From Datnioides undecimradiatus (Eukaryota > Chordata > Actinopteri > Lobotiformes > Datnioididae), in assembly GCA_008933995.1 (NCBI GenBank), contig WARS01002890.1:62001-126000 (forward strand): a stretch of DNA of 64,000 nucleotides, given 5' to 3'. A program made the position numbers and the translations under genes. Of the stretch, positions 1 to 64,000 are shown in pieces (position 1 is the stretch's first letter; each line of letters opens with the position of its first letter). The notes under the pieces were generated by a model. It saw only the letters and a list, made by a program, of their open reading frames with translations, was not told where the DNA came from and made no database searches.

Positions 1-522
1 TTTGGACGCTGAGCAGCTGGATCATATCCAGGTAGTGACGGCGGATTGATTCACCGACAGTTCGGCTCTTCCTCCTTCCCGCTTCATGACGAAACTGTGA
101 TGCTGAGTTACTGATCGCAGCAGAGGGAGGTCCGACGTGTCCCAACACGACTGCGTCTGACTCACTGCAGGGGATTTTCACGGTTTTTCTGCACCGATGG
201 AAGTTTTTCTTTAACCTGTCGCCGCCTGAAGAGCTGAACTTGTCCTAACTTGGAGTTGACGGCAGTGCAATGAGGCGCTGAAGCGGTCGGCTGCACGTGT
301 CACACAAGCCGCCATTGTTTGTGGCAGCTGTGGAGGAAGTACTCGGATACTCTGTTCACTCGAGCGAAATGTGCAAAAGCGTTAAAATAAACACGAAGCA
401 CCGACGTTCGTGAACTGACTAATCATTAATTAACTGGGTTTTAATCGACATGCAGCACTTTGTTGAACACCTGGAAGATGTTTTTGCAGCTTTAACCTAA
501 AATGTGATATCTCTGTCCTCAG

Positions 523-3500
523 ACGCTCCTAAATCCACCGTGGCAACGCTCAGCACGCGTGGTCCAGTTCCTGAGGGCGACACCGTGACGTTTACGTGTT
601 CGAGTGACGCCAACCCCCCCGCGAGCCTCTACTCCTGGTACAGAGCCAACACTGGACAGGTCGGTATACTGGCTGATGTGTTTGTGTAGCTGCTTAGTTT
701 TAATGTTAATGTGGCCAAAAGTATGTGGACAATGATCTTCAGATGCATTTTGTGGATTCCCAGTTTGAGTTCAGGTCTCTAAACGCAACATAATGCAACT
801 GCTTTAACCCGAAGCAGCAGCTCCACAGCGGCGAGGACTGAGTGAAGCTTTACGGCTCAACGCGCCTCCGACTGTGACTCCTTGGTCGTAACTTGAAAAA
901 TGAGGCAGTTCATTAACGCCTCCACCTCACCGCAGCACGATGGATTTCATTGTCGCTGCAGGACTCGAAGCTCGAGTTCAGAGGTTCAGTCCTCAACCAC
1001 CGACTCCAGCTCGCTGAATTGTTACTGTGGTGCGTTCAGGGACACCAGAAACAGTTGGGAAATGCTATTTACGTCACTTTCTCCAGATGATTTATCACCT
1101 CTGCTCATCACAGCTGGTGAAAGTAGGCGAAGGAGATGTGCTGGTCCTGAGGGTCAGTCAGTGGCACACCGGGGCGTATCTGTGTGAAGCTCAAACCAAG
1201 AGGGGGTCTCAGAGGTCCAGACCGGTGTCTCTGGAGGTCAGCGCCACGACAGGTAAACTTAGATTCACAACAAACGTGAGTTATGTATCCTCCAGCTGCA
1301 GGGCTCTGTTATGTCTCATTATTACAGAGGACGACTGGAGACACCTGCTCGGCTGCACTTTGACTTTGTGAAGTCATGTTGTTTGCACGCGCGCTGAGCC
1401 AAGCGTGAAGCTGCCTGGGATCTGAGCTGCAGGTCGTGACTTATGATTCAGAAGCCGCCGCTGAGTCGGTGAACTCTGTGAGCGCTGATTCATGAGTGAA
1501 ATCCAGCGCAGTGGGGAATGATTCACCTCCGGCTGGTGTGTGAACCCGAGACACGCAGAATGTAAACAAGGTGCAAAGTACAGTGACAGCACAGAGCAAG
1601 CAACAGTGTGTGTGTGTGTGTGTGTGTGTGTCAGGGCGGGTTTTTTTAAATGATGCACTTGTTATTCCCCATAAAAACAGACATCAGATCAGATGTGACA
1701 TAAAGCCACAAAGGCAGCTCACTAAAGTCAGATGAAGAGATGTAACTGGGCGAGTTCAAACTGTAAGAAGCAAAGTGAGGCGAGAAACAGGTGGAGCTAC
1801 ACAGTGAAGCAGTGAAGCTGCAGAGCGAATGACGTGTTCACTAAAACACGGGGAAATGCAGCAGCAGCAGCAGCAGCAGCAGCCGTCGGCCTGCAGGAGG
1901 AGCTTTACTCGGCCTGGGAAACGACACAAAGAGCTGAAGGTGCAGCACGTTACAGGGGACAGGCCTAGTTTAAGTCAGCTGAACCAGCTCAGAGAGTGAG
2001 GAAGGCAGACAGGTCCTGCATCGTCTCTGCAGCCCACCCTCTGGTAACATGGGGCTCCTACAGGCCGTTCAGATCCAGCTCCTGTCGTTACGTAACCACA
2101 GGAGTGATTCACAGAGGCCGTCCTCCTCTGAGTGAAACCGCTGAGAGGGGGCCTTCATCCCGCTAGGTGAAGCTCTCTGTTTCCGGCGGTAAGCTAGCGG
2201 TGTGTGGCGATGTCGTCGGTCAGAGCCGGACATGCAGACTGCTCTGTTGTTGGTTGTAAACACCAACACAGATGCTGATATTCTGTCCTCAGGAGACCAG
2301 AGGAGACCGTGGCTGCGTTTGATTCGTTCCAACCGTTTCCTCCGCTGCTCGCCGTCAGATTCTGGGTCGTAGCTATAGCGTCCAGCCGCGGGCTGTTCGT
2401 CGGGAGCGGCGGCCATGTTGGATACCAGTCCTGCACCGCTCTGCACCCTCCCCCTCCATACGTCACCCAGGCAGCCAATCAGAGCAGCGCCTCATTATCA
2501 TAGGACCTGTTTAAAACAGCCTTCCGCTATAATATGTCCTCTTTAACGAAAGCCTCACACTTAAAGCTACACGTGACAAAAACAGTAAAACTCACTCTTC
2601 TGCTTCTCTCTGCTGAGAAGAGACCTTTTCTTTGTATTTGACTGACTGTTAAAGGGACAGTTCAGGGTTTTTCTGAGGTCCGTCTGCCTGCAGATACAAC
2701 AGCAACAGCTTCCTGTAGCTAACGTCAGTCTGACAGGAAGTTACAGCCCTAAATATAACATACGATTAAACTGATGTTGGTGTGTTTCAGTTCACGTCTG
2801 CTGCAGGAAACAGACTGTGGTGCAGTGAGAAACATGAACTATTCCTTTAATAACCTGCTGTCTGTCACGCTCCTCAGGCAGCGACGCTGCAGCCGTGGTG
2901 CTTCCCTACGTCCTCTGTGCAGTGGTGCTGGTCCTCTACATCCTGACCCTCGTCGTGGATGTTTACAAGTATAAAGGGTACAAACATTTGAATGTTTTTG
3001 TTTGTATTTGTATTTGAAGTCTTTATGTTTTTGACACTCTGTCCAGTTTGTGTCAGTTTTGAATGCATGCTGGTGCTGATCCGTTGGTTTGTCTGTGTTT
3101 CGCCGCTCTGCGTCCCGCCCGACGTCCCGCCTCTGTTTTCCTTCTTTCTGCGAAGTCTTTCCAGGAGGCTGAAGGTAAGAGGAAGCTCCTCACCTCAAAC
3201 ACGCAATTAGACGAGTGTGAAAAATGATCCTTTCAGATCTGATAAGGCCTCCTGACATCACGTCACCGCCGAGTCACAGTCTCGTCTCGGCCTCATCCTC
3301 CCAGCCTCACCGACGCAGGAAGTCGGGATGACTCATCTCCAAACGTCACTTTCCCTTTTAAAGGCCGACTCTCTCGCCTGCAGCGTCTGTACAGGCATGA
3401 GTGGCCGACGTCTTTGAAAGGCAGATATAGATAACATGGCGTGTGCATGATGACAGCTTTTCCAAATAAGTGCGGATCACTTGCAGGAACCATGACTAGG

Positions 3501-4682
3501 AAATGAAAGTTGCGGCGGCGACTGCTGAGCATGTGAAACTGGTGCAAAGTTAAATGATGTCCCTTTTTCACCTGCTGCAATGCATAAATCCATTCATATT
3601 AAACTTATTTCACAAAATAAGTTTAATATGAATGAAACTTATTTCACAACTACAACTATAAAGCAGCAGCCCCGGGCTCTAATACTGGTCTCACATCCTG
3701 AAAATATGAAGCAGAGGTGCCTGAAAACTGTCGCTCTGTGGCCATTAAAGCTCTTTATTTTACACGTTTTAATTCATTTTCGTTGTTTTTTTGCTCGAAA
3801 TATCCCGTGAAGGTGAATTTGGGCTGTTTTTGCAACTTTTCTTCAACCTCCACGAAAACAAACAGCCATAAGTGACGTATAGCTTTAAATTAAAGTAAAC
3901 CGAGTCTGTCTGAGGCTCGTCTGACGTGACGGGACGTGTTGAAGTGTGTGGATGTGAATGCTTTCTCAGCAGATTGAGCTGAAAGGTGAACACACCTACG
4001 CCGACCTGAGGGCCCACAGCGTCGCCTCTGACTACGACCGGCTCCAGGTACAGAGCCTTCTGACTGACCGCTGTCCCGCCACGCACACGAGTGAAAAGCA
4101 GGATTAATATGAATGATGAACTGAAAGGAAACAGGAAGTAAACGGTGAAATTACCGATTTTTCGTGTTCAGACGTGTTGGGACGTGGTCCAAACGTCTGC
4201 CGAAGGATCCAAAACGAGACCCTCTTTGCAGACCTCCTTTGGTTTGGACCCTAAAGCACAAGTCAGGGGTCAGACAGGGTCGACACAGATCACGGTCCTC
4301 CCTGAGTCTGTCTGCTCTGGGAAACATGGCCGCCGGCAGCAGCGCCTTTACGGGCGGGCGCCAGCGCATTGCCGCACCGCTTTTAATTCCTTCCATTTAG
4401 ATTTATGAGCAGATTTAAATTTGTCACTTCAAATCATCAAATATCCTTGTGCCATCAAAACTGGTTATTTAGCATTTTACAGTTTTATTTCTTTTTTTGG
4501 GTTATTGTTCATTACATACTCTCAATATATATGTGTGTGTGTGTGTGTGTGTGTCCTTTATTCTGTGTCCTCAGCCTCGAACGAAGCCTCCTGACACCTC
4601 ACACTATGGGGAATCCTGCAAAATACCTGCCGCCACAGTGAACCTGGCAGCACTGAGTCATGTTTTAACTGAAAGTGTTTAA
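523..4682 (+). CDS. Ig-superfamily receptor with ITAM-like tail (5' part missing)
   Basis: This is the 3' part of a type I leukocyte-type membrane receptor; earlier exons lie outside the window. Exons read by phase are 523-659 and 1114-1252 (one Ig domain split over two exons), 2878 to about 2968 or 2976 (transmembrane), a 10-nt microexon at 3165-3174, 3970-4047, and 4575-4682 with the stop. The Ig domain shows VTFTC, then SWYR, then GAYLCEAQ, which is the expected cysteine/tryptophan/YxC pattern. The transmembrane exon encodes a hydrophobic run ending DVYK. Exon 3970-4047 encodes YADL and YDRL separated by eight residues, which fits the ITAM rule YxxL-x(6-8)-YxxL; SDYDRL alone also fits an ITIM. 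The family resembles fish CD22-like or Fc-receptor-like proteins, but I cannot name an orthologue. The transmembrane-exon donor is ambiguous: two candidate GT sites give the same phase. Confidence 0.75.
710..735. mobile_element. DNA-transposon terminal-repeat remnant
   Basis: The stretch GGCCAAAAGTATGTGGACA is nearly the same as the terminal inverted repeat of the MITE at 36656-36912. No second end is seen nearby, so this is probably a lone end of a related element in an intron of the Ig receptor gene. Confidence 0.45.
1606..1631. repeat. (TG)n microsatellite
   Basis: Thirteen TG dinucleotides lie in an intron of the Ig receptor gene. Confidence 0.95.
1858..1883. repeat. (CAG)n microsatellite
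   Basis: About eight or nine uninterrupted CAG triplets lie in an intron of the Ig receptor gene, outside any exon I can support. Confidence 0.95.
3591..3634. repeat. perfect 20-bp inverted repeat with 4-nt loop
   Basis: The left arm 3591-3610 is the exact reverse complement of 3615-3634, separated by CACA. The AT-rich hairpin lies in the Ig receptor intron between the microexon and the ITAM exon. Part of the arm is repeated once more just downstream, at about 3636-3649. Confidence 0.9.
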
Positions 4683-4837
4683 AATCTAAATGTTAAAGCT
4701 TCAGTTCATTCTCTGTTCAGGCATCGCTGAAGCCGCGCCGTGTTTCTGTTTGGTTTAATGTTTTCTGAAGCATATTTCCTGTTATTCATCCTCATGTGTG
4801 TGAAACAAACTGCAACATGTGACTGAAACATTTCTGC

Positions 4838-4843
4838 ATTAAA
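4838..4843 (+). terminator. candidate poly(A) signal of the Ig receptor gene
   Basis: ATTAAA occurs 156 nt after the receptor stop codon. It is a common variant of AATAAA and the first plausible signal downstream. Confidence 0.5.
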
Positions 4844-4970
4844 ATGTCTTAAAACATGATCTCAGAGGCTTCCTGAAGTGTTCATTAATTCTCACAGAAG
4901 TTAAAATGAGAAGCCGACGGCGTCATCGCCTCCTCCCTGTGCATGTGTCAGTGTTGTGTTTGTGTGCCAG

Positions 4971-5226
4971 CAGCTTGATAAACTGACTCTGGATCAGCTG
5001 TAAGACACATTTCTGTGTGTCAGCAGCTTGATAAACTGACTCTGATCAGCTAAGACACATTTCTGTGTGTCAGCAGCAGCTTGATAAACTGACTCTGGAT
5101 CAGCTGTAAGACACATTTCTGTGTGTGAGCAGCTTGATAAACTGACTCTGGATCAGCTGTAAGACACATTTCTGTGTGTCAGCACCTTGATAAACTGACT
5201 CTGATCAGCTGTAAGACACATTTCTG
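4971..5226. repeat. 53-bp minisatellite, 5 copies
   Basis: Units start at 4971, 5024, 5077, 5130 and 5183, each exactly 53 nt apart. Each carries CAGCTTGATAAACTGACTCT followed by GATCAGCT and AAGACACATTTCTG. Small internal deletions are balanced by an extra CAG, so the period is kept. The array is just downstream of the Ig receptor gene. Confidence 0.95.
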
Positions 5227-5894
5227 CGCTCCCTTTCAGCCGCTGCTTGTTTCTTTAACCCAGTATCTGGAAGTAGATGAAGGATTTCAGTCGTCGGACG
5301 TCTGGATCTGAAGTTATCAGAGAAACAAGCTGAGCAAACGTTAGCAGCAGCTCGGCTCGCCGCCCCTCCAGGACGTCCCGCGTGCGGCGGACAGCGTGGG
5401 AGAAACAGTGGTTTTCAAGGTGGAACTGCTTTATTCAGTGTTTCCTTCTGGGTTTGAATCAGCGGCTCTGTTTGTTTTGGAGAGGAGGAGACCCTCAGGA
5501 GAATTCAGCTCCAGTAAAAACCTCCTGAACCATCAACACTGAAGGAATCCCAGCGACAGGAAGACAACAACCCCCAGCATCCCACGCTTGCTGCACCACG
5601 TCACCACCTCACTGCTGATCATTTTAAACTAGAAGGTGTAATGTTTTTCCTGACCTTTTCCGGACTTTCAGGATTATTGGATCATGAAAAGAAAACACGT
5701 TTATTTTCGAGTTGCTCTGATCCTATTTGATCCTTTAAAGCCGTGATTCGTCTGTTCCCATGGCAACAGCAGTCAGGCGTGACATGCCCAAGGACCAGAT
5801 GCATGAAACTCTTTATGGAGACGAACGCAGGTGCACGAGCTTCGCTCAGACTCCCACAATTATCCATAAACTGATGCTGAGACAACCAGAAAAC

Positions 5895-6048
5895 GTACTT
5901 ACTTTACTTCCTGTTTTATTTTGTGGAGAGTTTCCCTACATGTACCTACTTCCCTGTCTAGTTCTCATTGTTTTCATCATCACCTGCGCGCATTTGGCGA
6001 TTAGGTTACACCTTGTGTCTCATTATCCTCTCTCCCTCACTGGTGTGT

Positions 6049-6100
<52 letters not shown>

Positions 6101-6210
6101 CTCTTGCTAGTCTAGTTCTGATTCATATTTCTTTTGGCCTTGTCTGGTTTCTGGCCTGGTTGAGTTTGTGCACACACTCTCTGCACATTCCTCCTTAATA
6201 AATACCAGTT

Positions 6211-6241
<31 letters not shown>

Positions 6242-6302
6242 TGTGGGTGGAGGGAGTAAGGTCCTGCTCCTGCCACATGTTGCATCCTGGCATCTGTGAC
6301 AG
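5895..6302. mobile_element. possible solo LTR fragment
   Basis: This pyrimidine-rich, non-coding stretch contains AATAAA near 6198, long TG tracts, and ends with GCATCTGTGACAG. It resembles the LTR style of fish Gypsy elements as I remember them. No partner LTR, primer-binding site or polyprotein was found, so the call is weak. Confidence 0.25.
6042..6098. repeat. (GT)n microsatellite, about 57 bp
   Basis: This long GT tract has one GA interruption and lies in intergenic DNA. A second tract follows at 6213-6241. Confidence 0.95.
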
Positions 6303-7979
6303 CAAGAACACATCCACGGCTGAACCTTCCACAGCGTGAGAAGAGCGGTCATGGACAGACGGGGTGATGAAATAATCACGCAAGTTGCGCAACATAACTG
6401 TTCGATTATATTTAATATGATGTAAACCCTGCGAACAAAAAGACCTGGCGAGATCAGGGGAGTCAGACCAGGCGCCTAACCTCTACATCTCAACAAATTC
6501 CACTGCGAGTACTGACACGCTTCCGTTCCTTCGACCTCTTTGATTTCGCGCTTCACCAAGCCGTCAACAGGGAGATCTGGCTGTCTCTCTGGCCGCCGTG
6601 TTGAGTTCTCTCAGTTCGCTGCCGTGTTTGGTTTCAATCAGTGTCAGTTTAGTCTGCGTGTTAGAAAACCATGCTGCCGTGAGCGTTTGATCCCCTAATT
6701 ATAGTCGATTCAGGTCAGAGCGCCCCGAGGCACGCCCAAAGCGTGGAGGGCTCTGGCGCGCAGGTGCCGGCGCGCATCACGTCATGTTGGAGCAATGATG
6801 AACCTTCAGCGGCTGAGCTGCTGTGTCAGTGTGGGCCAGGAAGAAAACGCAAAGAAAGGGAAAACCTGCACCCGTCGTCAGTTTGCAATGCCGCCTCCCC
6901 CACTTCCCATTCACTGCTGCATTCTCACATTCTCCATTCACCAGAGGTCATCAGAAAAGACACACAATACACACACACAGACGGATCAAAAAGTGGATGA
7001 TATCCGGACGTAAGGCGGGGGAAATGATTATGGGCCTGTGGAAAACCACTCATTGAGGACAAGCCCACCTCATTTCTGCCCGCTGTCAGCCCTCTCTGTC
7101 TCTGTGGGCCAGCCACCCCATGGCGGGTATGTTTGATGACAAAGGCAGGACGGAGCGAAGTCAGCATTGCGACCGTTATGACGTGTTTCCCGCTTCACTG
7201 GCACAAAGTTCAAACAGTTCAGCACTCGATGCCAAACGCCATTCAGATCCAACCTGCCCCATGACACCAGCACGCCCTTATAGAAAAGAGGAGGGGTGAA
7301 GCGGGGGTGAAGGGTACTCTCTGCACGCGGGTGCATTAACCATCACAAAGGTTTCATAAGAAGCAGGAAACCAGCAGCTGGCGAAATCCCGTAGCGTCAT
7401 GTTCTTCAAGGTCAGTTCAAACTCACTGACTCCACCCAGTTCGCACAAGCCAAAACCACCGCCTAACGGAGCGAGAGATGATGACACTCCATCACTACAG
7501 TCCAGTCCCGCTAGCTCACACCCAGAGCGCAAACAAGGCGGTCATACAAGTGGTTTTGGCAGTCTCAGCAGAACTGGAGTTACGCCATTTTAGCTGCCAA
7601 ACTCGTCTGTTTGGGCTACAAAAGTGCAACATATCTGCAAGTGTTACAAGTTACTGCATTGTATTAGTTTCTGCAGAGCCACTTCGAAACTGTGGGGAAC
7701 GTGTTCTGGTCATGTCTGAGGCCCCAACTCCTGCTAAATGCTTTCTCTTAAACACCCATCATATTATATTAGATTTGATTTATTGTAAGATAAATTAATA
7801 TTAAATAAGATTGTATTGCTGTTAGGGTGCCATGTGGTGTTTGATACAGATCTCAATTGACTAAAAGTCAAAACTGAGCTGGCCGAGCAACTTATCCAGT
7901 CACCTGTCAGTTGTTCTATAAAATCAAAAACAGTACTCTGAATGCACCCCTGGTCCGGCCTGTGAAGGTGCGAACGCTG

Positions 7980-8330
7980 GATGTCAAACACGCTACCGGT
8001 AGCCAAAAACCATGAGTAGGGCGGCGGAAAGCAGCGGTAGCGCACGCGTGGCCACAAACATGTAAGCTCGTGCGGCCCGAAGCCGGGCGCGAAAGCGCCA
8101 GGCCGCCAAGCTATGGATAATTAACTGTGATAAGCTTTGTTTCGTTTGTCTCTTGACCACGGGCGCCTGCGGGTGGTCACGTGACTCCGGTTCAGCCTGT
8201 GATCGCCACGTGCCGACTCGCAGCTGCTGGTTACCGAGCCGTGCTGCGTTTAGGGACAGCAGCCGCCGTCTGAAAACGTTTCGATCGCACCTTGCGCGGA
8301 TACCGTTTGGGGTTGATGACAAACGAGATG
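7980..8330. other. CpG-dense patch without a recognised gene
   Basis: CpG dinucleotides are much denser here than in the flanks, for example around 8037-8105 and 8180-8300. The nearest recognised coding exon is more than 3 kb away. It could be an orphan CpG island, an unannotated promoter or part of an old mobile element; the sequence does not decide. Confidence 0.4.
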
Positions 8331-8467
8331 TTCTGGAAAGATAAACAACAATAAAGAGGACTTATACTTACTGCACGAGGAATAGTTAGTGTTACAGACG
8401 TTGTTAGTCGGGGTCCCCAAAGAACTGAAACAGACAGACGCTGCAGAGGTGACGCGATCCTGAGCAC

Positions 8468-8531
8468 TCATCTCTATCCCATCTCGTCCCGTCTCATCTC
8501 ATCCCATCTCGTCCTCACTTCATCTCATCTT
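8468..8531. repeat. CATCT/ATCCC-type simple repeat
   Basis: Imperfect tandem pentamers (CATCT, ATCCC, CGTCC variants) run for about 64 bp in intergenic DNA. Confidence 0.85.
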
Positions 8532-9593
8532 ACTCAAGTGCAGCCTCAACTTCTAGAAACAGGGAAGGACTCCGTTTCTCTGTTTCTCTCTCGCTCATCC
8601 AGGCAGGACGTCAGACAATGTGAAAATCCCAGCTGTGCCAAACTCCAGAAATTCCTGGCCAGGCAAACATTACAAAAAAGAGAAAGGGGGAAGTGAGCGG
8701 CGCGTTTCCTCCTCTGGTCTGAGCAGGTGGCTTTTACTGACGTGGTTCCTGGCAAGAAGCCGGTCTTGGAGCTGTCCGGTGTGACCACAACCGTTGTATC
8801 AGCAACCGTGACCTGACCTGACTCTCGACAGGAGGAAGAAGCTCCTTGTTTACTCCAGCTCATCATCTTCCCAGTATTTATTATCGGCTAAACTCACTGT
8901 TTAATGATTTTCTGATAAACACAAAATGCTTTATATGCAGACAGGAGATGCCTGCAGATCCAGGCTCTTTTCAGCTTGTTGAGTCTTTGATTTGATCGAA
9001 TCTGAGGTTGAAATCGTTGAAGTGAAAGAAGAGGAGAGTGGGGCGATGATGTCAGGCTGCGGTGAGGGGAGGGGCGTAGGAAGAGCCGAGGAGGAGAGTT
9101 GCACAATTTGTTCTTTCTAATTCTCATGTCACAGTTTATCTAGCGGACATTGTAGTTAGAAACACCTCAACAAACAAAGGCACGTTACTTGTGTGTGGTG
9201 GTGGTGGTGGGGGGGGCAGTGGTGGTGGGATGGATTGGAGTCGGGGAGCTGTCCGGTTGTGGGCGTTTGAGTGGCGACGATGGCTGATGACTCCAGGTGA
9301 TGTATGTCATACTCAGTGCTATAAAGGGAATCTCTTTGAGTTTTAGTGTCCACACACACACAAACAACACACACACGTACAGTAGACACACTGACCCAGA
9401 GAGAGGTGTGTGTTTTATCTAGCATGGCAGAAAGATGAAGAGTAAGTTTGTTTATGATCCTTTCTGTGTGAGTGTGAGTGTGTGTTAATGTGGGGGCTGA
9501 TAGAGGGCAGGTGGGAGGGGGGAGGCTTTACTACACGTGGTCTTTACTTTTAGGCTCTCAGAGGGTGTGTGTGGAGTGGGGTACAGTGAGTGA

Positions 9594-9628
9594 ATCAATG
9601 AATGAATGAGTGAATGAATGAATGAGTG
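9594..9628. repeat. (TGAA)n / (TGAG)n tetranucleotide repeat
   Basis: Imperfect tandem TGAA/TGAG units run through intergenic DNA. Confidence 0.85.
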
Positions 9629-9738
9629 GCTAACAGGCAGTGCTACAGCACTTCTAAGTTCAATGTGACAGTTTCCTTTGAATTTCACTGATAACGTACT
9701 GCTTGGTGCCAGGTTGGGGCTGTGGACGTTGGCTTGCC

Positions 9739-9740
<2 letters not shown>

Positions 9741-9779
<39 letters not shown>
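9741..9779. repeat. (GT)n microsatellite
   Basis: About nineteen uninterrupted GT units, followed by a G run. Confidence 0.95.
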
Positions 9780-12467
9780 GGGGGGTTTCCCTGAGTAGTT
9801 TGAACTAGTCAGCACCATGGTTTTGCGCTGCAGCATCAGACCCAAAAGCATATGTTTTCTGAATACTTCCAGATACAAACATATTTTATATAAAGTTGTA
9901 GATTAAAGTAATAATGACGCAACCATGGCAACGTGCTAGTAGCTATCACACTGGGATTGGACTGCTAGCATTATTGCTTTTGTCATTAGGTTATTTCTCA
10001 CCACCCAGAGCTCTCGAAGGGAAGCATGTGCTGATTGGTTCTAATGAATGAGAGTGAGGCTGGGGTCGGGGGGGGGGGGGGGTCTGTGTGTGTGCGTGCG
10101 GATCACATGGTCGAGTCAAAGACAAGTCGTCTGAACATCAGCGATGAACCAACCAGCGAGCGTTTGTCTGAGAGAGGTGACACATGACCCGGTGATGTCA
10201 TCAGCGCACAGCAGCAGAGCACTTACTGTAATGTAATCTGCACACTCACCACGTGTTGGGAGGGTTACCGCTGAAATGTGATAGGCTACACATTAGTCAC
10301 CATGTTAGAAATGTCGTTAAAGTAGTTTGATTACTTTTCTAACAGTACTCTTCAGCTGCAGGAGGGTTTTTACTTTAACAGACATCTCATTCAGTTAGTT
10401 TTAACAGTTTCCAGCTCTGATGCAGCAGCACACCTGGACGAGGTCAGGTGACTGGCACGGCAGGCACAGATTGGCTGGAGCCATGTGCATTGATCTGATT
10501 GGCAGATGAGAACCGATCAAAAGCAGGTGCACACAGTTTGATAAAGCAAGAATATAAGTAAAAACACAAGAATGCAGGAAACATGTGCAACATGAGAATA
10601 TAAACATGCAGCCACCGTGCACTAATATCAACAATTAAGTCCCGAAATATGATAAATGTTGTTACATTTACAATGAACCATCAAGTTATTTACTAAATTA
10701 AAATGAGAAAAGGTCTTTTTGGACATTTAAAGTCCAGATGAAGCAGCGTTTTGACAGTTCGGAGCCTCTGTACCGGCCTGAAAATTGGACAAAGTCATGA
10801 AAAACATGGATGAGTGCAGCGATTCAGGGCTGGCTAACACTCACGCATGAAAGAACAGACTGGACTCTGAGTTAAGCTCTGAGCTTTAAAGCGTCTTCAT
10901 GACGGAGCCGCTGCATCTTTAAGTGATTTTAAACCGCAGTCATATTAAATGGCACACAATCGCTGCATGACCCTGATTATCTGTCATTGTGTTTTGGGGA
11001 AAGCGAAACACCCCGCCGTCGACTCGGCCGTCTTTCACATCACATGCAATCATCTGATCAGTTTAAACATCCAAATATTGATCACTACACATTTTAATTG
11101 ATCTCAGACCTCTTGAAATAGACTGAGGCCGTCACATGGCATCCAAGCGCTGCGTGTCCTCGCCACAACGCGCCTCACGCCTGTTTAAAGTCAAACAGCG
11201 CTGTCGTGTTTTTGTTTTTTTTAAATTCCTTGACAGCTGACAGTTTCATTGTTAGCTGGTTTGGGTTTGGAGGAAGTTGGTAGGGCATGTGAGGGGCACT
11301 TCCTGCCAGTAAGAGTAGGACGTGATGCGTTCGCAGGCAGGAGAGAAAACAAACACAGCACAGGAAACTCCAGAGTTTCTGTGCAACATCTGACGAATCA
11401 GAACGGAGAGCGTGGAAGTGAGTGAGTCGTGGCGTGCGTGAGCGCTGCTGAAAACAACCTGCTAAAGGCATCACAGACGGTGTGTTCACTCTGCTTCTCG
11501 AGCACTTCTGCTGTGAGCTGTAATGCTGTCGCAGCTGTTCGCTCTGCCAAGCACATGACTGTACGCAGCGCCGCCCGCGGGCTGTTGTTCCAGCATGACA
11601 GCGGGTTTTTGCTGATGTCCTCCTCAGTGATTTTCCAGTCGTCTCAGGAGGAGGCCGACTGAAAACTCACACGAAGCCTGTTATCGGACACCGAGCGACT
11701 GCGATGCAGCGGCTGACATGTCATCGGGGGTGTTGGCAGGAAGCTGGAGTGAAATCGCTCCCGCTCTGAGCTTCGAGTGAACATCTGTTTGTCGTTAAAG
11801 TCTCTAATGGGATTATTATCATCATCATCATACAGCGTGTTCAGCTTTCACCCACATCAGTCTCTCTGTGTTTCAGTTTACAGAGTTTCTAAAGCCGGTG
11901 ATGGAAACCAGCCATGATTGGTCATGATGTCATGATGTAACTGACTGTAATTGGTCCACGTCACACTCCCTGTGGATTTTGATAAAAGAAGACAAATAAA
12001 TGTTATTTTTAACTTGTTTTTGCTCGTCAGAGCGCAGCACGGGCAGAGGTTTGATCTCAAACGATTACAGAGTGTTTTCAGCGTGATGCAGGCTCTGAGG
12101 TCGTCGTGTTCCTTTCATTAAGACTGAAGTGTGGCGCTGCAGGTGTGAACACCTGTGATCTGACAGACGCCTCCTTATTGGTGCAGCTAAACTCTCTGTG
12201 TGTGATTTATCAGTGCATGGTTATTTCATCGGGAGAAGTGAAAGGCCTCACACATCACTTCACCTGAGCTCGTCACAAACAGCTCATTTACGGCTGGAAG
12301 TGGGCGGCTGAGTCACAGCGAGACTCGTGGACGGCGTCGTTAAAATATCCAAACAGGATTTTTGAATACGAGGTTTTATTTTTGCAGCCGCTGGTGTTTC
12401 CTGTTTCGTGGTAAATGCAGCTGAACAGGAACAAACAGGAGGAGGAAACTAATAAATGTTTGACAGA

Positions 12468-12471
<4 letters not shown>

Positions 12472-12510
<39 letters not shown>
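12472..12510. repeat. (GT)n microsatellite
   Basis: About nineteen GT units in intergenic DNA upstream of il11. Confidence 0.95.
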
Positions 12511-12511
<1 letters not shown>

Positions 12512-14742
12512 ACTTCTCAGTACCTTCGACTGGGAGGCAGAGTCGGGGTTTCAGGATTAAAGTGCGAGTGCAGACGTGAACTCTGCTGAACTCTTTACCT
12601 GCTAATTATAAAAGGATTTGATTAAGCAGTGAATTCAGTTGGTGACGCCATGAATAATATGAAATTTAAACTTTTTTATAGTTTAATAAACATGAACGAT
12701 CACCTTAAAGTTATTTGCCTCCATCACTCAGTCACATTGCAGTCCTGGCTCAATTAATATATAATAATTTGTCATAATTTCCACATTTTATTAGATATTT
12801 CTGTCATGAATAGGCCAAAGATGTGTTTTATCAACACACTGAGACCTCAAATCAATATTTTTCCTGTTTATCTTTGAGTCTAAGTGAATATTTGACGGGA
12901 TTTCCTCGTGATGTTCCTCAGATATCGTGTTTTTCTAGACAAACAGCGTTTTTTGTGAGGTTACAGCGACCTTCGACCTTCAACCTGTGGGACCTGTGTC
13001 TCAGTGAGTGTTGGTGTCACATTTAAAGAAATTGCCTGTTTCTGAGATGTCGTGTTCATAAGAACAAGAATAAACTAGGAAACAGAATCAAACATGAAGA
13101 ACTGACAAACAAAGGGTTAAAACCCAAATTCATCAGCAGCTACTGCGAGTGAACGGGACCCGTCAGCTCCAGAGAAAACAGCACGAGACCACGCAGAGCT
13201 CACTGTCCCACAGTGACCTTTGACCTCAGGAGTCGCTGCTGTTGAGCGATAGTGCTCGCAGCAGAGTGGATGATCTCTGGAGAGCGCAGCCCGAGGCGTC
13301 TGTCTGGTGATGTCACTGCGCGGCTGTGAGTCAGACCGCTCCTCCACCTCCTTTCTCCTTTTCCAACAGGAGGCCCAGAGCAGCCTGGGAGGTGGGGGGA
13401 AAACCCCACAGCATACCTCTCATTCCTCAGCGATGACCTCACGCTAACGGACAGTTCGCTTCTTTGTTGCCGCGGGTGACGGGGTTTTTCAAAGTTGCTT
13501 GCAGACCTGAACTAATCTTGATTTAAGTGTTGTTTCCACGAGTGGAGATGATCACTGATTAAAGAGGCTTTAAGAAGCCAAGACTAAACAAACCGCAGAG
13601 CCTGAGCAGATTGTTTCAAAGAGCCGTGGGTGAGCAGATAGACATGACAGCTTTATTAAACAAACATGAAGGCCAAACATTCAAGACAAGACAAGTTCAT
13701 CTGTTTCAGCTGATGCAATAGAGGAACCTGGGGGCAGGTGATTATCTGTTTATCTGCAGCTAACGCAGGCTAACAACCGATCAGATCAATAGCAGCAGCT
13801 ACGCTAACGTCCGTAGGAGCCGCCGTCGTTGCTTTCCAATGAAAATTCACCAGTCGTGCAGCTGCAAGTATTTCCTCACTGATTGGTCCAAATCACTGCT
13901 GTCCACAAACATGTGGCCTCTCCCGTGATGAGGATGTAAGTGCTTTTTGATTTTGCGCATGTGTTCTGTGCAGAGCCTCCTAACCTTGTCTGGTGTGGTT
14001 CATGTTTACACACAGCAGTGGAGTGTTGTGTTGTTTTGTTTAGATGCTACAGGTAATATTAGTTCTCCTAACGACTTCCTGCACAGCGTAAAATCAGGGA
14101 TCCCGCCATGTTTAAAACCTTTTAAACGTATTATATCAATTTATGGAAATTTGTTTTGTTTAGCAGCTGTTAGCTTGATAAACAGTCCATGTTCTGATCA
14201 TGTGACCACCCCTGGTTCTGTTCCTTGTTCCATCTGACTTCTCCTGCAGATCTGTGTTTAATATTACACCCAAACCTACAATAAATCAAAGATCAAAGAT
14301 CAAGAATCACTTAGCCTAAAATGTCCCTTTGAGCAGCTTGAACAAGCTCAACCAGCGCTGACGATTGTTTGCAGGACCACAGTTTGGCCTCTCATCGGGG
14401 GAAAATGCAAACATGCTTCGTCAACGGAAAGAGAAATATTAATCCAGGTCGTATTTAGAGGAAAACTAGATGCTGCAGATGATGTTAAACATGTGAACTG
14501 ACCTAATAACCTGGTGTTTGTGTTTCCCAGAAACAAAACAAATGATCTGTTTGCAGAAGTCCGTTTCCTCCCGTCGCACTCACAACAGTGCCGCTGACAG
14601 TAAATCAGCATCTGACCTATTTCGGTCTCTCACCTTGACTCAAACCACAGACCTTTCATCTCTGACCTGATCTGAACTGACGCTCTCACCTCGTGTCTGG
14701 AAAGCACGCTGCAGACCGGTGCACCAGTGATGCAACAGTTTT

Positions 14743-16636
14743 TCAATTCAGTTCAATTCAGTTTTATTTATATAGCGCCAATTCACAACCAAAGTCATCT
14801 CAGGGCACTTTACAAACAGAGCAGGTCTAGACCACACTCATTACTGTTAGTTACACCCAACAGTTCCACCATGAGCAAGCACTTGGCAACAGTGGCAAGG
14901 AGTAACTTCCTTTAACAGGAAGAAACCTTGGGCAGATCCTGGATCAGGGTGGACGGACATCTGCCCTGACCGGTTGGGGGAAAGAGAGAGAGAGAGAGAG
15001 AGAAGTACAATATAGAATAATGACAGCAAATGACAGCAAATGGCGGCAGAGGACACGGGGCAGGACGGTGGAGCCACAGGTCAGATGTTCAGCTCTGGAG
15101 CCACAGGTATCTGTAGAGAGGTACAGAGAGAGAGAGACCAGAGAGAAACAAGCACAGCACTAGGGGAGAGAGGACACAGAGTTAATGGTTAATCTGTGAT
15201 GGTTAAAATGAGTTTGAGGAGAGAGAGGGGAGAGGAGGAGTGTGGAGATGATCATGGGATGTCCCCCAGCAGCCTCGGCCTATAGCAGCATAACTAGGGG
15301 ATGGCATGGATGGTGTAGTTCACATGGTAACTAGAACTAGCTGTAAGCTTTGTCGAACAAGAAGGTTTTAAGTTTTACTTTAAAAGTAGAGAGGGTGTCT
15401 GCCTCTCGGACCCAGACTGGCAGCTGGTTCCACAGGAGAGGAGCCTGAGAGCTAAAGGCTCGGCCTCCCATTCTACTTTTGGAGATTCTGGGAACCACAA
15501 GCAAACCTGCACTCTGGGAGCGAACTGATCTGTTGGGTTGATAGGGACTTAGCATCTCATTGAGGTACAATGGAGCTTGGCCATTAAGGGCCTTGTAGGT
15601 AAGAAGAAGGACTTTAAAATCTATTCTGGACTTTACAGGGAGCCAATGAAGAGAGGCTAAGACCGGAGAAATATGATCTCTCTTGCTAATTCCCACCAGA
15701 ACCCTCGCAGCAGCGTTTTGGATGAGCTGGAGGCCTCGCAGTGAGCTAGTCGGACAACCTGACAACAAGGAATTACAATAGTCCAGCCTTGAGGTAACAA
15801 ATGCGTGGACTAGCTTTTCGGCATCATTTTTGGACAGGATACTCCTAATCTTAGCTATGTTGCACAGGTGAAAGAAGGCAGTCCTAGTGACCTGCCTAAT
15901 ATGGGGCTGATAGGACATATCCTGGTCAAATATGACTCCCAGGTTCCTCACGGTAGAACTGGAGGCCAGGGTAACACCATCCAAAGCGACTGCGAGGTCA
16001 GATAACCTGTCTCTGAGGTGTTTAGGCCCAAACAAAATCACCTCAGTTTTGTCTGTATTTAGAAGCAGAAAATTATAAGTCATCCAGGCCTTAATGTCTG
16101 TCAGACATGTCTGCAGTCTGACTAATTGATCTGTTTCTTCTGGTTTCATAGATAAATATAGCTGTGTATCGTCCGCGTAGCAGTGGAAATTTATGTTGTG
16201 CTTCCTAATAATATTGCCTAGGGGGAGCATGTAAAGGGAGAACAACAGTGGTCCAAGCACAGAACCCTGTGGAACTCCATGATTAACCATTGTGTGCACG
16301 GACGAGTCATTATTAACATGGACAAACTGGAATCTGTCGGATAGATAAGATTTAAACCAGCTTAGTGCTGTTCCTTTAATGCCAATGACATGTTCTAGTC
16401 TCTGTAGTAGGATATTGTGATCGATGGTGTCAAATGCAGCACTGAGGTCTAGCAGGACAAGTAAAGAGACGAGGCCATTGTCAGAAGCTATTAGGAGGTC
16501 GTTGCTAACCTTAACCAATGCTGTTTCTGTGCTGTGATTTATTCTAAATTCTGACTGAAATGCTTCAAATAAACTGCTCCTCTGCAGGTGATCACAGAAC
16601 TGATCAGCCACTGCCTTTTCAAGGATTTTAGAAACA
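14743..16636 (-). mobile_element. 5'-truncated L2-clade LINE with intact RT open reading frame
   Basis: A non-LTR retrotransposon copy lies on the minus strand. The frame 15337-16611 encodes 424 residues of reverse transcriptase without a stop. It shows motif A in [17 protein letters not shown], motif B in [17 protein letters not shown] and motif C as YADDTQLY. The reading continues upstream of the first Met as [12 protein letters not shown] and then loses similarity near 16636, so the endonuclease and 5' end are missing. The 3' untranslated part runs to about 14743, where short direct repeats of the TTCAATTCAG type form the tail; such tails are usual in the L2/CR1 group. The long unbroken frame suggests a fairly recent insertion. 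It lies against il11 in the opposite orientation. Confidence 0.92.
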
Positions 16637-16683
16637 GTAACGCAGAAACACTCAGGTTCATGTTTCCTGTCTTGTCTTTTCAG

Positions 16684-18641
16684 TAATTCACGACGCCACC
16701 TCTCGTCTTCTGCACCTGCTGCTATTGGCCGAGCTGTTCGTCCACTCGTCGTCTCAACCCACCAGGAGCTCGTCCCTCTGTGACGCGTTCAGGTCAATGA
16801 TCCATCAGGTGGAGAGGCTGATGACCCTGTGTGAAGAACTGCATGGCTTGGTGAGATTGGTCTCCTGTACGGACAGATTAGATTAGTTAAGGCAGAGTAG
16901 AGTAAAAAGGCACTTTGACACTGAAATAAACTAAGTAACAGATCAATGAAGTAGGACGTTGATACAAATAAGCAGGAAATTAATCAAATGAATGCTGAAT
17001 ATTTACATACGGGTTTATGAAAACATGGTCTGTCCTCCATATAACCCATATATTAGATCTTTTAGTCTGATTATTTAATCTGGATTACAGATTTAAAGTG
17101 TTTTCAAGTCTCAGAAATGTGTCTGTCCCCAACAGTCGGATAAGGAGCTCCAAAACTTTGACAACGTGGGACAGAGACTGGACCATCTTCCTCACATTCA
17201 GCACAGCGCTGCCTATTTCCACTCACTGAAGGTAAAGCTCTGTGGGAGCAGTTTGTGGTGAGTGTCTGTCACAGTTCAGACTGTAGCTTAACTCCGCCCG
17301 TCTCTTTGTCTTTGTGACGTCTCTGCAGGTGAATGAGTCGCTCTCCCATCTTTACGTGTACACCCAGTCCTTCAGGCTGCACGTCGACTGGTTGAAAACA
17401 GCCAAGGAGAACGTCAGTTTGTCCCACGAGTCTGCGGAGAGAGCCGGCGCCCACCTCCTGACGCTGTCTGACCTCTTTAATGTGACTCTTCACATGGTGA
17501 GAAGATGAGCGTGGACTTACTCAGATGGTTTCACCCAAAACTAAAAGTTTAAATAGTAAAATAAACAGTTTTTACCAGCTGATCAGTGAAAAGGGAATAG
17601 TTAGGGGCATAAAAATGAACCAACATGAATCAGAAATTGGCTTTAAAGTTAAAGTTACGACAGATCGATGCGCCGACCTCTGGATCGATCGATGTGCTGC
17701 AAACCGCTCGATGGCCCGATCTTAAAGCGATGAATCGGTTGAGTGAAGCAGCAACGCTGCTGCTTCTGCAAAGCAGCTTCAAGCTCTCCTGAGAGGTCGA
17801 AGGTCAGTGAGAGACTCTGGTGCAACTCGTGACAGTGACGTTGGCGTAGCGTTGCCAAACACCAAAGCAACATGTCCGACAGCAGCGCAGCAGATCAAAC
17901 GTCTGGAAGGTTTGGATTCTACAGGAAGGACGGAGAGTTGGAGGGAAGTCTGTCCTGACTGTGACTGACTGAGCCTGTCTGATTCATAAACACAGTGACA
18001 TGCAGCTCTGACATTATACACTTCATCTGTCAAACAGCACCAACCAACACAAACACTGAGGACTCCCTGGTCTGAGTCGTATCGTAGCCCGTGTGTCTAG
18101 GGTCTCTATTAAAACATTAAATTAGCTTGAACAGCTCATAGGAAAAGCTGAACAAACACTCAAATAAGGTTAAGAACCTTTAAATTCATTACGCATCAGT
18201 GTTTTCATCCAAACTGTCTCATGCTCTCACTCCCAACCCGTCAAATACCTCAAACTCGGACTCTGCAGGAACCTGTAACAGACGCGTGTAGCGTCATTTC
18301 TGTAAGTGCCGGTTTAGCGTGACGTTTTGATGCGTCGTTGAAACCAGGTGACGTTGCATAAAGAGCGAGAACTTTAAACCCAGACTATGATCTTTCCCCA
18401 AACTCTAAACTCTTTAAACAGCTTCCTGGCTGCTGTCTAAACCTCTCAACTTCAACCTCTCTGTCCTCAGATCAGCGAAGAGGTTCCTCAGACGCCGTCT
18501 CCCTCCCTCCCTGCCGTCACCACCGCCTTTGACGCGCTCCGGTCCTCTGTTGAGATCTCTCAGCGGCTACAAGTCTTCTGTAACTGGTCGAAAAGAGTCT
18601 TGCGGTACCTCCAGAGACTCTCCCGCTGCCCCAGACGTTAA
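16684..18641 (+). CDS. il11: interleukin-11-like cytokine (first exon not found)
   Basis: This is a secreted four-helix cytokine of the IL-6 family, which signals through IL-11 receptor and gp130. Visible exons are 16684-16850, 17136-17231, 17329-17496 and 18471-18641, with clean AG/GT junctions and consistent phase; they encode about 199 residues. The first visible exon starts with a hydrophobic run ([16 protein letters not shown]) that fits the end of a signal peptide, so exon 1 must supply the start. [17 protein letters not shown] followed by HVDWLKTA matches the region of mammalian IL-11 reading LDSLPTLAMSAGALGAL and HVQWLRRA. The last exon reads like the mammalian helix D. N-glycosylation sequons occur at NES, NVS, NVT and NWS. 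A LINE sits about 47 nt before exon 16684. Teleosts have two il11 paralogues; I cannot say which this is. Confidence 0.83.
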
Positions 18642-18754
18642 GCCTGAACCTTCAGCAAACAAGCCACCGCTAATGATTCACCAACAAAACCACTGTTAGT
18701 TAGCTCATAGGGTTGCTACGTAGCCATGCTAGCAGCGTGACTCCACACTGAAAC

Positions 18755-19300
18755 ACCTCAACAACTATCGGATTGATTGCTATGAAGTTCAGCGCACATA
18801 TTCATGGTGCCCAGAGGATGCACGTTAATAACTCTGGAGATCCTCTGAGTTTCCCTGTAGCGCCACCTACAGGCCAGACTTTTCATTTATCCAGTGATTT
18901 ATTTCATTGTTCATTAGGAAGCACTGATGTCAGATTCAAGGTCCCCAGAGGATGAATCCACCTGTCTTTGGTGAAGCATCCAGTTCAGAGCATCGTGTTT
19001 CCCTCAGAATTAGCTGTATGCACTGTTGATCATCTGACTGTACATCCTGCGCCACCGCCAGCTCCCATATTTCAGGTTTTACGACCAAACATATGCAAAA
19101 CTAAGAAGATTCATGCTAAATGTGTGTTTTGTGCTGATCTGAGGCGGTGAGCATGGTGAGCATCACACCTGCCTTATCAGTGTGTTAGCGTTGCCATTTT
19201 GAGCATGTTAGCATACTGATGTTAGCATTTACAAAGCGCTGATGTGCCTAATTATAGCTTTTTAGAGCTGCTAGCATAGCTGTGGACTCATATAGTGTAG
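18755..19300 (+). repeat. high-copy fish dispersed repeat, copy 1
   Basis: The sequence runs through phrases I recognise from many fish genomes: AACTATCGGATTGATTGCTA, CCCAGAGGATG, AGCGCCACCTACAGG, then GAGCATGTTAGCATACTGA and GAGCTGCTAGCATAGCTGT. It is non-coding. A second, shorter copy is at 62500-62735 in the same orientation. It lies directly downstream of the il11 stop. Confidence 0.65.
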
Positions 19301-22060
19301 TTTACCAGCGGATCATCAAACAAATAACAATTTCATGAGTACGGCTGGGTAACATATGGACATAATTTGAGGAATTGTAATATAACATAACCTAAATTTT
19401 GTCTTAAAGGCAGTAAAGCAGCCGTTGCATTATCAATACTGATGCATTTAGTTAAAATATTACAATCCAAGGCACGGCCTGTTTATGCAGGTTTTCAGCT
19501 CATGTTTGCTATTTTACTCAGCAGCTAAACAGAATGTACGTTTGAGGAAATAACTCGGCGTTTGTACATGTAGCCTTTAAAATGTGCTGCACCACTGCAC
19601 TGTGCAGAGGTACTCGTGACCTTCAATCCCTTTCAGACTGTTTACGCTCACGGTGCCTGCAAAGTGTTGATCTGCTCAGTGAGCTAAAAGAGCAAATGTC
19701 TCATATTTTTATACTTTTGTTGTTGTTAATTAACCTGTTTAGGATGCTATTTATGAGCTTTTTATCTGTTACGTATGTAACATCGTGAGATGCAGGCATC
19801 TCGCAATGTTTTTTTTCTACGGATTTCTATAATGTAATATTTAATAATATTAATAATAAAGTATTGTTGTAGTGACTTTTATAGTATTATTTATTCATTT
19901 TTTATGTTTTCTTTTACATGAAGTCATTAATAAAATGTTGCACTTGAACCAGAGCGCTGACTCCCGACTTGTTCACTTGATCTTAACAATCAAAGCAATA
20001 GTTGAACTGAACTTTGGAGCGAAAAGCAAAGAAAAAACCCAAAGTTTGATTTGTTTATTGCAGTTAATTGGAAAAAAATGATAAAAAAAAGAGCATCTGA
20101 TAAAATATTTATGTCTTTTATTTTTATATTTGTCTTCTTGAATGAGACTTACAGCCTATCTAGTCATGCATGCCACACACTGTTGACCCACATGAGTGTT
20201 TTCTGATGAGGTGCAGCAGCAGCAGACACTGACTCGTCTTTGCAGCAGAAGCACTTGTGTTGTTACTAATAAACAAAGGCCTCTTTGTGTTTCAAGGCTT
20301 CATGTTACAGACTGTGAGATCTTACACTTTTATTTGAAGTCACACTGTGAAACGTGGACCCAGTCCACTTATTATGGGGAGGACAATAGGTGTGGTGTAT
20401 GCAGGCTGCAGATCAATACACATGAACGAAGCATAATCAGCATGCACCGGGTGAACAGTGAAGCTAAGCAAGAATTGATATTTATGTAGGTAATGTTTTG
20501 TTTTGCATGTTTTAGTTTAATTCTATGGATCAGTGCATCACCAGCCATCTCTAGAGATAAAGACTGTGTGTTGTATTTGTTTACTTCAAATTAGCTAACT
20601 GCAATGAAATGCTAAGCTAGCATAGCCTTGATAAGTAGCCAGCTGAGTATGCAACAATCAGTTCTCAGCATATTTACATTCTTTTACAAAAGGGTAATGT
20701 TGGACACAACAACTGCTTTTTGAGTCATCACAGAAAGCTAATTTTGTTACTGTTTATTGCAAAATTACACATTTCTTCCAGGAAATTATTGCTAAATAGC
20801 AGACTTTTGAAAATAAAGCATTACTGGCACGCTCTGATGTCACTCTTCTTGGGAAAAGCTGCTGTTTTTTGCAGCTGGGTGCAAACACTCATGAACAAAG
20901 AGGCTAAAAGCGTCCACAGCCGGGTGACACATGCACAGACCACGGCTGTGAACTGCACGAGTGACCTGATGTTACACACGGTGACTTGCATAATGCATGC
21001 GTGTTGACGTGTGGCCGCAGACAGATGATCTCACACGCAGATGGACTCACCCTGTAACCAATGCCGACCTCCGGGGAGCGTCTCAGTTGTATGTGTGGAC
21101 CGTGGTGACTGGTAGCAGCTGGGAGCTACAACACCCATCCCCCCAGGGGGGAGAGGAAAATCCTTTGGCTGGAAATAGAGAGAGAGAATGACAGAAAGGG
21201 AGGAAGACGTGTTTTGTGTTCAGAGAGTGGCAGGTGCTAATTTGACGACTGACAGATCAACTGCTGTGCGCTGTCTGGATGTCGTAACAGGACAGAGCGT
21301 ACAGCTCTGGAGCGACGCCATCGTTATCCAGGCTTTTTTTATCTGCAAAGGCAAAGGGGCAATGACAAAACAACATATTTAATAAAAATAATAGTTACAT
21401 TGAAATATTAACTGCATTTCCCTGAATGGCCACTTGAGGCAGACTTCAAAAGCGAGTCAATCCCCATAGGCGCCAATGATAAAATATCCAATTTACAGCT
21501 TGGTACGACATTCCTAATTTCCCCATTGGTGACAGCTGCACAGGGGTGAACTCACCTGTTAAGTTCTGCACAATTTGAATCGCAGGGGTGTGTCGTCACT
21601 GGCTAGTGGTCCTGTTTTCCTTCACACTGAGTAAATTAAGCGGCAGTAATCAGCATGCACTCAAACACACACATAAACACATTTTTCTTAGCTGGTTTAA
21701 TGTGAAGACCATTAAAGACATGACGCCAACAAGTATTAAATGCCCTCACACTCACGGTCTAAGGCTAAGACTGGACCTCAGACAGATAGAAGTGCAAGAG
21801 CGTGCACATACACACACACGCAGACACACACACACACACTCGTGCAGTCATGCAGCATACACACACTCTCTCCCTCTCACACACACACAGAGGTAAAGTA
21901 GTGAGGATGAAGGAAGGGACGAGGGATAGAAAGAAGGAGGAGGACACTGTTTTTCTCATTCACACATACACACACGCACGACATGCATCCGGAGGGCGTA
22001 CAGGGGGAGGAGTGGAGGTGAGGACAGACACTTTGGGATAAAGCTTGCAGCAGCAGCAGC
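19301..22060. other. il11-sbk intergenic region
   Basis: No coding exon is recognised. Candidate AATAAA signals at 19855-19860 and 19929-19934 could end the il11 transcript. The right end holds CA-rich microsatellites (about 21806-21890) and CAG repeats (about 22046-22066) just before the presumed sbk leader. Confidence 0.55.
21806..21890. repeat. compound (CA)n microsatellite
   Basis: CA tracts are interrupted by short unique words, upstream of the presumed sbk first exon. Confidence 0.9.
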
Positions 22061-22067
22061 AGCAGAC

Positions 22068-22282
22068 ATGAAATCCTCCAGCGAGCTCGTCCGACAGCTC
22101 GCGGAGTCTCTCTTCTGACTTCAGACTGCCTGCAGCACCTCACCTCACCTCAGCCGAAGGTGGAGAGAAGACCCCGCAGATGAGGATCTGCGAGGGATTT
22201 CCTGACAGGTGCACCTGCTAAATGAGGAGCGGGGAGGAAATTTATGTTGGACGCATTTCTTGGTGAAGATCATCGTCTGTGA
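22068..22282 (+). promoter_or_regulatory. presumed sbk 5' leader with four short upstream ORFs
   Basis: Before the candidate start codon at 22296 there are four short ORFs: 22068-22118 (16 residues), 22180-22221 (13), 22222-22266 (14) and 22244-22282 (12). The second stops with TAA directly followed by the ATG of the third, and the fourth overlaps the third in another frame. All end before the main start. Such leaders usually lower translation of the main frame. The transcription start is unknown, so it is an inference that all four are in the mRNA. Confidence 0.5.
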
Positions 22283-22295
22283 ACTGAGCTGCAAA

Positions 22296-25200
22296 ATGAC
22301 AGTAAGTGAAGCCCGGTGCAGGGATTCCCTCGCTGCTCCGCAACCAGCGTGAGGAAGGTTTCCATTAAAGGGTCAGTTTCACTCTTTACCATGACTGAGC
22401 TAGGTTTTGTGATAGTTGTGCAGGTTCGGAGATATCCGTGCAATGCCTTTGACTAATTCAGCTGGAAGTGAATGGAATAAGCTGTGAGGTGTCGCAGTAC
22501 TGAGCTCCTCCTGTGAGGACCTGCTGTGAACGTTGGAGATGTTGCCGGACACGTGAAAACATAAACCATCTGCACAGAGAGACACCATAGGAGCTACGTT
22601 GGGGGGGGATTTAGGTGAACTGACCCTTTAAATAAGAGATATTTATGGGGGTATAAGCAAGAAGATGTGTGTTTCTGCACTTCTAATTTGCAAAGTAAGA
22701 CATTTTAAAGGAAATGTAATTAGTGTGAGGCAGTAGGATCTCATCTGAAGCAGACTTTAAGACAATTCAGACTAGTGATGAGTTAAAATGTTATTTTTTA
22801 AATTTTCATTTCCTCAGTAAACACATGACACCCCCCTTAGGTGATCTGTTTTAAATATATTTGTATTTATTTTTATTATTACCTCATCTCGAAACTTAAA
22901 AATACCCCCATAATGCCAAAGACTTAACATAAAAGAAGCTGCAGCGTGCATGCCAAAGGCGTGTTTGCATGCATACTGGCTTCATGTTTCATTCACCTAC
23001 ATCTAATAATGAACCTGTTGACAGTAAGTTACATAATATTTCACTAGAAAACCAGACATGCTCCTGTGAAGCTGTGATATTGATTAATGTATGTTAATTT
23101 ATAGATTTGTTGTTTATTGTATGTTATATCATTATTATTACTATCATGCATGCTGGATTGTATGGTAGCATTTTAAAAGCTGAGCTGAGTTCAGGGTGTG
23201 TGCCAGTGCTGACAGAAGTGTGTATGTTCCAATACACACACACACACAACACACACACAGTCATAGAACATCTTGTCATTCACCACGCTGGTGTTTGCTG
23301 GTGTTTGTTTCCCACAGAGAAGCCGTTGGGAGTTGTTTTCTGCTCCGGCTCAGACCGGCGTCACCTCCTCTTACGCTCGTCTAAACCCGACCAGCTCTGA
23401 GCGCGTCAGCTATGCTGCTCACTGAATACCCTCTTACCCCCTGATCCTCCACGCGGTGCACCTGCTGTACTTTATTCACCCCACCAGCACAATTTAAATG
23501 GTCCCGCTTATTAAAACAGGCAGGAATGTGAAAGTAGAAGTGAATTTAAGGAGGATTCAGCAGATAGATTTAGTATAATATTAAAAATCAGGTTTTCATT
23601 GGGGTATAATCATCTGAGAAATGAGAAATGATGTGTTTTTATTGGCTTAGAAAGAGAAACTTGTTGCTGCACCAGGTTTCGTGGAGTCTGCTTTCGGTCT
23701 GCACCAACATGTTTCTACATCAGGACAATAAAATCTGCAAACCTCACCCTGTAGATGCCACTAAACTCCACACACTCCTGCTTTAAATGTGTTTTCAGCT
23801 AAACTATTTTAATAAAATTGAAATGTGAGTAGCTAAATACTTATAATAACTATTATAAATACTTTATAATAACAAACATTTGTCTCAGACAGACCTGAAT
23901 AGCTCCGTAATCAGAGCACAGCACAAACACTCAGAGGGTTAGAGTTCAGTTTCCACTGAGACCACCCACACCAGTGATGTATTCACACATGGTGCAGAGG
24001 GATTAGACATCAATGACATGGCATAATTGTTGTTTTTGCATTGCACCTTTCTCGTGAAGCGGTGTAAGGACATCTCTGGAAGCTGTTTCAGTGTGATGCT
24101 AATTATAAAAATCTCTTATGAATCAATTTAATCTGTGCTGCCATCATAACTTGAATCAAAAGAATGTCTACTTTAGATCGCAAATATCACAAATTTTGTA
24201 TGTTTAATTCGAAAAATCTGCACATTTTAATCAGAAGATGAGTGCAGGATGTCGTGGGTCCTTGTGTTTGTTGGTGTGAATGAATCCTCAGCAGGAATTC
24301 ACAGTATCTGTGTACAGCACCGCTCGCGGCTCTGACTTGTCCTCTAATGAGCAGTAATGAGCTGCCCCTGGATGTCTGGACGTACGGTGACACCAAATCC
24401 CGGCCTGGGCCCGAGGGTGCCAGCTGTGGTGGAAACATCAACGTTCCTGCAGACAAAACAAAGATCAGTGTGTGTGTGTGTGTGCGTGCGTGCGTGTGCG
24501 TCTGTGTGTGTGTGTGTGTTGCAACCAAAGGATTTCATGAGGCTATTAACAGACATGTTTATACCCATGGATCAGTGTTGCCAGCGTCGTCATGACGACA
24601 ATCATCGTAGCGACAGTTGTGTCAGATTGCAGACAGCTTCGGGGGAATTCGACTCTGCAGAGAAGCACTCAAACCACTCAAATGTTGTGTTTGTTCAGTT
24701 TAAATAAAGTAAACAGTGGAGAGATTCTCATTAACACAGTCATTTACTGACGCATGGAGCCAGCATTTATGTCATAACACCCACCAGGTGAAAGTTGTTT
24801 GGTGCCAGCAGATCAAAATCAGTCGATAACTGATCTAAACAAGATACTTTATCAGACAAGACAGAAACCACTTACATTTTAGGTCAAAAAGTATGTTGCA
24901 AAAGCGATTTCTCTGACAGTTTCAGCTGATTTGGTGGCAGGATGGAGCAGGTGCAGACGTACTTGGATGGAATAAGTCATTTCTGCCTGTTTCTCTGATG
25001 GGATGAGCCAACAGTGTCATGTCCCGGTGCTCTGGTTTGAAACTGGTGGCCTGAAAACTTGTGTATGTATAATGAAATCATAACCTTTGGTGGAAAAGGG
25101 TTTTTAACCATTTGAACCAACTGTTCAAGTGTTTTAACCAGATTTGACTGATGTTTCTGTGCATCCAGTTGTAGCTTTCTCTTATTAATTTAGATAGGGG

Positions 25201-27694
25201 CACCAAAAACTGCCCTAACTAGCAGTGTCAAGTAGCAAGACTGGTTTTAATTGCCACAATGCACCTTTAATCATGTTATTAAACCATAACTTTCACCAAA
25301 TAAGTGTCAGTAACTGGCTCAGTAACATGCCGAAGACTGAAAAACTCAGACCTTCCAAAGTGTTTTTGATGCCTAAACATAACCACAGATGGGAGTCTAT
25401 GTGCAAACCTCTGAAGGCAAAGTCCTACCATTTACTTACCTGCCACCCACCCTGACCGCTCCGCCATGAGTCCAGTGCTGTAGATAAATGATGCACTTTG
25501 TTCACAGGCAATGTTTCATGAGTATATTCAGCCCAGAACATGACAGCTTGGAGATACATCTGTGACAGAAGATCAGTTTTGTAGTTTGAGCGCCCCCATG
25601 TCGAAATTGAGTCTAAGACATAAAAACAGTGTCTTGTGGTGTGAGGCCTCCTCATGTTTCAGATTCATGAGTAAAACAAAAACACTGATTATCACTGATT
25701 TGTTGGATATGTGTTTCCAGGCTGCCACGAAGCTTCTGGATGAGATGTGCCACCTGACGGCTCAGTCTCTGATACCAATGGACACGTCGGCGCACTTCCA
25801 GGTCCTGAAGCTCCTGGGTGAAGGCTCGTATGGCAAAGTCATGCTGGCTGTGCACAGGAAGAGAGGTGAGGGGTGGGCAAACTATCACTTGTTCATTGAA
25901 GCCACCAAAGAACAAACACCTAGATCAATAGGAATTCATGAACCAAACAAATGCAGAAGATCCTGGAGAACAATATTCATTCAAGGGATTTCTCTGTTTG
26001 CATTTGAGCCACCAATAGGAACGCTAACGTGGCATAAGGTGGCAAGCAGGGGGTACAGCAACAAGAACCACAATTGTTCCCTGTTCCCTGTTCAGTGCAA
26101 ACCTATGAACTATGAAAAAGGTCCTTCTTCTGGAAAACGTCTGACATCTTTCCCTTGTACCCACCAGGAACTCCTATGGCTCTGAAGTTCTTCCCTCGTG
26201 AGTCCACCTCTCTTTTCTCTTTCCTGAGGGAGTATAACCTCTCCCTGTCGTTCTGCACCCACCCGTCCCTGACCAGAGCCCTGGGGATCGCCTACTCGAC
26301 ACCGTCACACTACGTCTTCGCTCAGCAAGCCGGCCTGTTTGGCGACCTCTACGATGTCATCTTGCCTGAGGTGCGCATTGATGAAAAGGCTGATGTGTAA
26401 CAGAAACCGGGTTTCTGCTGCTGTTAAAGCATCCTTCTCCTTCCATAATCCCACAGGTCGGGATGGAGGAGGACTGCTGTCAGCGGGTGGTGTCCCAGCT
26501 GTGTGGAGCCCTGTCCCACCTGCACTCTCTTGGTTTTGTCCACAGAGACTTAAAACCAGAGAACGTCTTCCTGTGCGACTCTGCCTGCCGTTGGGTCAAA
26601 CTAGGAGACTTTGGCATGGTCAGTATAAACCATGTTGGGTGCTGGATTGTTTGTCTATTAAAGGATGGTGTTTCTGAGAAAGCATGAGTCGTTTCCTGTT
26701 TATGTCAAAATGATGCTAGTTGCTGTGACAGAAGTTAGACATTGATCTGAGTAGGTATGACCAACTTCCACTCTAAATGCATTATAAGTCTATGAACTTC
26801 ACAATCATCTACTCAGGATCTCAGTGGCTAATTTAACAGATTAGCATGTGTAAAAGGAGACAGAGGAGTAAGCTAGTGCTGCAACACCTGTATGAGTTCA
26901 GAGTACAATGTATTGTAATCAGGTGATGTTACAGAGCACATAGAGTCCACAGAGTGAGGAGGTTTGGGTGAACTGGTGAATATATTTGATATATTTACAG
27001 TCATTTTACGTGTTTCTTTGTTGCACACATGACAGATTAATTAATGTTCCTACACCAGGTGAAGGCCAGGGGCACCAGGGTCCCGGAGGTCTGGTACAGC
27101 TCCCCTTACTGCACACCTGAGGCCGAGGTCGCCCGCGGAAACCAGGACAGCTGGAGCAGCATGAATGACAAGAATGATGGCGTTACAGAGGATGAAGAGA
27201 AGAGAAAGAAGTCGAGAGTCTGGGTGTCTGTGGAGCCCAGCACGGACAGCTGGGCGCTGGGGATCCTGACCTACGCCATGCTCACCGGCAGTCATCCATG
27301 GGCTGAAACAGCCAGCGACTGCAACTCATACCTGAAATATCAGGAGTGGTTTGACATGGCGAAAGGTCCCGATGACGAGCTGGACGTGTGGGCAGAGCCG
27401 CAGGGTGAGAGCGCGCAGGACGTCGACCTAATGGGGACAACACTTGGAAAGAAAGACCACCCGCCCACAGCGCCACAGTTTGCATGTTTCACCCCGTTAG
27501 CTTGCTCCTTCTTCCTGTCGCTGCTCAACCCGAGGCCACGGCTTCGCGGGCGACCTGAGGACGGGCTGAGCTACCTCGGAGGGGACTGGGTGATGGAGAA
27601 GGAGAGGGTGCGGCTGGAGGAGCAGAGGAAGAAGAGCAGAGGGAAAGGAGCCATCAAAAACATGAAGGAGATGGAGGGGAGAGGGGAGCGATGA
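22296..27694 (+). CDS. sbk: SBK-family serine/threonine kinase (SBK2/SBK3-like)
   Basis: This encodes a predicted 383-residue protein kinase of the SH3-binding-domain kinase family. Exons are 22296-22301 (Met-Thr only), 25721-25865, 26168-26370, 26457-26618 and 27059-27694; phases agree at every junction. The glycine loop is GEGSYGKV (residues 35-42). The ATP lysine is in MALKFF (K57), the helix-C glutamate in FLREYN (E72), the catalytic loop is HRDLKPEN (D149) and the metal site is DFG (169-171). All key residues are present, so it should be active. Between TPE and DSWALG lies a charged, Lys/Glu-rich insert. The N-terminal segment [14 protein letters not shown] resembles human SBK2, and the tail is Arg/Lys-rich. 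In mammals SBK2 and SBK3 are expressed mainly in heart. The tiny first exon rests only on phase, a GTAAGT donor and family expectation. Confidence 0.88.
24467..24519. repeat. (TG)n/(CG) microsatellite
   Basis: An alternating pyrimidine-purine tract with CGTG interruptions lies in sbk intron 1. Confidence 0.95.
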
Positions 27695-27930
27695 GGAGAG
27701 ATGTGAACTGAATTATGAAGCAACTGCTGGTCACCTTTAACATGACAATATGAGTTATATCAAGGTAATCTGATGTTTAAACTCATTGTGCTGATGAGCT
27801 TTTATCACATGAGCTTCATCTTTGATGTTTCCTTCTCAAATTTAAGAACTTGGCTTTTTCTTGAATACTGTTGCAATTTGGATCATTTATCAGGCAAGGC
27901 AGGACACCTGAAGACATTAAGTTAATCAGT

Positions 27931-27936
27931 AATAAA
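27931..27936 (+). terminator. candidate poly(A) signal of sbk
   Basis: AATAAA occurs 237 nt after the sbk stop codon. Confidence 0.5.
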
Positions 27937-27939
27937 CAA

Positions 27940-30900
27940 AATAACCAAAAATGACTACATCCTAAATGAAAAGACAACGATCTGTTCATGACACCTCTCA
28001 GTTGATTCAGATAAGTCCATTACCAGGAGCACTTTAAGCCTCTTTACCACATTTCACACTGTGAGCAGGCTGTTGTTCCTCAGAGTTTGAGAGCTACTGA
28101 TGCCAGGCGTTGTCAAGGACTGGAAAAACACTGAGAAAGTCACTTCCCACATGTTTATCCCCACCAAACACCAGTGAAAACCAATTTGGAAAAATCCCCT
28201 TTGTTAAATTTAAAAAAACTCATAGTTTATGGGGAAATCTGGTTTTAATTACTGGAAACTGTGGAACTGTGGGATCCCAGGAGTTATTTCAGTTGCATCA
28301 TTTGTTTTTGGAAGTCGGTTACTTAAACCTGAACTATATCCATTTAGTTAATTAAAAAAATATTCATAGAACAAACTGTGTCTTCTCAGACTGAGAGTGA
28401 CGCGATGAAATAGAGTAACAGCTGTAATTCTGGGGATTATATGCTTTAAAAATGCTGTAACGCTATCATGCCCTTGTAAAAGATATCTTCATTAGCACAT
28501 TGCGTCTATATTTGGGTGCAGACTTTGGACTGTATACATCATAGTGGACCCCAAACTGAAGACAGCAGCCTGGCTTGTGCAACCATAAACACGTCTGCTA
28601 GCTGCTAGCAGACTGAGAGGTCCAGTGCAAAAACAAAAAAACCAAAAAGTCAGAAATATCAACTCAGTTTCAACCTTTTCAGAGGAACATTTCAGAAAAA
28701 TATATTTATCTGCTGCTGATGTTTTAGCTGCACTTGTATACGTAGCACCGCAAACGTAGTTGGCAGCTAGCAACTTTAAGCTAACGTGAGTTTTGTATTT
28801 TAGCACTCAACATTAGCTGTTTGCTGTTTCTGTAGCGCTCTGTACATAATTACAAAACTCCATCTATTATATATTTTGTATAATAAATGTACACTGTGTC
28901 AAATGCATAAGATATAATGTACTAAATTAGGTTTTAATGTATTAAATTCAGTATTGCATACAATGTACATCAGTCTTTTACATGTTATTAACACAAAGTT
29001 TGTGTTGTGAAATGCTTTTTATTTCTTGTAGTTTCAAGTCTATAAAATTCTTGCAGTTAGTAATTAAAATGTAATGAAATTTATTATCATTATTAACTTT
29101 AACAGGTTTGATGGGACAGTGAATCAGGTTCAAATCTGCACCAATACATTGATTTTCACTTTTATTTTAAGTATGTTGACCTTAGAAAAACCCGACACGC
29201 TCATATCTCAGTAATGTCCTCGTAAGACTATACACCAATGCAAATAAATCACATGCACACATGAATGAGCGCGCACACACACACACACACACACACAGAG
29301 TGAAGACCATCTGGAGAGCTTCCCCAGATGTTTTCAAAAATAGATCCGCGGCCGTAAATCTGACACTGCATCCTTTCAGCGCCATGTATGTGCCGCGGTC
29401 CACAGCTCTGAGCCCCTCAGACTCGCAGTCCGGCCAAGTCACAACCTGCGTCCCATGCCAACACAATCAGCTGGATACCGACTGCAGAGGTGGATTTCAG
29501 CACGCAGACACAGTGAAGCACAATGACGGCGGGCGTGGATCTGTGCCACAGATCTACAAACATTAAAGGTTTCAAACCAGGGTGTGTAGAATAAATACAG
29601 TTCAGAAAATCTGGTTTATCTGCAGAGCTAACGCAGTTTTATCAACACTGCACATAGCGTTTTGTTCAGCTTCCGTGGTGCTGCGTGTTTATTGTGTGTT
29701 TATTCAGGAGCATCTAGTGACGAGGCTGCAGATCAAACAGCTGAATACTCTTATTCACCTTCAAGCCCGTCGGAGAAACTACAGTGGGATGTCTGGTTTG
29801 TCCTTTCTGGGCTACTGTAGAAACACGGCAAGGGTGGAGGCAGGTCAACCCCCATGTAGATATAAAGGTTCATAACTGCAGGTGATTATACACCGATGAC
29901 ACTGCATTCATGTAGATCCCCTTTAATCCTTTGCTCTGCTTGGTATGCTGGTGAGCTTCCACACCCTGTAGATCATGAATATCAGGCTCATCATCTGATC
30001 TAATTCTTTGCCACTTTGCAAACTCTGAAACACTTGTATTTAAATATTTAACAGCATGCCTGCTGGTTTGTTTATTTGCAGTCATACTTCAGGTCTCCGT
30101 TTCCCGGGCTGCGACGGTGGCAGGGCTGGCTACTGTATGATTTGTCTGCCAGAAAACATTTGATCCTTGACACTTCTGTGGAAAAGGGAGAGTCGGCAGC
30201 ATTTAGAGAGTGCGAGGACGATGAGGTCAGAGGGAGAGAAAAGGTTAGCGGCGGCAATCTGCGGAGTGCTGAACCGCTGCCCAGTCTAATAAAAACCAGA
30301 GGGGTCATAAATAACAAGCCGAGGCGACAACAAAAACAAAAAACTGCTGCAGGACACATCGATTCGGCCCATGTTAGGATGTAAAATCCACCCTCACCCG
30401 CAGATCGCCCTAAAAATAGGAACGTGAAGCAGAGACTAACCCTGCAGCTCTCTACTTCCTGTTCAGTTTCCTCAGAACTGAACAGGAATGAACTGAACCT
30501 GAAATTCCCAGGTTTGTCTCCACAAACACGATAAACCTATTTATTGAGAAACTGTGCAATGATAAATACGTCCTCTCTCCGCCGGACGTCATGTTGTGCA
30601 CCCCAGGCCCACATGCAAAGGTGCGGGGATTTCCCAGAGTCGTCCTGCTCAGTGTATCGCTGTAAACAAACCTAGAAGTGTGTGATGCATCTTAACTATA
30701 GATGCAAAGAAACGCTCAGTTTAGCTTAAATCTCACCTTTGAGCACCGCCACTGTTAAAAAGCAGCTGCTTCCCTTTTATTATGGAGGAGGACAGCTCTG
30801 ATGTTTGCTCTGATGATGGTGTTACGTAAGGACCTGAGTTTAAACACTGAATCTGAGGAGGGACGAGGCTGATCCAGGCCTCCCTGATGAACTACACATG

Positions 30901-33900
30901 CTATACAACTACACACACGCCACACGCACAGATACATATCATGTTTTATCAAATGCAGCCTTGTAAATCCATTTTTAGGCGCCGTCATATCTTGAAGTTA
31001 CATAAACGTTCGCTCGTGAAACTCCCTCCACGTCTCTCGGATAAGCTCGAACACACAGCACAAACATGGCTGCTCCTGCAGTTCCTGAAAAGCAGTTTGG
31101 AGGTTATGCTCATTAGTGTGTACACATGCACATATAAAACCCAACCTGTTGAGTTTAAAGGCGTTACGTACTCAGACACACACGTATAGGAGCATATTCA
31201 CACACACCCAGGAGCCCACTGTCACACACACACCACCGCCTAAATCATCCCGTCGAGGTGTTGGCTCAGGTTTCCCTGAAAACTTCAAAGCAAAAACTGA
31301 TCATAAGTGACTTTAACCTTTGACCTTTGACCTCTGTGCCCCCGCTGCTTATCCTAACAGCACTGACACAGCAAGTCTCTGCAGCCAACAGCAGAGTCTC
31401 GCTGTTATTCTTATGTTATAAAGTGGCAGAGTTGAGATAAAGAGATCATCCGTGAGAAGGGTCGACTCACCCCGGGCCAGAACTCATGAATTAGCGAGCT
31501 TGTTAGAGGGAGACAGTTTGATTGCCGTGTCGCATGTGGGGAGAAGGGTCCGAGGGTTCGAAGCGGGGGGCCGGACTCTGGCCGCGGGGCTGTGAGGGAC
31601 CCCGATCCAAACTCCTCTCCGTGACATTTCACCTGATATGTTGCGTTAACGCTATGTGTGTTAAGTATGCCAGGGTGTTGTGTAACAGTGAGGATGATTG
31701 TGTGTGTGTGTGTGTGTGTGTGTTTGTTTAGCCAGAGCTTCAGTGAGAAAGTGAGAAAGGAAAGGCAGGAAGTTAACAAAGGGCGGGTCGTTGATATGTA
31801 ATTAAAAGCAGCGATAGACGTTAAAAGGCAAAATCCAGAAATGCTGCGAAGCTCGAAGCTGAGACTGTTTCCTGTCCCGTTCAAGATGATAACCACAGTT
31901 TTATCGGACATACGAGGAAAATCTATAGCAGCCATAAAGCACAAACTGCGGTCAGCAACAAACCCACGCGCCCTCTTCCTCCTTCACCTGACGCAGGTGA
32001 ACAGGCGACTGTTTCACCACGTCCTCGTGACCTGGATGCACCAATCACTGCGATCGTGCAACAATAACCAAACGTCCCACATTCTAGGCCACAGAGTCGT
32101 CTGCACATCCATTCATGGCTCCTACACAGACGTTTGCACGCTAACCGCCACATTAATACTGAGTGGACAAATGCGGCGGAGGCAGAAAGGTGTGGAAGAG
32201 GAAACTGTCGTGCTGATCAGCTTTGAAAGTAAAATCTAGATTGTGATTAACAGGAACTGGTTTCTGCTGTTTAGCGATGACGCATCTTTGTGGACTTGGT
32301 GGTTTAACTGAAGTCAGTTGCATTAATCTTGAAACTGGCACCTGTTTTCGCTCTGACAGCTCAAATTTTCCGCCAACCCCAGCGATTGTCAAAACATTTT
32401 AATCGATCGAGCGTCCAGCGTCGTCATCCCGGGAGAACATCTCCGCAGGGTTGTTTAGCACCTGACTTGGAGGGAACTCGCAGTTCTGCTGGCGTCGTCG
32501 CTTCAGGGCAGCACGTGAGCGCATGCCGCTGCCTCATTTGGATCTGAAGGAGGCAAACAGATCTCCGGTAATGGGTACATGTCGTTTTCTGACTCTGACA
32601 CCATCTCCAGGCGCCTGCTTTGAATTCTCCTCATCACAACCTGCACGCCAGATAAAAATTTACTTGTCTATTTATTTTATGAAGTGCTGATGAATGTAGC
32701 TTTGAAAGTGATGCTGGGCTAAGATTAGACTCAGTGACCTAAGCCATCTAAAAGTGTGTTGGCCATCTAGGCTTTCTGTCCGACCACTGTGGCAGGGGGT
32801 CGGACAGACAGACTGACTGACTCTGTGATAAAACCACAGCTGGCAGTGAGGAGATGAAGGCATTTTGATGAGTTGTTGTTGATGAATGACTGACCGACTC
32901 AGCAAAATATTGCAAAAAATAAGTGTTCAGCATCGTTATCGGTGAAGCTGTAGACGTGTCGGTGGGTCAGTTGCTCAGAAACTCTCGTCCAAACATAAAA
33001 ATACAAACAACTTTTGGTCAAACTGCCTTTAAATCTGATCGACTTCATATGTTCAATGTTGTTTTTCATTAAATATCTGTAAAAAATATTAAAATGTGCA
33101 TCAAACTCAGCTGCACTTAGCACTGCATTAGCACTGCTAATTAGCATCTGTTAGCATGCTCCTGTGCCATGGTTTCTGTGGTTGCCATGGTGACGCCCTG
33201 AGCTGCAAGTCAAAACATCATAAACCACCTTCTGCTGCAGACGGCGGACAGGGGCACAGATTAAAAACCAGTTTGTGCGATCAGACGTATTTAAAGCCGT
33301 CACACATTTGGTTTTAACAAAAACACCTGAAGAGAGGTGACAGGAAAATCAGAGTAAGATGAATCGTGTCCCAGACAGATCTCCGTCCGTCCGTCCAGCT
33401 GTCTGTCGCTCTCTGTTTCTGTCTGTCAGCAGAGCTAAAAGCTACTGCTCAGCGAGGTCACGTCCTGACCTTACGCAATGTTTTCTGACTTCTGCGCCGA
33501 CTGTGTCTCTTACCTTGACTCATTACCCGGGGATGATGGTGGGGCCTCTCTGTGCTGCTGTAGTCACAGGCAGTGGGGTAAAAGCAGTCACAACACACAA
33601 AAAAACTCTATTTAAGGTACAGAAAACATTCATAATGTCACGACAGAGCTGCTTAACTACCAGGAGTAATAGGAAAAAGCATCAAATTGATTGTGAACTT
33701 CAGTAAAAGCACCTGAAATGTTTTGTTTTTTATGATACTCAACCACCGGCCATTAAATTCTGATGAAATCATGTTTGAACAAAAATAAGATCTTTATCAT
33801 TTAGATCATAATTGCACAGTTTTGGCTATTATTCCTAATAATAATGATTAAACTGCCTTCTTGAAGGCCCCATGGAAGTTAAAATGTGCTTAAATGCCCT

Positions 33901-34230
33901 CTTATATGCCAGAATGGTAGATAAAATACGCCAAACATCTGTCTTTTATGACAGTATGTTAGGTAAAACATGCCAAGGTGTCCTGTTTCATGCACAATGG
34001 TAGGTAAAACGTGCCAAACATCCCTGTTTTATGGCTCTATAGTAGCTAAAACACCCTGGAGACTGTTGTTTAACAGGAATCTAAGAGACATCATTCAGAT
34101 TGGACTCTGCTACAGCAGTGTGAACAGTTTAAATATGAATTTGTTGCTGATAAATCTTCATTCTGCTGCTATATGTGACATTTTGTGAGTATTAAAAAGA
34201 AGAACGAGGCGTCTCGCGTCCTTTGAAAAG
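27940..34230. other. sbk-necap1 intergenic region
   Basis: No protein family is recognised on either strand. The region holds CA tracts near 29276-29298, a TG tract at 31700-31723 and a 42-bp minisatellite at 33875-34058. The longest open frame (minus strand, 31411-31944) runs through a CA repeat and shows no domain. Confidence 0.55.
33875..34058. repeat. degenerate 42-bp minisatellite, about 4.4 copies
   Basis: Units of 41-42 nt each begin GTAGxTAAAAxxxGCC and end near ATG or ATA, for example at 33916, 33958 and 33999. The copies differ at many positions, so the array is old. Confidence 0.8.
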
Positions 34231-34232
34231 GA

Positions 34233-34238
34233 TTTATT
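34233..34238 (-). terminator. candidate poly(A) signal of necap1
   Basis: AATAAA on the minus strand lies about 1.8 kb after the necap1 stop. That would give a long 3' untranslated region (34.2-36.04 kb) in which I see no other gene. A nearer non-canonical signal is possible. Confidence 0.35.
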
Positions 34239-36042
34239 GCCTCTTTCTCATGAAATCGGTCATAAATCAAAAGTGTTAGTCCGGTGATTTCACAGCCAGA
34301 GTGGAATGAGCAAGACATTTTTATAATTTCAGCCAGCGACACGAGCAACGTAAACACAACACACACGTCGACGAACCGATCACCTCGATCGGCCCCTGCG
34401 CATTGATGCCGTTCAAATGCAGTTTATGTGATTTTATCACAACAAACAAAATGAATTCACAGTCAGTAAAACGTTTCATACGTCAGAGTCCTGTAAACAC
34501 CGTGTGACTCACAATCAGCGCACAGACGAACATGTCGCACGCTGCCACTGGGACATTCATCAGTTTCAGTAAACAATCATTCTGTCCTCCTTCAGCCACG
34601 CCTCTAACAGCATCAGGTTGGTTCTTCCCTTCAGGTGGAATATCACTCACGATTAAAATGAATTAAAGGAGCAGTTCAACGTTTTGGACAGTCAAAGCAC
34701 AGAGGCGCGTTTTGCTCCCTTTGAACAGCGTCAGGCTAGCTGCTGTGATGCTAAGCTAAGCTAAGCTAACCAGCTGCAGGCTCCAGCTCCAGATTAAAAT
34801 GCACAACATGAGAACATGACTTTGATCTTCTCATTTAACACTCAGCACGAACGGGAACACGCAACGTTCCCGAAATGTCAAGCTGTTCCCTTAAAGTCCA
34901 GATCATTTCCTCAGCTGAAGCGTCTCAAACTGCGTTCACCTAAATTTCAGTGCTGCACTCTTCATTAAGATCTACTCTGATTCCCACAAATTAAACAACA
35001 TTTAGCTTCACAGCAGATTTAAGTCAGCTGGACATTTTACTGGGGGAGATCAGATCGAAGTGCCTTTAACTCACCGCCGGCAGCAGAACAGCCATCACCT
35101 AATGCAGCTGAATATCATATATTTCATTCTTTTCCTAAAAGTGTATAAAACAACAGAAATAACTGACTCAAATGAATAAATGTCTGAATTTGGCTCAAAG
35201 GAAACGTGCTGATAACGAGCACAGAAACGTGATTTTACGCTGTAAACACAGATTTATGGATTAAATATGGCAGAGAGGAATGTTAACGATGATTTCCCGT
35301 GAATATGTCTGAAAACACGTCGCCTCGTGTTTCACCCCACCTCCACTGAGCTCAGTGGTTCTACAGACACTACTGCAGCGGAGAATCCCTGTTCCCTGCG
35401 GCCGCGAACACCAGGAGCTCAGGGTCTGAAGGCGATTTCATCTGCACAGCTGTAATTTAGTTTTAATGTCTGACAAAGAGAAGCTAATCTGAACCCTTTG
35501 ACGCTGCATCTTTAAATCCACCTGATTTTCTGAATGGAAAACCCTTTTCAGACTTTGACAGATGCTGTAGTATGGAACATGATAAGTAATGAGGCCTTCA
35601 GCTAAGCTGAGGTTTGCGGCTCTTTGCTCGTGACTCGGGGCAGGTTAAACAGCAGCAGTGCCTTTTGTCGAGCTGCAGCGCCGCGCAGCGCCTGCAGGGG
35701 GAGCCATTGCACAGACAAATAAACAGATTAGAGGCAAAGCTCTGTTCAGACAGCCATCTACTGGGGCGGCGATGCAGACACACAGGAGAAGAAGTCAGGA
35801 CGTCACACGTAGCCCTTAGATATTACAGGAAATGGCTCGTATGGTGAAATGGCTTTAACAGGCTGATGCTTCGTTTCCTGCCCAGGACACATGTTGTTCC
35901 TACAGCTCTGCGGTGTTTCACGCCTCTGCTTTGGTGGTGGTTTTGGGATGGGGGGGGGTTATCTCGTGGGATGCACAGGAAGCTACAGACACAGGACGCA
36001 GGTGAGATGGACGTCACAACCAATGCCGCCGCCGCCGCCGAC

Positions 36043-39000
36043 TCAGAACTGGATCCAGTTTCCGGTGTCCTGCGGTCGTGACGGTGGTGCAACGGAGCTG
36101 AAGACACATCAGTTCAACACATACAGAACATATCAGTCATTAAAGGGCAGTTTCACTGTTTTGATTATTATAAGCATTGTTTCAACAGATCTTTAAAGCC
36201 TGCATTAAAAATCTTTTTGTTGTTGTTTGTTGCATTGAATATTGTATTGAATAACGCTTATTAAGACTACTCAGCTGTCATCACCCACACGAGCTGCGTC
36301 TCCCTCTAACTCCAACTTCTACCTGTTCTCAGCTCAGTTTCAGTTCCCTCTCATCTTCTCATTAAAGCGTTTTCCTTCCCTCTGTTCACAGAGTCGCCAC
36401 ACCACGTGTCATTTAAACACTCGTTTTGTTTTGTTTCAGGGTTTTCCTGACACAGCTTCCTGTGATCGGTCTGCAAGCCTGAACATCCAAAAAAGAACAA
36501 TTCACACGACTAAACTGGATCTGGACTGAGCGGGTGGATGACGGTTCAGCTGGACACAGAATTCACATTAGACTAAACCAGGCTGATGTGAAAGTGGAGT
36601 TCAACTCAAACTCCGTCCCGAGATGAATATCGGTGCTGCATATTGCACTGGCATTATATGGCCAAAAGTATATGGACACTGATTTCCTGTTACATCGCCG
36701 ACACAGACACACTGTTGTGCAGTGTGAATGTGTGTGTCCCATGCTGCCACCTCAGCCTTTCCCCTGTATGGAGACTCAGCATTGTTACTGCCTCTGCTGA
36801 GAGCTGCCTTTCAGACAGAACAGAGAGATTAAACAGGAAGTGCAGACGGGGGGATGTGGAACCTTTTACCAGAGTCAGAACATTCAGGTGTCCACATACT
36901 TTCGGCCACATGGTGTCTGTTAGAGTAAACGAGTTATCTACCTCGCAGGAGCAGAGAAGTCTCCCCAGAGATCCGAACTGGGGTTCGACTGCACCACCGT
37001 GTTGGAGTTACTACTGTCCAGCTCCAGCAGGCAGCCTGATGGAGGGACGGGAGGGAAAGACGGAGCTCGTTAGAAGAAGCTGACACACATTTCACTTCAT
37101 CTGCTGCAGCCTGAAGCCCCAGTAACTCATTTAACAGCAGCTAATTAAACAGGGATTCATGAAACTGGGTCATTCCTGGAGGTTAGGAGAGTTTTTTTAA
37201 GTGCACTTCTGCACAATCAGTGTAATAATGCACGCACAGGAAGTAGGCTACATGCTACATGTAGCATGTAGCATGCAGCGGCCCGCTAAGCTTTAAAGCT
37301 CAGCTTCAGTGGCGCTTACCTGTCGGTGTGCCGCCTGTCTGCGGGATTATGTTGTGATTGGATGAGCCCGACGAAGGAGGAGGGGCTATCTTGCCTCCAG
37401 GTGGTGGTGGGAGGAGCCCGAACCCACCTGAGCCTTGTGGGCGGGGTTTATCCCTCTTTTTACCTTGCTGGAGACAAACACAAACATGTGTACACAGATT
37501 GTTTATTTCAGTGTGTCATTTTGTTTTAAAATGTGACCAAAAGCCATTTTGTTGTTTGACAAACTGGTTCTTACCCCAATGTTGAGTGTGATGGTCTGTC
37601 CCTCTTTAAAGCCCAAGTCCAGTTTGGGCTCTGAAACCCCGAGCTGGGCGCTTTTACTGATTTCATTCTCCTGTTTCACCCACCTGTGCAGCCACATCAT
37701 CAGCACAGACACAGAAATAAACAGCTCAGCGCTTTCAGAGACACCACAGCGTGCAGTTTCCCACAGCTCTGCACATCCAGTCACAGCTTACTTGAAATGG
37801 TCCTGCAAAGCCACGTTGAAATCAAAAGCATCCCCCCGGTCCCCGAAGCCGACCCCGATGAAAGCGCTGCGACCTGCGGACAAAACGGTGAGGTTTCAGT
37901 TTCTGACGTGAACGACGAGCAATAAATAGTCCTTCAAACATCGATAAACAACCAAAGAAACAACAAGTCATCACCGTTGTCGTCCTGGATCCTCAGAACA
38001 AAGTAGCGGCTGGAGTCGCTGACAGTTTCCACGGCGATGCCAGGATACTCCTTAACAGGTGCCTGGGCGAACAGCTCCCCTGCAGGACAGGAGAGGAAAT
38101 GCAAACTAGTGAACCATCCATCCACGAGTGATGTGTTTACTAAACTAGGTACCATGGTTAGAGGTTGAGCTGATGTTTAATTGTCGTATAAACAACGTGG
38201 TTTCTTCTATGAGCCCCATGCACCTGTCGCTGGAACCATGCTCTCAGGTAAAAAGGCTGATTTATGCACATTTGCATCAGCTGGTTGTCACACGTGTCAG
38301 GCTTTCATCCACACGCAGCTCAGATTTTAAGCAAATTTAGCAAAAAATGTCAAAATCAAATGCATAGTAATGTCTTAGTCCATCTGCTTGTCCACGTCAT
38401 GCAGATATTAGATGCTAAACACCTCCAGATGAACAGTTGGTGGTGCATTATCATCAGTGCAGACGTCTCTGAAAGAGCACCAGTTAGAGTCTGTGGGGGC
38501 TTCATCTTGTTTGTCATTGGGCGATTGAGTTTTAAAGTTGAATCCATGACACAGTTGTACCTGAGACCTTGTCCTCCAGTTTGATGTAGGCCACCTGGCC
38601 CTTGGCTGTGATCCTCATCCGACCAGACCAGTCTGGAGCATCCAGCTTCCAGTCGGCTGCCCTGTGGACACACGAGATATCAGACTAAAACTGCTACAAT
38701 ACAGCTTTAACTGTGTGATTCGCAAAGAATACGGTGGAGACTTTAAAACAACTCAATCCAATAAACTCTAGATTTCATTAACCAACATATTCTACTCTGA
38801 CGATTCGACAAATGAGACAAAACGGGTTATAGATCCAACTTTAACCAAAAAACCATGTGCAATCCCTCAACAACAAAGAAAAAAGCTCACAATTACGTGC
38901 AAATTTAACTTTTTTTTTGCAACGGAGAGTCAGGCGAAAGTCTAAAAATCTGGACACGCAAAGGTAAAGTGCAAATGCAAATGGAGTTCTGCAGGGTGTG

Positions 39001-39548
39001 CAGCGTTATGCAGGTGGAGTGCTGAGTTGTAGTCTTAAAAATTAGCTTTATATCGTTCTTCACACTTCAAAAGCCTGCAGTTTCATATGCGTGTGTAGAC
39101 TACTGTATCTCAAATGGGACAATATTCCATCATATGAGGATGCTGGTCTCATGGACCTGTTTTAGAGTGTTTAGTGGCTGTTTTAGTCTTCTTAATGACT
39201 GCCCTGCATAGTAATCCAGGCTGTGTTTGCAGATAATGCACCTGCGCGTCTGCCCTCGGGTAAACACAAAGTTTTAATGTGCGGAAAAACCTGAAAACTG
39301 TATTTTTCATTTTAACTGACGGGCTGTGTGACGAGGCCACATCCGAGCTGTCACACGGGCGAGTGGGACAGTCCTGGCAAACCGCCCGCATCGACCCCGG
39401 CACGATGACAAACACCCCCGCCACGGCTCCGACAGCAGCGCGACACAGCGGATTAACAGCTGGGAACGTGTTTTCATTTCAGGTCTCACGATAACACACT
39501 ATATCATAACATAACGCAACGTAACGTAAAGCTCGCTCTGTGTGTGTG

Positions 39549-39580
<32 letters not shown>

Positions 39581-39788
39581 AGCGCACGTTAACCGGCAGC
39601 GAGCGGCGAAAGTGAAGAGCCGACACACCGGGAGACGACACAAACACCGTTAAACCACGCTAACGCCAGCCGCCGCCGGCTGGTTGTTTTTACCTGTACG
39701 AGCGGTTTGAAGCTCGCGGCGGGATGCGATAAACGTTGACATCGGGCTTCACGCACAGGATCGACTCGTACTCGCCCTCGGCCGCCAT
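36043..39788 (-). CDS. necap1: NECAP1-like adaptin-ear-binding endocytic protein
   Basis: NECAP proteins bind the AP-2 adaptor and help control clathrin-coated vesicle formation. Eight exons join in phase into 262 residues: 39694-39788, 38561-38661, 37975-38079, 37792-37873, 37575-37683, 37320-37467, 36942-37035 and 36043-36097. The PHear domain spans exons 1-5, with [64 protein letters not shown] and [15 protein letters not shown]. The tail is proline-rich and has two WxxF adaptin-ear motifs, WGDF and the terminal WIQF (mammals have WVQF). The start at 39788 has a strong context and matches the family; an in-frame ATG at 39833 would add 15 residues but has a weak context. Human NECAP1 and NECAP2 are 275 and 263 residues; the sequence looks closer to NECAP1. 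It is head-to-head with the epsin gene. Confidence 0.95.
36656..36912. mobile_element. MITE-like DNA transposon with inverted termini
   Basis: The left end reads ATATGGCCAAAAGTATATGG and the right end, reversed, reads CATGTGGCCGAAAGTATGTG; both continue into GGACAC with only a few mismatches. The element is about 257 bp, has no transposase and lies in the last necap1 intron. This terminal sequence is common in fish Tc1/mariner-type non-autonomous elements as I remember them. Confidence 0.8.
37247..37272. repeat. perfect 26-nt palindrome
   Basis: The sequence is its own reverse complement, with centre between 37259 and 37260 and each half built from GCTACAT. It lies in the necap1 intron, 48 nt from the donor of exon 37320-37467. 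Confidence 0.95.
39540..39580. repeat. (TG)n microsatellite
   Basis: About twenty TG units with one CG interruption lie in necap1 intron 1, about 110 nt from exon 1. Confidence 0.95.
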
Positions 39789-40246
39789 CTTGATTCGGTT
39801 GTTATTGATGTGGGAGTTGTGGTTGTGACTCATTTATTCGGCTCTTTTCTGAGGCGCGCGCGCGTGTGTGCGTGTGTGTGTGTGTGTGTGTGGTTTGCGT
39901 CGTCCTAACGCCACAGCACGTCGAGCTCAAGCTCACTCTCCATCAAAACTGTTATAAACGGTACTTTGAAGTCATAAAACTGTTATATTTGTGGTTTATG
40001 ATAAAAATATTTTTTACGGGTTTTATTTATTTGATCATTTTATTATTTGATTTTGACATAAAATACGCCTAACTGCTTAACATAAAGGTGTATTAACTAA
40101 AAAAATAATAATAATAATTAATAAATTATCATAAGGGGGCGGGGAACCGGAAGCGGAAGCTGTCGCGTCGTGTCGTCTCCTCGAAGATTCCTGAAGACCT
40201 ACTCGGGGTTAGTGCTGTATTATTGCTGAAAATACGCACATTTAAG
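39779..40246. promoter_or_regulatory. putative bidirectional necap1/epsin promoter
   Basis: The necap1 start codon (minus) and the presumed noncoding first exon of epsin (plus; donor TTTAAG/GTACG at 40246/40247) face each other within about 0.45 kb. The segment holds a YY1-type word AAGATGGCGGC over the necap1 start (minus strand, 39782-39792). It also has tandem ETS words in CCGGAAGCGGAAG (about 40147-40159) and an alternating CG/TG tract at 39854-39892. No TATA box was seen at a fitting place. Such features are typical of housekeeping bidirectional promoters. Confidence 0.65.
39854..39892. repeat. (CG)n(TG)n alternating tract, Z-DNA-prone
   Basis: Thirty-nine nt of strictly alternating purine and pyrimidine, starting with several CG steps and continuing as TG. 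It lies between the two divergent genes. Confidence 0.9.
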
Positions 40247-41093
40247 GTACGAATTAACGCCTGACCAGCGGGTGTTATGCTGAACTACCAGCAGCGACTG
40301 TATGTCGGAACATAACCCTTCATTTAATCGCTAAAGTCTGATATTTAAGCTGGTCTTGCGGGCTTAACAACACCGCTCCCGACCGTTAGCCATATTGACG
40401 GCTGCTGGTCGTCTTCAGGCGCTCTCCGAGGTCCTGAAAACACGATGCAAGACTCTTGACAGAGACGCTTACTTGCAAGCACGTCGACTAACAGTTAACG
40501 TGGCTCAGACTAATCATCCATTTGCGCTATAAATGAGGTTTTAGCTCATATTTTTCTTAAATACAGCAGCCTTAAGAAGCTAGCAGCTGCCTAGCTTATA
40601 GCTTAGCCAGGTAGCTAACCCAGACCAGGATCTGTTTGTCGCAGTGATTATGACAAAATGACACGAGCTGTCACGCACAGCTACACGCATATTGTCAAGC
40701 CTTGCAGTCACGCATCCGTAACTGTCTGCTCTCCCTTGTCACGCAGTGCCAGTCTGTGCATCAGCTTTTTTTTTTTTTATATGTTCACCGGTTCTTGTCT
40801 GCAGCAGTACGATCTGGTTTCTGGCATCCTGAGACGAGCCAATGCAGCCAGGGAGTGGAGAGACCAGCAGGATGTACGCTCACTGAACCAGCAGCTGCAC
40901 TCAAACAACATAATACAAAGAGTACATAAGACAACACAGCCAGATTTTACAAAAGGTATGTGAGTTTGCATGAGTTTGCAATATTTAATTGTACATCATT
41001 CGTTCTGCAGGTCAGTGTAAGTTTTCTTCAATGTTAACAAGTTTTCTCTGAATCAGATCGCAGAGGTTTGTTTTCCCGCCTCCCCCAGACACC

Positions 41094-44000
41094 ATGACGT
41101 CCTCTATGCTCCGCCGCCAGCTGAAGAACCTGGTCCAGAACTACTCTGAGGCTGAGGTCAAGGTAGGAGAAACTGAAATCAAGTGATAAAGAACTTTGTG
41201 AATCTAAGATGGTTTCAAGATTTGTTTAAAGATATGCAAACCAGATTTGCTTTTATTTAGAACAACCTAAGATGCAATTTTTAAAACTACATTTTTAAAT
41301 ACGCCTATTCAGAGCCATTGATTAGCCTCCAGTATTTCCCAATATCATTGACCTACAGGGCACAGTTTTAGTTGTACACGTGCATCATCAACAACACAGC
41401 AATATTACAGCAATATCAATTCATTCAGGTGTTTCCAGTACAGATGAAAGGAATAACTACTGTTAATTTGTATGTGAAATGACACTTAGTTGACTGATTA
41501 CACACACTGCAAACATGAATAGCAAGATGTACAATCATTTAATGTGTTAAAATGGCAAAACATGCAATTAAATAATGTGTTAATGGACTTATGTTATCAG
41601 CATTTGTGGATAATGCTAAAACAAAAGCACAGTGATTGAGAGTTTTTCATCCAGACAGTCAGGTGTGACCATCGCTGCTGAGGGAGAGGAAGGGTTAACT
41701 CTCTAAATCCTAACCTTCAGGTTTGCGGAGTCATGGAAATTTGGGGATATGTTTTATGCTAAAATGCTGACCTGATGAAACATGATCAGTAAAAACTTGG
41801 CAGAACAGATTATTGGCAAGGAGGACTCACTACACTGGAGCAGGCGCGACAGAGTCTTGTTGTCACCAGCTGGCATCTCTGACCTCTGAACCACTGCCAC
41901 CCTATACCCCTGACACACTCACATTCCTTGCGTCACTTGTTTTTCAGGTGAGAGAGGCGACATCCAATGACCCATGGGGCCCGTCCAGCTCTCAGATGGC
42001 GGACATCTCCGATCTAACCTACAACGTGGTGGCCTGCAACGAGATCATGACGATGCTCTGGAAACGCCTGAAAGATGACAAGAACTGGAGACACATCCAC
42101 AAGGTAAGTGTTCACATTGTGGTTAAACAGCTATTTCCATGTATTTACTGTGAACATTTATCAAATTAACCAGTTAAATTAGTATTTCTATTACTGATTG
42201 CTATGGATTAAATATTAGAAGCTATTGAAAGACAACCTGGATACTTCTGTGCTTACGTATAATTTCTAAACTATCCAGTTTCTACTATCCTGTTTCCTGT
42301 ACAAACATCACTGGACACAAAAACTCGTGATGGTTAAATCAGACAAATAAATTGGGCTTTGTATGAGAATAGAAGAAAAACAGTAACATGAGAACAAACA
42401 GCAGAGGAAATAAAAATTAATCGCAGTGTTGCTTCAGCTGTGGTCAGGCAGGGTCATATCATAAGATGTTGAACACACAATGTCCAGTAAGTAATAAGAG
42501 CCCTGTACCAGTCTGCTGTATCCCTGTAAGTCTGTAATAACCGCAATATGTTATTTCTTTATTTAGAAGTCAGTGTTACAATATTTAGTAAACAATAAAC
42601 ATTTTGTGGTTGTGACTCATTCACTATAATCACTATAATCATTATAAGAGCCAGTGAGTTCCTAGCGCTGGTATGCTAAGCTAACATCCAGCTACTGGCA
42701 TACCACTGCTGCAAGTTGTCACTATTTCATGATGCAGAGGTAAATGTAAGCAGGTCTTTAGGAAACGTGTAAACTGCACCACGTGGCACCACAGGCCTTT
42801 GTGACTTTGTATTGGTTGGTGTCCACTACAAGCACAGCGTCTTTTGAGGCAATTGCATTGTTTGTCTCTTTCTACCTGAGCTTTGACTTTACAGATTTTG
42901 TTTTGTTCCTTTCATTGTTTCGAAACGGGAGAACTGTTGGACTTCATGGGTTGTCAGTGTGTTTTTGTTCCAGCCACACACGTTTTGATTTGTTGTCATA
43001 CTTTTTCCTCGCCAGTCGCTGACACTGCTGGAGTACCTTTTAAAGACGGGCGACGATCGCGTGCTTCTGAAAATGAAGGACAACATCTACATCGTCAAAG
43101 CTCTCACAGAGTATCGCTTTGTAGAAAAGGATGGCAAAGATCAGGTGATACACATTTTCTGCTAACGTCCAGAGCATGCAACCCTTTAGTTTATCCATTA
43201 AGAGGGTGCATGCTCTGTATTAAGATGATCCTTTATTGCCACTATGACGTCCATATCATTATATTCATATGAACCTTTAGACCAGTTTCACAATGAAGAA
43301 TAAATATAAACTTCAGTTTTAAGTTTGCTGCCTCAAAATTAAGCAAAAATGAATTAATAAGACTAAGTTTAGATCTTAGTTCAGTTTCAGTTATCCAGGT
43401 TTAGATGAAAACATCAAAGTCTAATGTAAGCATATCTGTCCCAGGGTGCAAATGTGAGAGAGAAGGCCAAAGTTGTCCTTGTTCTTATGGAGGACGATGA
43501 CAAACTGAAGGAAGAGAGAGACTTTGCCGTCAAAACCAGAGAGAAGACGTCAAAAAGTTCTGCCGGTGAGCCTTTCTGTCGTAAAGTATCACTGCTGAGA
43601 TACCAAGTTCAACAGTTTTACTATAGTTTTCTTCATTCGTCTGCATCTGTCACACACAGCCTCGTCCGTGGACACCATCAAGGATCCTAACTACAAGCCA
43701 TGCTATGTTGCCGGGGCCACGGGGCTACCATCCTTAGACAACATACCCTCAGTGGCTGACTTAACGGCTTCCTTCGCCGCTCGCAAAGAGGAGCGTCTCA
43801 GACAGGAAGCTGAGAAGAAAGAGGCAGAGAGGAGGGTAAGTGTGTAACAAGTTGATATAATTGAATTATATTGGTGTTAATGTTTATATGTGGGGCCTTT
43901 ATATATTAATTTAAACATTTGTAGTTTGTTTGTCAAATAAGGCGCCCTAATTGGATGTAATCTTCCAGGCCAAGATGAGCGAAGATGAGCTGAAGTGGGA

Positions 44001-47000
44001 GGATGCAGGCAAGGGCGGTAATGTTAAACAAGGTGCTTGGGGAGAAGAGAAACCAGAGGAGGAGGTGAAAACAGACGCATGGGGAGCCCCCACAGAACCT
44101 AAAGAAGCCACAGATCCATGGGGCACACCAGCAAAACCTGACACAACCGACACAGCAGCCAGCAGTGATCCGTGGGGGGCTCCAGCTAAATCTGATGAAG
44201 ATTCTTTCACAGCACCGAAAACCGATGAAGATCCGTTTGCTGCGCCAAAGAACGGAGAAGATCCTTTTGCAGCACCAAAAGATGAACCTGATCCATTTAG
44301 TGCATCAAAAGATGACCCTTTCAATGCACCAAAAGATAGTTCAGACCCCTTCAGTGCACCCAAAGACAAGGAGGATCCATTTGCTGCCCCGAAAGATAAA
44401 CCAGATCCCTTCAGTTCGTCCAACGATGATCCGTTTAATGCACCCAAAGACGATCCGTTTACTGCTCCAAAGGACGATCCCTTTACTGCTTCAAAGGACG
44501 ATCCGTTTAACACCCCGAAGGATGACCCCTTCAATTCTCCAAAAGATGATCCTTTTAACACCCCAAAGGATGACCCGTTTAATGCCCCAAAAGATGATCC
44601 TTTTAACACCCCAGAGGATGACCCGTTTAATTCCCCAAAGGATGACCCATTTAACACCCCGAAGGATGACCCGTTTAATACCCCAAAAGATGATCCTTTC
44701 TCTGCCGCAAAAGATGATCCTTTTAATGCCCCAAAAGATGATCCCTTCACAGCACCAGTATCCCCACCCTCTAAAGAAGACCCATTTGCAGCACCAGCAT
44801 TATCTAAAGACGACCCTTTTGCTGCACCAACAACACCACCTAAAGAGGATCCTTTCTCGGCATCATCCAAACCTCCCAAGGACGACCCTTTTGCTGCACC
44901 AACAACACCACCTAAAGAAGATCCTTTCTCTGCACCATCCAAACCTGCAAAAGATGACCCCTTCACTGCACCAACAACACCACCTAAAGAGGACCCATTT
45001 GCAGAGCCAACGAGCCCACCAAAGGATGATGCCTCAGATCCCTTCAATGCAGCTCTAGTGAGCACACCACCAGGCAGTGCAGATGCATGGGGAGCCCCTG
45101 CTAGCTCTCCTCCCGCAACTGGGTCAGATCCCTGGGGGGATGGAACAAGTGCCACCTCACCAGTTGATGCTTCTGATGCTTTTGGAGACGCATCAAACAA
45201 TGACCCATGGGGAGCCCCAGGTAAGAAACAAATAAACTTGGGAGTTGGGAGATGAAGTTTAATTCTGGGACCTTGTGTTAACCGTTTTTCCCGACCGTGG
45301 TCAGGTAGCAGAGGGGGGCTTTCTTCCAGGGCTGAAGTTGCTGCTCAATTCGGGGTTAACCGCCTCCACTTACTGAGCAGTCGTGGAGCAAGAACACACC
45401 GTATCATTGTATCATGTGTGGTGAACTCTTTGTTGGTGAAATGTGATGGTGAAAAGAAAAAGATTGAAAGAGCACTGATCTCAGCTATCTGTGAACATCA
45501 AAACCAGCTTTAGCATCAACTGCAAAGGGCTCAAAGTCAGTGACCAGGAGGCAGTGGACAGAGGTCATTTCTAGCGAAGTTGAATGAACCTCCCACCACC
45601 CAAAATCATGTATGACAGGTGGATTGGGAACTCTAAATTGACAATAGAAGTGAATGTGAGTGACGCCGAAATGGATAAAGCAGTTACAGGAAATGGATGG
45701 ATGGATAAAGAATAGATGAGAGATTGGTTGTTTACATATGGGTCAACTAAAACTACAGGTTTGTGAACAAGGTAACTTAACTTTATAACTGGTTATAGAC
45801 CTGCTGAGACTGCTTGCTCTCCACAGCATTAATGTGTTAACTAAACAGATCACATTAATAGAAAGATGATAAAGGAAACTTAACATAACAGGTTGCACTG
45901 GACCGGTAAGACGGCTGCCATGTAGTTTAATCCTGGAATGAAGAGTCACGGTGACACATCACATCTGTGTGTATCTGTTGTGTCCTGATTGAGCTCGCCT
46001 GCTCTACTTCCCTGTTTAGCTGCAGCTCCGGTCAGCACGGATGATGCATGGGGCTCACCTGCTCCGCCCTCAGACTCCTCCCCATCTAGTGACCCCTTCG
46101 GAGACGGAGCATCTAAAAAAGGAGATCCCTGGGGTGCACCGAGCAACGCACCTAGCAATGGGACAGGTAAGTAGCAGTTTACGCTCACATCTGCAATCCA
46201 CCCGTTTCTCATAAGGGTGTTTATTGACTGCTTCAATAAAACCTGATTAACTCAACTAAATCTTATGTAATGATATGTAATTAATCGATAGCTGGTTGTC
46301 CGTGTGCCTGCGTCTGTACTCGTGCGTTTATAAACACTTAGCTTTGCCATGAATACGCTTTTCTTGCCCACAGTTAACGGTGCATTTGCATGCGTGACAG
46401 TTTTCTTCCATTCTCTCCATTTCACCTCCACCTCCATGCCTCAGTCAGCTGCTGGCTAACACTCCTAATCAATTAAACTTCTCTTCCACTTTGCTCTCTC
46501 TTCCTCCCTGACCTGTCCCCAAAAGAAAACACCTTTTAGAGTAGATCTGGACCTTTATTTTATTGCAGGAATGCAAACAGTGCAGGAAAAGGAGACGTAT
46601 AGAAAGACTGCATCGTTTCTGGGCTCTGCCGGGGCGTCGCTTGTTGACTTGGACGATCTCTTCTCATCTAACCCCAGACCCAAACAGCACCCCCTCGTCA
46701 ACACACTTGCCGCCCAGACACAAGCCATTGGTAAGGACCGACTAAACGCTTCACTCTGGGTGAAAAACACCATTTTCAACAAAGGCTTCATGTGGAACTT
46801 ATCTGTGGTGCGTTTGATTCAAATGATCAACCCCAGAGACTGGAAATGCATTCCTCTGCCGCGCAGCTTGAGTCTTCAGTCCAGAGAGACACAGAGAGAG
46901 GGGTGGAGACCAGCCAATGAGTATTTATCAATAGGTCTGAATGGAAAAAGCTTATTGTGATAATGTGTTTTACTGCCCCTCCCCTGTGCTGTCGCTGTAG

Positions 47001-47661
47001 TGTGTAGATGTTGTTGCAGTGTGTGTGTGTGTGTGTGTGTGTGTATAGAGACTAGTGTATATTACCCAGCAGGTATTTAACTCGTGTAACTCCTCTCTCT
47101 GCTCTGGTGCAATTTTCTCTTTGCTGTAACACTTCAAACTGTACCCCCCCCTCCCTCCACCCTCCTCCTACTCCTGCTAATTTCCCAGGCGCTCTCAAAG
47201 CCATGGCGTCTGGCCCCGTGGTCAGATCAGGGGCTCTTTCTGACCCATCAGCCACCCTTGCTCCTACGCTCGGTGCACCTACTCCTGCTAACCTTCCCAG
47301 TGATACTCCTCATATTCAGCCGGCGTCCCGCACCATTGGACCATCTCATTCTGGTTCGTATATGCTTCAGGCTGCTCATGTGGCGCCGCCGTGTTCAGGA
47401 ACCGGATTGGTACATCTTGTTCCTCTGGGAGAGAGTCCAGGGTTTAACACGAACCCCCTCTGTGGGGGAGTGGTGCAGTCCGGATTGCTGCTGGGGAATC
47501 CTTTGGCAGACCCCCTCTTTTTGGGAATGGGAATGGTTGAGTCCAGTTTGTTTGGAGGGAACCTCCAAGCAGGAGGATCCACTCCGCAGGGCGGGGGTGT
47601 CACTGCTCAGCCACAATCCAGCGAGACGTTGAACAAGAACAACAATCCTTTCCTGCTCTGA
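41094..47661 (+). CDS. epn1: epsin with expanded DPF array and no recognisable UIM
   Basis: Epsins bend membrane and link PI(4,5)P2, AP-2, clathrin and EH-domain proteins at coated pits. Nine coding exons (41094-41162, 41948-42103, 43016-43144, 43445-43565, 43660-43835, 43969-45220, 46020-46166, 46569-46730, 47189-47661) join in phase into 894 residues. The ENTH domain starts MTSSMLRRQLKNLVQNYSEA and keeps the basic lipid-binding residues (R7, R8, K11, R25); the KRLKDDKNWRH segment is one residue shorter than in human epsins. Exon 43969-45220 encodes 29 DPF motifs (residues 305-574) and four DPW; the next exon adds one of each. A clathrin box LVDLD is at 708-712 and the protein ends NPFLL, as human EPN1 does. 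No ubiquitin-interacting motif is visible between the ENTH domain and the first DPW. I call it EPN1-like from the tail and the neighbours; EPN2 or EPN3 cannot be excluded. Confidence 0.93.
44425..44760 (+). repeat. in-frame 24-bp tandem array, 14 units (DDPFxxxx)
   Basis: Exactly fourteen 24-nt units encode DDPFNTPK-type octapeptides, epsin residues 370-481. Third-base choices vary between units (GAT/GAC, CCG/CCT/CCC, TTT/TTC), while DDPF is unchanged in every unit. On both sides DPF units continue with looser spacing. The periodicity also opens long meaningless frames on the minus strand and in another plus frame. Confidence 0.97.
45560..45712 (+). repeat. SINE/LINE-tail-like dispersed repeat with GGAT tail
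   Basis: The stretch GGATTGGGAACTCTAAATTG, then GTGAATGTGAGTG, then AGGAAATGGATGGATGGATA resembles the 3' end of a dispersed repeat I know from many fish sequences. It is shortened in the middle. It lies in the epsin intron 45221-46019; the left part of that intron (about 45290-45420) may belong to another repeat. Confidence 0.5.
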
Positions 47662-47993
47662 CAGCCTGGCGTGTAATCTGTCCCGTCAGACACACGTTTA
47701 AATTCAATGAGCACAGTCTGAGTTTTACATGTTTTAGTCAGTTTCATGACATCATTATGACTTTTATCGCTCTGGAAACTGAAGAAACACCATAAACTTA
47801 ACATAACACACGGATATGGCTAATACATGCAGAACCACCTGTGTGGTCCATTAATTCCATTATCCTTTAATTAGCTCATGCATGCAGTTAATGCAACAGC
47901 CATGAAATACAGAAATACACACAGATACGCGCAAAACTGTATTTATGGAAAATCTGGGGATCGGTTCTTCTTCATGCACAAGCCTAAGAAACA

Positions 47994-48026
<33 letters not shown>

Positions 48027-48524
48027 GTGGAAATACTGTGTATTTGAGTGTTGTATGATTTTGTGCGGGGACCTATAAAACATTAACACGTCACTGTAGG
48101 TTTTCATTCAGCGTGCATGTGTTTGTACAAAGCAGAGTGTGTGTGTGTGCAGTAAATATTGTGCTAATGTAAATAGTGGAAGTAATCACAGATAAACCTT
48201 GAACTATGCTGTATATTAGAGTGTAACAATCACCGGTAACTATTTATTGATCTATTTATTGATTGATTTATCGCCTGATTATTTATCGATGCAGCGATGG
48301 CCCCCAGCGGCGGGGTCACCTGACCGTATTGATCATGTGTGATGTCACGTGGCGGGGGGGCGTTAATGTGACCTGGGCCACTCAAACGCTGCCTCATCAA
48401 TCAACTCGGTGCCCAGTGGCGGCTTCTCTTAGTCCGTCTTGGATCCGTAGTCGTTCTGGAGTCGTCGTGCAACCGAACGCGTCTTGGCTGCAGTAGACAT
48501 GATGATTCGCTGCAGTGTTGGCTG

Positions 48525-48530
48525 AATAAA
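48525..48530 (+). terminator. candidate poly(A) signal of epsin
   Basis: AATAAA occurs 864 nt after the epsin stop, followed by a TG-rich stretch as expected for a cleavage region. The long TG tract begins at 48575. Confidence 0.65.
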
Positions 48531-48572
48531 CCGAATCTGAACATATCAACCTCTGTAACGTGCATGCTGTCT

Positions 48573-48618
<46 letters not shown>

Positions 48619-51600
48619 CCGCCCCTATAAGTGAAGTGTTTCAACACACACCTGTATGAAAAGGCTCCACTGTAGCGTTGCAGCGTCTCTGTGGAGCTCC
48701 ACAGGCGGCTGAAAGTGACGGATCAGTAGATCAGAGAGGAGCCAGCGCCGCTGTCTTTGTGTTCACCGCATGTCCGTCGTGTTCTCGACTCCTTACATGT
48801 GAACTTGGTGGGAGGACCTGAGTGAGAGACAGTTCAGCTTCACTGGAGTTAAGGTAGAGCGAGATGAGGATGACAAACCGCCCATAAACACGATCATTAT
48901 TATTATTTCTCAGATTTAATTTTGTATGAAATGAATTTATTTTGCTGTGTATTCAAAGGTAAAGCTGTGTTGTAAACTGTGACAGTATACAGTACATTTG
49001 AGAAATAAAACGATATAACACGTGATGCTGTGGCCTTTCTGTGCGTCTGAGCGTCAGCAGCAGGTTTTCCTTGTTTCCTCCACCAGAGGGCCACACATAC
49101 ACACGTTCAGACAGCGTAATGCAGTCACTGTGCTGTAATGTGCACACTGAAAGTAACGTTTATTTATTTGTAGTTGCCACTTAAAAATAGTTTTTGTTGA
49201 TGTTTCACTCAGATGTTGCAGAATCGTGTGAGAAAGATGTTTTTTCACATTGATCTGCTGAAAAGTTTAACGTGATTTTAATAACCCGAATTATGAAACA
49301 ATTTGAAGAAGTTTAAGGCCAGTTAGGGTCCAAGATGAAGCAGTATGAGAGTGATGAGGCCTTTTAATCACAAAGGATTTAAGTTTCCAGAACAAGAGAA
49401 CGACTCAGTTTAAGACGTGTTAACAGTAAATTGAGTTTTTCTGCTGGAAAAAAACATGAAACTCAATTTATAACTTGAATCAGAGCATTTTCACGTTTTT
49501 ACATCTTAAAACATTTTTTCTTATTTTTTAAACACATTTCTATTAAAGTGAAGAGGGTGGGAAAGTGATGTCAGAGTCAGTATACAAGCATGAAACGTTG
49601 CAGCGCTGTCACTCATTCAGCGATTGCAAGGGTGTTGATCTTCGACTAAACTCTGCATTTCACCGTTGATTCACTGATTCAACTGTGGATTAATCTGGGA
49701 GAGTAGGGGGAGTGGAGTCAGTTAAGGCCATTACACAATTTGCGGAGACGAGGCGGAAACGTGGGATTGACCGTTGATCTGAGTCTCCCCCATTCATGAA
49801 GAGAGCTCAGAGCCTAAAAACAGGAGGGGGACATTGAGGATTTAATGTGAGTCACATCAGGACACGGTGCTCAGAGGAGGGTCCTTAATTACTGTGAGAT
49901 ATTAGAACTAATAGGATAATTCTTCTATGACCGGAAAATAATAAAGATACCTTTATTTATTATAAAATCTCCATATTTCAACCCTTTTGGCTCATTTTCC
50001 TGCCATTATTAATGAAAACATACAACTATCTAACATACAGCTGATTTAGTTTTGGCATGACCCCAGTTTTTATGCATTTATCTCATCTTACTTTACATTT
50101 AATGTTATTTTTCCCCTGTTTTTGTGCAATTTCTTGTGTAAAACATGTAAGTTCTTCGTTTAAAGCACTTTGAGCTGCATTTCCTGTATGAACGGTGCTG
50201 AAAAAGCAAAGTTTGTTGTTATTACTAATGGTTTTTCCCACAGATCTGATAGTATTTTATTTTATTTCAACGAACAACAGTTGAATCGATTAAATCTCTG
50301 TTATTTGTCAAAAGTTAGTTACCATGTTGAGCAGATTTAAAGCCCGTTACAGTGAGATAATAATCGTAGGTAGTGATATTTTGATGTTTTTGTCCTAATT
50401 TTGACTCAAAAGTCTCACTGACTGTCAGTTTAACTGTCCGTTGTACAGTTTCAGAGGTAATAAAGATGAAAACTATTAGTCCACGCTTAGATTTTGGATT
50501 TTTTAGCCTTAAACACAATAAAAGTTGCTGGAACTTTGCAGAAAATGATAGAAAAAGCAGTTAAAAGCTAGAGTGGCTTGAAAATAACAGCAGTGAAGCA
50601 GCACTTCAGGTATGTGGTGTTAAAACGTGTTGATACTGAGTTTCAGCTTCAAGCCAAACGTCGTCCACACTGAACTGGAGCCTCCACAGGTTGAACCGTC
50701 TGTTGCTGGTGCTCTCCCCGTCTTTCCAACCAGAGATTCAAACCGACGACGCTCAAGTGACGGGATTGCCTGAAGCCAGCAGCTGTACGTACTGCACAGC
50801 TGGGATGGTTTGTGTTAAGGGGGTCGAAGTTTAGAGGACAGCGCGCTCCGTGAGACGACAACACTGTGTCACACATCTCAATCTAAGCTGTTCCATACCA
50901 TACTGTCAAATTAATCAGTATAGGAGCAGAGGTCAGGGGGGTTAGGAGGGAGAAAGCAGAGAGAGAGGGGGGAGCTGTGGTCATGGATGAATAGGGACAG
51001 TATAGGGAGCAAAGGGGAGGGAAAGTAACAGATGGACTTGTGGGGATTAGAGGGAAATCTGGGTGGGTTTCTGATGGAGACTCACCCAAGACGGAGGAGG
51101 GAGTGATGAGGGAGCGCAGAGGAAAGGTGAAGGAGAGGAAACTGGATCCAGGCCCGAGGAGAGGCGGACTGGTCCCGAACACGGTGAGTCGAGCTGTTTT
51201 TAAGGTTATTTCTTCGTTTTTTCTGATCGAGCGAGTGTGAACTGATCAGAAAGTTGGTGCGCAGCTGGACTGGCAGCCGGATTTGTCCAATCACTCATCG
51301 TGATGAGATGAACGCTGTGAACTGTGTATTCTGCCATGATTAACTGTGGCTCTGCGGCTGTGTTGCGGTGGCTTTCTTGTCTCTGTGGTGACTTTACCAA
51401 CTAAACTGCCTCCTGAAATCACCAGACATAGCGTAACTGTAGGCTGTTTGCAGAGGTCATGTGTGGATGGTTTAATCTATGAGCCTCAGCTGTTGATGAC
51501 ACGGACAGGTGTGTGGAGACATGACGTCCACACGTGTACAGCAGAAGTCAACCTGGACAATAACTGTTTGGATTATAGTTTCACACCATGAGATGATTTG

Positions 51601-53745
51601 ATGGACCAAATTAAACCCCGATGCGCCGCCTGACCATGACATAATCATTCACGATTAGAATGATTTGATCAAAGTGACGGCTTACATCGGCGCCACGTTG
51701 ACGAACATCGTTCAAACCGCCCGTAGATATTTGTTTTCCAAAGACGTGTCGGGCGAGATACGTATGAAACCGTGATGAACAAGACATTCATGGACTGATA
51801 CCAACATTATTTTAACTGAACTTGACTGAAATGAAGAATTAAGTGTCTGAGATCTTTTCAGAGTGTGAAATTAGATTTTTTTTAATAGTTTTAAGAGTTT
51901 GAACAGAAAACTGTGTTTATGGGCTTAAATTGTGTTTTTAGTGCATCTAGAACTGCGATGAATGAAACTGTGATGAATTTTCCATCAAAATGCCAGAGCA
52001 GAAGGACACATTTTAACTTTTCAACCTTTGTGTGTCGACATCGTGGCCTTTATGTCACTGACGTCTGTTGTTTACAGTTTGCCATGTTGTTATGAGCAAG
52101 ATCAGCTGATACTGAGTTTGAATAACAGATAAAACAGATGCTGCTGGTTCTATCGCATCATAAAATATAAATAAACACTAAATTATTCAAACTTAACATC
52201 AGATGTCACTTTTTTTTTTGCTTTTCATTGTAAACCATCAGTTGAAGAGGAAAGAGTGGACTTGAAATGTGAGCCAGACAGCTGGACTGAGTACACTCAT
52301 TCATTCAGGTCACTTCCAATACAACAGCTCTGCCATGGATCTGCCTTCAAGCTTGATCGACACTATTTTAACTCATTTATTATCATTTATTACAGATGCT
52401 GTTGTTTGCAGCAGTGTTAAACTGGACCGCATCATAATATATCACACATAGAAGCTCATTGATGAAGGTAAAGCAGAACCTTTCTGGCAGCGGCAACACT
52501 TTATTGAAAAGCAGAGCTGTTGTGTGGGTTCACATTAGACTGGACCTACTTGATGACGTGTTTTAGAGTTTGCATGCAGGTTCTCCCCCATGATCAAGAA
52601 CTTGGACTAGGTGACCAGGAGCTGGGCAATGGCTGCCCACCAACTGTAGGACTGGTTGAATATTGCGTTGCTCTACTTTGTTTTTAGGTTTTTCTTGTGT
52701 TTTTTAGACAGAGATAAGAATTAAACACAACAATGAGACATAAACGATTGAACAAAGACTAAACTGTTCCCATCACATCTTAATCAAGATGCTTGACTCT
52801 GTTTCCCGTCTTTACTTTTAGGTGGTCGTCCAAACAAAGACAGCATGAGAGTCAGTGGGCATTAATCTCATCCACCTACTGCTGCAAGATTAACACAGAT
52901 TACCAGGCCCCCTGAGAGGTGGGCCTGAGATCCAGGACTAATCGCTCCTTTGTGAGCTCAATCCCTCCCGGAGAGGTGGAGGAGCAGGTTGAGGAACGGG
53001 ATGTGCCCTAATAGCGGGGCTGATTAGTTTCAAAATCCGCAGAGTAAGATTTAGACGTTTATCTTCATCCGAGAGGGAAGCAGCGACTGAGAAGGACACG
53101 AGACGTGATGGCCGTGGGAACATGGGGTAGAGCGGCAGCTCGGTGAGAAGAAATGTGGGGGGTCAAACGCTTCGCCTGGCTCGTGCCGTAGCATCAAGAA
53201 GAAAGGAAGCGCTCTGATGAACTACGTTGACTTTCTGTGTTGGATTCTGGAGCAGAGCTGGAGTCCCTCCTGCAACCTCTGGCCTGCACATCTGTCTCCT
53301 CTCTTACTCGCTGGAAGTGATTAAATCTCAGCACTTGATCTTTCTCTATCGTCCTCTGACCTCGGCTCATCGACTGTTCTCCTTCCTCGAACCCTGCCCT
53401 CCCTCCATCTTTTCAACCGACCTCTATTCTGATTCACTTCTGATCTTTGTTCCACTTCTCAAACGTCCTTAATCCCTTTTCCACGCTTTCTCTCTCTTTT
53501 TCTCCTTTCCACCATCCTCCATGCATCAATCTCAACCGCAACAACCTGCCACACCCAACTCGCTGGACTTCATCTCGACTTGTCACTGATGTGTCCCCCG
53601 CGATCCTCTGATCTTCATCCTCATTGGTCAACGGATTGTGTCAGGCTCTTGGAGCCATTTTTGAACTGACCTCAAAATCCGGCCGAAGCACACTCTTTAG
53701 TCAGAACTTGTTTCTCGTTGGGTTTGCTCGAGTCGAGAAGCAACC
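48531..53745. other. epsin-gsg1l2 intergenic region
   Basis: No protein family was recognised. The left end holds a TG tract (48575-48616). The rest is AT-rich unique sequence with short shadow frames, plus a purine-rich stretch at about 50930-51180. The right end, about 53.1-53.74 kb, is pyrimidine-rich and probably includes the gsg1l2 leader. Confidence 0.55.
48575..48616. repeat. (GT)n microsatellite
   Basis: About twenty-one GT units lie just downstream of the epsin poly(A) signal. Confidence 0.95.
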
Positions 53746-58663
<4,918 letters not shown>

Positions 58664-59219
58664 GAGGACGAGCATCTCGTCCATCACATCTGACTGAAAC
58701 AGAAACAAGACTGAAACACAAATCTTCAGAGGTCTTTGTTGTTTTTTGTCTAAATGCAGTTTCACGATACTTTTAGGAAGTTAGCAAGTCTGCAGCAGTT
58801 ACACAAAGAACATTTCAGACTTCCTGACCACTACGGGGCAGAAACTCCAACACAAACTCACATCTGCATTGCACCATTGCTTTATCACGTAGTTGCAGCT
58901 AGCAGCTACCTAGCTCTGCAAGAGCCCATTGCATCCGTGTTGTAGACACTCGATTGAATGGAAATGCAGTGTTCACCAACAGGAAACTCCTCTGCTGATT
59001 CTCGCTGAGCTTGTTTGATTGGAACTGTGCGGAAGAACCAAGGCCACTGAACCCAAAGTGGTGAAACCTGCATGAAGTTTGCTGTTGGTTCTCATTTTCT
59101 TCCAGCCCCATCTCCTAGAAATTAGGTTTATACACAATTCATTTGGAAAAAGCAAATGCATTTTAAGGCAACTATTAGGAGAAAATGTGCTACGACGGTC
59201 TAACTGCAAACATGCTGCA

Positions 59220-59225
59220 AATAAA
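59220..59225 (+). terminator. candidate poly(A) signal of gsg1l2
   Basis: AATAAA occurs 557 nt after the gsg1l2 stop; another AATAAA lies near 59938. Confidence 0.45.
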
Positions 59226-62200
59226 GAAGTAATGTAAAGTCACACAACAGAAGTTCTCCGGACCTTTAGAGGGAGCTCTAAGTGGAACAGCTTGATTTTT
59301 AAGCAGAGAGATGTGTTTGGAGCAGCAGGAAAAGCTGGTGTTTTCAATTTGTTTCTGAAGATGCACCATGTTTCTCCTGGATGGAGATGTTTCTGGACGT
59401 GCTTCTGGAGGTCAGCCGTGACTTCAGACACACGACTGTTTTATTCAGGCTCATTCCACAAAACCTTGACCTTTACAACATAGACCAAACTGGACCGTGG
59501 AACAGGTGTCACTGTCAGACGCTTAAATGTAGAGTTTGATTCAGTCAGAGAAACATAATGTGAACATATGTGATTAAAACAGTCCAGTAACAAACAAACC
59601 TAATCTCCAGGAGGCAGGACTGGCAGGTCAGTAACACGACCTCTGCAACAAACTCATTCCCTGATTTTTGAAGTGACAGAACAACCAAACCGTGTACGTG
59701 TGTAAACTGCAAAACTTTTTCTTTTTAACAAAAGTGCATTTTTGATTGTAAAATGTTTTTAAATGTGTTCAAAGGACCTGAAGGCAACAATGTGAGGCCC
59801 TGCCAACAGAAGGACGGGCCGACTATGATTTTACATTCAGCTAAAATCCCGTTAACACTCACATCAACACGTTTTAATCCTGTCTAAGACTCTGCCAGAT
59901 ACGCCTCATTCCGGCTGGATATGCACAGAATATCAGAGAATAAAGCAAAACAGGATGTTTACCAGGATCATCTGACAGCATCAGGTTTTAAACAAGATCG
60001 ATATTACCAAAAATCAGAAAATCAAACCTCAGCTTCGTTTGTTCGAGCAAATCCGGCGTTATGGTGACCTCTTCAGGGATTTTTAGACCAGAGACTGTTT
60101 TCACACAGTGTTATTTACATTTTATGTTTTGTTTTGTTTTGCATGAGTGGATGAAAATCCCAAAAATAAGATGAAAAATAAAAACCGTCTGATCACGTAA
60201 TCATCACTTTTATGCTTTGCAACGACGACAGACATTTCAGTTGCGCAAGTGTCAAAATAAAAGTGCTTATTAAATTAAAACTTAATAAAGCTGTTTAGTT
60301 CATAATCATTCAATATTATGGTGTTTTTTCTGGGGTTTTTTGAGAAAAATGATTTAAAAAAAATTAATTTATTTCTGCACAGAGAGAAGAAAAAAGAGTT
60401 TGGTTATTTTCAGTGCAGGTTTCTGTTAGCACAAGTTTATTTGTCTCAGAAAACAGGAAATTGCTTCAGTAATATTAAGTTTCATGAGTATAAAACTTAA
60501 ATGTCACAAGATTATTAATGCAAAAGTTTGGTATTTTTCTTTAATCTGCAGACTAAATATATTTGCATGCTAATGTTTTTTTTTGTTGTTGTTTTTTCTG
60601 CTCATCTCCAAAAAAGAGAAAAGAAGGAAACCGAGAATCAAAGATTACAGCAACAGAGAGATTTAGACATTAAGGCAGATGCTTTCAAACGCTGGACAGA
60701 AGATTATGTCAATAATCTCCCCAGTCAGGGGAATAAGACTCAGAGAGAGAGAGAGAGGGAGAGAGACTGACATAATATAGGCAGTGGGGCAGAGATAAAC
60801 GGGGCTGCCGGGTCACTGGGCACTATGTGGAAAGTAATTAAAAATGTAAATTAAGAGGCTGAATTATACAACGGTTCATGTAAGAGGGGCCTCTCGCAGC
60901 ACTGAGGTGATTTGGTCGACACGTTCGCCCGACTCGTCACGCACGGCAGCTTCAGACTACAATCGAGTTTTCATCAGTGTGTTCTTGTGTTTTAAAGCAA
61001 ATGGAAACTTTAAAATTAGTCAAACTTTTACCCCCGAGTTTTTAAGCTCGCTTGAGGTTTTCACCTTTTTTGAACAAGAACAAGAATAATGTGCACATTA
61101 ACAGTGAAACAAACAGAAATGTCATTTCTCTCGTTTTCTTTGTTTCTCACCGTTTGAGGTTCGTCTGCTGCTCTTTTAACTCTGCCATCTTGTTGTTTAG
61201 CTCTTCTTCTGCAGTGATAAAATGGGAAACTGACACCACCACCTGCCCATAAATACCTGCAGAAAGGTGTTGGATGGAACATTTATTTGCACTTTTCTTT
61301 TGCAGATTTTCTCACTTATTTTAAATTTTTTTATAAGTTTGGAAAAATCAGTGAGCTTTGATGCTGTGACGTAGTTTTGTTATGTTTTTTTGGTTAGAAT
61401 CAGGAAAAAACAGAGTTTGGATTAAAATCCACTGTGTCTCCTGACTTCACAGCACGATGGCTGCCTCCCCACAGCTTCATCGTTTGAGGCTGGTTTAATT
61501 TACTCCATCTGCAGCAACAAAACAGCAGAATCTTGATCTCTTCTGTGCACCAATCAGCTTTTAATTTCCAATTTCAAGGGTTCAAATTGGCAAAATGTTG
61601 ATTTATATACTCAAATGTAATATCAAACGGGTTCTATTTGCTCAAAACTCGTTATCTTCATCCTTTAAAGGTGTGTGTGTGTGTGTGTGTGTGCAGGGAA
61701 ACCGCCCAGGGTGATTTCCTGTTTCCTGAAGTCGTAGAAGACGCTTTGAAATTCATTCGACCTCATAGTGAAATAAGCAGCATGGGCTCTTTAAAAGCCA
61801 CAGCAGATGTCTCCCAGGAAGTGGAGCAAGAAAGTAAACTAGGTCTTCTCATTATGAAACAATATTAATCTTTTATATAGCGACTATTATCTGTGTTTGC
61901 CTTGTGTAACTCGTGAAACAGGCCGACTGTGGCCATCTGGAGACTTGAGGAGGAGCGAAGGCTTGGGCTTTTATTTTTAGGACCACAATCCGTCACAGCA
62001 CTAAAATATTTCAGTTTTTCGTTTCAGACGCTTGTAATTGGTTCAACTGGTTTTGGCCTAATTCACACGAGTGTCCTGGTTATTCTGGGTAATCCACAAA
62101 ACTGTGAACAGGGAAATTTGCTCCCAATCAGAGCTGCGGATTATTCTTTGGACAACAGGTTTTAAAGTTAAAGCTTCTGTTGTTTACCAGCAGTAACACT

Positions 62201-63490
62201 ACAGCTGCAGACCAACAGGGATTAACCTATAACAGCAGTGGACATGGTGACACTTGGTCAGGAGCCCTGACGTCACTTATTAAAAGGCACTGCACGCACC
62301 TTTAGTGTCAACTCAGGTAAAACAACATTTTAATGGTTGTAGGTTAATTGTGTTGGTGCGACTGTACTGGGGCAACATCGAAGAATGACTTCCAAACTTC
62401 AGAAACTTGGGACCATGTGAGGAGCACCTGAATGCATCATATTGCTTGATGTTTTTGGAATGCAGAGTGGAGGCGAAGTATAAATTAACTTTACTGATCC
62501 CTTTACTTTCCCATCTGGTGTCATCATCAGGTTAATTTTCCAATTTTCCCCATCAGCCTCAGCTGAAGGCCTACTCTGCGTTTGCGCTAATTAGCAAAAG
62601 TTAGCATGCTAACACGCTGAACTAAGAGGACAAACATGCTTAAGATTACTTGATAAACTTAAACACGTTAGCTTTGACACCGTGAGAATGCTAGCAATGA
62701 TGCTAAAGCTACAGCCGCACAACCTAGCACTCATCCAATGTTATTATAGTCATATTATAGTCATCCAAAGTGAAATAGATTTTAAAATAAAGAAAAAAGA
62801 CGTTTTCCAAGACCTTATATTCTATCACAATCCCATGGTTTTGGTTTATTGAATTTATTGTAATGGGAAATCCGGGATGAACACATAGTTTTACATGTTG
62901 TTGTACATGAACAAAACCTATTCTCCACTTAACTAGAACATCAAGCATGTAGCGTTGCGCTACATGGATGAATTAAAGACTGTAAAAGACACAAAATCAG
63001 ACAATAACAAGAGGCCAGGTACAGTTACACCTTTCTGAACTTACGTGTCGGTCAGGGTTTAAAAAAAAACAAAAAACATCCAAGGGTAAAAGACTACACA
63101 GACCAGCCCCGGCTGCCCAGTGGAGAAAGGAAACAACATATTTGTGGTAATAACACTTCATCTAAAGCACATGACATGTTATCGCATTAAAGCGTGTGCT
63201 CGAGTTGCTAATACACACCTTCATCGTTTGATTTTCTCAAGAAATGTAAACTAAATACGGACAGTTTCAGAAATACAGTATGTGCTTCATCTATTATGAC
63301 TTCAGTGACGAGGCTAAACTAAAGAGCATTTACATGTTTCATTTAGCTGTGGGCTCGTGACACTTAGGTCACACATGCAGTAGGGAATATTAGTTGAATT
63401 GGTTGAAAGTGGGTATCCAATTATTCCAGTTTCCAATTTGGATGTGGTTGCTATGGTACCCGGGATGGGGCCTGCTTTGCAGCTTTTAAA
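59226..63490. other. gsg1l2-recoverin intergenic region
   Basis: No coding exon was recognised. It is AT-rich, with a GA repeat at about 60741-60767, a short GT tract at about 61672-61694 and a dispersed-repeat copy at 62500-62735. Confidence 0.55.
62500..62735 (+). repeat. high-copy fish dispersed repeat, copy 2
   Basis: Contains CATCAGCCTCAGCTG, then GCTAATTAGCAAAAGTTAGC and ATGCTAACACGCTGAACTAA, the same family as 18755-19300 but covering mostly the middle part. Confidence 0.6.
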
Positions 63491-63498
63491 CATAAACA

Positions 63499-63504
63499 TT
63501 TATT
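63499..63504 (-). terminator. candidate poly(A) signal of recoverin gene
   Basis: AATAAA on the minus strand lies 112 nt after the recoverin stop. Confidence 0.6.
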
Positions 63505-63615
63505 ATATGTCGTGTATGATAAAGAAAATTGTTCCTCCCCAACCCTGGTGGAGATGCTTTGTCGATATTTGATCTCATCTGGAGAGAGACGGGACGAATC
63601 TGTGTCTGATCTGAG

Positions 63616-63701
63616 CTACTTTGAAGGCTGATACTGGATCAAACGAAGGGCCTCGTCATTGTCCAACACTCCCTGGATGAACTCTCCCTCTGCAACTCGC
63701 T
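63616..63701 (-). CDS. rcvrn: recoverin/visinin, last coding exon only
   Basis: Recoverin is a photoreceptor calcium sensor that inhibits rhodopsin kinase. Only the C-terminal exon is in the window; the gene continues to the right on the minus strand. After the acceptor CCTCCAG at 63702-63708 the exon opens in phase 1 and reads RVAEGEFIQGVLDNDEALRL, then IQYQPSK and a TAG stop. Human recoverin has EFIEGTLANKEILRLIQFEP at the same place, followed by a longer Lys-rich end; visinin-type paralogues end short, as here. Whether it is rcvrn or a visinin-type paralogue cannot be told from one exon. No upstream exon is visible between 63709 and the window end. Confidence 0.85.
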
Positions 63702-64000
63702 CTGGAGGGAGAAAAGGGAAAGAAAAAGACATTTAGTTGACATTATTGAAATTAAATTAAATTAAAAACCCATTTTTAAGGCTGGGGGGGGGGTTAATTC
63801 ACAGCCTTATACCGAGCTGTAGTGACTTGCTGGGTTATATATTGTATTTCCACTAATGCATGCTTCATGCTGCAGATGCTTTGTTACTGTTACTTTCATT
63901 TTATTTTAATGGACATAATTTGCCAAGTACATAAGATTTGGGCATGTTATAATCTCAGTTTGCTGGTTGCTGGCAACTGAATGGTCTGATTTATGTTGAC

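Follow-up and report, generated by a model that had tools for sequence, protein, structure and literature searches.

A probable EPN1 duplicate with a string of thirty DPF motifs and no detectable UIM in Datnioides undecimradiatus

How does an epsin gene come to encode thirty DPF motifs, and what may such a string do in the cell? The window analysed here, a stretch of 64,000 nucleotides from Datnioides undecimradiatus, raises this question with a gene on its + strand (41094-47661), for which our gene model gives nine coding exons, GT-AG borders at all 8 introns and an intact frame of 894 aa. A first-pass annotation of the letters alone had named the gene an epsin and had counted 30 DPF motifs, 29 in one exon and one in the next. 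The gene model confirms this count, with 29 motifs at residues 305-574 (exon 43969-45220) and one at residue 659 (exon 46020-46166), and the epsin identity is borne out by the ENTH domain (Pfam PF01417, E 1.1e-47) and the similarity to rat epsin 1 (1h0a, E 2e-65). The full inventory comprises 30 DPF, 18 DDPF, 6 DPW (five outside and one inside the ENTH domain), 3 DAW, 1 DAF and 1 NPF. No Rfam family and no tRNA were found within the window; a 483-aa open frame with a reverse transcriptase domain, LINE-like (15340-16788, - strand), and a 53-bp tandem repeat (4961-5226, 5 copies, 92% matches) lie farther upstream.

The first exon (41094..41162, +) carries the ATG and ENTH helix 0, as judged from the gene model and the alignment to 1h0a. 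Exons 2 (41948..42103, +) and 3 (43016..43144, +) encode ENTH according to gene model, ENTH profile, 1h0a alignment and genome matches, and exon 4 (43445..43565, +) contains the end of the domain by the first three of these. Helix 0 is hydrophobic at 4 of 4 positions, and all nine positions checked as PtdIns(4,5)P2 contacts are identical. Exon 5 (43660..43835, +; gene model) encodes a linker at the place of the UIM exons of canonical epsins. It is followed by the large array exon (43969..45220, +) with 29 DPF and four DPW motifs (gene model, motif counts) and by an exon that adds the 30th DPF and one DPW (46020..46166, +; gene model). The next exon (46569..46730, +; gene model and alignment) reads SFLG...LVDLDDL and can be aligned to RKTPESFLG...ALVDLDSL of an EPN1-like gene on contig C307 of the same genome, its LVDLD at residue 708 being collinear with the LVDLD there. 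This motif is probably a clathrin box. The last coding exon (47189..47661, +; gene model, comparison with contig C197) ends in a C-terminal NPFLL. A Pfam scan of the protein returned ENTH, a sub-threshold ANTH and one chance match, and no EH domain.

The string consists of three zones on the + strand. Unit alignment places seven DPF units, each 30 or 24 bp long, at 44227..44424, TRF and unit alignment define a core of fourteen in-phase 24-bp units at 44425..44760, and by the same two approaches eight units, mostly of 36 bp and with a 72-bp double period, follow at 44776..45069. All 14 core units start with DDPF. The core had been described as a perfect 24-bp array, which is true of its period, with fourteen units in phase, but not of its sequence, as no two of the 14 24-mers are alike and their mean pairwise identity is 75.5%. 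TRF reports 13.3 copies with 78% matches, and a 48-bp double unit scores higher (82%). Linkers within the string measure 5, 7, 8, 9, 10 or 12 residues, mostly 5, 7 and 9, corresponding to a DPF spacing of mostly 8, 10 and 12 residues. Proline occurs in 24 of 29 linkers of 12 residues or less between DPF or DPW motifs. The region is presumably disordered; a PDB search with the array peptide gave chance matches only. SP or TP directly after DDPFN is found in 7 of the 14 core units (44497-44688, residues 399-455), forming candidate proline-directed phosphosites, and it is our guess that proline-directed kinases might tune binding there.

Searching the genome with the array exon gave ten matches: the window, contig C197 and eight others, two of which (the third match on C160 and the one on C495) were left out. 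The remaining six, located on C75, C160, C65 and C19, contained no DPF in any of the six frames and were rejected as further DPF arrays, being compositional repeats. As expected there, prokaryote contigs held no relative of the DPF exon, and viral contigs none of exon 2.

Chance does not explain the 29 motifs of this exon, since 2000 rounds of codon shuffling yielded 1.06 DPF per round on average and never more than 5. Read from the protein, the string opens with a degenerate unit, DEDSF, and DPF is kept in 29 of 30 units. Among the 29 units, the DPF codons show a pN of 0 over 2977 site comparisons at a saturated pS of about 1.04. For the codon before DPF, pN is 0.34 and pS 0.77, and for the two codons after it 0.40 and 0.67. 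These units were chosen by the presence of DPF, which biases the test. The 14-unit core was chosen by its period and is free of this selection bias (DPF in 14 of 14); here the DDPF codons show a pN of 0 and a pS of 0.98, the other four codons 0.22 and 0.67. All these unit values are descriptive, because the pairwise comparisons are not independent. The first-pass annotation had seen a hint of selection in the constancy of DPF amid varying synonymous bases and had suggested computing substitution rates inside the array. These rates agree with it, pN being 0 against a pS of about 1 in the DPF codons of the string as well as in the DDPF codons of the core, and purifying selection on the DPF motif in the array is thus supported by the sequence.

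A second version of the array is found on contig C197, which is collinear with the window and differs from it at 172 of 63,270 aligned bases (0.27% divergence). C197 and C198, the contig of the window, are probably two haplotypes of one individual. A segmental duplication is unlikely in view of the collinearity, the low divergence, the near-equal contig sizes (938,124 and 939,658) and the presence of a further near-identical contig pair in the genome, C215/C218. Relative to the window, C197 carries a 314-bp insertion at 30711. The C197 array has 14 units as well, of different content: unit DDPFNSPK (44617..44640, +) is missing from C197, and unit DDPFNAPK (44713..44736, +), single in the window, forms an exact tandem pair there, both by unit alignment. 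Compared without gaps, the cores differ by 20 mismatches against 0.9 expected in 336 bp; with the two indels placed, at most one mismatch is left. The suggestion that the array may vary in copy number is thus supported as to its instability, one unit being lost and another doubled, but the number itself is constant at 14 and 14. A further 24-bp in-frame difference lies in the last exon at about 47251, where C197 reads SAPYYSPFGSTLAP and the window SATLAP; by eye it is no tandem copy. Since the other seven exons are of equal length in window and C197, all three coding indels measure 24 bp. Both copies have an unbroken reading frame and 30 DPF motifs, in proteins of 894 aa (window) and 902 aa (C197). 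Outside the shifted units, the coding sequences differ by 5 synonymous and 2 nonsynonymous SNPs (P 0.013 against a 3:1 expectation).

It might be argued that the string is a minisatellite that grew neutrally in a disordered exon under relaxed constraint, the duplicate itself being in decay, so that the number of DPF motifs would have no function. The unit turnover between the two contigs, the fast evolution of the ENTH domain and the failure to find a UIM (both described below) and the pN/pS of 0.32-0.60 at the codons flanking DPF would fit such a history. It is countered by DPF codons without a single amino acid difference at saturated synonymous sites, by the maintenance of DPF across three unit-length classes in 29 of 30 units, by a frame that is intact in both copies with 3 of 3 coding indels in multiples of 3, and by the excess of synonymous SNPs just given. 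We therefore regard neutral growth as unlikely, though it deserves serious consideration.

Four canonical epsin loci were detected in the genome, on C307, C14, C481 and C24. The EPN1-like gene at C307:23,285,763-23,293,472 encodes no DPF, 8 DPW, 3 NPF and three UIM-like motifs, and its ENTH domain is 92% identical to that of rat epsin 1. Identity between the window ENTH and those of the four canonical epsins is 58-61% (61% for C307), compared to 80-83% among these four. Three DPF motifs were noticed in ORFs of the C24 epsin, which we take to be EPN3-like (L031:3957-4097 and L031:3130-3513, - strand); DPF is thus not exclusive to the window gene among the epsins of this genome. It had been proposed that the whole lineage exchanged DPW valency for DPF valency. 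The window protein, with 30 DPF against 5 DPW outside ENTH, would agree with this, but the proposal is contradicted within the genome by the C307 gene with its 8 DPW and 0 DPF and by the other epsin loci, which keep UIM and DPW, and we give it practically no credence. As epsins with UIM and DPW persist in the same genome, the shift is confined to a single gene copy. This copy resembles EPN1 of C307 in its ENTH domain, its DPW motifs, the LVDLD-type motif, the C-terminal NPF and three neighbouring genes, and differs from it in having no UIM that we could find, 30 DPF instead of 0 and 1 NPF instead of 3.

For the UIM, three approaches were used. Pfam found no match at E<=10 in the whole window protein or its linker, while 6 of 7 paralogue ORFs used as controls, covering four loci, gave matches, all six below the Pfam cut-off. 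By tblastn, six UIM peptides reached at best an E of 0.41 against window positions 41001-48000, whereas on C307 their E values ranged from 1.2e-16 for the self match up to 0.002. A UIM-core pattern fitting all six control peptides is absent from the window protein. Furthermore, a search of the rest of the genome at E<=1 turned up nothing related to exon 5 (43660..43835). The window epsin is thus without detectable UIM, a point on which the first-pass annotation is silent, and, to judge by its sequence, would have lost ubiquitin binding.

Where this copy comes from is indicated mainly by its neighbours. A NECAP-like gene (37309..39788, -; far end approximate; Pfam DUF1681, which we take to denote NECAP, and genome match), a kinase-like gene (25544..27691, +; ends approximate; one Pfam Pkinase match below cut-off in 27041-27691), presumably SBK-like, and a GSG1-like gene (53746..58660, +; ends approximate; Pfam GSG-1 at 53701-53976 and 56262-56570), to which we assign also the last part of this interval, belong to a duplicated block. 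Each has its best non-allelic match on C307, although over short stretches only, with 97% identity over 36 aa for the NECAP-like exon, 86% over 58 aa for the GSG1-like and 56% over 46 aa for the kinase-like gene. All three tested neighbours match within one 48-kb block (C307:23,260,160-23,308,523), the EPN1-like gene lying between them, and one inversion of the NECAP-kinase pair explains the difference in gene order. No match on C14 was listed for any of the three. The next match of the NECAP-like gene, on C315, is 75% identical; set against the 97% on C307, this suggests that the NECAP paralogues had split before the block was duplicated. The block duplication is not recent, given that 18 of 36 codons of the NECAP exon differ synonymously between window and C307. 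Its timing would fit a teleost genome duplication. In the window, the NECAP-like gene and the epsin stand head to head, their start codons lying about 1.3 kb apart (39788-41094); owing to the inversion this is not so in the C307 block. NECAP and epsin are both linked to AP-2, and a common promoter is possible.

Because the best matches of the three neighbours fall into the C307 block that holds the EPN1-like gene, we consider a duplicated, fast-evolving copy of EPN1 that gained a DPF string the most likely identity of the window gene. This descent rests on the neighbours, since exons of the epsin itself score slightly higher against C14 than against C307 (exon 2: 82.6 and 82.2 bits; exon 3: 45.6 and 43.5 bits). 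The C-terminal exon is collinear with EPN1, at an E of 0.71 only. With rat EPN1 as outgroup, the ratio of unique ENTH changes in window and C307 is 50:3 (p 5.5e-12), and with C14, C481 and C24 as outgroups it is 42:8, 38:5 and 43:6; a CLINT1-like outgroup gave a weak contrast (16:8, p 0.15). One ENTH tree, which has no starred branch, puts the window gene beside C307 and rat EPN1 with a support of 35/0, and the grouping of window and C307 was not rejected (p-AU 0.43). A plain IQ-TREE tree puts it outside the other epsins with a support of 54. The ENTH sequence thus does not point to a single descent.

Alternatively, the gene could descend from an older epsin subfamily, such as ENTHC with human ENTHD1, or be a duplicate of e.g. 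C14 instead of EPN1. The available part of PMC3473312 describes ENTHC as a subfamily that is specific to vertebrates and whose function is unknown. Like ENTHC/ENTHD1, the window protein is a vertebrate protein with an ENTH domain that falls outside the set of classical epsins. The low ENTH identity to the canonical epsins, the slight lead of C14 in exons 2 and 3 and the lack of another clear ENTHC candidate among the matches of these exons (a weak match on C467 was left out) would suit this descent. Its synteny, however, points to EPN1, and the collinear C-terminal exon, for what its E value is worth, leans the same way. The ENTH of human ENTHD1 is 53% identical, in a provisional sequence that offers a lead and no test, and in the tree this sequence did not group with the window gene, supports being low. 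A descent of this kind thus appears improbable to us, if less so than some of the alternatives discussed here.

On balance we favour an EPN1-block duplicate without UIM whose rebuilt DPF string would make it a multivalent, ubiquitin-blind AP-2 concentrator. A block duplication in a teleost, probably of the whole genome, would have doubled the EPN1 locus, the C307 copy staying canonical. The window copy would have retained ENTH, the clathrin-box-like LVDLD, some DPW and the C-terminal NPF, with no UIM detectable today, while tandem duplication rebuilt the presumably disordered region into a string of 29-30 DPF. ENTH may anchor the protein to PtdIns(4,5)P2, weak contacts of its many DPF motifs with the appendages of AP-2 may sum to high avidity, and AP-2 might in this way be gathered at nascent coats without a choice of ubiquitinated cargo. 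Unequal exchange or slippage would add and remove whole 24-bp units, and purifying selection would hold the DPF of each. The binding and gathering of AP-2, like the date of the duplication, are predicted from sequence features. The drop from 3 NPF to 1 would weaken links to EH-domain partners.

Published systems provide a frame for this proposal. According to the available text of PMC7787433, the 8 DPW of human epsin 1 are separated by linkers of 7-17 residues and the 15 DPF of Eps15 by linkers of 2-58; the figure of 8 agrees with the about eight DPW assumed beforehand for human EPN1. The modelling in that paper allows Eps15 to engage more AP-2 alpha simultaneously than epsin does, with a maximum of 10. 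The accessible part of PMC5694535 reports that many weak appendage motifs produce high avidity and that motif context shifts the preference between alpha and beta2 appendages. EPS15/EPS15R likewise possess a DPF string (EPS15: 15 in human, 13 in mouse, in the portion of PMC2238750 at hand), which binds AP-2 appendages (PMC6524969, as far as available). The window epsin has twice as many DPF, no EH or UIM match, and regular linkers, mostly of 5, 7 and 9 residues, in contrast to the 2 to 58 given by the same part of PMC7787433. The view that it stands closer to EPS15-like adaptors is thus sound for the identity and number of the motifs, but EH domain and DPFX2-3DPF are both absent. In the stretches examined at 14 EH-domain and 4 NECAP loci of the genome, no frame contained 2 or more DPF.

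The likeness to Eps15 raises the idea that the string replaces Eps15 and serves chiefly the mu-homology domain of FCHO or a DPF-reading EH domain, and not AP-2. Both FCHO1/2 and AP-2 are binding partners of the DPF region of EPS15/R (available section of PMC6524969), and the EH domain of POB1 binds DPF (likewise PMC2238750). Optimal FCHO binding, though, requires a tandem DPFX2-3DPFX2-3DPF by the same section of PMC6524969, and the window epsin has no occurrence even of DPFX2-3DPF, its shortest linker being 5. For this reason we prefer the AP-2 concentrator to a hub of the Eps15/FCHO type. The linker argument bears on FCHO and not on an EH-domain reader, but as a whole we hold the replacement of Eps15 to be very improbable.

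A lack of UIM is shared with the epsin of Dictyostelium (PMC6912373, available part). By description, the window epsin differs in that its UIM were probably lost within a single vertebrate copy, alongside the amplification of DPF. As the UIM and the multiple NPF, two features of vertebrate epsins, are missing from what we detected, we regard the window gene as an epsin-derived variant and no canonical epsin. Among the papers listed by literature searches, none was seen to deal with a UIM-less or DPF-rich teleost epsin.

AP-2 accessory proteins act via many weak motifs. To our knowledge, there are few natural cases in which the number of AP-2 motifs is separated from ubiquitin recognition. Here, one genome holds a related gene pair, one member with 8 DPW, 0 DPF and UIMs, the other with 30 DPF and no UIM found. 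Together with the probable alleles of differing unit content, this pair would separate AP-2 valency from ubiquitin recognition, and both can be tested. We put forward, tentatively, that a duplicated epsin, once an adaptor for ubiquitin cargo, has become an AP-2 polymer hub blind to cargo, its valency selected through DPF and its units turning over fast. If this is true, two alleles of one individual already differ by two unit events, and motif valency in endocytosis would be a heritable and selectable trait.
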